64,000 bases of DNA from NCBI GenBank assembly GCA_037951105.1, contig JBAMJV010008508.1, positions 1 to 64,000 on the forward strand, written 5' to 3'. Position numbers and translations under genes: made by a program. The notes under the pieces were generated by a model that was not told the origin of the DNA, did not search any database, and was given only the letters and a program-made list of their open reading frames with translations. This DNA is from Echinarachnius parma (taxonomy: Eukaryota > Echinodermata > Echinoidea > Clypeasteroida > Echinarachniidae). Numbering within the stretch: the stretch's first letter is position 1; every line of letters begins with the position of its first letter. Shown piece by piece: positions 1-64,000 of the stretch.

Positions 1-483
1 AAATATTTATGTCCATCGGATAGTGTGTCCTTTCCGATGAACAACGATACCAAGAACAGTAATTTTGGTCTTGTAGTTTTTGTTTTAGGACGCTGTGAGT
101 GAGACCATATCAGGTGCCCATTTTTGTCAATTTGTACCTAGTCAATGCCAGTTAAATCGCACACCCTGCCCGTAATACCACTGACCGAACATGCCCATTC
201 TCTCGGCACACGGCTGAGTGCACACTAACAATGGCGCGCCTTGTTCATTGCTATGAAAGGCGGTACGTGCGATGTATCAAGCACTGGCTCGGTAAAAATT
301 GACAAAAAAGAGAACCTGACATGGTGTTACTCACAGCGCCCTAAAACAAAAACTACACGACCAAATTGACTGTTCTTGGTATCGTTGTTCCTTTGAAAAT
401 ACACCCTATCCGATGGACATAATACATTTTGTTACTTTACTTTTGGAAGTGCCCCGTTCCGGTTTTTTGGGTCACCCTGTATA
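1..483. mobile_element. Hairpin MITE, left end cut by window
   Basis: Same element as 12091-12627. The inverted arms 1-105 and 335-425 are visible, with the right terminus at about 483. A further 66-bp direct repeat beginning CTGTATACAAGAAATTATAA follows (about 475-600). Confidence 0.7.
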
Positions 484-1165
484 CAAGAAATTATAATTGT
501 GTAATTTATATTTTGTGCCCCATTCCGTTTTGTTGGGCCACCCTGTATACAAGAAATTATAATTGTGTAATTTATATTTTGTAACTTGGAAACAGTGGCC
601 CATTCATTATACTTTTAATATAATACCAATTATACTCAGATAAATAATCAAAGACGGAATGTTACAAGTTTGCAGGTTATGATATCGTTTAATGACTTTT
701 GGCATGATGATGATCATAGTTTCACTAGGTAATTATATAGGCTACCTGCTACTTTGACGGGAATTATTATCGACAACGAAATAATGCACAGCAGTATCGA
801 GAAGTTAATTACACTGTATTTTGATTGTTCATCTGCGTTCTGTATTACGCTATTGTCACCCTGTTAAATGTTTCATATATTCACACGGTCGCCATGATTG
901 TCATGACCGTCATGGTCAGGCAGATTTACGTTTTTGTGTTGCATTGTTGCATTCAATTTCATTTTTATGTGCTCAGTTTCCGGTTACTTCTTGCATTCAG
1001 TTAAATTAATGTGACTTTTTTCTTTCTTCTAAATTGTGATATAATTATAATAAATAATACTTCGCGCAAAATTAATTGTAAATTAATACAAACACCCACA
1101 CATTGACACTACGGTATTTTCGCAAACCTGAAGACGACGAGTAGTGGGGTGGTTAAGGGGTCCAT

Positions 1166-1373
1166 GACTGCATTTTGGGGTACGATTGTTTTACTTGGCA
1201 TACATACTCCTTGGATCAAAAGAAGAAAATTCGTCAAAAGAGACACTCTGTATCTATGCAAATTAGGCCTAATTTCCATAATTGATAAACAGAGTGTCTC
1301 TTTGGATAAATTTTCTTCTTTTGATCCAAGGAGTTTGTATGCCAAGTAAAACAATTGTACCCCAAACTGCAGT
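1166..1373. mobile_element. Palindromic MITE (copy 2 at 13310-13517)
   Basis: ACTGCATTTTGGGGTAC and its near inverse GTACCCCAAACTGCAGT bound a palindrome whose arms include TTTACTTGGCATAC and AGACACTCTGT. Only about 30 bases at the centre are unpaired. No coding capacity. Confidence 0.75.
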
Positions 1374-1547
1374 GAACACCCATATTTGTGGCCCCTACTA
1401 GAAGAAATGACGTCATTTAGGCGAGAAATTACGTCACTTACGTTCTCTCTCGTCGTCTGGCCAATCTGAGCACTAGTTCATGCCCGATTTCAGGTTCGTC
1501 GGAAAATCCAGTGCACCGTCTTCAGAATTACGTAATCAGAGAAGTAT

Positions 1548-2250
1548 CAATATGTATATGTGTGTGTGTGTGTGTTTTATACGTGTGTATGTGTATGTGT
1601 GGTGGATTATGTAACTGGTGTATGCGTGTGTGTTTGAATGTGTGCGTGTGTGGCTTTGTGTACGTGTGTGCGCATTTGTGCGTGTGTGTGTGTGTTTGTG
1701 AGTGTATGTTTGTGTTTGTTGGAATGCGAGTGCCTGCGTGCGTGTGTTTCTGCGTATGTGTACGGGTATGGGTTTTTGTTTGAGTGTGTGCGTGTGTTTG
1801 TGTTTGTTTGAGTGCTCGCGTGGATGAGTGTGCGTGCGTGTGTTTGTGTGTATGTGGATGTGCGTTTGTGGGTGTCTGTGTGCATTTGTGAGTGTGCATT
1901 CATGTGTTTGTGTTTGTGTGGGTGTGTGTTGTGTATCTGTATGCGTATGTGTGGGAGTTTTATTAATGTTGTGTTTGTGTGTATACGCGTGTGTAAGGGT
2001 TTGTGTTTGTGTGAGCGCATGTGTGGGGTGTTTGTGTGCATTGTTGTTTGTTTGAGTGCGAGTGCGTGCGTGCGTGCGGGAGTGGATGTTTGTGCGTGTG
2101 AGTATACGTGTGTGTAAGTGTGTGTGTGTGTTTTGTGTGATTGAATGCGTGTGTGTGTGTCTGTGTTGGAGTTTGAATAATTCAGTCGGGTCGTGTGTTT
2201 GCGCATGTGTATGTTTGAAAGTGTAAGGTGTGTGTGAGTGTTTGTCATGA
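1548..2250. repeat. TG-rich degenerate satellite (copy 2 at 13692-14394)
   Basis: About 700 bases of irregular TGTGTG/CGTGTG with spaced variants. Because CA/TG has few stops it yields long His/Thr or Cys/Val reading frames on both strands, which I consider non-coding. Confidence 0.95.
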
Positions 2251-2378
2251 TTGTGTTTAGAAGGGAACGACGTCATTGTGAACGCGCGTTAACTAAAAAC
2301 GAAAATGGTTCAAAGGCAGCGAACAGGTAGTGAACAGCACGGGTTGACTACATCCAATAGACCGCTTCTGTGATGTAC

Positions 2379-2535
2379 GCAAATAATATTCGTATGACGT
2401 ATAGACTCCCCGTTGGCAAACTTAACAATAGTAACTAGGTTCGGCAAGATAAGTATGCCGGAGCTTACCGGACCTAGTTACTATTGTTAAACAGTGCCAA
2501 CGTGGAGTATTACGTCATACGCATATTATTTGCTT
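2379..2535. repeat. Inverted repeat (copy 2 at 14523-14679)
   Basis: Arms contain AACAATAGTAACTAGG and CCTAGTTACTATTGTT, flanked by CGCAAATAATATTCG and CGCATATTATTTGC. It looks like a small hairpin MITE. Confidence 0.7.
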
Positions 2536-2536
2536 A

Positions 2537-2764
2537 TACAGGGTGGCCCAGAAATAACGGAACGGGGTACTTTCCATTATAAAGAAATATACAGACTAGG
2601 TTCACTGGATAGATAATCTTTTAAAAAGAACTTTGATATCATCAACAGTAATGTCTTTGTTTGGGTGTTCGGAATAACGAATTTCTTTTAAAAAGATTAT
2701 CTATCCAGTGAACATATTATCACAATGGCAAATACCCCGTTCCGTTATTTCTGGGCCACCCTGA
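2537..2764. mobile_element. Hairpin MITE, TACAGGGTGGCCC family (copy 2 at 14681-14908)
   Basis: TACAGGGTGGCCCAGAAATA and its inverse bound a 228-bp element. Inner arms GTTCACTGGATAGATAATC are also inverted. The terminal motif is shared with 12091-12627, so both belong to one superfamily with different cores. Confidence 0.8.
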
Positions 2765-2913
2765 AACGGTCGTTCTAGGACGGGAAACTCGTTCTCGTTC
2801 ACATAAGCGAAAACTCCCTAATAACAATAACTCGTGAGCACAAATAACATATTATACCAATGTGCTTATGTGCATATTATAGACGGAACGATACATGTAT
2901 ATTCCAGGTTATG

Positions 2914-3357
2914 CACTGTTAAAACGCTGTGTAAACAAATTCAACAACTTGTTAACATTTTTCAACAACCGCTGTTTAACATAATCCATCCAACTGTTGT
3001 TGAAAACATTCAACAACCCCAGTTGTTTAAAGTGTACACAACTGTTGTAGTTCAATTTTTCAGCACAAAAGCGGCAAGATCGGAATCGAACCGGGGATCT
3101 TTCGGTTATAATTAAGCCTCACCATCTCACTCTCTATCGACTGCGCTATCTCGGTTCGCTTGCTTTGCGATGGGACAAAAGGGGTTTTGACGCGGTGATT
3201 TTGCGGTCGAAACTATCACGTGATGTAACACGTTTCATCAACGCTTGAACAATGTCCGCTTCACTCAACCCTTCTTTGTACAACTTATCATGCTACACGT
3301 AAAGTTGTATAACAACCATTTTTACACAGCGTTTTTTTACACAGCGTTTTAACAGTG
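2914..3357. mobile_element. TIR element with internal tRNA-like block (copy 2 at 15058-15501)
   Basis: CACTGTTAAAACGCTGTGTA at the left and TACACAGCGTTTTAACAGTG at the right are exact inverted repeats. Inside are several CAACTGTTG/TTCAACAAC motifs and a tRNA-like block. The TACACAGCG motif occurs twice at the right end. Confidence 0.75.
3070..3160 (-). ncRNA. tRNA-derived SINE-like head (copy 2 at 15214-15304)
   Basis: On the minus strand an A-box-like GATAGCGCAGTCGATAGAG is followed at tRNA spacing by a perfect B box, GGTTCGATTCC. The acceptor stem does not pair over seven bases and the variable part is long, so this is a tRNA-derived repeat rather than a tRNA gene. Confidence 0.55.
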
Positions 3358-4081
3358 TGGTTATGGTTTGACTGTTGGCAGGATGACATTCTCACCATTA
3401 TGAATACCTGAGGCTGATACTTTGACAGGAGTCATTGACAACGAAATAATGTACAGCAGTATAATTATATCGAGTAGTCATTTACTCGTTTATACGCGTT
3501 CTGTATTACGCTATATTGTCACCCTGGCCTGGTTTATGATAATTATTACAAAAACGGAACAAAATATTTCGAATAACAATGCCGCACAAGGTAAACAAGA
3601 GTCTAATGCAAGTGCACTGGGAAAAAGGGGAAAAATCCCATATTTATTGAAGGTTATTATTAAGTAGGTCTATGTTATTATGAAGCTCTTTGTACAAAGT
3701 GGGTCTCCCTTCCGGCATGTCTGGCTCGGGGCCAGGGGTGTAACCACTGATCTCGCTTGAGCAATCTATATACATGGGCCATTCTCTTTTCATATCTTTG
3801 TTGGAAGTCATCAGGCGGCCATCTTACCACTACCCAATTATGTAAAAGTGAATATTCGGGCAAAAAACACCAAACCGTTCGGGCGAAAATATGTTACATT
3901 CGATCGGGCAAACTCATATAATATTCGGGCAAAAGCATGCTATACTGGGGGAAAATCATTTTAATTCGGGAAAAGTCTTTAAAAAGTATATAATTTTCAG
4001 GCGGTTAAAACGTGATAACCCTTTGGTTGTACGTTGCTTGTCATGTGAAAATGGGGGAGATGGTATTCGAGCAAAATAATT

Positions 4082-4108
4082 CCCCCCCCCCCCCCCCCCC
4101 CCCCCCCC
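4082..4108. repeat. C homopolymer, 27 bases (30 at 16226-16255)
   Basis: A pure C run. The length difference between copies is one of the two changes in the first 6.6 kb of the duplication. Confidence 0.95.
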
Positions 4109-4711
4109 ATGGCCAGACTTGAGAAAATGCGCCCGTTCACCCATGGCGGAACACGGCGTCATTTTCGTCGGCAAATAACATATTATATAGTCAATCTAGA
4201 TTCTAGATTATGTTTCTATATCAGTGATGAGTGTAACATGGGTTAACGATCATTGAGGGGACACGGGGAACACGCTTTATGTAATTCCTCAGTTCAGTAA
4301 TTCTTTTGTCAATCTTTTTTGCAACGATATATACGTACTGCTCATTATTCAAGTTCAAGTTTACACAATAAACAAACGGCTTTGCAGTAACATCGCATAC
4401 CTTTACTGTGCCAAAAATACAATTATATACTCAGAAAATATGTCAAAACAACTCAACAATGTTATATGTTTTCAGTACTTACAGTAAGATAAAATGTTAG
4501 ATGGAGAGATTGTTTGTTTGTTTGTTTGTAGCCTATGTTTTATTTTATTTATACACGGTAAAAAGCCCTCGATCCGCCAAAAGAGGCTGTTGTATAGAGA
4601 TCAATTCATTTTATGCTATGTCACAATGACCTTGTACTATATAACTATGTATGTTATAATACCAAAGAATTTGAAAACATAACTTTTGTCTGTTTTTAAT
4701 GTTTGTTTTTA

Positions 4712-4790
4712 GGTAAGTCAAATCCGAGCCGAGCTTTAGGACCTAGCGGATCGGCTAGATCCAAAGGTCCGGCTCGAATTTGACTTACAT
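4712..4790. repeat. Inverted repeat (copy 2 at about 16859-16937)
   Basis: GTAAGTCAAATCCGAGCCG and CGGCTCGAATTTGACTTAC pair around a 36-base centre. It is a small hairpin element. Confidence 0.6.
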
Positions 4791-4904
4791 TTCATTATTT
4801 TAGCCTTATATTGTACATAATTATAGTGGATATAGTTCACAAAAAAATTCGTATTCTGTTTGTTTAATTGAATTACATTTTATTCTGATTCTGACGTAAA
4901 CAGT

Positions 4905-5048
4905 AAAACCAGTGTTAGTGGGCACCCGTTTATAACAGCCAAGCTTCGTATATAAAGTGATCCCTAAAAACAGTGTTGTGGAACCTGTCTACAGTGGACA
5001 CTTATTTTGTTTCCCTTGGGTGGTCACTATACAAAGGTTTGACTATAT
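4905..5048. mobile_element. Small repeat with GTGGTCACTATA end (copy 2 at 17052-17195)
   Basis: GTGGGCACCCGTTTATAACAG at the left and GGTGGTCACTATACAAAGG at the right resemble the element at 11644-11832. The ends recall pogo/Tigger-type MITEs; that class call is uncertain. Confidence 0.45.
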
Positions 5049-5274
5049 GATTTAGAATGTAAAGGGGCACATTGTAAGTTGATCATTAATAAAGACGAAT
5101 CTAGATAAAAAGAATGTGTCATATACCATTTTGTAACCCTAACCCATTGATGAAGGGGCGTAATGAATGTGAAAAATATGATTGAATAGTTTTGACATAT
5201 CAACGCAAAGATGCATCTCTTTCTCGCGATACATAAGCTACCTTAAAAACTACGAAAAACTTACATGTACACAT

Positions 5275-5535
5275 ACGTGCCGTGCACACACACACACATA
5301 CAGACATACAGACATACATATACACATGCATACATTGCATGCACAATTACATAAACCCAAGCAAAAACACATGCACAGGCACACAAAAAAATACATACAC
5401 CACAAAAGTACATACTTGTACATAGACATACACACATAAATACATACATACACACATAAACATACACCGCAGAAATACATACATACATACATACATAAAT
5501 CCACACACATCCACATATATATACATACAAACATA
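5275..5535. repeat. ACAT/CA-rich microsatellite (copy 2 at 17422-17682)
   Basis: Degenerate CACACATACA/ACATACAT tract. The Cys/Tyr/Val-rich reading frames through it are artefacts of the repeat. Confidence 0.9.
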
Positions 5536-5871
5536 CACTATGGAATAATGATCGATAGAAAAGAGATGGAATAATGAGACTGGGGCAAATGCTGAAATAT
5601 CTGAAGGAAAACATGCAGTATGCACGACACATTTATAATAGTAGTTCAGAAGCACGTTTATCATGCTATCCACATTACTGACATTAATCATAGTGAGTGG
5701 TACATGCACAGTATTCCAAAATGTTCATTCACAAAATTGTGACATTTTATGAATATATCGCATAATAAATCCACCCTTTCCCTCAGCCCATTCCCACATT
5801 ATCATTCCATACAACATGTATTGTTTGGTCCTTTCTGTGTAAAGTTATAGTTTTGTAGGAATTTATCTTAC

Positions 5872-6258
5872 CATTTTCTCTTTGTTAAAGAGAGAGCTAT
5901 TAAAAAGGCTTAATAATGCTCTTTGTTCGACATGCTGTGTTTCATTACTGTTAGAACAAAACATTTGCATATTAGTTATTACCATCATTAACCACAGAAA
6001 TGATGGCTTAAACATTCGATGTCCAGTTTTGTTTCCATCTTTCAAATCAGAGAACAATGCATTTAGCTTGTTCCCTACTAGATTCTGCAATCCCCAAACA
6101 CCACAGACTGGACCCGTCAGGTTCCCGACAGTAGGCAATGGGTCAATAGCATTTAGCACATTTGCAAGGTGTTGTAGAACCAGAAAAATATTATCTACAA
6201 TCGTCCCGGCTATTTGATATAAATCAGTAATCATGCGGTCATGAAAAAAACTTCTCAA
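5872..6258 (-). CDS. Possible coding exon of unknown gene (copy 2 at 18019-18405)
   Basis: An open frame of non-repetitive composition reads MRSFFHDRMITDLYQIAG, then PTVGNLTGPVCGVWGLQNL and FKPSFLWLMMVITN. On the minus strand it ends at a good donor, AAAATG|GTAAGA (5872). An internal acceptor candidate (ATCAAATAG before the codon for Gly-Thr-Ile) would give an exon from about 6211. I do not recognise the family and found no partner exon, so it may be an isolated relic. Both copies are identical here, so duplication gives no evidence of selection. Confidence 0.3.
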
Positions 6259-6287
6259 TCGAATGATTCAAAAGAACCTATTTATCA

Positions 6288-6453
6288 CAACAAACTCTGT
6301 TGTAACGAGGTACCTGATATAGCGAGGCTATTTCACAGGTTCAGGTTATATGTATTTTATTATTTCTAAGCCCTGATACAACGAGATATCCGATATAACA
6401 AGGTAAATTCAATGGGCCCCCGAGGTGCTCGTTATAACGAGGTTTCACTGTAC
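6288..6453. mobile_element. AACGAGG-rich repeat, pogo-like end (copy 2 at 18435-18600)
   Basis: Repeated TAACGAGGT, ATATAGCGAGG and GATATCCGATATAACAAGG blocks finish with CTCGTTATAACGAGGTTTCAC. Similar blocks lie at 11460-11622. This resembles subterminal repeats of pogo/Tigger elements, from general knowledge only. Confidence 0.4.
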
Positions 6454-6989
6454 ATGAAGATCACATACAAATTCCGGCTCACAAAATGTCAGGCAATTAT
6501 CATTCGGTCACATACACAGATATATAGTTGCCTGTATAAAAATATCTAGCAATCTTTCAATCAGAAATAGGCCATAAAGTTCACGTCTGCTCTTGCGATA
6601 AATATACAAGAGCAAATCACATCTTTCCATCATGAATGAAATCAAACAGTTTATATTTGACCGTGTTGAATTACACTAAAGACATTTCATGTAAATATTC
6701 ATTTATGATAATTTCAATATCTTAGGTCGATAACTGATACCAGTTGATAACTTCTCACTTGTGAAGCCATAAAATACTTGCTAAAAATCAAACAACAATA
6801 ATTAAATAATCAATCCAAAAATATTGTTACAAAAGAAGAAAAGACATTAAATTAGAAGTTGGGTTATTTAGGAACTTGAAAATACTGGGATGAGGGGGGG
6901 GGGGGGCTAATTATTGTGGACCTGCATGACACTCTATGTATTTCTTTATATTTAAGCCTCTGTATAGTTTAGCCTATAATATGATAGAT

Positions 6990-7116
6990 ATAGGCACGGG
7001 CGTAGACATGTCATTGATACCCATTCAACTGGGGGGGGGGGGGGGGGGGGAGATGATCTATTCATTCATCCCCCCTGATGAATAGGTATTACGTAAGTCG
7101 CTACGCCCGTGGCTAT
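6990..7116. mobile_element. Short TIR element with G-run centre
   Basis: ATAGGCACGGGCGTAGAC at the left and TACGCCCGTGGCTAT at the right flank a 23-base G run. It lies just beyond the end of duplicated copy 1. Confidence 0.45.
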
Positions 7117-8395
7117 AGGATCGAAAGCTCATACCACCTTTTGATTCTCTATATTTTAAGAGGATGTTCTCCTTATTTTATTTTTTGTTGGTGAAATCAT
7201 CAGGGCACTAGCCTACGCCACTGCGAGAGCTCTATAGGGGTAAAGCGATTACAACACTTGTGAAGAAAACCACACCGGTGACGACGAGCCGACTAATCTA
7301 AGTGTTTATATTGGCATCACAATCCCGAGGTAGACTACTCCAGAATTCTGCCGTCTACGGCGATATACCGGTTAATTTTCACGAAGTCGGAGCCTTTTTG
7401 CCTTTTTTGCTACACTACTTTTGATTATTGTTGAACGTGATTGTATTTTATGGTTTGTATAATATTGAACATTGGTTCATAATCAAATTTCGAACTTAAT
7501 AATACTGAAAATTATTATTATCATTATATAATAATTATTATTATTATTATTATTGCTTTATTGTTTCTATTACTACTTCTATTATAAAATTTAAAAAATG
7601 GTTATGAGATATTTGTAAACCTTTTCAATGGTTTATTGGCTGTTATGTCGGCTACACACGACATGTTTGTATAAAATAATCACTTCCGAGCTTTTTTTCT
7701 TCCTTTCATTTCATTTTTGTCTTTTGTTATTCTATATTGTCCACATGGTCGGACATAATCAAAATATAAGAATTGTGATTATATTCCGCCTATTCATGCC
7801 CATGAACATTTGTGGCAATGTCGTTCAAGCGTGAATTTTGCGACAATGACTTCCCTCCCTGTCCTGCCTGTATGCGGTATAACAATAATACATTTAAAAA
7901 AAAAACATTAAGAGTTTCACAGCAAAACAGAGTAAATCAACCTTGGTCGATATGAGGTATTAATTGCAATTAAACAGCTGCTGAAATCGAACGAAATAAT
8001 AGAAAATAAATTTAGTATAACAGCACTTACTTTAAAGGTAAACCTTGATAACTGTGTAGTTGCGAAGTATACTTTGCTTCATTAATGGCTTTCTTTGAAT
8101 TGATCAAAACTGGTTTACGATGCGTTTAGCCATGAATCTATTCAAGTTGGAAAACACCTTTGGCAAACTTTGCAGCTGAGTTTTAGTTTTGATTTCGTTC
8201 ATGCTACAAGAGGAAATGATTTAGTTGAAAAATAGACGTGCATGACTGAAGGATGTTGTTTAGTTAGATCCAAACCTATAGAAAATAAAGAGTTGGAAAT
8301 GAATGGAAAGCAAAATGTGTACATTGCTGTGCAAGTTATAATAACATTAAAACGACGGATCGTGCTACTGCGTGTTCGTCGGCAGCTGAATTGAA
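7117..8395. other. No gene seen
   Basis: AT-rich sequence with a short ATT microsatellite (about 7495-7560). The 68-codon frame at 7628-7834 has no splice or similarity support. Confidence 0.6.
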
Positions 8396-8689
8396 TCTAA
8401 AGTTGAACGCATCGATCGGCGACACCATTGTCGGCATCAGTCCTAAGAGGAAAGGCCGACTGAATACTTCGAATAGAATTGTGGAACTTGCGTCAAGCAT
8501 TCATTGAAATTAATGTTGTCATACAATGTACGCTCATATAGTAGGGGTAATTGGTGGCCTACCATGTTAAGTGATATAATACTAACGACCTTAATTGAAT
8601 GACGATGCACACCGGGGATGCACATAACCAGAACCGCTCTGTGCATGCACATTTTCGACACTGAACGTTGAATATCACATTATACGACG

Positions 8690-9015
8690 CTGCACTGAGC
8701 ACATATTGTCAGTCTAATCTATTATATGATATGGATGATACGATTTGATTTATATTTTTCTGAACAATTTATTCTCGCCGGCTTCTTTGTTTACCCCCAA
8801 AAATTACTATGCGATCGCCGTTATTATCGAGAGGTATACACAACAAATAAAACAAAGAGAGACTTTTCTATACGGTATATTGACGGTTTGGTTTTCGACA
8901 ACAAACTACAGTAAAATTTACGAGCTCACCGACAGTCGGTTGGATGACGACACCATCGGCGGTATCATTCTCGGAGAAACCGACATCGAAGGTTGAATTA
9001 TAAAGACATGTAGCT
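8690..9015 (+). pseudogene. Decayed copy of the two-exon membrane-protein gene (with 9055-9290)
   Basis: A segment resembling the end of exon 2 of the gene at 9415 (NYYAIAVIIERY) is followed by a first-exon-like block, RLDDDTIGGIILGETDIEG, and a stop. Further first-exon scraps lie at about 9060-9135 and 9190-9275. A ~325-bp stretch is repeated directly at 10665-11000. This fits tandem duplication and decay of the gene. Confidence 0.55.
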
Positions 9016-9414
9016 GCGTTAACAGTATTTGTTTTTCTTTAATTCGATCGACATCTGCAATGCATGGACACCGACAGCGATAACGATACCATCTGCGTTA
9101 TCATTCTCGGAGAAACCGACGTCGAATGTTAATGAAAAATTTAAAAAACATAGATGCGTTAAGAGTTTTTTTTAATTCGATCGACGGTCTGCCATATTCA
9201 CCGATATTGAGTTGGATAATGATACCATCGTCAGTATATAGCCTATCCTTCTATAGAAAAGACCGACATAAAAGATGAACTATATAAGCAACCTTCACAT
9301 ACCATTTGTACATCGATTCCTCAGCGATGTAATTAAGTTATCTGCATATATTAAAACAATCATCAATTAGACGTTATTTTACTTTGCAATATATGGTGCA
9401 AACAAAAATCAACC

Positions 9415-10253
9415 ATGTCGATGTTTGTCAGCGATAAACGGCTTGATGACGATACCATCATCGGTATCATTCTAGGCAATGCCGACACGGAGGCGTATCT
9501 CAATCGCGACAGGGACAGATCGACGTCGAAAACGGTCAACTGCTCTTCGAACAATCATGACAATGTCGACATCACGTTGGAAGATCGTGGATGTCGGCCG
9601 CACTCATCGAGCCTGACGACCCAACACAACGGTCAAGAGCCGAAGAATGTAAGCATGTTTTTTTTCAAAGCTTGTATATTAATTGTATCCAGATATTCAG
9701 TTATTCTTATTTTTTAAAGCTACAGATTTTTTTCTTTCGGAAATCTTAAATACCGATTAATCAGAAAGCATTGGTATGAAAACACTCCTATATTTCAACC
9801 TTTTTAAAATAAAAGTTTAAATAATAATTAATGAATTAATCAATATAATTGAAAGCATATGCCTACAATTTGTTATAGTCTCAATGTATAGCCGGGTTGT
9901 TTAATTGGTCGATTTGTTTAATAATTGATTGCTGACTATCAATCGAATGAGCACTGTAACATTATTCCTTCAATTCAATTATATCTACTCAACAGAATGT
10001 CGTGTGCATCACGATCGGTGCCCTTTCCCTCCTCTTCGGTATGGGTTTGGTGGCCATAGGGGTTTGTCTTCGCACCACGTCCGATGTCCTCGATGATATC
10101 ACGTTCGGGATCATCGTCGCGTTGGGAGTATTGCTGATTGTCGCGGTACCTATCGTTGCGATTATCAGGTATTATCTCGGTCTGCATAAGCGACCCTGTT
10201 ACGACAAGGTACAACCGACAGGAAACCATTCTGCAACAGATTTTCAGCAGTGA
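9415..10253 (+). CDS. Small two-pass membrane protein, unknown family (two exons)
   Basis: Exon 1, 9415-9648, reads MSMFVSDKRLDDDTIIGIIL followed by a polar Ser/Asn/Asp-rich domain. It ends at AAGAAT|GTAAGC. Exon 2, 9996-10253, follows an acceptor TCAACAG after a run with moderate pyrimidine content, keeps phase 0 and ends TTTQQ... as ATDFQQ-stop. The joined protein is 163 aa with two hydrophobic segments in the second half (about residues 80-103, ITIGALSLLFGMGLVAIGV; and 112-138, IIVALGVLLIVAVPIVAII) and a short polar tail. Exons are richer in G+C than the surroundings and use CG-containing codons. I do not recognise the family. The frame is open upstream of the ATG without another Met, so an earlier exon is possible. 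The decayed neighbours suggest a locally duplicated family. Confidence 0.55.
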
Positions 10254-10296
10254 TATGGGGCGATATGAATGACAATTACTCTTGCTGCGGGAGGAC

Positions 10297-10583
10297 CTGG
10301 GGGTGATTCACACAAAGATTGTCTTCATAGTAAGTTGAACTTAAAAATCAAAGTAGGACTTAACATGTATGGCAGGCTATTTGTATAGCCTAATCGGAAT
10401 CAAACAATATTCACGAACAACAATTCTCATACTTTTAAATTGTCCATCAAAAACATAGAATCTCGTTGATAATAGAACATATTTATGTTTTTTTAAAAAC
10501 CAAATTGTGTGTTTTATTTTTTTAAATAGTAAGTCAAACTTCGAAATTTACTTCACTTAGGATCTTTGTGAAACACCCCCAGG
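10297..10583. mobile_element. Foldback MITE, TTTCACAAAGAT family (diverged)
   Basis: GGGGGTGATTCACACAAAGA at the left and GATCTTTGTGAAACACCCCC at the right are inverted. The left end has a small insertion relative to the copies in SEC63 introns. Confidence 0.7.
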
Positions 10584-10664
10584 ATCAATCTGTTTCTGGA
10601 CAAGCCTCCATTATTTTGTTACGGGTCATGGATCCTTACACTCCGTGTCTTTCAGTTTGTCTTC

Positions 10665-11000
10665 ATGTCATTCTAATCTATGAATTATACGATTTTATAT
10701 TTGTTTCTGAACAATAATCGACGGCTTCTTTGTTTACCAGACAAGACAACTATGCGATCACCGTTATCATCAAGAGGTATAATATACACAACAAATAATA
10801 ACAAAGATAGATTTGTCTGCGGTCGGGCCATCGTTGTTATGTTATACACATTGGTGGTTTAGTCTTCGACAACAGACTAGCTACGAGTTCACCGACAATC
10901 GGTTGGATGACGACAACATCGGCGGTATCATATATACATCTCGGAGAAACCGACATCGAAGGTTGAATAATGAAGACATAGCTGCGTTAACACCCGGGCG
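10665..11000 (+). pseudogene. Decayed downstream copy of first exon
   Basis: Direct repeat of 8690-9015. It includes CCGACAATCGGTTGGATGAC, then GGCGGTATCAT, and ends in GACATAGCTGCGTTAACA. Frames are broken by small insertions. Confidence 0.5.
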
Positions 11001-11077
11001 TTAACAGTAATGACTTATGTAATTCGATCGACGTCGGGACAACAATGGATCCATTTTTACTCCATGGTCTTCCAGTT

Positions 11078-11270
11078 TGTACTTGACCCGATCCGACTGG
11101 TTTCAATCAGGCTAGAGTCGGGCCCGGTTGATCGGAGCCGATTCATCGTGTTGAATGTGCCCCGACTGGCATACGACTGTCTCTCGACTGGCAAAATGTG
11201 TGTCGTGAGGCACTGAAAACTGCGCCGATCCGAATAAAAACCATTCGGATCGGGTCGAGTCGGCTCTGTC
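11078..11270. repeat. Imperfect inverted repeat
   Basis: TTGACCCGATCCGACTGG and ATTCGGATCGGGTCGAGTCG are inverted around a centre with further GTCGGGC/GACTGGC matches. Probably a MITE. Confidence 0.5.
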
Positions 11271-11643
11271 TGCAGAGGGCGTAAAGCAACATCACATCAC
11301 GCGGACCGATTCTTGACTGAAATAATGAACAGCATACTGTCTTATAAGAATTGTCGTCAGTTTCCTCCTGCAAACAAAATAATCGTAATGGATTCAGTGT
11401 CACAATGGGCTAATTACGAAAAACACGATTGTGAATTTTCACAATGATACGATTTCTTATAGAAATCATGAAACCTCGCTATAACAAGGCCTTTGACACC
11501 ATGAAAATTGCTTTGCTAATTATCAGGGTTAAACAATCCAAACGAATATAACAAACTTCGACCTGCATGCAATATTGTGTTATACCGGACCTCTTTATAT
11601 AACGAGGTTCCTCTGTACTTTGCATTTGAAAGTTAAGGAAATA

Positions 11644-11832
11644 CCGTCAAACCTGTCCTGGTGGCCACCGGTCTATAGCAGCCAATGTGCCTATTGTGGC
11701 CACCACACAGTCATGATCCCATGCAGAGAAAAACAATACTATATATTCTATTTATAGTGGTCACCTATTTACAATGGCTACTTTTTTGTTTCCCTTATAG
11801 GTGGTCACTATACACAAAAGTTTGTCTGTATC
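11644..11832. mobile_element. TIR element with GTGGTCACTATA ends
   Basis: CAAACCTGTCCTGGTGGCCACC at the left is inverse to GGTGGTCACTATACACAAAAGTTTG at the right. Related to the element at 4905. An AACGAGG-type repeat precedes it (11460-11622). Confidence 0.55.
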
Positions 11833-12090
11833 TTGAAGTGTTTTGGTAAAACGATGGGTATATAAAAACAAAATTGTGCACATATCGGAGGGGGGGGGGG
11901 GGGGCGGCTCTCTATCGAATGCCCCCCCCCCCCCCCGGAAAAAAAAACAAAAAAACAATAGCACTCAAAATGATTTTGCTCACTATACAAAACTGGATTC
12001 TTGAAAAGCGAATTTCGAACTGCATAATCATGTTCACTGGATAATACACATTTGTATATTTATAATATCGATAGACGTGTAAACATCGGT

Positions 12091-12627
12091 ATACAGGGTG
12101 GCCCCCCAAAAACGGAACGGGGCACTTCCCAAAATATAGTACCCAAATATTTATGTCCATCGGATAGTGTGTCCTTTCCGATGAACAACGATACCAAGAA
12201 CAGTAATTTTGGTCTTGTAGTTTTTGTTTTAGGACGCTGTGAGTGAGACCATATCAGGTGCCCATTTTTGTCAATTTGTACCTAGTCAATGCCAGTTAAA
12301 TCGCACACCCTGCCCGTAATACCACTGACCGAACATGCCCATTCTCTCGGCACACGGCTGAGTGCACACTAACAATGGCGCGCCTTGTTCATTGCTATGA
12401 AAGGCGGTACGTGCGATGTATCAAGCACTGGCTCGGTAAAAATTGACAAAAAAGAGAACCTGACATGGTGTTACTCACAGCGCCCTAAAACAAAAACTAC
12501 ACGACCAAATTGACTGTTCTTGGTATCGTTGTTCCTTTGAAAATACACCCTATCCGATGGACATAATACATTTTGTTACTTTACTTTTGGAAGTGCCCCG
12601 TTCCGGTTTTTTGGGTCACCCTGTATA
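12091..12627. mobile_element. Hairpin MITE with TACAGGGTG-type ends
   Basis: Ends are TACAGGGTGGCCC and GGGTCACCCTGTA with GGAACGGGGCACTTCC inside each. Long inner arms (CCGATGGACATAA; TACCAAGAACAGT) are inverted copies around a unique core. The start of copy 1 (1-483) is the same element cut by the window edge. It is a non-autonomous DNA transposon of uncertain superfamily with no ORF. Confidence 0.75.
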
Positions 12628-15600
12628 CAAGAAATTATAATTGTGTAATTTATATTTTGTGCCCCATTCCGTTTTGTTGGGCCACCCTGTATACAAGAAA
12701 TTATAATTGTGTAATTTATATTTTGTAACTTGGAAACAGTGGCCCATTCATTATACTTTTAATATAATACCAATTATACTCAGATAAATAATCAAAGACG
12801 GAATGTTACAAGTTTGCAGGTTATGATATCGTTTAATGACTTTTGGCATGATGATGATCATAGTTTCACTAGGTAATTATATAGGCTACCTGCTACTTTG
12901 ACGGGAATTATTATCGACAACGAAATAATGCACAGCAGTATCGAGAAGTTAATTACACTGTATTTTGATTGTTCATCTGCGTTCTGTATTACGCTATTGT
13001 CACCCTGTTAAATGTTTCATATATTCACACGGTCGCCATGATTGTCATGACCGTCATGGTCAGGCAGATTTACGTTTTTGTGTTGCATTGTTGCATTCAA
13101 TTTCATTTTTATGTGCTCAGTTTCCGGTTACTTCTTGCATTCAGTTAAATTAATGTGACTTTTTTCTTTCTTCTAAATTGTGATATAATTATAATAAATA
13201 ATACTTCGCGCAAAATTAATTGTAAATTAATACAAACACCCACACATTGACACTACGGTATTTTCGCAAACCTGAAGACGACGAGTAGTGGGGTGGTTAA
13301 GGGGTCCATGACTGCATTTTGGGGTACGATTGTTTTACTTGGCATACATACTCCTTGGATCAAAAGAAGAAAATTCGTCAAAAGAGACACTCTGTATCTA
13401 TGCAAATTAGGCCTAATTTCCATAATTGATAAACAGAGTGTCTCTTTGGATAAATTTTCTTCTTTTGATCCAAGGAGTTTGTATGCCAAGTAAAACAATT
13501 GTACCCCAAACTGCAGTGAACACCCATATTTGTGGCCCCTACTAGAAGAAATGACGTCATTTAGGCGAGAAATTACGTCACTTACGTTCTCTCTCGTCGT
13601 CTGGCCAATCTGAGCACTAGTTCATGCCCGATTTCAGGTTCGTCGGAAAATCCAGTGCACCGTCTTCAGAATTACGTAATCAGAGAAGTATCAATATGTA
13701 TATGTGTGTGTGTGTGTGTTTTATACGTGTGTATGTGTATGTGTGGTGGATTATGTAACTGGTGTATGCGTGTGTGTTTGAATGTGTGCGTGTGTGGCTT
13801 TGTGTACGTGTGTGCGCATTTGTGCGTGTGTGTGTGTGTTTGTGAGTGTATGTTTGTGTTTGTTGGAATGCGAGTGCCTGCGTGCGTGTGTTTCTGCGTA
13901 TGTGTACGGGTATGGGTTTTTGTTTGAGTGTGTGCGTGTGTTTGTGTTTGTTTGAGTGCTCGCGTGGATGAGTGTGCGTGCGTGTGTTTGTGTGTATGTG
14001 GATGTGCGTTTGTGGGTGTCTGTGTGCATTTGTGAGTGTGCATTCATGTGTTTGTGTTTGTGTGGGTGTGTGTTGTGTATCTGTATGCGTATGTGTGGGA
14101 GTTTTATTAATGTTGTGTTTGTGTGTATACGCGTGTGTAAGGGTTTGTGTTTGTGTGAGCGCATGTGTGGGGTGTTTGTGTGCATTGTTGTTTGTTTGAG
14201 TGCGAGTGCGTGCGTGCGTGCGGGAGTGGATGTTTGTGCGTGTGAGTATACGTGTGTGTAAGTGTGTGTGTGTGTTTTGTGTGATTGAATGCGTGTGTGT
14301 GTGTCTGTGTTGGAGTTTGAATAATTCAGTCGGGTCGTGTGTTTGCGCATGTGTATGTTTGAAAGTGTAAGGTGTGTGTGAGTGTTTGTCATGATTGTGT
14401 TTAGAAGGGAACGACGTCATTGTGAACGCGCGTTAACTAAAAACGAAAATGGTTCAAAGGCAGCGAACAGGTAGTGAACAGCACGGGTTGACTACATCCA
14501 ATAGACCGCTTCTGTGATGTACGCAAATAATATTCGTATGACGTATAGACTCCCCGTTGGCAAACTTAACAATAGTAACTAGGTTCGGCAAGATAAGTAT
14601 GCCGGAGCTTACCGGACCTAGTTACTATTGTTAAACAGTGCCAACGTGGAGTATTACGTCATACGCATATTATTTGCTTATACAGGGTGGCCCAGAAATA
14701 ACGGAACGGGGTACTTTCCATTATAAAGAAATATACAGACTAGGTTCACTGGATAGATAATCTTTTAAAAAGAACTTTGATATCATCAACAGTAATGTCT
14801 TTGTTTGGGTGTTCGGAATAACGAATTTCTTTTAAAAAGATTATCTATCCAGTGAACATATTATCACAATGGCAAATACCCCGTTCCGTTATTTCTGGGC
14901 CACCCTGAAACGGTCGTTCTAGGACGGGAAACTCGTTCTCGTTCACATAAGCGAAAACTCCCTAATAACAATAACTCGTGAGCACAAATAACATATTATA
15001 CCAATGTGCTTATGTGCATATTATAGACGGAACGATACATGTATATTCCAGGTTATGCACTGTTAAAACGCTGTGTAAACAAATTCAACAACTTGTTAAC
15101 ATTTTTCAACAACCGCTGTTTAACATAATCCATCCAACTGTTGTTGAAAACATTCAACAACCCCAGTTGTTTAAAGTGTACACAACTGTTGTAGTTCAAT
15201 TTTTCAGCACAAAAGCGGCAAGATCGGAATCGAACCGGGGATCTTTCGGTTATAATTAAGCCTCACCATCTCACTCTCTATCGACTGCGCTATCTCGGTT
15301 CGCTTGCTTTGCGATGGGACAAAAGGGGTTTTGACGCGGTGATTTTGCGGTCGAAACTATCACGTGATGTAACACGTTTCATCAACGCTTGAACAATGTC
15401 CGCTTCACTCAACCCTTCTTTGTACAACTTATCATGCTACACGTAAAGTTGTATAACAACCATTTTTAAACAGCGTTTTTTTACACAGCGTTTTAACAGT
15501 GTGGTTATGGTTTGACTGTTGGCAGGATGACATTCTCACCATTATGAATACCTGAGGCTGATACTTTGACAGGAGTCATTGACAACGAAATAATGTACAG

Positions 15601-16224
15601 CAGTATAATTATATCGAGTAGTCATTTACTCGTTTATACGCGTTCTGTATTACGCTATATTGTCACCCTGGCCTGGTTTATGATAATTATTACAAAAACG
15701 GAACAAAATATTTCGAATAACAATGCCGCACAAGGTAAACAAGAGTCTAATGCAAGTGCACTGGGAAAAAGGGGAAAAATCCCATATTTATTGAAGGTTA
15801 TTATTAAGTAGGTCTATGTTATTATGAAGCTCTTTGTACAAAGTGGGTCTCCCTTCCGGCATGTCTGGCTCGGGGCCAGGGGTGTAACCACTGATCTCGC
15901 TTGAGCAATCTATATACATGGGCCATTCTCTTTTCATATCTTTGTTGGAAGTCATCAGGCGGCCATCTTACCACTACCCAATTATGTAAAAGTGAATATT
16001 CGGGCAAAAAACACCAAACCGTTCGGGCGAAAATATGTTACATTCGATCGGGCAAACTCATATAATATTCGGGCAAAAGCATGCTATACTGGGGGAAAAT
16101 CATTTTAATTCGGGAAAAGTCTTTAAAAAGTATATAATTTTCAGGCGGTTAAAACGTGATAACCCTTTGGTTGTACGTTGCTTGTCATGTGAAAATGGGG
16201 GAGATGGTATTCGAGCAAAATAAT

Positions 16225-16255
<31 letters not shown>

Positions 16256-19042
16256 ATGGCCAGACTTGAGAAAATGCGCCCGTTCACCCATGGCGGAACA
16301 CGGCGTCATTTTCGTCGGCAAATAACATATTATATAGTCAATCTAGATTCTAGATTATGTTTCTATATCAGTGATGAGTGTAACATGGGTTAACGATCAT
16401 TGAGGGGACACGGGGAACACGCTTTATGTAATTCCTCAGTTCAGTAATTCTTTTGTCAATCTTTTTTGCAACGATATATACGTACTGCTCATTATTCAAG
16501 TTCAAGTTTACACAATAAACAAACGGCTTTGCAGTAACATCGCATACCTTTACTGTGCCAAAAATACAATTATATACTCAGAAAATATGTCAAAACAACT
16601 CAACAATGTTATATGTTTTCAGTACTTACAGTAAGATAAAATGTTAGATGGAGAGATTGTTTGTTTGTTTGTTTGTAGCCTATGTTTTATTTTATTTATA
16701 CACGGTAAAAAGCCCTCGATCCGCCAAAAGAGGCTGTTGTATAGAGATCAATTCATTTTATGCTATGTCACAATGACCTTGTACTATATAACTATGTATG
16801 TTATAATACCAAAGAATTTGAAAACATAACTTTTGTCTGTTTTTAATGTTTGTTTTTAGGTAAGTCAAATCCGAGCCGAGCTTTAGGACCTAGCGGATCG
16901 GCTAGATCCAAAGGTCCGGCTCGAATTTGACTTACATTTCATTATTTTAGCCTTATATTGTACATAATTATAGTGGATATAGTTCACAAAAAAATTCGTA
17001 TTCTGTTTGTTTAATTGAATTACATTTTATTCTGATTCTGACGTAAACAGTAAAACCAGTGTTAGTGGGCACCCGTTTATAACAGCCAAGCTTCGTATAT
17101 AAAGTGATCCCTAAAAACAGTGTTGTGGAACCTGTCTACAGTGGACACTTATTTTGTTTCCCTTGGGTGGTCACTATACAAAGGTTTGACTATATGATTT
17201 AGAATGTAAAGGGGCACATTGTAAGTTGATCATTAATAAAGACGAATCTAGATAAAAAGAATGTGTCATATACCATTTTGTAACCCTAACCCATTGATGA
17301 AGGGGCGTAATGAATGTGAAAAATATGATTGAATAGTTTTGACATATCAACGCAAAGATGCATCTCTTTCTCGCGATACATAAGCTACCTTAAAAACTAC
17401 GAAAAACTTACATGTACACATACGTGCCGTGCACACACACACACATACAGACATACAGACATACATATACACATGCATACATTGCATGCACAATTACATA
17501 AACCCAAGCAAAAACACATGCACAGGCACACAAAAAAATACATACACCACAAAAGTACATACTTGTACATAGACATACACACATAAATACATACATACAC
17601 ACATAAACATACACCGCAGAAATACATACATACATACATACATAAATCCACACACATCCACATATATATACATACAAACATACACTATGGAATAATGATC
17701 GATAGAAAAGAGATGGAATAATGAGACTGGGGCAAATGCTGAAATATCTGAAGGAAAACATGCAGTATGCACGACACATTTATAATAGTAGTTCAGAAGC
17801 ACGTTTATCATGCTATCCACATTACTGACATTAATCATAGTGAGTGGTACATGCACAGTATTCCAAAATGTTCATTCACAAAATTGTGACATTTTATGAA
17901 TATATCGCATAATAAATCCACCCTTTCCCTCAGCCCATTCCCACATTATCATTCCATACAACATGTATTGTTTGGTCCTTTCTGTGTAAAGTTATAGTTT
18001 TGTAGGAATTTATCTTACCATTTTCTCTTTGTTAAAGAGAGAGCTATTAAAAAGGCTTAATAATGCTCTTTGTTCGACATGCTGTGTTTCATTACTGTTA
18101 GAACAAAACATTTGCATATTAGTTATTACCATCATTAACCACAGAAATGATGGCTTAAACATTCGATGTCCAGTTTTGTTTCCATCTTTCAAATCAGAGA
18201 ACAATGCATTTAGCTTGTTCCCTACTAGATTCTGCAATCCCCAAACACCACAGACTGGACCCGTCAGGTTCCCGACAGTAGGCAATGGGTCAATAGCATT
18301 TAGCACATTTGCAAGGTGTTGTAGAACCAGAAAAATATTATCTACAATCGTCCCGGCTATTTGATATAAATCAGTAATCATGCGGTCATGAAAAAAACTT
18401 CTCAATCGAATGATTCAAAAGAACCTATTTATCACAACAAACTCTGTTGTAACGAGGTACCTGATATAGCGAGGCTATTTCACAGGTTCAGGTTATATGT
18501 ATTTTATTATTTCTAAGCCCTGATACAACGAGATATCCGATATAACAAGGTAAATTCAATGGGCCCCCGAGGTGCTCGTTATAACGAGGTTTCACTGTAC
18601 ATGAAGATCACATACAAATTCCGGCTCACAAAATGTCAGGCAATTATCATTCGGTCACATACACAGATATATAGTTGCCTGTATAAAAATATCTAGCAAT
18701 CTTTCAATCAGAAATAGGCCATAAAGTTCACGTCTGCTCTTGCGATAAATATACAAGAGCAAATTACATCTTTCCATCATGAATGAAATCAAACAGTTTA
18801 TATTTGACCGTGTTGATTTACACTAAAGACATTCCATGTAAATATTCATTTATGATCATTTCAATATTTTAGGTCGATAACTGATACCAGTTGATAACTT
18901 CTCACTTGTGAAGCCATGTATAAAATACTTGCTAAAAATCAAACAACAATAATTAAATAATCAATCCAAAAATATTGTTACAAAAGAAAGAAAGAACATT
19001 AAATTAGGAGTTGGGTTATTTAGGAGCTTGAAAATACTGGGA
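12145..19042. repeat. Large direct repeat, copy 2
   Basis: Second copy of the segment at 1-6890. It ends abruptly at 19042, after which the sequence is unrelated to copy 1. It carries the same MITEs, satellites and candidate exon. It may be a recent tandem duplication or an assembly duplication. Confidence 0.95.
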
Positions 19043-19504
19043 AGGCATACATAACATCAAAATGCAAACAAAAAATAACCAGTTCTCTCCCTTTAATAAT
19101 AAGCTTTGCTTCCGGTTGGCCAAAATGACATATCAGATAGACTCCCAACCGTAGACTAGGGGCGAGACCTAAATTATTGCCTCTCAGGGGCAGGGGCCCG
19201 ATTACGGACCAGTGACATTTACCATGGTAATTAGCATCATTGGCTCTAGCTCATCGATGTCAATATGCTAGAGTAACGTACAAATCAACAGAACGTAGCA
19301 GAGCACACATTCACCCCTTACTCATTCAATCGTAAATGGTTTGACAAGCATCTCTAGAGATCAGTGGAACTAGGGCTGGTCCTGGGTCATGATCATGCTC
19401 TCGGCCACCGGCCACTTTGTGGCAGAAGGGCAAACGGTTCCCAGCAACCTGCTCCATCAGTTCTGCGATATTTGCCCAAGCAACAGTTATTCCACTATTA
19501 TTAT

Positions 19505-19684
19505 TAAAGGTACATGAAGTTGGGATTCGTAAACCAGACGCGCGGTGCCATCTTGGGAACGCCTAGTGCACGGTGCGTAATACACACTGGCTCAGTGTCA
19601 TGTAGTGCACACACTTTATATACGTAGACTTGTTACGCAGGTTTGGACCGCCCTGTATACCCCCACGCATGAAATTCTTTAATT
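19505..19684. mobile_element. MITE with TTAA termini (piggyBac-like)
   Basis: Begins TTAAAGGTAC and ends TTCTTTAA. Internally it shares CGCGGTGCCATCTTG, CACGGTGCGTAAT and CTCAGTGTCATG with 50828-50993. The TTAA target is typical of piggyBac; the assignment is inference. Confidence 0.5.
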
Positions 19685-20930
19685 TTTTCATAAATCAACA
19701 AGAATTTCTAATCCTTTTCCAAAACCCTACTATGAAACACAAACTCTAAAACATAAACCTAATCGTAACTCATAAAACGATAGCGTGGTGATAAGCCCTC
19801 GGAGCAAGCCAAAACCTAAACCTAACCCTATCTTTCGGTAAAACGAGAACGTGGTAATGAATAAACAGTCGGAGCAATTGTCGCCAAAGCAAATGTTGCG
19901 TCACCGCCCCATATCCAAGAAATACAAAGAAGATGGAAACAATAACATATAAATACATCCAAAGCATAAACAAATTGACAACATAATTTACAATTATACT
20001 GATCCACATGTATCTTCAATCAAATTGTAATAGTAAATAATCAAGGCCTAGTAAAATAAAGATTCAAGATTAATCGTACGAAAATTAATCACATAAATAA
20101 TTGTATGATAAATCAATTGATTGTACAATCCATTAATTGGCCTAACAATTAAGTGTACAATCATTTAATTGATTGTATGATTAATCATAAATCATCATGT
20201 TACAGGGCCCAGGTTTAGCTAACTAAGCTCCCTTTTAAAGGAAAATCTAACTGGAAAAAAAACAATAAATGGAAGTAGATTTTGATCATTTGGACAATCT
20301 TACAGAAGAGCTATTCAATAAATAATGACTGAAAGAGGCGTTCAAACACATTGTGAAATTAGTTTATACATATAACAAATTATTTTACTGGAAAAGTTTA
20401 ACCACAGGATAATGCAAGCTAGCCCACGATAGATATGCAAATATATGATAGACGTAGTCACTTTTGATTTCAATTTCACATTAAAACTGATGAAATACAA
20501 GAACTTTAAACAAATTGACAAATTATTATAAAAATGCATGACAAATAAAACAACCAATAACCACCCCCCAAAATACAAATAAACAAAACCGTTATCAATT
20601 ACTGGGAGAATTGGAAACTCTTACTCTCAATGAGAAATCATGATGCAAAATAAGCATCTTAGGGTTACAGGAAAAAAAAACATATAAAAAGAAATTTTGT
20701 TTCGATAATAACCAATCATGTTCAAACCAAACATCTTTATAAATAAGATGAAAAAATGAAACCTATGAACATCGTACCAAATGGGACACTTGTAAATTAT
20801 CTTTTAAACACACTGTTAATGTACATGGTAGAATACACCATTCATTTCATTGCCTCAATGCATGGAATTTCTTTATACTCAGAAGTAGTCTAGTTTACAT
20901 GACAGTACGAATTACACTTCAATGCCCATT
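19685..20930. other. Intergenic, no gene seen
   Basis: Holds a degenerate direct repeat (AAAACGATAGCGTGGTGATAA / AAAACGAGAACGTGGTAATGA, about 19755-19880) and an AT-rich block of short inverted ATTGATTGTACAATC motifs (20050-20200). The Cys/Tyr-rich minus-strand frames have no splice support. Confidence 0.5.
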
Positions 20931-20932
20931 TA

Positions 20933-21180
20933 GGCCCAGTCACATATCACTGGATAGGGTAAACGGATGCCCGATGAATAGGAAATTTGCGAAATCAAAT
21001 TATCCGTTGGTGAAAGTCGTCTCCATTGCTTCATGCACAAAAACATTCCGCCAGATAGAACAACGTACATCGCCTGACAAGGAATGGACAAGAAATGCAT
21101 ACGAACGGACACGAATGGATTGAAAATTTTACTCTCCGTCGGGCATCCTTTTATGCTATCCAGTAATATGTGACCGGTCC
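20933..21180. mobile_element. TIR MITE, CCCAGTCACATATCAC family
   Basis: GTCACATATCACTGGATAGG / AAACGGATGCCCGAT at the left are inverse to CGTCGGGCATCCTTTT / CCAGTAATATGTGACCGG at the right. A second family member is at 29398-29640. Confidence 0.75.
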
Positions 21181-22114
21181 TTATTGCAGTGAACTCACTA
21201 TTATAAATACAAAGTCCTGCTCCCATAGCTCAACTATTCTTTGTATTTTACTGTTTTAGCAATACGGATATAAAGGCATTTGAATGTAACGCTTCCTAGT
21301 TGCCAACTAGGTAGGTCTCTGTTGGATACTAAGGCATTGTAAGTAACAGGGCCCATATTCATTAAACCCAGCTAGCTTAGTTCTATGCTAAGTGTATTTT
21401 AAATGATACAATTTAGTGAGCAACAACAGCTTCCCTAGTTCCCAACGAGGGTTAGCTGGGTAAGACTTCGGTACCTCGCTGCAATAAAAATGCCATATTT
21501 CTATTTTCTGATTTTGGTACTTATGTGAATTCTCGTAAAATCTCAGCTTTCCGGTGATAAATAACTTGTTATAATTTGATGACCACAACCTTAATACAAA
21601 AAGATGCGGAAATCCAGCAAAGACACAGACATTGTTTAAAAGATACTGTCCACCTTTTGCAAGCTAAATTTTCCCAAGTTGTAAGATTATTTTGTTTACA
21701 CGAAAAATAAATACTATTTAAGGAGCGAGTCTGAAAGGATAAGGACATGAAAATTCCTTTTCATGGAATTATATTCATCTTTACACCTCAATATTATAAA
21801 CGGTAGCTGCGACCTACAACTTTCCTGCGCCCATGTATGATTTCGCTCACGTTAGCTGCTTTACGCTTTGCTAACCGAGCGACCTTATAATGGCCTATTC
21901 CCACTGCACCATCTCTCCGTCCCTTTCCTATCCATTTGACATCCGGAAGGTACTAGCAGATACTGGCAGGAAACAAAGTGATACGGAACAAGTTCAGAAT
22001 GGACTAGTAGGTTACTTTTAATCCAGCTCTGTTTTCAATGTCTGCTTCAAATAGTGCAGCGAGACTGGGACATAATGGTTTTGTGGCATGAAGTCACAAA
22101 TGATGGGCCAACGT

Positions 22115-22252
22115 TTATTCGTCATCGCTGTCCTCGTCGTCCGAAGAGAAATCTGTCACGGCACTGTCCTCCGCATCGTCATCCTTCTCCTCATCCGAGA
22201 TGTCCCACTGCGGGTGGAATTCATCAATCTTCTTGGCCTCTTTAACGTCCAC
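22115..22252 (-). CDS. SEC63: SEC63 exon 22 (acidic tail, stop)
   Basis: Reads VDVKEAKKIDEFHPQWDISD, then an acidic tail ending SDDEDSDDE and TAA at 22117-22115. The HPQWD motif and acidic tail match SEC63; in the family this tail is a SEC62-binding region. Acceptor TTTCAG. An AATAAA overlaps the stop codon but is unlikely to be the poly(A) signal. I could not place the 3' UTR end. Confidence 0.94.
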   Translation of the reverse strand: MDVKEAKKIDEFHPQWDISDEEKDDDAEDSAVTDFSSDDEDSDDE

Positions 22253-25200
22253 CTGAAACAAATAGATAAGAGAATCGCACATTTTGTAAGATTTTTGGTA
22301 AGTACGCAAGTGCAGTTAAACATATATGATCCTTTGAATCACTTAATTGGCAGATTCTTTCCGTATCCTTGTCCGAGGTGTCCCACCGCAGATTGTCCTT
22401 TTTCAACATCTTTGCCACTTTAAACATTTGATTTTTTGAATCCCTAAATTTGGCACATCATTTCATTATGCTCGTCCAAGATATCCAATTGAAGATATTG
22501 GTCTCTGATCTCCTGTGCCTCTTTAACAGCGACTTGAAATAGATGTGGAAAAAGGAGAGGTAAAATATTTGAAAGACGGTGAAATATTTCAGTGCACAAG
22601 TGAAGTTAAACTTGTTAGATCATAAGAATTCGTAAATTTCATGATTCTCTCGTTACAATCGTCCAAGATGTGTCACTATGGATAGCGATGTTGTAGGGGG
22701 TTGTTATATGGGTGGTGAACAAGATCAATAGCCAAAGATCAGAGACATGGGGGCCCGTTGCAGAAAGAGATACAATCGATTGTTACAATTTACAATTAAG
22801 TTACAATTAATTGTAAGTCAGAAAATGTGTGCATTTCAACCCATCAGATTTGCGCATTTAGAACCACATGATCTGACTTACAATTAATTGTAACTAACAA
22901 TCAATTGTTATCTCTTTCTGCAACTGGGCCAAGGTTATGCTTCAGTTAATAGTTTTATGGATGCTTAACAAGTAAATGTAGATGTATTTACCTTGATGGT
23001 TTTGACGAGGTCCAGGTCTAGATACGAGTCTGAACGAACACACAGGGCGTACTGTTAGTTCAGTTAGTTTTATGGATGCTTAACAAGTAAATGTAGATGT
23101 ATTTACCTTGATGGTTTTGACGAGGTCCAGGTCTAGATACGAGTCTGAACGAACACACAGGGCGTACTGTTAGTTCAGTTAGTTTTATGGATGCTTAACA
23201 AGTAAATGTAGATGTATTTACCTTGATGGTTTTGACGAGGTCCAGGTCTAGATACGAGTCTGAACGAACACACAGGGCGTACTGTTAGTTCAGTTAGTTT
23301 TATGGATGCTTAACAAGTGAATGTAGATGTATTTACCTTGATGGTTTTGACGAGGTCCAGGTCTAGATACGAGTCTGAACGAACACACAGGGCGTACTGT
23401 TAGTTCAGTTAGTTTTATGGATGCTTAACAAGTGAATGTAGATGTATTTACCTTGATGGTTTTGACGAGGTCCAGGTCTAGATACGAGTCTGAACGAACA
23501 CACAGGGCGTACTGTTAGTTCAGTTAGTTTTATGGATGCTTAACAAGTGAATGTAGATGTATTTACCTTGATGGTTTTGACGAGGTCCAGGTCTAGATAC
23601 GAGTCTGAACGAACACACAGGGCGTACTGTTACTTCAGTTAGTTTTATGGATGCTTAACAAGTGAATGTAGATGTATTTACCTTGATGGTTTTGACGAGG
23701 TCCAGGTCTAGATACGAGTCTGAGCGAACACACAGGGCGTACTGTTAGTTCAGTTAGTTTTATGGATGCTTAACAAGTGAATGTAGATGTATTTACCTTG
23801 ATGGTTTTGACGAGGTCCAGGTCTAGATACGAGTCTGAACAAACACACAGGGCGTACTGTTAGTTCAGTTAGTTTTATGGATGCTTAACAAGTGAATGTA
23901 GATGTATTTACCTTGATGGTTTTGACGAGGTCCAGGTCTAGATACGAGTCTGAACGAACACACAGGGCGTACTGGTAGAAACCCTTGGCTGGGGCCTTGA
24001 ATTGCAGCTGGATCTAGAGGATGAAGAGGTAAGATCAAGTCAGTGGCATAGGTACAGGGGAAAAGTTGAAGCCCCCCTTGGGAAATTAAAACCCCCCCTG
24101 TAAACTACCCTCTAGGAAATTACAAGACCCCCAAGTACTCCTTCTCCACTCAATATAACGCGTATCGGTATAAATCCTTGGCCGGGGCCTTAAATGGACT
24201 TTATAGTAACATTGTCCAAATCCTCAAAACTTACTTGGAACTCTAGTGGTTCTCTCATACCTTATCATATTCATATTAACAATGAAAGCACGGGACAGGT
24301 TTCGGTTTTTCAAATTTCCATTCCGTTCAAACGATATTTACGATTGAAGCGTTCAGATGTTAGATTGTCTACGGGATAATTTAAGCTGTGTACAAAGTAA
24401 GCGCAATGAGTTAGTGAATATCACTTTGCATTTTTGCTCATATCTCAGCCAAAAAACATCCAATTAACGTGAAATTATCGCACATTACTTTGCGGACATA
24501 TCAGATCCCACCAATAGACATTTTATTAATCACTCATCACGTTTTAAATTGCAGCAGGATCTAGATGATAGAGAAATCAAAGAAATTTGGTTATATAGAG
24601 CTCAACACTAGCACTTGCCTGATTACAATGATTTGGCAAGTAAACTTGTAAAAATAGTCTAATTTTATAGTTGCTTGATTGAGCAACTTACATTACTGTT
24701 CAACTGTGATAGAAAAATGTAATTCCTACATGTAAATCTCATATAGAAACCAACAAATTCGCCTAGCAGTTTGAGCTACGTGCCAGGAATTGTAATGCTC
24801 TATGGCATTTGTGTGTATTGTAACTCGCAAAAATGCGAGCTTGGCACTCAAGGAGTTAAAGAGGGTTTTGTTATATCAGGGAGGTGTTGCGTAAAGATAT
24901 GCCATCAATCGGAAAGTTGTGATTAATCGCAAGTCAGAAATTATGTGCATTTGAACCGATCAGATTCGCGCATTCAGGCGTATTTTTCTGACTTGATCCG
25001 ATCTATCGCAACTCTTTAGTATGCAACAACCCCCACAGTTCTTTATAACTGTGATAGTAGTATTCTTACCTCCTTCTCGCCCTTGAGGTCATAGACCATA
25101 GAGGGAGACGTGACCATCCTGAGACTCTTCCTGTCAGCTAGGTACACCCACCACCACTCATTCTTCACCTGAAACAAAACAAATATGGATAGTAATAGTC

Positions 25201-28200
25201 AATAGATAATAGTAATAGTAAGTAAATTGAGGTAATAGTGAGTAACTAGTGGTAATAATCAAGATCAAGATCATAGACCATTGAGGGGGACGTGACCATC
25301 CTGAGACTCTTCCTGTCAGCTAGGTACACCCACCACCACTCATTCTTCACCTGAAACAAAACAAAATATGAATAGTAATAGTCAATAGATAATAGTAATA
25401 GCAAGTAAATTGAGGTAATAGTAAGTAACTAGTGGTAATAATCAAGATCAAGATCATAGACCATTGAGGGGGACGTGACCATCCCGAGACTCTTCCTGTC
25501 AGCTAGGTACACCCACCACCACTCATTCTTCACCTGAAACAAAACAAAATATGGAGAATAGTAATAGTAATAATGACCAGTCACAGCCAGTACATAGGAG
25601 CAGTAAATGTATCAAAGCAATAGTAAGTAAATAGTGTTAACAGTTATCACCCCTTCAGGAAATACTCGGCAGGGGTCTATAGAGAATATATGTGACCGGC
25701 TATAGCAAAACCCGGTACTTGTCGGCAATTCATGTTTTGAAGAAATGGGCATTTTATGTTCTCATAATGTGTGTAAAAGACTTATGATTATAAAATTGAA
25801 ACAATCATATCTTTGCCAATTATTGACCAATTTGTTGGAACAAAACATCAACAGAAAGCTTGTGATGAGACCTTTCTAATGGTATGATAATCTACATTTT
25901 TATTTTTACCGACAAGTGCAGGGTTTGGCTATAGCTGGTCACATATGTTATAGCAAAATCAATCAGTCCTGAATGGGTTAAGATCATAGACCACATCAAG
26001 GGAGATGTAACCATCATGCGAGGTGTAGGGGAGGGGGGAGGGGGGAGGGGTGGGGTGAGGGGTGCAGCACCCTACCACCCCCATATGACAGTAGTGGAAT
26101 CAATTGATAATTTACATATCCATCCATTGTGGCAAACATGTTTACTAAGCATCAGGTAGTGCAAGTGAAAGTACAGAAGGGGAGGGGGGGGGGGGGGGGT
26201 GAGGAGTGCAGCACCCTACCACCCCCATATGACAGTAGTGGAATCAATTGATAATTTACATATCCATCCTTTGTGGCAAACATGTTTACTAAGCATCAGA
26301 TAGTGCAAGTACAAGTACATAAGGGGGAGGGGAGGGGTGAGGGGTGCAGCACCCTACCACCCCTATATGACAGTAGTGGAATCAATTGATAATTTACATA
26401 TCCATCCATTGTGGCAAACATGTTTACTAAGCATCAGATAGTGCAAGTACAAATGACTATTCAAAACATTTGTGACCGGCTATAGCAAAACCCGGCACTT
26501 GTCGGCAATTCATGTTTTGAAGAAATGGGCATTTTAAGTTCACACAATGTGTGTAAAAAACCTACGATTGTAAAATTGAAACAATTATATCTTCGCCAAT
26601 TAGTTAAGAACAGATCATCAAATGAAAGCTTGCGATGAGGCCTTTGTAAGGGTATCAAAATCTACATTTTTATTTTTACCAACAAGTGCCGGGTTTTGCT
26701 ATTGCCGGTCACATTTATTTCAACTGAAGGTTTGCTTACATCAGGAAAGTATGGTGAGTGCACTTCATGCGACTCCTTGGAGATCCCTTCCAAGACCTTT
26801 TCCTTCCTCGTGAGTCCCGTCTGTAATGCCTCCCACTCCTCTTCGTCTCCTCCTGCTCCCGCTCCTTCTCCCTTCTCATCCATGCCCTCTTCATCGTCAC
26901 TGCTATAAAAGACAAAATGGAAAACAGAAAACTGTAATCATCTTCGACTTCATGAGATTATTTTAAAGACCATTTCCTTCCTGAAGAGGTCTGTTGGTAG
27001 CGCCTCCCCTCTTTCTCCTCCTAATCATCATTATCGCCTCCTCCTCCTCCTCCTCCTCCTTCTCCCTTCTCATCCATGCCCTCTTCATCGTCACTGCTAA
27101 AGACAAAAAGGAACAGAAACCTGTCATCATCTTGGACTTCTTGAGTTTATTTTAAAGACCATTTCCTTCCCGAAAAGAGATCTGTTGGTAGCGCCTCCCC
27201 CTCTTTCTCCTCCTAATCATCATTATCGCCTCCTCCTCCTTCTCCCTTCTCATCCATCCCCTCTTCATCTTCACTGCTAAAGACAAAAAGGAACAGAAAA
27301 CTGTCATCATCTTGGTCTTCTTGAGATTATTTTAGACCATTTTCTTCCTGAAGAGGTCTGTTGGTAGTGCCTCCCCCTCTTTCTCCTCCTACTCATCATT
27401 ATCGCCTCCGCCTCCTCCTCCTTCTCCTTTTTCATCCATGCCCTCAAAGACAAAATGGAACAGAAACCTGTCATCATCTTGGACTTCTTGAGATTATTTT
27501 AAAGACCATTTCCTTCCTGAAGAGGCCTGTCTGTATTGTCTCCCACTCCTCCCACTCCTACTCTTTTTCCTCATCCTCCTCACCATCATCATCATCTCCT
27601 CCTCCTTCTGCTGCTTTCTCATCCATGCTCTCTTCATCACCACAGCTAAAGACAAAAAGGAACAGAAACCCGTCATCATCTTGGACTTCTTGAGTTTATT
27701 TTAAAGACCATTTCCTTCCCGAAGAGGCCTGTTGGTAGCGCCTCCCCCTCTTTCTCCTCCTAATCATCATTATCGCCTCCTCCTCCTTCTCCCTTCTCAT
27801 CCATCCCCTCTTCATCGTCACTGCTAAAAACAAAAATGAACAGAAAACTGTCAGCATCTTGGACTTCTTGAGATTATTTTAAAGACCATTTCCTTCCCGA
27901 AGAGGCCTGTCTGTAGTGTCTCCCACTCCTCCATCTCCTACTCTTTTTCCTCATCCTCCTCACCATCATCATCATTTCCTCCTCCTTCTGCTGCTTTCTC
28001 ATCCATACTCTCTTCATCTTCACTGCTAAAGAAAAAATGGAAATGAAAACTATCAGCATCTTTAACTTGAGACAATTGTTAAGACATTTTACTTCCCGAA
28101 GAGGCCTGTTGGCAGTGCCTCTTTCTCCTCCTCCTCCTCCTCCTCCTCCTCCTTCTCCTTTCTCATCCATGCCCTATTCATGGTCACTGCTAAAAATGTG

Positions 28201-31200
28201 AAAAACAACAACAACACATTTTCAAACAGAGAGAAAACTGATCAGAAATACATCAAATAAATGAAAATGAGCAAATAATAATGAGCTTCAACAGGAATTG
28301 AACCCGAGACGTCTGGATTGCAAGAACGGTGCTCAACCAGAGCATCGAGCGACCATCAAACATATAAAAAGGTGAAATAACTTTCATCACAAAAAACCTC
28401 CTACAACACAAAAATGAACACCTGCTTTGACTATCAACTGATGTATGAAATATACACATCTACATGCGCTATTAGAATATTAACTCATCAACGATGATTT
28501 GATTTTGATGTTACATGCACTCTCAATAGGCTGCACCCCAAGTAGTTTCGGGACCAGTCATGAATGGGTTGAATAGTTCATTCAGTTCTGACATCCTAAT
28601 GAATTAAAGATACACCCTGAAAACATGTCTGTTTTTACAATTGATCAATAATCGTGTTATTAATAATAATGGTGTCTATCTTTTTATTTGGAAAGGGTAT
28701 TGATATTTAAGAGAAGCCAATCTCTGGCATCTTCACTCACTGTTTACAGATAATTGCATATGTCCTGTCCCTTCTAGTCGTATATATCCTCCTGAGTATC
28801 ACTAATGATGGAAATAATGTTTTTGAGACCACCATCATGATCTCTTTTTACTGCCCTCTGGAGACCGCTACGTTTTCCACCGGTTCCGCAAGTCACGTCA
28901 TCCGAGCATGCACTAACCAAGCGGTTACAGAATCACTGACATAGCAGCAGACTGAATAACAGCAGTTACATAACAATAACGAGTAATGACAGCAATGACA
29001 ATAATTAAATGAGACTCACCTTGCTGAGTTCTGTGCAATCTCATCATCACTCTCTGCTCCGCTACGGTCTCCTTGGTCAACCTGAGAAATGTCAAATTCA
29101 AAAGGCAAAGGTCATATATTAAACTTTGAGTCCACAAGCATTGCCTTCTACCAAGGTCTCCTCAACTTTCTATTGTAACAACATGTTATGTTAACTTTGA
29201 TATTGATTCATAAACACACATTACAGATATGACAAGGAAGATCAATTAACTTGAATTTGAAGATCGTCATGCATGGGGTATGCTATACTGCAGATCACTA
29301 TTTTGAACTACATGTACAATAGTTTGTGGGCACTGTGTGTATTATGCACAATGGCACCAGGCGTCACATTTTCGTATCCTAACACCTTTAAACTAAAGGC
29401 CCGGTCACATATCACCGCACAGCATAAACGGACGCCCGCATAAAAGCAACATTTTAAATCTGTTTGTATGCGTTTCTTGTCCATTCCTCGTCAGGCGATG
29501 TACGTTGATCTATATGGCGGAATGTTTTGTGCATGATGCAGTGGAGACAACTTTCATCCCCGGATAATTTGATTTTCGCAAATTTTCTAATCGTCGGGCA
29601 TCCGTTTACGCTATCCGGTAATATGTGACTGGTGTATGGAGTACCAAAGTGTGACCTCAGTGACCTAACACCTATTCATTGTCATGGGTAGTGGTTCTAA
29701 ACAAAGTCGGGCAAGCCAGAAATATGTGACCAAGCAGTTGCTAGGAAGGAAATCTTTAGCTTCAAATCACTAAGGACATGTTATTTAGGATTATATTCCA
29801 CATACTAAGAATCTTGCTCTACGATTGGTCAAAAGTTAATCACGTGATGAAACATAGTTTCGCCCATCATTGATGGAAGAAAACTTCGTTACACTGTGTA
29901 GATATCTTGGGCGAAAGTGCGTTGCACTCACTAGATAATTGGTAAAGTACTATCTACACTCCGCGGTTGCATTGAATTTAACGTGGTGTGTGGCCACTCA
30001 AATTCCGTACCGGCGCGATAACTCTATGCGCGCGAATTACAAATTTAATTGTATTCGTTGTGCATACGGTAGTACACTGCACGCTATGCACTGTACATAC
30101 GTATCGTACATTACACCCTATACTGATTACACCGTTTGCTGTTAATGGCTCGTTCTGTTGCTCTACTAAAATGGCGGCCACACACGTAAGGTTTGAGCTT
30201 TTTGATGAGGATGAAATGGACAAGTTTTTACTTGAGAGTGAAAGTAAAAATACAAAGCGACAACTTAAGTTCAGCCTGAAAGTGATCCAAGATTATTGCG
30301 ATGCTGGAATCATACATTTTGACAAACTGTCTGACATGGACTTGAAATCGCTAGACCAAGTGTTGGGGAGATTGTATGCTGGTGTGAAATCGCGAAATGG
30401 TGAGTCATACAGTAAGAAATCTCTACAAGCTTTGAGGTATGTGGTCTGCAGAGACATTTTTTGAATTTGCGAGACATAGACATTATCAAGGATACCAACT
30501 TTGCGAAACCTGGTCGAGTGTTCAAAACTGTTCTTCGGAAACTCAAGGAAGAGGGGAAAGCCAATGTAAAACATCATATACCTGTCAGTGAAACCGGCAT
30601 GAACACGATTCAAGACAGTCTAATCTAGACCAGGTCCAGGACTCTCCTTGTGGACTACAACGTAAAGTTTTCAATTTCATCGACATTATGACCAATTGTG
30701 CGAACAGGGGTGAAAAGAATTTGCATGTTGAACTGTTATGGAATTGTCATGGAATAACATATTGGTAAGTAGATGAAACCTAGTAACACAGTAACACTAA
30801 CAGTAGACTAGTACTAGATCTAGAAGATCTAGAAGATGAGGAATATAAAGCAAATAATCACCTTTTGGTTTCAGGCGATGGCAAACTATCACTTCCTCGG
30901 CGATCTGAATGTATACGCTTATCTTTCCTCAGCTTCGCTTCGGAAAGATAGCTACATCCAGATTGCCTCGGAAGTGATAGATTGTGCCATCGCCTTTACC
31001 AACGGTAATTATTTGCTTACTATCACTATGGTATAACAAAGAACGTGATTTTATCACTATCACTATACTATATTTATATTTTATCATCAGAGTAATGACA
31101 AATTTAATTTAGATTATATATATTATATAAATTAGTGATGACAATGATAGTTACTTCGCGTACCCTGTATTCATGTCAACAAAATGGACGATACAAGACT

Positions 31201-33110
31201 GTATGTACATATTTTTTATAGTTGTTATGTAAGGCTACATGTGATCTTGTGTGCTGGATTTCCTTTTATGTTCCTTTCGTACAGCGCATAGAGAATTTCA
31301 TGTATGTGATATGCGCGTTATAAATAAGATCATATTATTATTATTACAATATTAATCAATAAAAAAACTAGATGGATCTTCGATTGCGCGCAATCGAAAA
31401 TTATGCCTCCGCTATCACGCGATTTTAATATCAAGCCCAAATTAACATGCACTGATTTAATTTTAAAATATATTTTTCATATATTTTGAGTCCTGTGACC
31501 TTGACCATATAACCCCAATCTTTGATGGATCCCTAAAAAACATTCAGGTACCAAGTTTGATTGAAATCTGACATTCATTTCTTGAGATTTTGGCATTACA
31601 AGCTTTTTTGCATGTATAATGAGTCCCGTGACCTTGACCTTTGACCTCATGAGCCCCCAAATCTAATCAGATCAGTGGCACCCCGATATGTACACTCATA
31701 CCAAGTTTGAAATTGATCTGTCAACCGGTTCTTGAGATATCGCAAGAACGAGGCATTTTTGCGCATACATTGAGTCCTGTGACCTTGACCTTTTACCTCA
31801 TGAACCCCAAAATCTAATCAGATCATTGCCACCCCAATATCTACACTAATACCAAGTTTGAATTTGATCCGTCAACCAGTTCTTGAGATATCGCGAGAAC
31901 GAGGCATTTTTGCATATATATTGAGTCCTGTGACCTTGACCTTTGACCTCATGACCCCTAAAATCTAATCAGATCATTGTCACCCCAATATGTACACTCA
32001 AACCAAGTTTGAAATTGATCCGTCGACAGGTTCTTGAGATATCGCGAGAACGAAATCGGGACGGACGGACGGACGGACGGACGGACGGACGGACGGACGG
32101 ACGGACGGACGGACGGACGGACGGACGGACGGACGGACGGACGGACGGACGGACGGACGAACCCGAAAACATAATGCCTCCGGCCACTTCGTTGGCGGAG
32201 GCATAAAAAGTAAAGCAATATTTCCTTCTTCTGCTTTTATTATTGAAACAAATTATTGTGGTAAATCTACCGAAATTTCAAATTGTTTACCGCTTGATCA
32301 TCGTCTTCTGGCAGAGCTTATAAAATAGGATATTAATATTATCATTATAATGAATAAATACAAATTAAATAAAGCCATCATTTCTTGCTTTTCTCCGCTT
32401 TTATTTATTGAAAATAAGTCTACAAATGTTACAAACTCTTTACCGCTTGATCATCGTCTTCTGCCAGAGCTTCTTTCGCCGGTGAGCCGTTTGCATTTAA
32501 TGCAGCTTTGCCGGCTGCTTTCTTCGGTTGTTGTTTCTTGGGTTTGGGCTTGTTGCCCCCACCCCCGCCAGCACCTCCCTTCACTTTCTTCTTTTTCTGC
32601 TGCTTCTCCCAAACTTTGGGCTTATTCTTGCTAGCCATTGGAGAATCCTATGAATACAAATGATCAAAAATATTGAACAATTTAATTCATATCATAATCA
32701 AATTAATATTTATAATCATGAAATTGTCATATTTAATGATCAAATGTTCTATATATGTGGCAGGTTTGCTGGATGGTTTATTCTGTTGTTGCTGTTGCTG
32801 CTGTTGTTGTTGTTTCTTTTGTTTGGGCTTGTTTCAACCACCCCCTACTCCCCGCCCCCACTGCCACCATTTCCCTTCCCTTTCTTCTTTTTCTGCTGCT
32901 TCTCCCAAACTTTGGGCTTATTCTTGCTAGCCATTGGTGAATCCTATGAAATAAAAAGTATATTTAATTTCAATATTTCATTCATATCATAATCAAAGTC
33001 ATATTGTAACCATATAATTATCATAAGATGATCAAACATGCTTTCTTATGTTGTTGTTGCTGCTGCTGTTGTTTCTTTGGTTTGGGCTTGTTGCAACCAC
33101 CCCCCCCCCC

Positions 33111-33146
<36 letters not shown>

Positions 33147-35254
33147 ACTGACACCATTTCCCTTCCCTTTCTTCTATTTCAGCTGCTTCTCCCAAACTTG
33201 TGTAGCCATTGGAGAATCCTATGAAATAAAATGTATATTAAATTCAAATATTTCATTCATATCATAATCAAATTTATATTTATAACCATGGAATATGATA
33301 AAAAGTAATAAATGTGGCAGGTTTGTAATCAAATAAGTATTTTTTAAAAATTAGACCTGTGTATTTCTAGTTCAAGTTATAGCTAGATCAAATGAGCTTC
33401 AAGATGCTTGCGTCCTTGCGCTAGCTACCATACCACTACTCGACTGGCCGCCCACATGCATAATTTATGAATGCCTCCTGACTAGATTGTATGAATGACT
33501 GGCAATATTTGTTATTGTTGTTAATTTTGTGGCTGCCTACCAATTTGCAAAATTTGCAAAATTTGCAAAATTTGCAAAAAAAAAGCTCATACAGTAATCA
33601 AGATCATATTAGAGAGGCGGGGGGAGAGGTTCTTGTGTTACTCACCTTTTCTGAGACTTCCCTCTCTTCCGCAACCTCCCTGGATTCCAGGGCTGGCATG
33701 CCGGCTGTGCTACTCACATCATCTTCTGAAGGTATCTGCAATATTACGCAAGAAATGTATCTTTCGTTTCATTTCATGTTATTCCATTCGTCATATAAAA
33801 ACATACATAGTTAATTATAACATTGATATTTACAGTAAAGAACATACAAACAACATGAAGAAAGATAAACTCAAAATACAATTATATATGTACGAATGAG
33901 GAAACCGGCAAGAAAGAACATTAAAGTCTTATGTGGTGCTGGTCTCTTATGAAATAATAAAGAATGTTACCCGTACCTAACACATTAACACCTAAAACCT
34001 TAACACCTAACACATTAACACATAAAACCTTAACCCTATCTAGACTGGGCTATTTTGAACCTTAAAAAAACTGGGGGGGGGGGGGGGGGCTAAAAGGGCC
34101 CCCCCCCCCCTAAGAATTCGGCAACCGAAACTCTGATCGACTCCAAATTTGGCATCGTGATAGATGTCTATAAGGTCTACAATATTGCGTAGTTAAAATA
34201 AAAAAATTAATTAGAATATGCTAATTAGAGCTAATTAATTATGCAAAAATTGTATTTTTTTGTATTTTTTGTAGTTTTTTCGGCAATCGAAACTCCAATC
34301 GACTCCAAATTTGCCATGGTGATAGATGTCCATGAGCCATACAATACTGCATAGTTAAATGTTTTGTTTTAATTATAATATGCTAATTAGAGCTAATTAA
34401 TTATGCGAAAATTGCATTTTTTTTTTCCGTATTTTTTGCATTTTAAAAATATTTCTTATATATTTTTTCGATGGAATAAAATATTAACCATTATTCAACC
34501 ATTTGTAGCCCAAAATTAAATGATTGCAGTGATCAGAATGAAAAATAATGAAGGTTTTGTCTTATTCTAGGAAAAAGTCAATTTCCATAGGATTTGTACA
34601 CAAATCACAAAATTTAGCGATTTTCGGGCCGACGCTCACTTACAAAAGGTCACGTAACTTTAGAACGGTACACCCGGTTGTCGCAAATTTGGTATCAAAA
34701 GTTGCGCAAGACTCTAAGGAAAAAAGTCGTGAAGTGGCACCGTAAAATATTTAAGCGTTGCGAAGTAATCGCGAAAATAGAGGTGGGGGGGCTAAATCAG
34801 CCCCCCCCCCCCCCCAGTCTTATTACGGTTAACACCTTACAACTAAGATCTTTTGAGGGTGGCTGGCATATTCAGTTAAATTCAATTCACTTTATTTCCA
34901 ATATATACCAAAACAACTCCCAACAATTACAAAATATTCAAATGGATAATTGATTCAAAAATTAAATATCGCATTCTTACGGAGTAAAATAAATATGTAC
35001 AATCGTATTATCAATAAAAGTGGAAATATGAGAAGCCTGCAAAGCTAAAGCTAGAACCAGAACGTCAATGACGTAGCGCTCATCCGGCATCTCGCAACAT
35101 CAAATATCGCAAATTTCATGTGGTACACTTTTCAACTGGTCAAAAAATAAAAATGTGATGCCCTGGAAGGGACATAAAAATTAATTTTAAAAAAAATAGA
35201 GTGAAAAAAATATAAATTTGACGCCCCAGAAGGGACATGGGAAAAAAAAATAAA

Positions 35255-35291
<37 letters not shown>

Positions 35292-38200
35292 AATAAAATA
35301 AATTAAAACAAATAAATAAATAAATAAATAATAAAAATAAATAAATAAATAAATAATGAATAAATAAATAAATACAAAATTACCATAATTAATTAATGGA
35401 GACAAATTTCAAAATTCTGTGTAGAAGTTTAGTGTACCAAAGTTAGCTCTACCAGATAAAGCAAACCAAATCAAAATCGGTCGAGAAATTAGGGAGAAGA
35501 AGCATTTTTTGTGATTTTTGGAATAAATTTGCATAAATTACCATAATTAATTAATGGAGAAAAATTTCAAAATTCTGTGTAGAAGTTTAGTGTACCAAAG
35601 TTAGCTCTACCAGATAAAGCAAACCAAATCAAAATCGGTCAAGAAATGAAGGAGAAGAAGCATTTTTTGTGATTTCGAATAAATTTGCATAAATTAGCAT
35701 ATATAATGAATTTCACGATTCTGTGTAGAAGTTTTAAATCCCCCTCCTAGCCCTATCTTATGAAACAATCAGAATCAAAATCGGTTGAAAAATAACGAAG
35801 AAGAAGCATTTTGAAAAATGTGGACGGACGGACGGACGGACGGACGGACGGAAGGACGGACGGAAGGACGGACGGACGACGGACGCCACGCCATGGCATA
35901 AGCTCATCGGGCCCTTCGGGCCGGATGAGCTAATAAAATGGATAACCGATATTAAAAAGATGTGATCTTTTTTTGTCAATTGACTGCTTTCTTTTAATGC
36001 AGGTCTCGAAAACTTCACGAACTAATGCAGACTGTGCATGCATTTGGTTGATACATTCATGCACAACTGTCTTGCTCTCTTTTAGGTGAGATACTAGTAT
36101 AACCACAGGAAAAAAAATTTCTCTCATAGTTACTATGCGAAACTTGGGTTGCCAATCAGGCTACCAAATGTAACTTCTATGAAATTTGCTGGTAGACATC
36201 AATTTCCACTGGCCATCAGGTCAGTGCTATCGTCGAGTCCTGCTCATTATAAACGCTTTTTGCCATGTATTTTTCTCCTATTTTAATGAATTAATTTGTT
36301 TGCTCTACTTACCGTGAAGTTTTCCCTTCTTAATGTGATGGCCGCCGTTACAATCGCTCCCGCTGTAATTGTAGCTTTATCTTCATCGTCATGAACTAGA
36401 AAATACAAACAATAGAAACATACCTCCAATAAGCACCGACATTATAATGGCTCATGTAATTTCAAAGGTTTTTTGTTGTGGTAATGTCACTGGCATATCT
36501 CCATCTTGACCAACATTATTATTATGTATCATTTATCATTAATGCCACAAGAATAGAAATAATATTACTTTAAAGACCCAGTTTCCGTTATTTCCATTAT
36601 AAAACATAGAAATAGTCACATCCAAATGGATTAACAACTAAAACAATCATTTATTTTGATATTGTGGGTAGTATTACTAGGCCTGGGATGAATACCCTTT
36701 TTGCTATCCGAATATTCGACTGCACTCCTGATTTTGGGTTGTCGATGGACAAAAAAAGTGGTAGTACTTGTATATTCCCCGATTTCTAGATGGTCAAAAT
36801 GTACCAAGGATAAATAAAAACATACTTCTCTATGAGAGTTTTTTTTTTTGCCATGAAAATGTTCTTTTATTTAGTGAAGTCTACGAAGTAAATAGAGTAA
36901 ATTATTAGCCCCTTCTCAGGACAATCCTGTAAATAATTTAACAAATTGTAACAGCAGTTGTAAATGAAAAATGAACACAGAAAATTGTGTATCCCTGGGT
37001 AACCCAATTTTCTTTGTTCATTTTTAATTTATATTATATAATTCTGGCGGGGGGGGGGGGGGGGGGGGGGTGTTTCACAAAGATCCTAAGTTGAACTTAG
37101 GTCTAAGTTGGACTTAAAAATTATGGAGAGCCATTAGTTACTTTGAAATATTGTTGAAAAGCTTCTTTTAAAAGGCATAAAATGTTGATTAAAATCATAA
37201 TAATATTCTCTATTATCAAGGAGATTCCATGTTCTTGATGTAAAATTTAAGGCAGTCAAAAATACTTGCATTCTTGCTTTGAATATGTTTTATTCTAAGG
37301 CTACAAATGGCAATCCATAATAGTTAGGTCTACTTAGAGTTAAGTTCAACTTAGGATCTTTGTGAAACACCCCCCTGGTCAGTTTCTTTCTATTTGAAAT
37401 AAAACACAGTAGTTGGTGAGATTACAAGTTGATGTGTTACCTTCTAACTTGATGTCTGCATCTATGAGCGGCAAGCTGGCACAAACATTGAGCACATCCT
37501 GGTACTGTCTCTCGTCCAGGTGGCGTAGAATATATCTTGAGTTTACAGAAAAAACAATAAAATACTTAAAGGACCTACAGAATACAACGTACTTTGACAC
37601 TTATTCCATAGTTGATGACTTGAAACATAGGTATGCCGAAGAAAAATCTATGAAAATAAACACAGTAGTGATTTAAGACTAGTTTTCTGATGCCAAATCT
37701 CACTTAGCAGCCGGTTTACGCCCCACCCACATTTAGCGTCCGGAATCAGCAGCGTGATCGACGTGTGATTGACAATTCATTTGCTTACGTCATGACGCGT
37801 CATCTACAGAATTTAGTTCATTAGTCCGGTCTTTAGATGACGTCACATTTTGGCGATTTAAAAGGGGCGTTCCCAGGACAATAAGATATTTACTAATTAC
37901 CCCAAAATTGATTGATTTCATGAGAAATGACTGCTAAATTCTTTTTCTACGGACAAAATTACTTATAGAGAGCCGAATTGTAAAAATTAGGCCATCTAGA
38001 CGCTGTAGTTCCTTTAAATAGCAACAAATATTCTCACACAGGGAATGACAAGAATGGTCTGGAATGTACAAAAATGACATGATAATTTGCATTAGATAAC
38101 ATTTTATGCGATTACTGTTAATGCACCAGTATCTAAGCACTGTTGAAATCGTTTATGCTCCTGGTTAATGGCTACAATTAAAGTTAATACATTAAAGTAT

Positions 38201-41200
38201 TACAGTGTGCAATTTCAACTCCATGGAGAGCATACGGCCAATGAGCAGCCTTGGAGGCGCATCAGGCAAGCAAAAAATATGACAAAATACATGTATGGTG
38301 CGATTGATACACAGAGTGGTATATTAGCAAAAATATATCTGAGAGGGAAAGATATAACAATTTTACAAAGTAGACTATGATTTTTTTTATCGGAGATAAT
38401 AACCAAACACTTTATACACACAACTACCCTTAATTCTATTTTATATCATTTGAGCATCATCAGCATTTTATTTCATTTTACTAGCTGTGCACAATGAACT
38501 AAATCTCTAAAAAAATATAAGCTCTTTCCACAAGGTTTTTAACGCAGTGAATGTGCATAAGAGCCTGCCTTCATCTAAGGCCAGGGGGGTGTTTCACAAA
38601 GATCCTAAGTTGAACTTAACTCTAAGTTGGACTTAGCAAATATGGAATGCCGTCAGTTTCTTTGAAACAATTTTGTACAATTTCTTTAAAAAGGCAATAG
38701 GTGTTGATTCCAATCATTGATATTTTCCATTATCAAGGAGATTTTATGTTCTCGATGTAAAATTTATAAAAAAAGTCTAAAATACTTGCATTTTTGCTTT
38801 TGAGTATACTTTACTTCAAGGCTACACATGGCTGTCCATAATTTTTAAGTCCAACTTAGAGTTAAGTTCAACTTAGGATCTTTGTGAAACACCCCCCTGA
38901 TCAATTATAATTCATCTTGAATAGATACATTGTCCTTTTACACACTCTATTTGTGCAAGAAACTAATGTATTTAAAAAGAAAAAAAAATTGTTAAGAGAC
39001 AAACCTCTTGTCAGTGTCCTTCAATCTGATGAACTGACCTATACTCCTGATGTTCCTCTGCAAAAGTGAAATGAAAATATATAAATATGTTGATGTTTCA
39101 TTAAAAGGATAGTTGAGTTTTGGTATTAAAAGAGAGTAGAGTTTTGGTCAAACTGAATTTTCGTAACCTACACCTGCACCATTACATTACAAACTAATGG
39201 TTATATCTCCACTATGCTCGAAATGAATACAAAAATTACAAAAGACTAAGTAAAAAGCCGGTTAGCATTAAATAGAGAACTGTTAAAACTCAAGAGGGCG
39301 CTCTCAAAAAACTCATTGGTTTCAACCATTTTAGATAAAATATTGTGCATACATGTGATGTTTTGTTGAAGTAGTGATTAGATAGAGAGATAATCAACAA
39401 CTATTTAAAAACCTCTTTTGTACATTTTTGAAAAGAGGAAGCATTTTTTTTTAAATTAACCATGTTAACGGTTGGTTCAAAATTATCGAATAATTGTGGG
39501 GCCCCACAATTATCATGCATGCAATTTTTCACGGCGATCGGCCGCTCCGCGGCCGAGATCTTAGGGTGGGGCCATAATGGCCCCCCCCCCCCCCAGCCTG
39601 CTGAAGACCTCAAATAGCCCGGCCTTTTTAGGGTTAAAGGGAATCAAACTAAAGGTTATAAATCATTTTGTAAACCACTATTCAGGTAAGTAAAGATAAC
39701 ATTAACACATTACACTTTAATTTCAAATATTACAACTGATTTTTAACTGACCTTTTTTGACTGGCAAAGCCCGAGTGTCTCCTCAGCATCATGAGGGGTG
39801 ATTTACCCCCACGTTGCATGTATGATCACAGGGCTTAACAGACTTTTAACTGACCTTTTTTGACTGACAAAGCCGGAGTGTCTCTTCAGTGAAGTGTGGA
39901 AGTTGCATGAGGGGTGATTTATCCCATGTTGCCTGTATGATCATGGGGCTCAGTTTCATGATGTGCTCTATCGTCTGAAGTTTAGGCTCCTTGGCAGCTG
40001 TAATAACAACACACAGATAATGAAGACTACTTATGCCTAGGTCACAAATGCACCGGGTGCCGCACAATTTTTCTACCTACGGCAGATTTTTGGAAAGTCT
40101 GCTGTATCTTGGGTAGCAATCACATCCAGTAAATCACACATGGACGCCTTACGGGACTCGTACGGACATCGCAAGATACTCTTACAATAACTTTGAAATC
40201 TTACCACTACCATATGATTTGAGTAGCCCAAACTTCAGTCTCAAAATTGTATGATATTCAGAAAAATGTTTAGGTTGAAAACTCATCTTCTCTTCTCCGC
40301 TTCTTTGTGATTGTTAATGTTTTACTATATACTGTACATGACGTTTATGTTATATTTACGTTTAAACTTACAAGCACTTATAGGTTTTCTGCAATATGCG
40401 CTATACAAATATACATTATTATTTGTACTTGCCCAACGATGAAAAGTTAATTTCTAGCATGACTTACGATTTCCCCCGTTGTATTTAAAGAAGACGATGA
40501 GCTGAGCCGCTGTGTTGACCATCTCTTGGACTAGCTGCGGACACTTCTTCACCATGTACAAACGATCTACATGAACAAGAAAACAGGAGGTATAGTGGTT
40601 ATAATAATAATAATAATACACATCTTTTATATAGCGCATATCACACTGCAAATGCACGTCTCTACACGCTTGTATTATTACCCTGGTCGTTACTGGTACA
40701 GTTCAAACCCGCACAATTATCTTACGCACCATCTCAACTCCCTGGGGAGCATACTAGCCAATGGCAGCCATATGATAGCGCCCAGGCTAATTGACATCCA
40801 ATTAGGTACCCATTTATACTTCTGGGTAGAGAGCAGCAATATGGATTAAAATGTCTTGCTGAAGGACATAAATGATGGGACATCAATCGGGTTTGAACCC
40901 ACGACCTCTAGATTTGAAGTCAAGCGTCCATCCGATCGTGCCACACCATCCCCATAAACTGCAACTAATCTTAAAGTTTTCAACTGCAAGTCTAAGTAGG
41001 AGCCGTTTAATATAGGTCTAGGATAAATCTCAGTTATAAAGGTTGTTTCGCCTTGTGAGGCTCTTCAGTAACTGATTAAAATTTCACTTGGGGTACAGTT
41101 GCAAGTACACTTATATATAATAGACCAAAAGATAACATATTTACAGGGATCTAGTAACTATGTTGACATAAAAAAGTTAATAAAATGTATATTTCTGAGA

Positions 41201-44200
41201 TTTGATATGTCTACTACATGAATAAAATTACCAGATCTAGTAACTACGGTGACAAAGGATTTATCATGTGTCGACCATCTCTTGGATAATTTTGATGCTG
41301 TGTGGGTTGCAACCCTTTTGAAGAGCGAACATTTCAACACCTAGACTACCTCACATCACCCAACAGGGGGTTTCAACAGGAGAATACTGTAAGAGGTTAA
41401 CCCGTTCCCTTTGAGTTTCTGAAATCCTCATAGACTTTGTACACAACCCACCCGGTTCCCATAGTCAAGGGGTTAACAAACTTTAGCTTGGTCCAGTGGC
41501 TCTGGCAGATGATCGGACCGACCGTGCCAGATGAGCGTGGATCAAGCTCCTAATTTTGACGCTGTGTGGGTTGCAGCCCTTTTGAAAAGCAAACATTTCA
41601 ACAACTACATTACCTCACATCAAACAACAGGGTTTTTTAACCCATTGCTTACGGGAACCAGGTGGGCTATGTACAAAGTCTATGGGGATTTCAGAATCTT
41701 GCAGGGAACGGGTTAACAGGAGAGTACTGTAAGAGGTTAACAAACTTTACCTTGGTCCAGGGGCTCTGGCAGGTGATCGGACCGTGCGAGATGAGCGTGG
41801 ATCAAACTCCGGACTTTGACGCTGTACGGGAAGCAGAACGGTTTCTCCTTGTTCTTGATGTTGATTTCAAACTCGCGCACAAGCTGTACACAAAGAAAAA
41901 AAGATTAAGATGTTTTTAAAAAATAATCATCAATGAATGAAACTCAATCCCATTGCACATGCACCTTTGTAAAAAAAAAGATACATGTACACGTTTTTTT
42001 TTTGTTTTTCTTACTCAAAACTTAAAACACTAAAGAAATTTGTTATTAATTGTTGTTTTTTTCAGGCAACTAGCCACATGAAAATTCATTTTTGAGGTGC
42101 TGAAATAACCCTCATCTTGTTTGTTCTCATACAAATAAAAAAGGAATGCTGATGGGTAAAGTTTTCTGGCATGTCAAACCTCAACAAATTATACTGGCAG
42201 TAGCTCGCAAATGATCACGTATAGAACCAACACCCGAAAAATATATATCTAATATATGAAAGATAATAGTTTTAGTAGTTCATTCAACATAGAAGTTTGG
42301 AACAATAAGTTTGCAGAAAAAACTAGATGGATCTTCGACTGCGCGCAGTCGAAAAAATTATGCCTCCGCTATCACGCGATTTTTATATCAAGCCCAAATT
42401 AACATGCACAGAATTAATTCTGTAAACTCAATTTTGATGGTAATCCATCAACCAGATCTTGAGATATCACTATTACAAGCTATTTTTTGCATATAACACG
42501 AGTCCTGTGACATTGACCTTTCACATCATGACCCCAAAATTATATGGCTACACTGGCTCCCTAAGATTCATTCAGGTACCAAGTTTGATTGAAATCTGAA
42601 ATTTAATTCTTGAGTTGTTACAATTACAAGCTATTTATGCAATTCTGTGACCGTGACCTTTGACCTCATGACCACAAAATTGTATAGCTACATTGGCTCC
42701 CTATGATACATTCAGGTACCCAAGTTTGATTGAAATCTGACATTCAATTCTCGAGGTTATACAATTACAAGCGATTTTTGTATACAATCATATCATGAGT
42801 CCTGTGACCTTGACCTATGACCTCATGAGCCCAAAATTGTACATGGCTACATTGGCTCTCTATAATACATTCAGATACCAAGTTTGATTGAAATCTGACG
42901 TTCAGTTCTTGAGATTTTGCCATTACAAGCTATTTTGGCATGTTTGAGTCCTGTGACCTTGACCTTTCACCTCATGACCCCAAAATTATATGGCTTCATT
43001 GGCTTCCTAAAATGCATCCAGGTACTAAGTTTGATTGAAATCTGACTTTCAGTTTTCGAGATTTTGCCATTACAAGCTATTTTTGCATATATGATGAGAC
43101 CTGTGACTTTGACCTTTGACCACATGACCCCCCAAATCTTGTCAGATCATTGTCACCCCGATATGTATACTCATTCCAAGTTTGAAATTGATCCGTCAAC
43201 CGGTTCTTGAGAGATCGAGAGAACGAAGACGGGACGGACGGACGGACGTACATACAGACGGACGGACGGACGGACGGACGGACGGACGGACGGACGGACA
43301 ACCCAAAAACATAATGCCTCCGGCCACTTCGTTGGCGGAGGCATAACAAAATAATTTGAAAACTCATTATCATACTAAATTATGTGTTCATGGGTCTGCA
43401 GATGAAGACTAATTAAATGAGTTCTATTGTCTAGGTCATACGCGTTCTATTGTCTCCAAACCTATCCACGTATTGAATTGACGCACTCGCAAATGTTTGG
43501 CGATTAATTGCATTGTTTATGAATTACACAACCCTTTGCAATATGTTGGACATCTATTTAATATCAAATACGGTACTAAAACAAATAAGCCTGTGTTGTT
43601 CTTTGCTCGGTGGTCCCCTTTAAGACCAGAGTTCCTCACCTTGGGCACTTCTTCGTTGTCACTGGGTCTGACGACCACCTTACTGTTGTGTCGTTTATCA
43701 AACTCAAAGGAACCAGACAGGATTATCAAGGCACCTATTAAAGAAATCAACAAATGAAAATGAAATATTATTCCAGAATTGAAATATATAAGTGTTGAGT
43801 TGCAATAAATATAATAAACATAATTATGGAATGGAGTAACATTTAAAGTCTTATCCATCATTTGCATAATGTTAGTGCAGCAAAGATATACAGATCCATT
43901 AACTCAATCAAAAACTGATTTGAGGCTTTAACATTTTTCTTTTTGACTTATGTAACAGAAGTATGAATTGGGTTTTGATTTTTCAAATGTCTCCCTAATT
44001 ATGGAGACTGAATATGATTGAAAAGCATTTCATTAAATTCGTTTTTTATTGTAGTAACAATCAATGGGCAGTAGGCGATACAAACTGAAATCAATTTTCA
44101 CCTCTGTATTAAAACAGTGTTCTTTCACTCATCATTCTGAGAAATCTTACACTGCGAATGGTTTATGACGGAATTCTCAAATATTAATTCTCATATATTC

Positions 44201-47200
44201 TCATTAAAGTTTCTACATAGTCAAAATAAATGGGCAGTAGGCAATACAAACTGAAATCAATTTTTCAATAATGTAAACGGTGTTCTTTCACTCATCTTTC
44301 AGAGAAATCTTACACTGAGAATGGATTTTGATGCGATTCTCAAATAACACTTTTGGAAAAAAATCTGGTGTCATCACCATCATCAACATAGACGAAATTG
44401 TGATGAATATGCTTTACACGCTTCAGCTAAAAGCAAAAGGGGTTAAAAGACGAGTGAACAAGATGGGTCGACTGTTAACAATTTGTATCGTCAGAGAATG
44501 GGATCCACGTCCTTATCCACACAATCAAGAGGACTCTACAACAAAAGGGTGTCAAAGATATTGAATGGGAGGGGTTGACTTCAACCAATTTGCATCGTCA
44601 GAGAACCGAAACGACGTCCTCATCCACACAATCAAAAAGCCCCTACTGTTGTACTTACTAACATCATGAGGGGTTTTTAAGATAGCATAGCTGCCAGCCT
44701 GCTTAGATCAAAAATCAGAATGAATTAAGCAAAAAGTAGCAATCTTCATATACATGTAACTACATGCTTTTACATTGAGATTTCTGTGCAAAAAGGGGAA
44801 TCAACTGTCTATAGCCTACAAGAGGGGGAAAAATAGGAATCATCCCTCCAAAAGAGGAATAGTTGGCAGCTATGAGAGAGTGATTGGGAGGGGTCGACTG
44901 TAATCAGGGGGTGTTTCACAAAGATCCTAAGTTGATCTTAGCACTAAGATGGTCTTAAATATTATGGAAAGCCATTAGTGTCTTGAAACAGTTTTATAAA
45001 AGTTATGTTGAAATGCATAAAATGTTGATTCAAATCATATATATTTTCTAATTATCAAAGAGATTCATAATCTTCACATAAAATTCATGAAATCTCTTTG
45101 ATAATTAGAAAATATATATGATTTGAATCAACATTTTATGCATTTCAACATAACTTTTACAAAAATGTTTCAAGACACTAATGGCTTTCCATAATATTTA
45201 AGACCATCTTAGTGCTAAGATCAACTTGGGATCTTTGTGAAACACCCCCCTGCTCACATTGTCAGAGAACAGGAAAGACATCCTCGTCCACACAATCGAA
45301 ACTGTTGTACTCACGTTTAAGGTTCATACAGGGTGTTTTGTGGAGATAGTATTGGAAGAGCTGAGTGGTGTCAATCAGAATCTCCACGGCGGTGTAGCGG
45401 ATGGACCGATACCACCATGTCCCCTGGTAAAAGGAGAAATTGAAGAAAGATACCATAAGGATAACGGTTAATAAAAAGGATTTTCCCTAATAATCTGCAA
45501 AAGGCATGCACGATACAGAATCAATAACATTTTTAGAGGAAATATTGTAAGAGCCGAGGGGTGTCCATCAAAATCTCTTCAGTGGTGTAGCGGATTGGCC
45601 GATACCACCATGTCCCCTGGTAACATAGACAAATGCTCGCCAGCATTGCACCTCCGGCCCTTCGCAGGGAGCACCACACACAACAACTAGTAAACAAGGC
45701 ACCCCCTACACCACATCACCCAAAACGCACAACTAGGCTGTCAACGCCTGCATTCCTGTAGACCCTTCAGCCGCCAACCAGCATCTCTGCAAGATTTCAG
45801 CCGCCAACCAGCATCTCTGCAAGATGGTACCTACAACACCCTCAGCGCATGGAAGGACGGCTGGCAGCAGACCCCTCGACCCTCCCCCCCCCCTCCCCAA
45901 TTCACAGTGACCCCCAACTCAAAGCTGCCAACAGGTGCGGACCTACCACAAAGAGACTGGGTCACCCTCAACAGTCTCTGTACAGGAGTTTGCAGATTTT
46001 AACGTCTACATTATGGACCTTTTATTAAATTTGATTTGCCCAACATATTAGTTTACCTTAGGCAACGCTCGAAATTAACTTTTTTTGCTGGTGGCCCGGT
46101 CGGGCCAGTAAAATTAGTATTTTTCCAATTTTGGTGGCCCGAAACCAAAATCTACTGGCCCGAAGAAAATAAAGAAAAACAAAAGAAAAAAAACGAGAAA
46201 ATTAATATCACATTCAAAACTGTGGAAAAGTGCAAAATTCACTGTTATTATACAAATTTGACCTCAACATTCCGTGTAAATGTCATGTGAAAATCTCAGA
46301 CAAATAACATGTTTTTAAATTGTGGTGTTTTAAGCTAATAATTGTAAGTCAAAAAGCCGATTCATCGGCTGCAAACATTGACAAGTCACCGATCTACTGT
46401 ATCCGATTTCGAATACGGCAAACATGATTTATTGAGTTTTACATGCATAACAAATTTGATTGATAATGGAAATTTGTGCTTATATATCAGACTTTTAATC
46501 TCACAATTCCGTAGAATATTGTTTTGAAACCTGTCATGAATGACACATTTTTCAAATTGTGGTGCTATATTTGTAAAACTGTTAGTCAAACATTTATAAA
46601 TTCTTTGTGAACTTACGGACACAGTCACAACATCGGCGGCAACACAAGACGTAGACAATGCAGACACAACATAGGCTATGTTGAATTTTACATGCGAACC
46701 AAATTTGATCGATTATTAAAATATCCTCTCACATTTCAGACTTTTAACCTCACTTTTCCATGGATTATTGTTTATAAACCTCACATAAATTAAATATTTT
46801 CAAATTGTGGGTTTTTGTTGTTGAAATTTTGGTGTCAAACATTGATGAATTGATCGTAAACTTTCTATGCTCACGTAAATTGCATGCACACTCACTACAT
46901 GTTTTTACATTCCATATTTGGAATTGGAAAGCTCCATTCACAAAACGGGGGTGTGGGGATAAACAGAATGGAAAAAAAACACAAATTAAACTTTTACAAA
47001 TCGGACAACATTTCTCTTAACTTATTTCCGCAAGTGTAGCAAATATTATTCTTGATATTTCCTATTATTTATTCAAGTTTTATATACAAACTGAACTGAT
47101 AACAGAATTAATTTGATATCCTTCTACCTATCCCAAGTGGAACATGCTGTACAAATTTTACATGTGGGATCGGATGGGGGGCGGGGCAGAAATAATGCTA

Positions 47201-50200
47201 ATTATAATAATTTGCGCCTTTTCTAAGCTGTCGGCAGAAGAAAAAAAATCACACAAAACTGTTCATTATTGATCTCTCTTTCCTCTCTTTTTAAACCACA
47301 AATCAAGTATTTTCTTTGAGGTATCAAATTTGCAATAAGAACCATAATATTGTGCACAATTGTTTCAACACATGGTGGCCCGATCGGGCCAGCAAACATT
47401 GGAATTATGAGTTTTTTACTGGCCCGACAGCAATTTTTGGTGGCCCCGGGCCATCGGGCCTGTGCTAATTTCGAGCGTTGCCTTAGGCAAATAAGGCAAG
47501 AGCTAGCATCAAGTCCTGGATTTATACACTTACCACAGTTATAGGAAGTATGACCATGAATGCTAACCCGTAAGCTGCTAACACCTGAGAAAAGATAAAT
47601 GAAAACAAAATGAAAATGTTATTCATTAAAAGTATTTCATTCTTAGACTCAATGTATTGAAGAAATACTAAATTAATCAGCAATTAAATATTATAAAGCG
47701 AATGTTGCAAAGGACATTTTCAATGAACTATTTTTAGTTTCCATTTTCGATTATTGCAATTCGAGAATTCTAATGTATTCATAAAACTATAATTACTATG
47801 TTTGAATCAGTGTGGCTAATATGCTCCCAGGGGAGTTGAGATGGTACACAATATTTTTGTTCTCACAGAAAGTCTCTCTGCAAAAAAAGGGGAAATACCC
47901 CGCCATCGATGAAGGCGGGACAGTTTGGTAAAGTTTGCAAAAAGTTTGCAAACAAAAGCCTTACACAAGGTAATTTTCATCTTTTATTGATTGTGTAGAA
48001 ATGAATTTTCAAAATATTTAGATATACAATATGATTTTGCGGGTATGAACTTTACCCAATGACCAGGGGTAATGAAAGCGCGAGGAGTGACACATCGTGA
48101 CAAACCTGAGAGTAATATAAGATACCATTATTAGATTTCCATTTGTTACCATCTCACTACAAGGTGAAATATATTATACAGAAGTGGTCTTTTCATGGAA
48201 ATTGACAAGTTAATAATGGATAAGTTCACAATAGTACAAAAAATATCTAAACATACCCAGACAGAATTATTCTGATCCACAATCCACGCTGGAAGGGCAA
48301 TTCCAAATTGTGTAGCTGGAAAAAAAAGGAGAAAATATTTCAGTAAAATGTAAAAATATAACATAGTCAGTGAGGTGGGTGGCATATAAGATACTACGTG
48401 TGCATACAAAGGGAACAAAATAACCATGGAAGGATTGTCACAGTGTGACACATAAGGATTTATAAGACGCAACTATTAACATGTTTAGGGGGGTGTTTCA
48501 CAAAGATCCTAAGTTGAACTTAACTCTAAGTTGGACTTAAAAAGTATGGAAAGCCATTTGTAGCCTTGGAAGCAAACATGCAAGTATTTTAGACTTTTCA
48601 TCAATTTTACATGAAGAACATGAAATCTCCTTGATAATAGAAAAATATGAATGATTTGAAACAACATTTTATGCCTATTTAAAGGACTTTTACAAACAAA
48701 AATTCAATGAAACTAACAGCTTTCCATACTTTTTAAAGTGATTATTCAAAGAAAAAGCAACATAAGCCAAGTTTCATCTTTCCAAACAGTTCAAATCATA
48801 CAGAAAATGAAAATATCACTTTCCAAGTACTCGCACATCCGAAAAAGAAAAAAAAAATGAAAATATTAAACGCTGTTTCAAAACCACAATCCCGCTACGA
48901 GCGGGGTCCGATAGCCGGGTGTGTTGTACTGACGTAGAGCGAGGGGTTATCCAATCAGAAGCCTCGGTTTCTACCACATTATATACCGGATTTATACCCC
49001 TTTATACCGGGGATTCCGTGGTTGTTTTAACTATATTATATACAATTATGGTGGTTCAAACTTTTTGAACTAATGCATAAACAGCTTATATTCGTTGTAA
49101 ATGTATTCTTTTATTCATTTATATGTCTGATAATGTAAAAATACAGGTAAATAAATCACCTAGTCTGCGAGTGAAATCATACTACGTGCGGTGCGATGTG
49201 AGTGTATAGGCTAGTGTGTACCGTGCATGCACCCCGGGCGTCCCCGCGCACGTACGAATGGTACAGGTGCCAGCGCCTCCAATTCAGCTCGCGCTCCTCC
49301 TCTCGATCTTCTCTATAGCTCTCCTCGATACCCGGTACCGCCCGCGCCCCCGGCCCAGCCAGCTAACCCAGACGCCCCGCTCACATGCACACACCGGCCC
49401 AATCGACGGGTTCAATTCAAGCCAGTACAAACAACATGCAAAATTACAACTCTGCTCGATCAAGATCACATATATATGCTGGCCTGCGCAATAATACTAT
49501 ACTAGCTAGCATGCACTGCATCGAATGTTTAGCGTGCAAATTAAAAACACGTGTGCTACGAACGTAATTTTCCTAACAAATAATCCTGGATCGGACGGAG
49601 TTATTTTCACGATTTGACAACATTGTCATTGAGCTGAGCTGAGCGAAGTATCGGAGAGCTGTTCTCTGTCTCGTCTAGCTCATCTTCTACTTCAAAACTC
49701 AAATCTAAATTCAAGTCGTCCGCCATTCGAGGTGCTTTAGTCAAAAGAAGTTGGAGTAACACGAACAAGATGTCAACAGAATATGCACGCTAACCTATAT
49801 AAAATGCACCGTTCGCGCATGCGCAATCGATATAGCTGAGAATGTGCATCCTTGGGTGACGTCATCAATCTAAGCGGCGAAATCACGGTGGATACGGGCT
49901 TGGTTTGAAGGGTGAATTTTTCACATTTTCAATTTTAAAAAAAATATATAAAAAAAATTGCAAAAAATCTGAAATTTGCCAGTCTTATAAAGTAGACGAT
50001 TACCTTCACATTCATACCAAATTCGACTCAATTTATAATCAATATACCAGCAGTTTAAGTCAAACTTAGAGCTAAGTTCAACTTAGGATCTTTGTGAAAC
50101 ACCCCCCATGATTGGCCCACAAAATACTTGAGCAAAGGGTCTATGCAGGGCTCGAAGTTAGCATAGGCCCACTGGCCCAGGGCCACCAAAAATGAGCTTC

Positions 50201-53200
50201 GGGCAATGTCAAATGTTACTTGCCTGACTGGGCTAGCAAAATTAACAGAATTGGACATGGTTTTCTTTGTTTTAATAGGGCCACTCAATTCTGGCTTCAG
50301 GCAAGCAAATTTTAACAAATCTTCTAGTCTACTTGCCCGAATGGGCCACCAGGTAAGAAAATTAATTTCTAGCATTACTCTATGAAATATATGAAATATA
50401 ATGATAATGCATGTTATAGTAAAACACAAGATATCGCGAGAACGAAAACCGGACGGATGGACGGACAGACGGACTACATATTATACGGATGTACGTACGT
50501 ACGGACGGACAAACCAACAAAATAATGCATCCGGCCTAAAAAAAGGCATTAAAATAGCTTTGAGTGGGTAGAGTGCCACGACTTACCTTGCCTTCCATCT
50601 GGATTTCCATGCTCCTCCCAGTTTCTCCTCGATTCTTCATCTGTTAACCTGTGAAAAGAAGGGTATGTTCACAATAATGAATTCTTATCAATGAAAGTTA
50701 TTTTGTTGATTTATATCATATATCTCTAGTCAGTTTCCTAATGTTTGAAATAACAAATAATATCTTCATGTTTTGGGGGAAAATCAACTTCCATACTCCT
50801 CCCAGTTTCTCCTCGACTCTTCATCTGTTAAAGGTAGTTCAGATTCGTCAAATGAGATGCGCGGCGCCATCTTGCATACGCGTTGCGCACGGTGCGTAAT
50901 GCACGTTAGCTCAGTGTCATGCGGTGCGCGCAAACTAACCCAGTTCAAAATGGTGACCCGCTATGTAGCATCCCCACGCTTGATGCCCTTTAACCTGTGA
51001 AAAGAAGGGTGTGTTCACAATAATGAATTCTTATAAATGAAAATTATTTTGTTGATTTATATGATATATCTCTAGTCAATTTCCTAATGCTTGAAATAAC
51101 AAATAACATTGTCATGTTTTGGGAGAAAATCAGTTTATAGACTCCATACTCCTCAGTTTCTTCTCGACTCTTCATCTGTTAACCTGTGAGGAGAAGGGAA
51201 TGTTCACAATAATGCATTATAACAGTAACATTTTTGTCCCCCCTTTTGTTCTTGTTCAATTTAGCCTGTACCTGTTCCCACCTTCTCTCTACCTGTTTTA
51301 TGTATATAAACTGGGTTCCAAAAGAAACTTATCATTTCTTCAGAGCGACGCTCACTAAAATCCATCGCATCAAATTGAATCATATTTAGACACAGATAAG
51401 CTATCATTCTCCTTATGAAGCATATCTGAAAAATTGAATGGTTGCTTTTGCCAAAAAAGAGAAAAATGCGAAGGAATCGCTACAGGTCATTTTACAAAAA
51501 TCACAGAAACTGCTCGCTGCGAACCTCCACGAAAGGCGGTCTATTCAGAACTTTCAATAGCTATTAATTCAACATCAAAGGCGGGTTATGTAACCACCAG
51601 GCTGGCTATTGTCCGTACCGAGCTCCGTGCCCAGAAGGCGAGCAGTTTCTGTGATTTTTGAAAAATTACCTCTTGCGATTTCACCTTATTTTATTCTTTG
51701 TTGACTAAATCAAACATAATTTTGTTTAGATGTGCATGCTGAGGAATATTATAGCTAATCTATGCCCAATTATGATTCATTTGTATGCTTTAGATTTTAA
51801 TGTGTGTCGCTCTGAAGAAGTGATAAGTTTCTTTTGGAACCCAGTTTAGTTCCACCATGTTTAGTACTTACAGTACTCATCAGTTCATTGCCTAGACGAA
51901 GGATCTGCTAGATTCAAAAGCTTGGCTACATTGACTTACAGTAAAAATGTTCAATAACACACATTTAATGGCTTCACATTTGGGGGAAATCGATGCATAA
52001 ACTGTTACAAATTATGGTTATTAATTAATACGCACCAACAACAAAATAACTATATAATTCACTTGTAGCACATGATTTCAGGTTGTAAACATAATTTATT
52101 CTTTTTATTCTAAAATTTATATAACAAACTTATTACAAGCACCACAAATTGCCTAACTTTATAACACAACTATTTTGAAAACAAGTTAACATAAAAGCCG
52201 TTTTAGATCACATAACATGTAATATTAGATACCAAACGTTAAAAAAAAAATAATACAGATTACTTACGCAGCGTGAGCCTTGGCAATCCTCATGAACATT
52301 TCAGCATTACCGCCTTCCTTATCAGGATGGAACTGCTTGCTCAGCTTACGGTACTGCCGCTTGATCTCCGCCTCAGTAGCACCCTGAATCAAGACCAATT
52401 TATTATCAGATTTATTATGCCATGGTCAACTCATGTCACAATATTCAAAGAATCCAGGGAAAAAAATAAAATTCATTTTTCGGGGACTAGCTTTCAAGCT
52501 TGCCTGCGTAAAAATAATACTCTTAAAATTGGTTTGCATTGAACTCTATACAAATTTGTTTTCCTCACGATACTCTGTATTCCGTAACGTAGTGGATTGG
52601 TTTCCTTTCCTTCATTGTTGATTGTTTTTTACAAACACGGGTCAAATTTTGCCCAGAGGTCAATACCTTTTCTGTAGTGGCAATGGATTTTACTTCAAAG
52701 TGCAAATTTGGCTGTATATAGAAATGAATACATTTGGACAATATGCACTTACCCACTGCTCGAAACTAGCAGAGGCACGCTGGCCCAGGGCCACTAAAAG
52801 TTAGCTTTGGGTCACCAAATTTCATTTATTTTGACTGGCCCAGGGCCACTAAAAGTTAGCTTTGGGCCACCAAATCTGGCCCGAAAGGGCAACCAAATAT
52901 AGCAGAATTTCTTATGTTTTCTTTGCTTGGGTCTACCAGATTCAGTCAGGTTTTGGGCCACTAGAATTTAAAATATCTTGTTTTTACTTGCCCAACCGGG
53001 CCACAAGGCAAAAAAAATTCTAGCACTGACTTACCCGATCCACTTGGAGGATTTCAAACGGGTCATACTCTATGTGGTCCCTCTCTACCTGAGATGCTTT
53101 GAGTGCTATTAAAATGAACACAGCCCAGGCAATAAATAGGAATATCCACCTGTAGAAGTAAACAATTGGGAAAAATCAATTATGATCATGACATTTATTA

Positions 53201-56200
53201 TCATCTTCCTTGAATGCCTCCTCCAATTTTAAATAAAAATTAGCGATACTTTAGTTTATGTGGTCCCTCTCTACCTGGGATGCTTTCAGTGCTATTAAAA
53301 TGAACACTGCCCAGGCAATAAATAGGTAAAAAAAAGGTTACAAAATTGACAAAATCAATTACAATCAGTTCATTATTCTATAATCATTTTCCCCTCATCA
53401 TGGTATTATAATAATTTTAACTTTGAAGCACTAATCTGTTATGTAAATCAGTTTGTTCAAAGTCATTTAAACATCAATGGAAACATACTTTCTTACCAAA
53501 TGCTTGGACTTAACACAGGCTTGCTAGCCAAGGGAGACTAACAATTGGCTTTGGGCAATTTTCAAGCAGTCAGCATATCAAGGTAAATTTGAATTTCACT
53601 TCCCCAAATAGGCAACCAAATACAATATAATTTTACAAGATTTTCTTTGGGGCTACCTTTTGCCACCAGATTCAGATTTTGGGCCACTCAAATTAGAAAA
53701 TCATCATATGTGACCTCACACCACAAAACGACCGATAAGTCGGGAAAAATGATTCTGCTAATTTTTACATGACATTAAAGTAGAAGTTATTACCTTTAAA
53801 ATGGTATATAATTTGTCATATTTGGACTAAGCGAACCCTCTCATAATGAGCCCCAAAGATTTGGAACATGGCTGAATTAGTTTTAAAGTTAGGGAGAAAA
53901 CAGGCTGTTTCAAAGATCGGCGTCCATTCAAGCACTGTAATCTGATCATATTTATTTGATTAAAAATCATATTTAAACATGATTTCTGCCGCTCAAAATT
54001 TTACAAAAGGTAGATTATGATACCCTCATTCAGGAAATACCAAAATCTTGAATTTCATATTTTAAACAAAATTTGGCTATATCAGCTAATAACAGACAAA
54101 CTACCACGGCGACATAACGGTCGTTTTGTGGTGTAAGGTCACATATTTACTTGTCAGACTGGACCACAGGGAATAAGCCCTGGTTAATTTCTAGCATGCT
54201 CTTACCTTAAGACATTTTTGACAGTGCTAGATGTTGAGGGTGCCTTGATTTGGGCTCTCTTGGCTTCACACGGGTCACAGTGGCAAGCTTTGCGTGATTT
54301 TTCAGGATCATCTAAAATAAAATAGAAAACAAAATTAGGGAGAAAAATTTTTTAAAATTCAAAATAATCAGTTGGCTGTTGACAAAGTGTAGTGAATTTT
54401 TCAGGATCATCTAAATAAAAAGGAAAACAAAATTAGGGGGGAAAATCAACATTCAAAATAATCAGTTGACAAAATGAAGATAATATTTTACATATTCCCA
54501 GGATCCTTTATTAATAATCCAAGTAAATGAAAATAAAATCTTATGCTGACTTCTTATTTACAATTCACAGAAAGTTGAACAGTGGACAAATAAGTGATGT
54601 AATTTGACAAGGTCATTTTCAAGCTTGCCTGCATGAAAATAGCACTCTAAAGTTGTATTGCATTGAACTCTATTAAAGGGATAGTTGAATTTTGTTAAGG
54701 AGTGTACAGTTTTGGTCAAACTGAATTTTAGTAACCAAAACCTGCACCATTACATTACAAACTAATTTATAACTCCATCATGCCCGAAATGAATAACAAA
54801 TTATAAAGGACTATGTAGTAAAAAGCCTGTTATCATTAAAAAGGAGCTGTTCAAACTCAAGAGGAGGCTCTCTAAAAACTCATTGGTATCAACCATTTTA
54901 TATAAAATATTGTGCATGTGATGTTTTGTTGAAATAGTAATTAGAAAGAGAGATAATCAACAACTATCTAAAAACCTCTTTTGTAAATTTTTAAAAAGAG
55001 GAAGCATTTAAAAAAAAATTAACGGCTGGTTCAAAATTATCGAATAATTGTGGGGTCCCCACAATTATTACAAATGGTTATGGATATTCAGCCATTTCTG
55101 AACCGATTTTGATCAAATAAATTTTATTCTGTCATTAAAATTGTATGCTCTTTCGAATTTGCCACTCAGTTTTTCATTATCTCACAACAAAATTATTTTG
55201 TGTAGCGCCCTCTATACCAAAACTCAACTATCCCTTTAATTTTCTACAGCCTGTACAGGGGGTTCTTTTATGATTCAATTTAGGGCCTTTTTGGCATTTC
55301 AGGGACTCAATCACCCTGAGACCCTGTGTACTTTTTTTAATGGAGGAAAAGGAAGAAACATTTTTTATATGTACAACTTTTATCATAGGCTTTTTGAAAG
55401 AACGAAAATAAAGTCTTGAAATACCCATTTGAAAATCATGTCGTTATACTATTACTAATGTCTAATGAATGATCTTTTCTGTTTACGCCAATTCACACCG
55501 GTGTAACATAATTTACGAACAACTCATCATAGGTTTTTGTACATTACAAATTCACCTTTTAATGGGGGGGGGGGGGGGGGGGGGACTAGTGGGGGGTTAT
55601 CTTTTTGCTTGTTTTCACAAAAATATGAAGGAATAGCTTATAGTTATTACTGATGGGCGACAAGTTGTTCATGACCTTAAGTTTATTCAAATCAAAGCTT
55701 CAAGCTCATAAAATTGCTTGACTTTGTAAAATTGTAATTTTAAAAATTTGACTTAATTGTAAAAATATCAGGACTCAGGTAAAAATCTGCCATCTGTAAA
55801 TTAGCAGCATCTCGCATTATATATGTGTTCTGACAGATTGCAATTAATTAGCCAATTACGAACAACATGCACAATTCTCAACAATGACAACAATGATCCA
55901 TTGAGTATAGCAGGGGGTTGCATTACCGAACGGGTTGTATTTCCGGACATACAAATTCACATAGGAAAAACGTTCAAATTTTGAAAGTTAAATTTGAAAG
56001 TCGGCATTAACGGAGGATAATAAATGGATGTTAAGCAAACATTTTCCATCATTTCCCGATGAAAATAAGCGTCGTGAGGTGTTATACGCGCGTTTTGCCG
56101 CGCACCAGTGGCAGCGCGCATGTCAATAATGACATTCCCATGCAAAACATTCACGTTCGGTTAATACAACCCGCAATTTTGCGTCAGGAAGAGGCTTCTT

Positions 56201-59200
56201 TTTTGGAAGGGTTTACAAGAAAGTTGATTTGGAGAAAAATTGGTAAATTCTCGAAGATAAAAAGGTACATCAAATGTGTTCTTTATCATGTTTATGAATA
56301 TGAGCACATCTACAATGTATTGTAAATGGTCCTGATAGGACCATTTACTGCTCACAGTGGTAAAAATCTACGGGACACAATTTAAACTACAAACAGAGAG
56401 AAAAGAACAGCATATCTAAAGTAAAAAATTGCATACCTAGATTGAAGCTGATTTTATGATTTATTGTACAAAATTTCATTTTCAAAATGATAAGTCATAC
56501 TTACAAAAATCGTCATATAAGTTCCATTTCTTTCTCTTTCTGCTCGATGTCCCATCGTAAACAAAGAAAGCCCGCCCGCAACATGCGGAGGCCGCTTATT
56601 ATTGTCCAAAACAAGCCAACTCGCGATCTGCAAGCATGCCCGCCGTATCCGATTTCGGATACGCCGTATCAGAATTCGGATACGCCGTGTCAGAATTCGG
56701 ACACGGTAACACGTGTGGTGTGGGAAGCTTGCGTGAAATACATGACAGTCATCCAGATAGCAGCAACACTTTCGAGAGGGATCACGACTGAGATTTTCTC
56801 AGTCTTTTTATTTTCCAAAACTGCAGATTTTCCATTTTTTTCGACATTTGAAGAATAATTTGGACCATTTTGGTAAGTTCATATAACACTTGTATCATTT
56901 TTAGGGCCAGTCATGATTGATTTTGTTGAATTTAAGATAAGAATTTTGTGTGAAATTTTGACAAACTTTTTTTGTACTGTCCCACATTGTTCCCGTATAG
57001 CGCAGCATTACAATGTAGTGTTGTGTGAATATGAGTTTATGCAGCTGCTCATATAATTTCCACTTTGATTTTATGCATCAATTGTTTGTTTTGTGCCGTC
57101 AAACTATTGGTGTCCGGCAATAGGACTCGATACCATACAATGTCAATGTTCATGTCATGAATCATGATGTTCAGAATGATAATATTAATACATTTGATAA
57201 GATTTCATGTCTCATGATGTTCAAACAAACAGAACTTGTTTTTGCCTGTACCAAAATAAAATGCAAAAATGATGTTCCTTGGCAGTTTTACGTTTTCGGT
57301 CATTATTTCTCTAATTCACATTCTGTCATTTCTAGGGCCGAATTCCGGGCATAATCGTGTATTAGGCCCCACCACTGCTATACTGTATGCATATAACCTA
57401 ACCATAACCATAACTAAACCCTAACCCAAACCCTAACCCTAACCCTAATTTGGTGGCTATAGGTCAGATTAATGGCTATAGGTCAGATTGGCTATATCGT
57501 GGTTTAGTCCCCTGGGGACTCCAATTTTTACAGCACCAAACTTACGGCAATTTCGATGGATTTCTCGGTCTACTAATCTTGAATAGATTTCCTTTGTGTA
57601 CGCTGCGAAACTCGCCTGAAAGCGGGGATTTCTTGGGTTTTCTTTCCACCACGCGTTTTCCCATAGAAACAATAATCACGGATGCGGACGAGTATCACAA
57701 GAGACATATAATTGCAAATTTTGTAATCGCAATCAAAAACACATAAATCGCTTCCACAAATCAGTAGTAAAACCAAAAACTGTATAATATTTAGACAGTT
57801 CAATAATTCAACTCTCTTTTACTTACTCGTGAAATTAGGCTCCGCCCTGTACAAACCTATGTAGCGCCTTCCATAGAGTTGTACATGGCGGAGCCTATAT
57901 TCACGAGTAAGTAAAGAGAGTTGAACTTCGCCAACTCTCTTTACTTACTCGTGAAATTAGGCTCCGCCCTGTATAAACCTATGGAGCGCCTTCCATAGAG
58001 TTGTACAGGGCGGAGCCTTCATTCACGAGTAAGTAGAGAGAGTTGAACATTGATTTTCATAATTACTTGATGCAGTTTATTTCGGGTTCTTAGATGTTAT
58101 TATTCTGACGAAATAAACCCAATCTCATAAATATTTGGGTTCATTTCGTCAGAGGAGTTTAGGATTCATTGATTTCACGAGTAAGTAAAGAGAGTTGGCG
58201 AAGTTCAACTCTCTTTACTTACTCGTGAATATAGGCTCCGCCATGTACAACTCTATGGAAGGCGCTCCATAGGTTTGTACAGGTCGGAGCCTTATTTCAC
58301 GAGTAAGTAAAGAGAGTTGAACATTGACTTTCATAATTACTTGAAGCAGTTTATTTTGTTTGGACGGTTCTTTGATGTATTATTCTGACGAAATAAACCC
58401 AATCTTATAATTATTTGGGTTTATTTCGTCAGAGGAGATTAGGAATGGAAAATGTTACGAATTGTCGTTCTGACGAAATAAACCCAATATTCTCGAAATT
58501 TAATATTTGTTAGTTTGTGGAAGCAGACACGCGACGCGCATCAGATCATATCGGCCGCAATTTGACTTGTCAGCTGGTAGGAAGGTGTCCGGTTCGAACT
58601 GTCCCCCGGAGCCTTATTTCACGATAATGCCGGTCAGATTAATGGCTATAGGTCAGATTTAGTGGCTATAGGTCAGATTTAGTGGCTATAGTTGGCTACA
58701 TAAGTGTATACAGTATAGCAGTGGTGGGGCCTAATACACGATATTGCCGAATTCCGTATGAATCATTAATAATACTAGTTTTAGTTATAGTTTGCAGTGT
58801 GCATGATACCTCAGTCATAATACAAGCCCCAGGCCCCAATCAGTCCACGTCTACATAAAAGATAGTAAATTAAATGTTGATGAACCGTACTGCGCAGCTT
58901 ACTCCCCAGTATAAGTGGCTTGTTTATGCTGCCGTCTACGTGATCGATATTGTGTACATTGCGATACAGGTGCTACAAACTGGCGTACTCTAAACAATAT
59001 ATCGCAGGCGGCATTTCGCAGTTCCAATATCACTATGTAATACAGAGGTACATAAGAATGAGCGAAACACAGCAAGTATACAGCGGATGATTACATAGAC
59101 CGAAGCGAAATTTTTCCTAAATTCCAGAAACTACAACATACGCCAGCATACGGTATATTTTATTAAAACGAAGAATTCTTTTTCAAAAGTATGAAAGTAA

Positions 59201-59330
59201 ACAATTACTTACCTTTCTTTTGTTTGGAAGGCCATAGGTAGTACGTCAATGGAAATAGAACAAGCGCATAAAATGATACGAGGAAATAAAGAGACGTTCC
59301 ACCAGATTCGTCATACTCAAATTTGGCCAT
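22115..59330 (-). CDS. SEC63: Translocation protein SEC63 homologue, whole gene (22 coding exons)
   Basis: SEC63 is an ER-membrane J-protein. With SEC61 and SEC62 it recruits the lumenal Hsp70 BiP to pull proteins through the translocon. Joining 22 exons gives one open frame of 765 codons including the stop (764 aa), the normal family length. Visible in order: N-terminal membrane segment (about residues 14-35, ending YYLWP), second membrane segment (about 77-93), J domain from about 103 with HPD at 132-134, third membrane segment (about 193-209), Sec63/Brl region (about 212-480, with the GTWWYRSIRY motif), Lys/Gly-rich and acidic linkers (480-650), a WWWVYLADRK-containing Fn3-like C-terminal part, and an acidic tail ending DSDDE. 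The start is the first ATG in the exon matching the family N-terminus; the stop TAA is at 22117-22115. Topology and function are known for the family; exon limits are mine. The gene spans 37.2 kb, and eleven exons have decayed tandem copies in introns. Confidence 0.95.
22300..22560 (-). pseudogene. Two degenerate copies of SEC63 exon 22
   Basis: 22345-22425 reads VAKMLKKDNLRWDTSDKDTE on the minus strand, and 22480-22540 reads VAVKEAQEIRDQYLQLDILD. Both align with VDVKEAKKIDEFHPQWDISD of the real exon, but both lack the rest of the acidic tail. A trace of a further copy (TCGTCCAAGATGTGTCA) is near 22660. Confidence 0.6.
22752..22931. mobile_element. Hairpin MITE, GTTGCAGAAAGAGAT ends
   Basis: GGGCCCGTTGCAGAAAGAGA and TCTCTTTCTGCAACTGGGCC are inverted, with TTACAATTAATTGTAA-type inner palindromes. 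A related element (24885-25037) shares GCAAGTCAGAAA and GTGCATTTGAACC. Confidence 0.7.
22951..23990 (-). repeat. 115-bp tandem array carrying SEC63 exon 21 and its donor
   Basis: Nine units start at 22961, 23076, 23191, 23306, 23421, 23536, 23651, 23766 and 23881 (position of ATGCTTAACA). They are nearly identical. Each has the last 60 bases of exon 21, the donor ATCAAG|GTAAAT and 55 intron bases. In the transcript sense each copy is preceded by CTAACTGAACTAACAG, which ends in an AG exactly at a codon boundary. Only the unit nearest 23990 joins the complete exon. Confidence 0.92.
23912..24013 (-). CDS. SEC63: SEC63 exon 21
   Basis: Reads IQLQFKAPAKGFYQYALCVR and on to LDLDLVKTIK, matching the Fn3-like C-terminal domain. 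Acceptor CCTCTAG, donor ATCAAG|GTAAAT, phase 0. Its 3' 60 bases, the donor and the following intron are repeated eight more times downstream with a 115-bp period. Confidence 0.94.
24885..25037. mobile_element. Diverged hairpin MITE related to 22752-22931
   Basis: GTTGCGTAAAGATA at the left, TATCGCAACTCTTTAGTATGCAAC at the right, and AAGTCAGAAATTATGTGCAT inside. Arms are inverted but diverged. Confidence 0.5.
25070..25168 (-). CDS. SEC63: SEC63 exon 20 (C-terminal Fn3-like domain)
   Basis: Reads VKNEWWWVYLADRKSLRMVT and on to VYDLKGEKE. The WWWVYLADRK motif is strongly conserved. Acceptor TTTCAG, donor AAGGAG|GTAAGA, phase 0. Two upstream copies (period 182-183 bp) lack the last codons and the donor. 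Confidence 0.95.
25260..25550 (-). pseudogene. Two truncated tandem copies of SEC63 exon 20
   Basis: Copies with acceptors at 25350 and 25533 repeat the exon 20 acceptor at 25168 with a period of 182-183 bp. They keep VKNEWWWVYLADRKS, but after VYDL they run into intron-like sequence with no donor and a stop. The neighbouring AATAGTAATAGT intron is copied too. Confidence 0.85.
25690..25953. mobile_element. TIR MITE, TGTGACCGGCTATAGC family
   Basis: TGTGACCGGCTATAGCAAAA and its inverse (GGCTATAGCTGGTCACATAT) bound the element. A second member is at 26469-26717. Confidence 0.8.
26030..26460. repeat. Three tandem copies of a ~140-bp unit with G-rich ends
   Basis: GTGCAGCACCCTACCACCCC recurs at about 26062, 26206 and 26344, followed by CATATGACAGTAGTGG and a G-rich GGGGAGGGG tract. 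The minus strand is C-rich; no coding signal. Confidence 0.85.
26469..26717. mobile_element. TIR MITE, TGTGACCGGCTATAGC family, second copy
   Basis: Same ends and core as 25690-25953. Its right end lies 23 bases from the SEC63 exon 19 donor. Confidence 0.8.
26740..26902 (-). CDS. SEC63: SEC63 exon 19 (acidic linker and helix)
   Basis: Reads SSDDEEGMDEKGEG, then EEEWEALQTGLTRKEKVLEG and HSPYFPD. The EWxxLQ...RKEK pattern and SPYFPD match SEC63 just before its C-terminal domain. Acceptor TTATAG, donor GAT|GTAAGC, phase 0. Seven decayed copies lie upstream at 26943-28200; only this copy lacks an in-frame stop. Confidence 0.92.
26943..28200 (-). pseudogene. Seven decayed tandem copies of SEC63 exon 19
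   Basis: Copies recur at spacings of about 194, 180, 182, 187, 178, 202 and 164 bp (position of the CCAT of GMDEK). Six keep an AG acceptor, at 27096, 27276, 27645, 27823, 28025 and 28189. All contain an in-frame TAG in the acidic stretch. Two subtypes exist: one reads GEGGGGGDNDD-stop, the other DEKAAEGGGDDDD...EKE-stop, so the array expanded after an initial split. The exon 3' end (EALQTG) is only partly kept. Confidence 0.85.
28283..28354 (-). ncRNA. tRNA-like sequence, probably SINE or tRNA pseudogene
   Basis: On the minus strand CTGGTTGAGCACC (D-arm-like), CTTGCAA (anticodon-loop-like) and GGGTTCAATTCC (B box) are at tRNA spacing. Acceptor-stem pairing is poor. Confidence 0.5.
29020..29081 (-). 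CDS. SEC63: SEC63 exon 18 (acidic linker)
   Basis: Reads VDQGDRSGAESDDEIAQNSA. Acceptor TTTCTCAG, donor CAAG|GTGAGT, phase 2. Its phase joins exon 17 and exon 19 exactly. Confidence 0.82.
29398..29640. mobile_element. TIR MITE, CCCGGTCACATATCAC family
   Basis: GCCCGGTCACATATCACCG at the left and CCGGTAATATGTGACTGG at the right are inverse, with CGGACGCCCG/CGGGCATCCG inside. Same family as 20933-21180, in opposite core orientation. Confidence 0.75.
30171..30629 (+). pseudogene. Crypton-like tyrosine recombinase fragment, frameshifted
   Basis: Starting at ATG 30171 the frame reads MAATHVRFELFDEDEMDKFL, then LSDMDLKSLDQVLGRLYAGV and SYSKKSLQALRYVVCRDIF and stops at 30464. After a one-base slip in a T run it continues NLRDIDIIKDTNFAKPGRVF and LRKLKEEGKANVKH to a stop at 30629. 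The pattern (few acidic residues, L..LD..L..FY, S.SL..LR, then KDxxF...VF...L.KLKEEGKA) is that of the N-terminal region of Crypton-derived proteins of the KIAA1958/ZMYM/QRICH1 type. The catalytic recombinase half is absent. It lies in SEC63 intron 17 on the opposite strand. Confidence 0.6.
31368..32207. mobile_element. Dispersed repeat with nuclear-receptor half-site monomers and (ACGG)n
   Basis: Starts ACTAGATGGATCTTCGATTG and ends CTTCGTTGGCGGAGGCATAA; near both ends is ATAATGCCTCCG or its relative. The middle is ~150-bp monomers each with GTGACCTTGACC...CATGACCCC and a TTGAxATCTGxCA block, then (GACG)n at about 32059-32158. A second copy is at 42318-43346 and a remnant at 50425-50550. Confidence 0.85.
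32240..32335 (-). pseudogene. Fragment copy of SEC63 exon 17 3' end
   Basis: Repeats the last ~35 bases of exon 17 plus donor (minus-strand CAGAAGACGATGATCAAGCG then GTAAAC) and about 50 bases of the following intron. Confidence 0.75.
32444..32647 (-). CDS. SEC63: SEC63 exon 17 (Lys/Gly-rich linker)
   Basis: Reads DSPMASKNKPKVWEKQQKKK, then a Gly run, KPKPKKQQPKK and EALAEDDDQA. The basic tract matches the low-complexity linker of SEC63. Acceptor TTCATAG, donor AAGCG|GTAAAG, phase 0. Two upstream copies (32840-32943, 33145-33218) are interrupted by stops and C-runs, so this is the only usable one. Confidence 0.85.
32840..33218 (-). pseudogene. Two truncated tandem copies of SEC63 exon 17
   Basis: Copies with acceptors at 32943 and 33218 (spacing about 296 and 275 bp). 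The nearer reads DSPMASKNKPKVWEKQQKKK then a stop in the Gly tract. The farther has MATQVWEKQLK-stop. Both run into C/G-rich and CTG-rich tracts where the Lys/Gln-coding part was. Confidence 0.8.
33094..33146. repeat. C-rich homopolymer tract
   Basis: About 50 bases of almost pure C inside the decayed exon 17 copy. Confidence 0.9.
33646..33735 (-). CDS. SEC63: SEC63 exon 16 (linker)
   Basis: Reads IPSEDDVSSTAGMPALESRE and on to REVSEK, a polar and acidic linker that varies between species. Acceptor TTGCAG, donor AAAAG|GTGAGT, phase 0. It rests on splice sites and phase more than on similarity. Confidence 0.8.
34040..34840. mobile_element. Element with G-run/C-run ends and two internal direct repeats
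   Basis: A G-run, CTAAAAGGG and a C-run occur at 34073-34110; a G-run, CTAAATCAG and a C-run at 34785-34816. Inside, CGGCAACCGAAACTC...ATAGATGTC...ATGCTAATTAGAGC is repeated at about 34120 and 34278. A related end is at 39480-39640. Confidence 0.55.
35248..35372. repeat. (AAAT)n microsatellite
   Basis: Imperfect AAATAAAT tract of about 125 bases. Confidence 0.95.
35375..35938. mobile_element. Dispersed repeat with tandem ~160-bp monomers and (ACGG)n
   Basis: TACCATAATTAATTAATGGA...TTCTGTGTAGAAGTTT...AAATCAAAATCGGT is present twice in full and once in part, followed by (GGAC)n at 35822-35880 and an end with GCTCATCGGGCCCTTCGGGC. The architecture parallels 31368-32207, with different monomers. 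Confidence 0.75.
36313..36395 (-). CDS. SEC63: SEC63 exon 15
   Basis: Reads VHDDEDKATITAGAIVTAAI and on to TLRRENFT, the short segment that closes the first half of the Sec63 domain. Acceptor TTTCTAG, donor CACG|GTAAGT, phase 0. Confidence 0.9.
37065..37376. mobile_element. Foldback MITE, TTTCACAAAGATCCTAAGTT family
   Basis: GTGTTTCACAAAGATCCTAA and its inverse at the right end, about 310 bp. A G-run precedes it. Other copies: 38586-38898, 44907-45250, 48487-50107 (interrupted) and 61559-62438 (interrupted). Confidence 0.85.
37441..37535 (-). CDS. SEC63: SEC63 exon 14
   Basis: Reads RYILRHLDERQYQDVLNVCA and on to PLIDADIKLE, matching the HFLEDEKYEEVM region of vertebrate SEC63. Acceptor CTCAAG, donor GAAG|GTAACA, phase 1. 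A foldback MITE ends about 65 bases downstream. Confidence 0.92.
38586..38898. mobile_element. Foldback MITE, TTTCACAAAGATCCTAAGTT family
   Basis: Complete copy with exact terminal inverted repeats and the GTTCTCGATGTAAAATTTA core. It ends about 105 bases from the exon 13 donor. Confidence 0.85.
39005..39057 (-). CDS. SEC63: SEC63 exon 13
   Basis: A 53-base exon reading RNIRSIGQFIRLKDTDKR. Acceptor TTTGCAG, donor AAGAG|GTTTGT (a weaker donor than its neighbours), phase 2. The match to relatives is modest, but the phases on both sides require it. Confidence 0.85.
39102..39475. mobile_element. TIR MITE, GGATAGTTGAGTTTTGGT family, right end missing
   Basis: Shares AGGATAGTTGAGTTTTGGT, CCTACACCTGCACCATTACA and AAGAGGAAGCATTTTTTT with complete copies at 54673-55240 and 61764-62323. 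The right part is replaced by a G/C-run element. Confidence 0.7.
39745..39836 (-). pseudogene. Shortened copy of SEC63 exon 12
   Basis: Repeats the donor and last part of exon 12 (TTTTTTGACTGGCAAAGC, ATGAGGGGTGATTTA) about 103 bases downstream of the real donor. An internal deletion and base changes destroy the frame. Confidence 0.75.
39855..39997 (-). CDS. SEC63: SEC63 exon 12
   Basis: Reads PAKEPKLQTIEHIMKLSPMI and on to PLMQLPHFTEETLRL, the conserved Sec63-domain core. Acceptor ATTACAG, donor AAAAAG|GTCAGT, phase 0. An internally shortened copy of the donor half lies downstream at 39745-39836. Confidence 0.93.
40428..40462. mobile_element. Terminal fragment of the donor-inserting element at exon 11
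   Basis: ACTTGCCCAACG followed by AAGTTAATTTCTAGCATGA matches the right ends of 50146-50377 and 53498-54199. It abuts the exon 11 donor (ACTTACG). I could not find the rest of the element. Confidence 0.6.
40468..40566 (-). CDS. SEC63: SEC63 exon 11
   Basis: Reads DRLYMVKKCPQLVQEMVNTA and on to FKYNGGN, equivalent to the KKCPALLQEMVN region of vertebrate SEC63. Acceptor ATGTAG, donor AATC|GTAAGT, phase 1. The donor is abutted by a fragment of the same element found at the donors of exons 2 and 3. Confidence 0.94.
40876..40948 (-). ncRNA. tRNA-like SINE segment
   Basis: On the minus strand GTGGCACGATCGGATGG, a CTTCAAA loop and GTGGGTTCAAACCCG lie at tRNA spacing. Upstream in the same repeat is TATATAGCGCATAT. 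It is not a canonical tRNA. Confidence 0.5.
41273..41740 (-). pseudogene. Decayed copies of SEC63 exon 10 and adjoining intron
   Basis: 41487-41575 repeats the donor half of exon 10 at 264 bp spacing (TGGCTCTGGCAGATGATCGG, GATGAGCGTGGATCAA) with the donor GT mutated. A shorter piece (GATGCTGTGTGGGTTGCAAC) is at 41288. Between copies a ~65-base block with GACTTTGTACA (41400-41465) is present in inverted orientation at 41655-41720. Confidence 0.75.
41751..41883 (-). CDS. SEC63: SEC63 exon 10
   Basis: Reads LVREFEINIKNKEKPFCFPY and on to IHAHLARSDHLPEPLDQ, the conserved helical part of the Sec63 domain. Acceptor TGTACAG, donor CCAAG|GTAAAG, phase 1. A decayed copy lies downstream at 41487-41575, where the donor GT has become CT. 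Confidence 0.92.
42318..43346. mobile_element. Dispersed repeat with nuclear-receptor half-site monomers, second copy
   Basis: Same ends as 31368-32207 and five monomers with GTGACCTTGACCTxTxACCTCATG-type cores, then (GACG)n with an internal GTACATACA interruption. Confidence 0.85.
43640..43734 (-). CDS. SEC63: SEC63 exon 9
   Basis: Reads RALIILSGSFEFDKRHNSKV and on to RPSDNEEVPK, matching the early Sec63 domain. Acceptor TTAATAG, donor CCCAAG|GTGAGG, phase 0. Confidence 0.92.
44054..44345. repeat. Intronic tandem duplication, ~166 bp, two copies
   Basis: ATGGGCAGTAGGC...ATACAAACTGAAATCAATTTT...GTGTTCTTTCACTCATC...AGAAATCTTACACTG occurs twice. No exon content. Confidence 0.8.
44470..44665. 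repeat. Copies of the intron 8 donor-side sequence
   Basis: TCGTCAGAGAATGGGATCC...GTCCTTATCCACACAATC and CATCGTCAGAGAACCGAAAC...CATCCACACAATC repeat the 60 bases beside the exon 8 donor (45255-45314). The second ends in CTGTTGTACTTAC, a relic of the donor. Confidence 0.7.
44907..45250. mobile_element. Foldback MITE, TTTCACAAAGATCCTAAGTT family
   Basis: Near-perfect ~345-bp palindrome. The arms differ by a few bases, so it could fold almost entirely. It ends 64 bases from the exon 8 donor. Confidence 0.85.
45315..45423 (-). CDS. SEC63: SEC63 exon 8 (start of Sec63 domain)
   Basis: Reads GTWWYRSIRYTAVEILIDTT and on to HKTPCMNLK. The WWYRSIRY motif is diagnostic of SEC63. Acceptor TTACCAG, donor AAAC|GTGAGT, phase 1. 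A truncated copy lies upstream at 45541-45625, and copies of its donor-side intron lie near 44585-44665. Confidence 0.95.
45541..45625 (-). pseudogene. Truncated copy of SEC63 exon 8
   Basis: Keeps the acceptor (TTACCAG) and reads GTWWYRPIRYTTEEILMDTP, then diverges and loses the donor. Acceptor spacing from the real exon is 193 bp. Confidence 0.85.
46061..47487. mobile_element. 1.4-kb TIR element, GGCAACGCTCGAAATTA ends
   Basis: TTAGGCAACGCTCGAAATTA and TAATTTCGAGCGTTGCCTTA are inverted ends. Both subterminal regions carry GGTGGCCCGxTCGGGCCAG. Long inner direct similarities (TTTTAACCTCACTTTTCC / TTTTAATCTCACAATTCC) suggest internal tandem duplication. No transposase frame seen. Confidence 0.75.
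47534..47584 (-). CDS. SEC63: SEC63 exon 7 (third membrane segment)
   Basis: A 51-base exon reading VLAAYGLAFMVILPITV, hydrophobic throughout, matching the third membrane helix of the family. Acceptor TTCTCAG, donor GTG|GTAAGT, phase 0 at both ends. Confidence 0.9.
48257..48315 (-). CDS. SEC63: SEC63 exon 6
   Basis: Reads ATQFGIALPAWIVDQNNSVW, a highly conserved SEC63 stretch just before the third membrane segment. Acceptor TTTCCAG, donor CTGG|GTATGT, phase 0. Confidence 0.94.
49607..49726 (-). CDS. Possible 39-aa acidic ORF, unknown
   Basis: ATGGCGGACGACTTG opens a 39-codon frame reading MADDLNLDLSFEVEDELDET and on to NDNVVKS-stop. The start context is good, and 90-140 bases upstream are an NRF1-type and a CRE-type site. 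No donor splice site lies inside the frame, so a longer spliced protein is not obvious. I do not recognise it. It may be the first exon of something carried in by the insertion, or chance. Confidence 0.25.
   Translation of the reverse strand: MADDLNLDLSFEVEDELDETENSSPILRSAQLNDNVVKS
49812..49866. promoter_or_regulatory. Promoter-like cluster: NRF1-type and CRE-type palindromes
   Basis: GCGCATGCGC at 49815-49824 matches the NRF-1 consensus and TGACGTCA at 49857-49864 is a perfect CRE. Both are within 140 bases of the ATGGCGG at 49726. Function is inference. Confidence 0.4.
50146..50377. mobile_element. Donor-inserting element family, copy not at a donor
   Basis: Starts GGGCTCGAAGTTAGCATAGG and ends ATTAATTTCTAGCATTA, with GGCCCAGGGCCACC near the start and GGGCCACCAGGTAAG near the end. 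Flanks share TCTATG. Confidence 0.65.
50587..50648 (-). CDS. SEC63: SEC63 exon 5 (end of J domain)
   Basis: Reads LTDEESRRNWEEHGNPDG. Acceptor TTCACAG, donor GGCAAG|GTAAGT, phase 1. It is the first of three tandem copies with a period of about 183 bp. The two upstream copies read EEYG, where most relatives have Tyr, but carry stops. Confidence 0.92.
50787..51190 (-). pseudogene. Two decayed tandem copies of SEC63 exon 5
   Basis: CCATACTCCT...CTCTTCATCTGTTAA at 50791 and 51144 repeats the exon and acceptor of 50608. The period is 183 bp, plus a 166-bp MITE inserted in the second copy. The reading is LTDEESRRNWEEYGS then a stop in one and an early stop in the other. The intron around each copy is duplicated as well. 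Confidence 0.85.
50828..50993. mobile_element. TTAA-flanked MITE inside exon 5 copy 2 (piggyBac-like)
   Basis: TTAAAGGTAG at the left and GCCCTTTAA at the right sit exactly in the GTTAACCTGTG sequence that is uninterrupted in the other exon 5 copies, which proves insertion with a TTAA target. Related to 19505-19684. Confidence 0.75.
51310..51848. mobile_element. TIR element with nested inverted repeat
   Basis: AACTGGGTTCCAAAAGAAAC / GCGACG at the left and TGTCGC / GTTTCTTTTGGAACCCAGTT at the right are inverted. Inside, AAAAATCACAGAAACTGCTCG (51495) is inverted at 51640. Confidence 0.8.
52268..52383 (-). CDS. SEC63: SEC63 exon 4 (J domain with HPD)
   Basis: Reads GATEAEIKRQYRKLSKQF, then HPDKEGG, then MFMRIAKAHA. 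The HPD triad (residues 132-134) is the part of a J domain that stimulates Hsp70 ATPase, so this copy looks active. Acceptor TTCAG, donor GCTGC|GTAAGT, phase 2. Confidence 0.95.
52755..53028. mobile_element. Donor-inserting element in SEC63 intron 3, with splice-donor TSD
   Basis: Begins ACTGCTCGAAACTAGC and ends AATTCTAGCACTG. ACTTACCC flanks it on both sides (52747-52754 and 53029-53036). The right copy is the exon 3 donor (GGGTAAGT on the transcript). An internal CTGGCCCAGGGCCACTAAAA is repeated twice. 274 bp. Confidence 0.8.
53035..53149 (-). CDS. SEC63: SEC63 exon 3 (second membrane segment, start of J domain)
   Basis: Reads RWIFLFIAWAVFILIAL (membrane segment), then a loop and YDPFEILQVDR, which opens the J domain. 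The acceptor is CTACAG and the donor is ATCGG|GTAAGT, ending in phase 0. The donor octamer is repeated on the far side of an inserted ~274-bp element at 52755-53028. Confidence 0.92.
53246..53326 (-). pseudogene. Truncated copy of SEC63 exon 3
   Basis: Repeats TATGTGGTCCCTCTCTACCT through CCCAGGCAATAAATAGG at 186 bp spacing. Both ends are lost, so neither splice site survives. Confidence 0.85.
53498..54199. mobile_element. Donor-inserting element in SEC63 intron 2, with splice-donor TSD and nested MITE
   Basis: Begins AAATGCTTGGACTTAACACAGG and ends TTAATTTCTAGCATGC. TCTTACC flanks it at 53491-53497 and 54200-54206; the latter is the exon 2 donor. Removing the nested MITE (53707-54149) leaves about 259 bp, near the 274 bp of the intron 3 copy. 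Confidence 0.75.
53707..54149. mobile_element. TIR MITE, TGTGACCTCACACCACAAAA
   Basis: ATATGTGACCTCACACCACA and TGTGGTGTAAGGTCACATAT are inverted ends, with CGACCGATAAGTCGG / CGACATAACGGTCG inside. Nested in the element at 53498-54199. Confidence 0.85.
54206..54311 (-). CDS. SEC63: SEC63 exon 2 (residues 40-75)
   Basis: Reads DDPEKSRKACHCDPCEAKRA and on to KNVLR, the lumenal loop between membrane segments 1 and 2. The acceptor is TTTTAG and the donor is TTAAG|GTAAGA. A transposon end (TTAATTTCTAGCATG on the plus strand) abuts the donor, and a 7-bp donor-like direct repeat lies at its far side (53491-53497). Confidence 0.9.
54385..54440 (-). pseudogene. Copy of SEC63 exon 2 acceptor edge
   Basis: ATTTTTCAGGATCATCTAAA and the following AAAACAAAATTAGGG repeat the exon 2 5' edge and its upstream intron about 100 bases upstream. 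Confidence 0.75.
54673..55240. mobile_element. TIR MITE, AAAGGGATAGTTGAGTTTTGGT family
   Basis: TTAAAGGGATAGTTGAATTTTG at the left and CCAAAACTCAACTATCCCTTTAA at the right. TTAA may be the target. Contains a short ATAATTGTGGGGTCCCCACAATTAT palindrome. Confidence 0.8.
55912..56175. mobile_element. TIR MITE, GGGTTGxATTACCGAACG ends
   Basis: GGGTTGCATTACCGAACGGG at the left and CGTTCGGTTAATACAACCCG at the right are inverted. Interior has GCGTCGTGAGGTGTTATACG and GC-rich DNA. Confidence 0.6.
56640..56705. repeat. Three ~21-bp tandem copies around TCxGAATTCGGA
   Basis: CGTATCCGATTTCGGATACGC, CGTATCAGAATTCGGATACGC and CGTGTCAGAATTCGGACACG follow each other. Each is itself near-palindromic. Confidence 0.8.
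57334..58757. mobile_element. 1.4-kb inverted-repeat element built of nested palindromes, with telomeric repeat
   Basis: CGAATTCCGGGCATAATCGTG / TAGGCCCCACCACTGCTATA at the left is inverse to the right end (TATAGCAGTGGTGGGGCCTA / CCGAATTCCG). Inside are a (CCCTAA)n stretch, TGGCTATAGGTCAGAT repeats at both sides, three ~115-145 bp palindromes starting AACTCTCTTTACTTACTCGT, and two hairpins on GACGAAATAAACCCAAT. Confidence 0.75.
57415..57449. repeat. Interstitial telomeric repeat (CCCTAA)n
   Basis: ACTAAACCCTAACCCAAACC then CCTAACCCTAACCCTAA: about five units with small variants. Confidence 0.8.
59213..59330 (-). CDS. SEC63: SEC63 exon 1 (residues 1-39, first membrane segment)
   Basis: Starts MAKFEYDESGG and runs through a hydrophobic stretch ending YYLWPSKQKK, the SEC63 N-terminus. 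ATG is at 59330-59328. The donor is AAAG|GTAAGT, and the exon ends in phase 1 with the G of an Asp codon. A 10-bp stem-loop lies directly before the ATG in the transcript. Confidence 0.93.
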
Positions 59331-59363
59331 TTTGAATAGTAAACGTGTACATAACTATTCAAA
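59331..59363 (-). promoter_or_regulatory. 5' UTR stem-loop with upstream ATG in its loop
   Basis: TTTGAATAGT and ACTATTCAAA on the plus strand form a 10-bp perfect stem with a 13-base loop. In the SEC63 transcript it ends at the base before the start ATG. The loop holds an ATG out of frame with SEC63. Whether it lies in the mRNA depends on the unknown transcription start. An effect on translation is inference. Confidence 0.5.
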
Positions 59364-59435
59364 TGTGACGTGCATGTGTATTATGTGTGTGTGTAAACAC
59401 CAGTAGTGTGTACTGTGTATAGTGTGTGTGTGGTA

Positions 59436-59464
59436 ATACCGGGGGGGGGGGGGGGGGGGGGGGG
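59436..59464. repeat. G homopolymer upstream of SEC63
   Basis: A G run about 110-135 bases upstream of the SEC63 ATG, preceded by GTGTGTGTG. Further C/G runs are at 59629-59695, 59855-59945 and 60163-60184. Confidence 0.9.
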
Positions 59465-60440
59465 CGGTCATTTATCCCACAATGTACCAACATTTCCTTA
59501 AAATTGGGTGAACCATACTCCTCGACCCTAATGCCATGGAATGCAAAGGATGGTTTGTTATCGTTTTTAACTTGATGTGTGATGTAATCCTATGCGTCAC
59601 TCCCAGGCGGGGACGGGTGAAACATGTCCCCCCCCCCGGCCCCCCATCACATTTGAAAGTGGAGGGGATTGTCCCTCCCCCCCCCCCCCCCCCCCACTTT
59701 TCCATAAATGTATACATTATGTATATTTGGTCATATAGATTGCACTACATATTGTATTTCTGTCTGAGGATATATATGCACCAAATCAATTGCACAATTT
59801 CAAGCCCAAAAGTGTGAAAGCTCCCTAGTGGCATGGGCGTTGGTCACGGGGGGATGGGGGGGGGGGATATATCCCCCCCCCCCCCCAATATTTCAGGTGG
59901 GGGGGGGGGGGGTGGCCTGTATTATTATCCCCCCCCCCCCCCCAAAATATTTTGGGGGTTCAAAAATATATAATAACATTGAAATAAAAGAGCATTGCCC
60001 CCTCTCATTCATAATGTGAAAGTTGATCATAATTATAGTCTTCTTTAAACCACATTTTGATAGCTTTGACAAAGCCCTCCTCATAACATGATGCTTGCAA
60101 TGTGCACTTAATAATCTTCCGATTTCTAAACAGCTAAATCCAAAAGCTTTTGGGCCCCCTATCCCCCCCCCCCCCCCCCCCCCCAGTCATAAAAACCCGG
60201 GCACGCTGCTGGGTTGTCTTTTCGCTCCCTCGCAAAGATGGTCAAAATGATGAGTATCATCCGCACCCAAATTCGAGAAGAAATCGACGCCTATGCCTAG
60301 TGGCATACCCTCCCCCACTCGATCGCTTCGCTTTCTCGCAATGCCGCCCCCCCCCCCCCCCCCCCCCCCCCACTTTTGATAAGATGTTGACGCCCTGGAA
60401 GGAGGTTATTACAGTCTGGGATTATCCTTTATCATCACCA

Positions 60441-60506
60441 TCCATAGGTTCATCATCGGGTTTGAACCCAGGCTGATTTGTTACCACCAGACCACAAAAC
60501 CTCTGC
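60441..60506 (-). ncRNA. tRNA-like SINE segment
   Basis: On the minus strand GTGGTCTGGTGGTAACA and GGGTTCAAACCCG are spaced as A and B boxes. No complete cloverleaf. Confidence 0.4.
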
Positions 60507-60544
60507 TATTCATGAATGCAAATTGTACATCATGCCCCCCCCCC

Positions 60545-60682
60545 CCCCATACAAAAAAATAATAATAACAATAAAAAATGAATAAATAAATAAAAAATAA
60601 AATACAAAATAAAAATTAAAATAAATAAATAAATAAATAAAATAAATAAATAAAAAATAAAAAATAATGATAATAATCAATT

Positions 60683-60727
<45 letters not shown>

Positions 60728-60735
60728 ATCGATCG

Positions 60736-60793
<58 letters not shown>

Positions 60794-60840
60794 TTATCAA
60801 TCGATACTACTATCAATCAATCAATCAATCAAAATGATAA
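60545..60840. repeat. AAAT-rich and (CAAT)n microsatellites
   Basis: AAATAAATAAAT up to about 60665, then (ATCA)n from 60675 to about 60832 with a GATCGATCGATC variant. Confidence 0.95.
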
Positions 60841-61189
60841 TAATAATTATGATATAAAATAAGTATGATCATTCAAAATGCCTCTTACAGATACACATGT
60901 GTCCCAATATTTTATGGAGAAAATATAAAGACCTGACAAAATTGGTAACGAGGGAATAAATTATGGTATAAATAATTATACATACAAAAGTATAGGTGAA
61001 GCCCTTTCCGAGTCCGTTTTCTTCCAAAAAGAAAAGACAGATAATGGAGAGGGGTTCCCCCCCCCCCCTTGATGAAAAAAGGGCTGTTTTTGGGGGTTCA
61101 AACCCCCTCCCCCTTTACAAAATTTAAGTGGTCTCGACTCTCGAGGCCACTTTTTAGTGGTCTCGACCATCATAACCAATGGTCGTCAC

Positions 61190-61440
61190 TGACACCCCCC
61201 CTCGAAAAATTTGCTGGACATCCCCCCTCGAAAAATCTTCAACCGACACCACCCCCTCCAAAAATCTTCACCGCCACCCCGCCCCTCGAAAAATCTTCAC
61301 CGACACCCCCCTCGAAAAATCCTCACCGATACCCCCCCTCGAAAATTCTTCACCGACACACCCCCCTCGAAAAATTTTCACCGACACCCCCCCCTCGAAA
61401 ATTTTGGTCGACGAAATAAGCCCCCCCCCCCCCTTGAAAT
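61190..61440. repeat. ~25-bp tandem repeat, CCCCCTCGAAAAAT...CACCGACA
   Basis: About nine degenerate units of CGACACCCCCCCTCGAAAA type. It produces Pro/Lys-rich frames in three registers, which I treat as non-coding. Confidence 0.9.
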
Positions 61441-61558
61441 AATCCTTGGTACGCCACTGATTGTGGCCCCTCTTGTTTATTTTGTGAAAGTTGTAAACCA
61501 CTTCTTGGCAAAATAAAGACTGCTTTTTTTGGATAGATCTGTGGAAAGAAACATCCCA

Positions 61559-62438
61559 GGGGGGTGTTTCACAAAGATCCTAATAAAGTTGAACTTAACT
61601 CTAAGTTGGACTTAAAAAGTATGATAAGCCATTTTTAGCCTTGGAATAAAATATATTCAAAAGCAAAAATGCAAGTTTATTTTAGAATTTTCAGAAATGT
61701 TACATCAAGAACATGAAATCTCTTGTTTGATAATAGAAAATATATATGATTTTAATCAACATTAAAGGGATAGTTGAGTTCTGGTAAGGAGAGTACAGTT
61801 TTAGTGAACTGAATTTTAGTAACCAAAACCTGCATCATTACATTACAAACTAATAGTTATAACTAGAAAGGAACACAAAATTACAAATGACGTAGTAAAG
61901 ATCATGTTATCATTCAAAAAGAGCCGTTAAACGTAAGAGGGCGCTCTCTAAACACTCATCGGTTTCAACCATTTTGAATAAAATATTGTGCATGTCATGC
62001 TTTGTTGAAATAGTGATTAGATAGAGAAATAACCAACAACTATTTAAATACCTATTTTGGAACTTTTTGAAAAGAGGAAGCATTTTTTTGAATTTTTAAC
62101 GGCTGGTTCAAAATTCTCTAATAAACCCGGGCCCCGGGTTTATTACAAATTGTTATATTTATGGATATTTCAGCCGTTTCTGAACCGATTTTGATCAAAC
62201 AAAGATGATTTTATTGTTTAAATATTATGCTCTTTCAAATTTTACACTCAGTTTTTCATTACCTCACAATACCAATTAAGTAGTCTAGCGCCCTCTCTAC
62301 CAAAACTCAACTTTCCCTTTAAGCCTTTTAAAAGAACTTTTACAAAAATGTTTCAATGAAACGAATGGCTTTCAATAATATTTCAGTCCACTAGAGTTAA
62401 GTTCAACTTAGGATCTTTGTGAAGTTACACCCCTGAAA
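61559..62438. mobile_element. Foldback MITE interrupted by a second MITE
   Basis: TTTCACAAAGATCCTAA at the left and TTAGGATCTTTGTGAA at the right belong to the TTTCACAAAGATCCTAAGTT family. The interruption (61764-62323) is complete. Confidence 0.8.
61764..62323. mobile_element. Nested TIR MITE, AAAGGGATAGTTGAGTT family
   Basis: TTAAAGGGATAGTTGAGTTC at the left and CAAAACTCAACTTTCCCTTTAA at the right. It carries ATAAACCCGGGCCCCGGGTTTAT where the copy at 54673 has ATAATTGTGGGGTCCCCACAATTAT: same palindromic position, different sequence. Confidence 0.8.
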
Positions 62439-62637
62439 TGTTTATTATTAAATTATTAAATTATTAATTGTGTTGACTGTTGTTGCGCCTGAAAAGTCAG
62501 ACTATATCGTCAACCCGAAAATAACATGTTGCAGGAGCTGCGGCTCTCCAAAAGAATCTAAAGTTTCATCATTTCGACATTTATTTCACAGTTTTTAACA
62601 TCATTATGGATAAGATAATGATATCTGTTAAACTCAC

Positions 62638-62817
62638 CCAACCTTTGCATCTACAAGGCGAGGATTTACCCAGTCGTTCTTCATTAGTTGCAGTAAATGT
62701 TGATCCGTCCGACAGCGGTAACGATCTACGGAGGACCTGTTGCTCGTTTGTCGGGGCACCAGCCCGGTGATATTCGACTGATTTTCGCTGGAAAACTAAT
62801 AAGCGATGTGTGTACAT
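62638..62817 (-). CDS. Doubtful coding exon, unknown
   Basis: From ATG 62817 the frame reads MYTHRLLVFQRKSVEYHRAG, then APTNEQQVLRRSLPLSDGST and SSPCRCKG, to a donor TTGG|GTGAGT. Composition is not repetitive. No partner exon was found before the palindrome at 62829, and I do not recognise it. Confidence 0.25.
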
Positions 62818-62828
62818 TGAAGGTGCGT

Positions 62829-63440
62829 ATAACTCAAGTGAACGCTACCGCAGAGCGGTAGCGTCAAGGTCGGGCTCATAGTGCCCCCGAATTTATGCGC
62901 TAATGTGCACAATAAGTGTGCTTAAAATTATAGATATGATACGGTACTTACCACCGTGTAGATGATACATATGTTATGCCAACTATGGGGTGGATCAGAA
63001 TGATGATTTTTCGCTCCATTCCGCATCAAAATGAGTGATTTATGCACCTCCTCGACTTCTATCTGTGTTGTATCGCGACTTCTGAGCGATCGATGATCGC
63101 GCGAACGGTCTCCATTCAAGTACCGCGCCCGCGAATAGACGGCAGATCTGACTCGCGCGTTAGTTGGTACCGTACGGTAATCGATCGTTCAGAAGTCGCG
63201 ATACAACACAGAAGTCGAGGAGGTGCATAAATCACTCATTTTGATGCGGAATGGAGCGAAAAATCATCATTCTGATCCACCCCATAGTTGCATAACATAT
63301 GTATCATCTACACGGTGGTAGGTACCGTATCATATCTATAATTTTAAGCACACTTATTGTGCACATTAGCGCATAAATTCGGGGGCACTATGAGCCCGAC
63401 CTTGAACGCTACCGCTCCGCGGTAGCGTTCACTTGAGTTA
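62829..63440. mobile_element. Long-armed palindrome (foldback element), ~610 bp
   Basis: Arms of about 260 bases (62829-63092 and 63180-63440) are almost exact inverted copies around a GC-rich centre of about 85 bases. Each outer end contains its own hairpin, AACGCTACCGC / GCGGTAGCGT. No coding capacity. Confidence 0.9.
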
Positions 63441-64000
63441 GTATAAACCCAGTATTACCAGTAACTCGAATTCTTACAACTTTTATACAAGAACTACGGT
63501 CAGGAGTCAATGGTAAAACAGTATGTCATTTTCATCTGGAAGATATTCACAGGAATCAACATTGAACATATGTTATATGTGTCATTGTCAAATATTCAAC
63601 TCAAGTGTTGTCATGATTGTCTGGTGTAATTTTGTAAATTCAGTTGATTATTTGGAAATGTATTTTTTAATTTAATGATTTATTTGTAACCTCAGCCAGC
63701 TAAGGGTTACATTATGTTGGCATTTGGAAAATTTCAATGCTACTACGAAATGTGAAAAGAGCTTATTATTGATTTCCTATGAAATATGAATTGTTTTTAG
63801 TATTTGTTACAACATTTCTTTCTTTTTTAAAGTTTCAGTTACAATCACATGATAATGTGATTATGGGGCATAATGGAGGATGGCCATCTGAGGAAGAGAG
63901 GGAGTGAGAAGGTATCCAGGGAAGAGGAAGAGGAAAAAGGGGAGGGGGAGTGAGGCATGCAGTTATTAGTAATCTCAGAAGCAGTACGTACAGCATGATC
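63441..64000. other. No gene seen
   Basis: AT-rich sequence, ending in a purine-rich GGAAGAGGAAGAGG stretch (63880-63950). Confidence 0.6.

Follow-up and report, generated by a model that had tools for sequence, protein, structure and literature searches.

Does a transposable element that ends exactly at exon boundaries choose splice donors, create them, or merely persist beside them? The SEC63 gene in a 64,000-nt stretch of Echinarachnius parma contig JBAMJV010008508.1 (here called the window) raises the question: three of the five pieces of one element family found there adjoin exon donors, all in a single register by direct reading and BLAST.

Element copies in the SEC63 window

The gene is identified by its exons 2-5, which match yeast SEC63 chains (E 6.5e-13), and by a match of the Brr2 Sec63 domain to the exon after exon 11 (E 2.3e-4); exon 11 itself had no database match. 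The relevant features, in window coordinates, with target-site duplications abbreviated TSD and a slash at the exon boundary, are:

40423..40461, + strand: 3' end remnant of the element adjoining the exon 11 donor, 39 bases
40462..40468, - strand: donor of exon 11, same register, ACTTACG (C/GTAAGT)
46063..47480: relative of 1,418 bp, its termini of the same type, not at a donor
50146..50377, + strand: family copy within an intron, not at a donor
52747..52753: inner TSD copy ACTTACC on the intron side, intron 3 (by reading and the 7-bp rule)
52754..53028, + strand: 275-bp element copy, antisense, within SEC63 intron 3 (direct reading, BLAST)
53029..53035, - strand: ACTTACC, the outer TSD copy, which forms positions -1 to +6 of the exon 3 donor (G/GTAAGT), phase 0
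53035..53149, - strand: SEC63 exon 3
53491..53497: inner TSD copy TCTTACC, intron 2
53498..54199, + strand: element copy in SEC63 intron 2, interrupted at 53707-54149
53707..54149: different element (MITE) lying inside the intron 2 copy, with inverted ends of about 36 bases
54200..54206, - strand: TCTTACC, the outer TSD copy, which forms positions -1 to +6 of the exon 2 donor (G/GTAAGA), phase 2

As the first-pass annotation had it, the element sits exactly at the exon 2 and exon 3 donors and the donor is duplicated: TCTTACC and ACTTACC, respectively, flank both sides, and in both introns the 7 duplicated bp are donor positions -1 to +6. The shared orientation that it described for introns 2 and 3 also holds, and the exon 11 remnant has it too, all three being antisense to the gene with the 3' (CTAGCA) end toward the exon. 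Other details are corrected here. The TSD is 7 bp in this family, not 8; ACTTACCC is present on either side of the intron 3 copy, but since the family TSD is 7 bp, the eighth base of this repeat is the element's first C. The intron 3 copy ends where reported and starts at 52754, not 52755, and the terminal piece at exon 11 does adjoin the donor but is 39 bases long rather than 35.

The intron 3 copy contains an internal partial duplication, and its main blocks are 86-95% identical to the family consensus; the blocks of the intron 2 copy are 69-75% identical. Within the exon 11 remnant a 19-base block is 94.7% identical (BLAST, E 0.006 against the window); its 5' end was looked for and not found, so that no TSD can be demonstrated there, and no second TSD copy was found. 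Of the two pieces away from donors, the larger relative has the TSD CCTTAGG (46056-46062 and 47481-47487), and the intronic copy an approximate one, GTCTATG (50139-50145) and CTCTATG (50378-50384).

The family and its ordinary targets

The family is a non-autonomous DNA transposon (MITE) of about 240 bp, with a 241-bp consensus built from 38 copies. Its termini, CAGTGCTCGAAATTAG...TTAATTTCTAGCA(T/C)TG, are inverted and begin CAGTG. Copies number in the thousands in the source genome, with 1,597 exact 3' ends and 4,739 having at most one change. One ORF from each of two larger relatives (46063-47480 and locus L093) had no Pfam match.

A perfect 7-bp TSD pair is found in 20 of 48 two-ended copies, and 38 sites have a 7-bp TSD with at most one mismatch. 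Away from donors the TSDs are TA-centred 7-mers, a rule derived from 23 TSDs, four of them from loci selected for nCTTAC. Among copies read, the majority are not at donors; incidental copies number 26, that is, 29 less L087 (the query itself, at a cut locus) and two from the window's intron 2 copy (L001).

Excess at splice donors in the source genome

The motif nCTTAC (GTAAGn reversed) directly adjoins the MITE 3' end in 58 places in the source genome, vs. 21 for nGTAAG (p 2e-5). When distances of 1-30 bases from the reversed 3' end are considered, GGTAAG is found 38 times and the reversed hexamer four times (p 6e-8); 13 of the 38 are in exact register (gap 1) and 25 are spread across gaps 2-30, where about 22 contexts appear distinct and a few repeat. 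In the exact register, the 18 single-base neighbours of GGTAAG total 28 (mean 1.6), GGTGAG contributing one. Copies of the MITE are in excess within the ~30 bases that follow GGTAAG donors, and their number peaks sharply at the one position where TSD and donor positions -1 to +6 coincide; a genome-wide search for enrichment at GTAAG targets and donors had been suggested by the first-pass annotation. Coincidence in SEC63, combined with an ordinary TA preference and no genome-wide donor effect, could be proposed instead, given that GTAAG falls within the TA-centred rule and that the window was chosen as striking; the ratios to the reversed hexamer and to the neighbour motifs make it very improbable, unless hidden sequence duplication inflates these counts.

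Whether the adjoining sites are real donors was examined by reading 29 of the 58 nCTTAC places, with exon database checks on 20 of these (all but L081, L082, L083, L087, L089, L090, L102, L108, and L109). L081/L086 and L087/L102 look duplicated, so independent places number fewer than 29. G is at -1 in 20 of the 29. In 10 of the 20 tested, an exon with database support ends exactly at the donor: eight by Pfam (Thioredoxin_6, Calreticulin, PSMD12, STL11, Laminin IV B, RNase PH, PH, and PDZ; E 0.0023 to 8e-20) and two by PDB (BRR2, 5e-8; AP-3 delta, 0.0017). The other 10 tested flanks had no exon support (L084, L085, L086, L091, L093, L094, L100, L103, L105, L106), L094 matching an improbable family at no better than E 0.037 in one search and nothing in others. 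Control flanks were also near exons in 2 of 20. Four of 50 unselected copies have a Pfam-supported exon, with donor-to-3'-end distances of 13, 38, 38, and 71 bases (L071, L077, L034, and L066); a fifth (L072) is an exact-register case without exon support. Many sites have a TSD-like donor boundary, and those introns that were read look unrelated beyond the element end except at L081/L086. Full-length copies whose perfect TSD is the donor are found at L088, L091, and window introns 2 and 3, where the flanking repeats are, as first proposed, true TSDs duplicating the donor.

The family had also been suggested to be introner-like. Insertion into exons at GGTAAG could conceivably have created these introns, their donors being supplied by the TSD as in some introner families (PMC9860276). 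Among 13 introns (ten behind the supported exons and three in SEC63), however, three are in phase 2 (L088, L097, and SEC63 exon 2); had the insertion made these introns, TAA would have interrupted the earlier frame. In addition, more intron sequence lies past the inner TSD copy in SEC63 introns 2 and 3, and at L088 and L091 no reading frame continues beyond it. Intron phase and the sequence after the inner TSD refute an introner origin at these named sites, the ones that this evidence covers; the introns there pre-existed, and as a general account this origin can be given very little credence.

The exact register could point to something more specific: a transposase or target complex that goes beyond the TA rule and recognizes either the 5' splice site or splicing during transcription, in a preferred orientation. 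The peak is sharp, with as many as 13 copies at gap 1 against 25 over the next 29 positions; the donor-adjacent pieces in SEC63 are three of three; and sense copies at the exact site are few. The antisense lean in these small exact sets is not significant (p 0.14 and 0.25, or 0.08 when a single change is tolerated). T is at +6 in 6 of 13 exact cases, vs. 7 of 50 unselected copies at the same place (p 0.02); among validated TSDs, counted in both directions, it is 1 of 46 (p 2e-4). The usual target rule may therefore not account for all of the preference for the donor register. Against such homing, GTGAG donors are nearly untouched, with the one GGTGAG to 13 GGTAAG, and two GTGAG among the first 100 of 143 cases listed (GTATG 48, GTAAG 44, GTAGG 3, GTACG 3); the TA rule therefore still holds. 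The GTATG class may represent donors or an ordinary favoured target. The excess, as measured against the reversed hexamer for antisense copies, also extends 2-30 bases behind GGTAAG, where 11 sense copies lie as well, and most copies read lie elsewhere. Homing of this kind is rather unlikely. The first-pass claim that the family targets GGTAAG is accordingly right as to the excess and too narrow as to the rule, given the TA-centred TSDs and the excess beyond the donor itself. A related and similarly doubtful reading is that of an animal cut-and-paste transposon steered to the 5' splice sites of active genes, mostly antisense, its TSD renewing the donor: a safe harbour that generates no new introns. 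Steering might act through the spliceosome, through nascent RNA bound by U1, or through a chromatin mark at exon edges.

Insertion could instead be random, with the 3' end kept beside donors as a splicing aid. Among the 20 nCTTACC places, a perfect TSD at the far end survives at L088 and L091 only, and mostly the exon-side end is left, as such retention might predict. The ratio of one-change to exact ends, however, is 30/13 at donor-register GGTAAG (about 26/13 after tandem copies are collapsed) and 3,142/1,597 overall (p 0.6). Ends at donors carry as much mutation as those elsewhere, a result that favours a preference during insertion rather than retention; selection-driven retention of the element end is unsupported by this decay ratio and seems distinctly unlikely. 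With most copies read lying away from donors, the suggestion that copies of the family last only where they have duplicated a donor is unsupported as well.

Probable insertion preference at intron starts, and known systems

Judged from these sequence patterns, it is moderately probable that the MITE favours the first tens of intron bases, that GTAAG is a good target there, and that there is an antisense lean at the exact site. Weighing against this reading are the frequency of T at +6, the non-significance of that lean, the 10 of 20 tested donor flanks that gave no exon support, the two control flanks near exons, and the four of 23 rule-defining TSDs that came from selected loci. Integration would prefer intron 5' ends through a DNA feature linked to exon edges or to transcription, and within the intron start GTAAG would be a favoured TA-centred target. 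Such insertions would be tolerated if, thanks to the TSD, the exon still ends in a complete donor: the splice signal would survive because the element duplicates bases of its landing site, the exon-side copy remaining the donor and the inner copy and element being removed with the old intron. Exact-site sense insertions would be lost or not formed; perhaps the two identical donors compete, and the outer one prevails when the element is antisense and so places T-rich sequence after it. Over time the inner part would often be deleted, leaving the exon-side end.

Several known systems share some of these features. Maize Ds insertions can be spliced as introns; Ds is a DNA transposon and, like the present MITE, repeats splice-site sequence through its target duplication, but the Ds cases are single mutant alleles, whereas this is a genome-wide pattern at existing donors. 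MITEs of the hAT superfamily have CAGNG termini and mostly an 8-bp TSD. The present family is similar to these in its inverted termini beginning CAGTG, short TSD, and TA in the target, and differs from the typical hAT in having a 7-bp TSD. Families annotated as hAT with a 7-bp TSD do appear in a search example in the Repbase paper (PMC4455052); no donor association like that of the present family appears in the passages considered. Galileo, of the P superfamily, also has a 7-bp TSD, with a palindromic target of consensus GTATTAC (PMC4168063); again, the passages considered contain no splice-site association. A thin search of open-licence literature found no earlier description of a donor-associated MITE.

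If the preferred reading is correct, a DNA transposon lives inside genes, its target duplication renewing what insertion breaks, and the many introns with two identical donors around the same insert are a natural experiment on donor choice. DNA-transposon introners likewise have a TSD and inverted ends, the TSD providing the 5' splice site in some (PMC9860276). Introners create introns, whereas this MITE sits behind a duplicated donor in older ones; a transposon already inclined to splice donors would suggest a possible origin for introner-like systems.

SEC63 and the family pieces around it

The minus-strand gene is identified as SEC63 by matches of its translated exons 2–5 to yeast SEC63 chains (E 6.5e-13) and of the exon that follows exon 11 to the Brr2 Sec63 domain (E 2.3e-4); database searches with exon 11 alone gave no match. 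Five pieces of the repeat family, a MITE with 7-bp target-site duplications (TSDs), lie in the window:

40423-40461: 39-base family 3' end piece at the SEC63 exon 11 donor, ending exactly there
46063-47480: 1,418-bp relative of the family, TSD CCTTAGG, away from donors
50146-50377: family copy, TSD about GTCTATG, away from donors
52754-53028: family copy in SEC63 intron 3, 3' end exactly at the donor
53498-54199: family copy in SEC63 intron 2, 3' end exactly at the donor, interrupted at 53707-54149 by a nested MITE of another kind

In all three pieces at donors, the seven bases separating element from exon body correspond to positions -1 to +6 of the donor (GGTAAGT, GGTAAGA, and CGTAAGT in gene sense), and the far ends of both complete copies repeat the identical seven bases. 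The first-pass annotation had placed elements exactly at the exon 2 and 3 donors, with the donor duplicated, and a terminal piece of the same family against that of exon 11; both placements hold, the latter in the same register.

The nested MITE has inverted ends of ~36 bases. Partial copies of SEC63 exons 3 and 5 are found in neighbouring introns (53254-53337 and 50787-50960). Elsewhere in the window are a direct duplication at 12.1-kb offset (approximately 1-5500 and 12145-17700; 100% identity over the two 300-base stretches shown) and a 115-bp tandem array of ~9 units (22835-24054).

Family ends at donors across the genome

In the source genome (1.2 Gb, 14,790 contigs), the 16-base 3' end occurs 1,597 times exactly, vs. 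once for a backward control, and 4,739 times with at most one change (control 67). Directly after this end, nCTTAC (a reversed GTAAGn) is found 58 times vs. 21 for nGTAAG (p 2e-5), a significant contrast, but weakened as an orientation test because inner ends are frequently lost. Thirty of the 58 were read, representing 29 places (L097 and L098 are adjacent tandem copies), 20 of them with G at donor -1. Flanks of 20 places were tested against Pfam, and in eight an exon match reaches the donor (E ≤0.0023). PDB searches added two exons, BRR2 and AP-3 delta, and gave no support for two other flanks, so that 10 of 29 places (20 tested) have a database-supported exon. Two of the 20 flanks that served as controls, taken from copies lacking nCTTAC, reached E <0.001 (L071 and L077); one batch of ten had none.

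A tandemly repeated unit of exon end, donor, and element end was read in L097/L098 and L103, and is inferred from repeated matches at G000:C6202:57727-58459 and G000:C10265:25908-26373. Beside the reversed 3' end, GTATG is about as common as GTAAG (48 vs. 44 among the first 100 matches listed).

Among copies with an exact 16-base end, 38 have GGTAAG 1–30 bases ahead of the reversed 3' end, vs. four for the reversed hexamer (p 6e-8). Thirteen are at gap 1, the exact register, where the 18 single-base neighbours of GGTAAG total 28 (most often TGTAAG, 7; GGTTAG, 5; GGTAAT, 5; GGTGAG, 1). By these counts the donor sequence stands out, only for donors with a TA-centred core. The earlier proposal that the family targets GGTAAG is thus borne out as an excess in the exact register, but not as a strict rule: 25 more copies (~22 apparently distinct) lie at gaps 2–30. 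Assuming 240,000 introns, we estimate that the first 30 intron bases carry roughly ten times the element load of average DNA.

In sense orientation, the 5' end adjoins GGTAAG in one exact case and four with one element change (contig match C5335 is common to both lists), vs. 10 for motif neighbours; 11 sense copies lie at gaps 2–30, as a raw count. The excess behind donors therefore appears to hold in both orientations, with the exact site mainly antisense. Orientation tests on the small exact sets were not significant (p 0.14 and 0.25; 0.08 allowing one change).

As an unselected sample, the first 50 exact copies ordered by contig (L031-L080) include four with a Pfam-supported exon, at donor-to-3'-end distances of 13 (L071), 38 (L077), 38 (L034), and 71 (L066) bases, and one, L073, that lies 36 bases ahead of an acceptor (ribosomal L18 C-terminal, 8e-7); ten frames picked by eye out of 121 listed were exon-tested, making both tallies lower bounds. 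L072, identical in place to L081, is an exact nCTTAC case without exon support, and L055 has GTAAGG at 17 bases, also unsupported. Weak matches accompany L056 (sense, 11 bases behind GTGAGT; E 0.0055) and an additional decayed end in L052 (CAATACTAGAAATTAA after GGTAAAT, behind an LRR-like frame; E 0.081).

Introner, retention, or landing site

Introner-like behaviour, as first suggested, is ruled out for the sites named here. The 13 introns assessed comprise those behind the 10 supported exons and three in SEC63. Three of the 13 are phase 2 (L088, L097, SEC63 exon 2), which would bring the TAA within GTAAG into the reading frame, something an old exon could not contain. Past the inner TSD copy, intron sequence continues in SEC63 introns 2 and 3, and no frame continues in L088 or L091; in L107 the next exon, by reading, begins ~800 bases further.

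The annotation's other suggestion was that copies persist only when a donor is duplicated. Selection keeping the end at donors should leave it less mutated there, and it is not: the ratio of one-change to exact ends is 30/13 in the donor register, falling to about 26/13 when tandem copies count once, vs. 3,142/1,597 overall (p 0.6). The data thus favour where the element lands over what stays. The exact cases carry T at +6 more often (6/13) than unselected copies do (7/50, p 0.02), which speaks against a simple target rule and leaves room for true donor homing.

Family size and affinity

The 241-bp consensus was built from 38 copies, each 73–96% identical to it. The 26 incidental copies within ~219 kb of fetched flank (three non-incidental ones removed) would mean detectable copies of order 100,000, by extrapolation from a possibly biased sample. 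A perfect 7-bp TSD pair is found in 20 of 48 two-ended copies. Twenty-three exact TSDs, excluding window copies and L088/L091 and including four from loci picked for nCTTAC, show a palindromic tendency (position 1 rarely A, 3 T, 4 A/T, 5 A, 7 rarely T). From its termini and TSD length, the family may be hAT-like or P-like.
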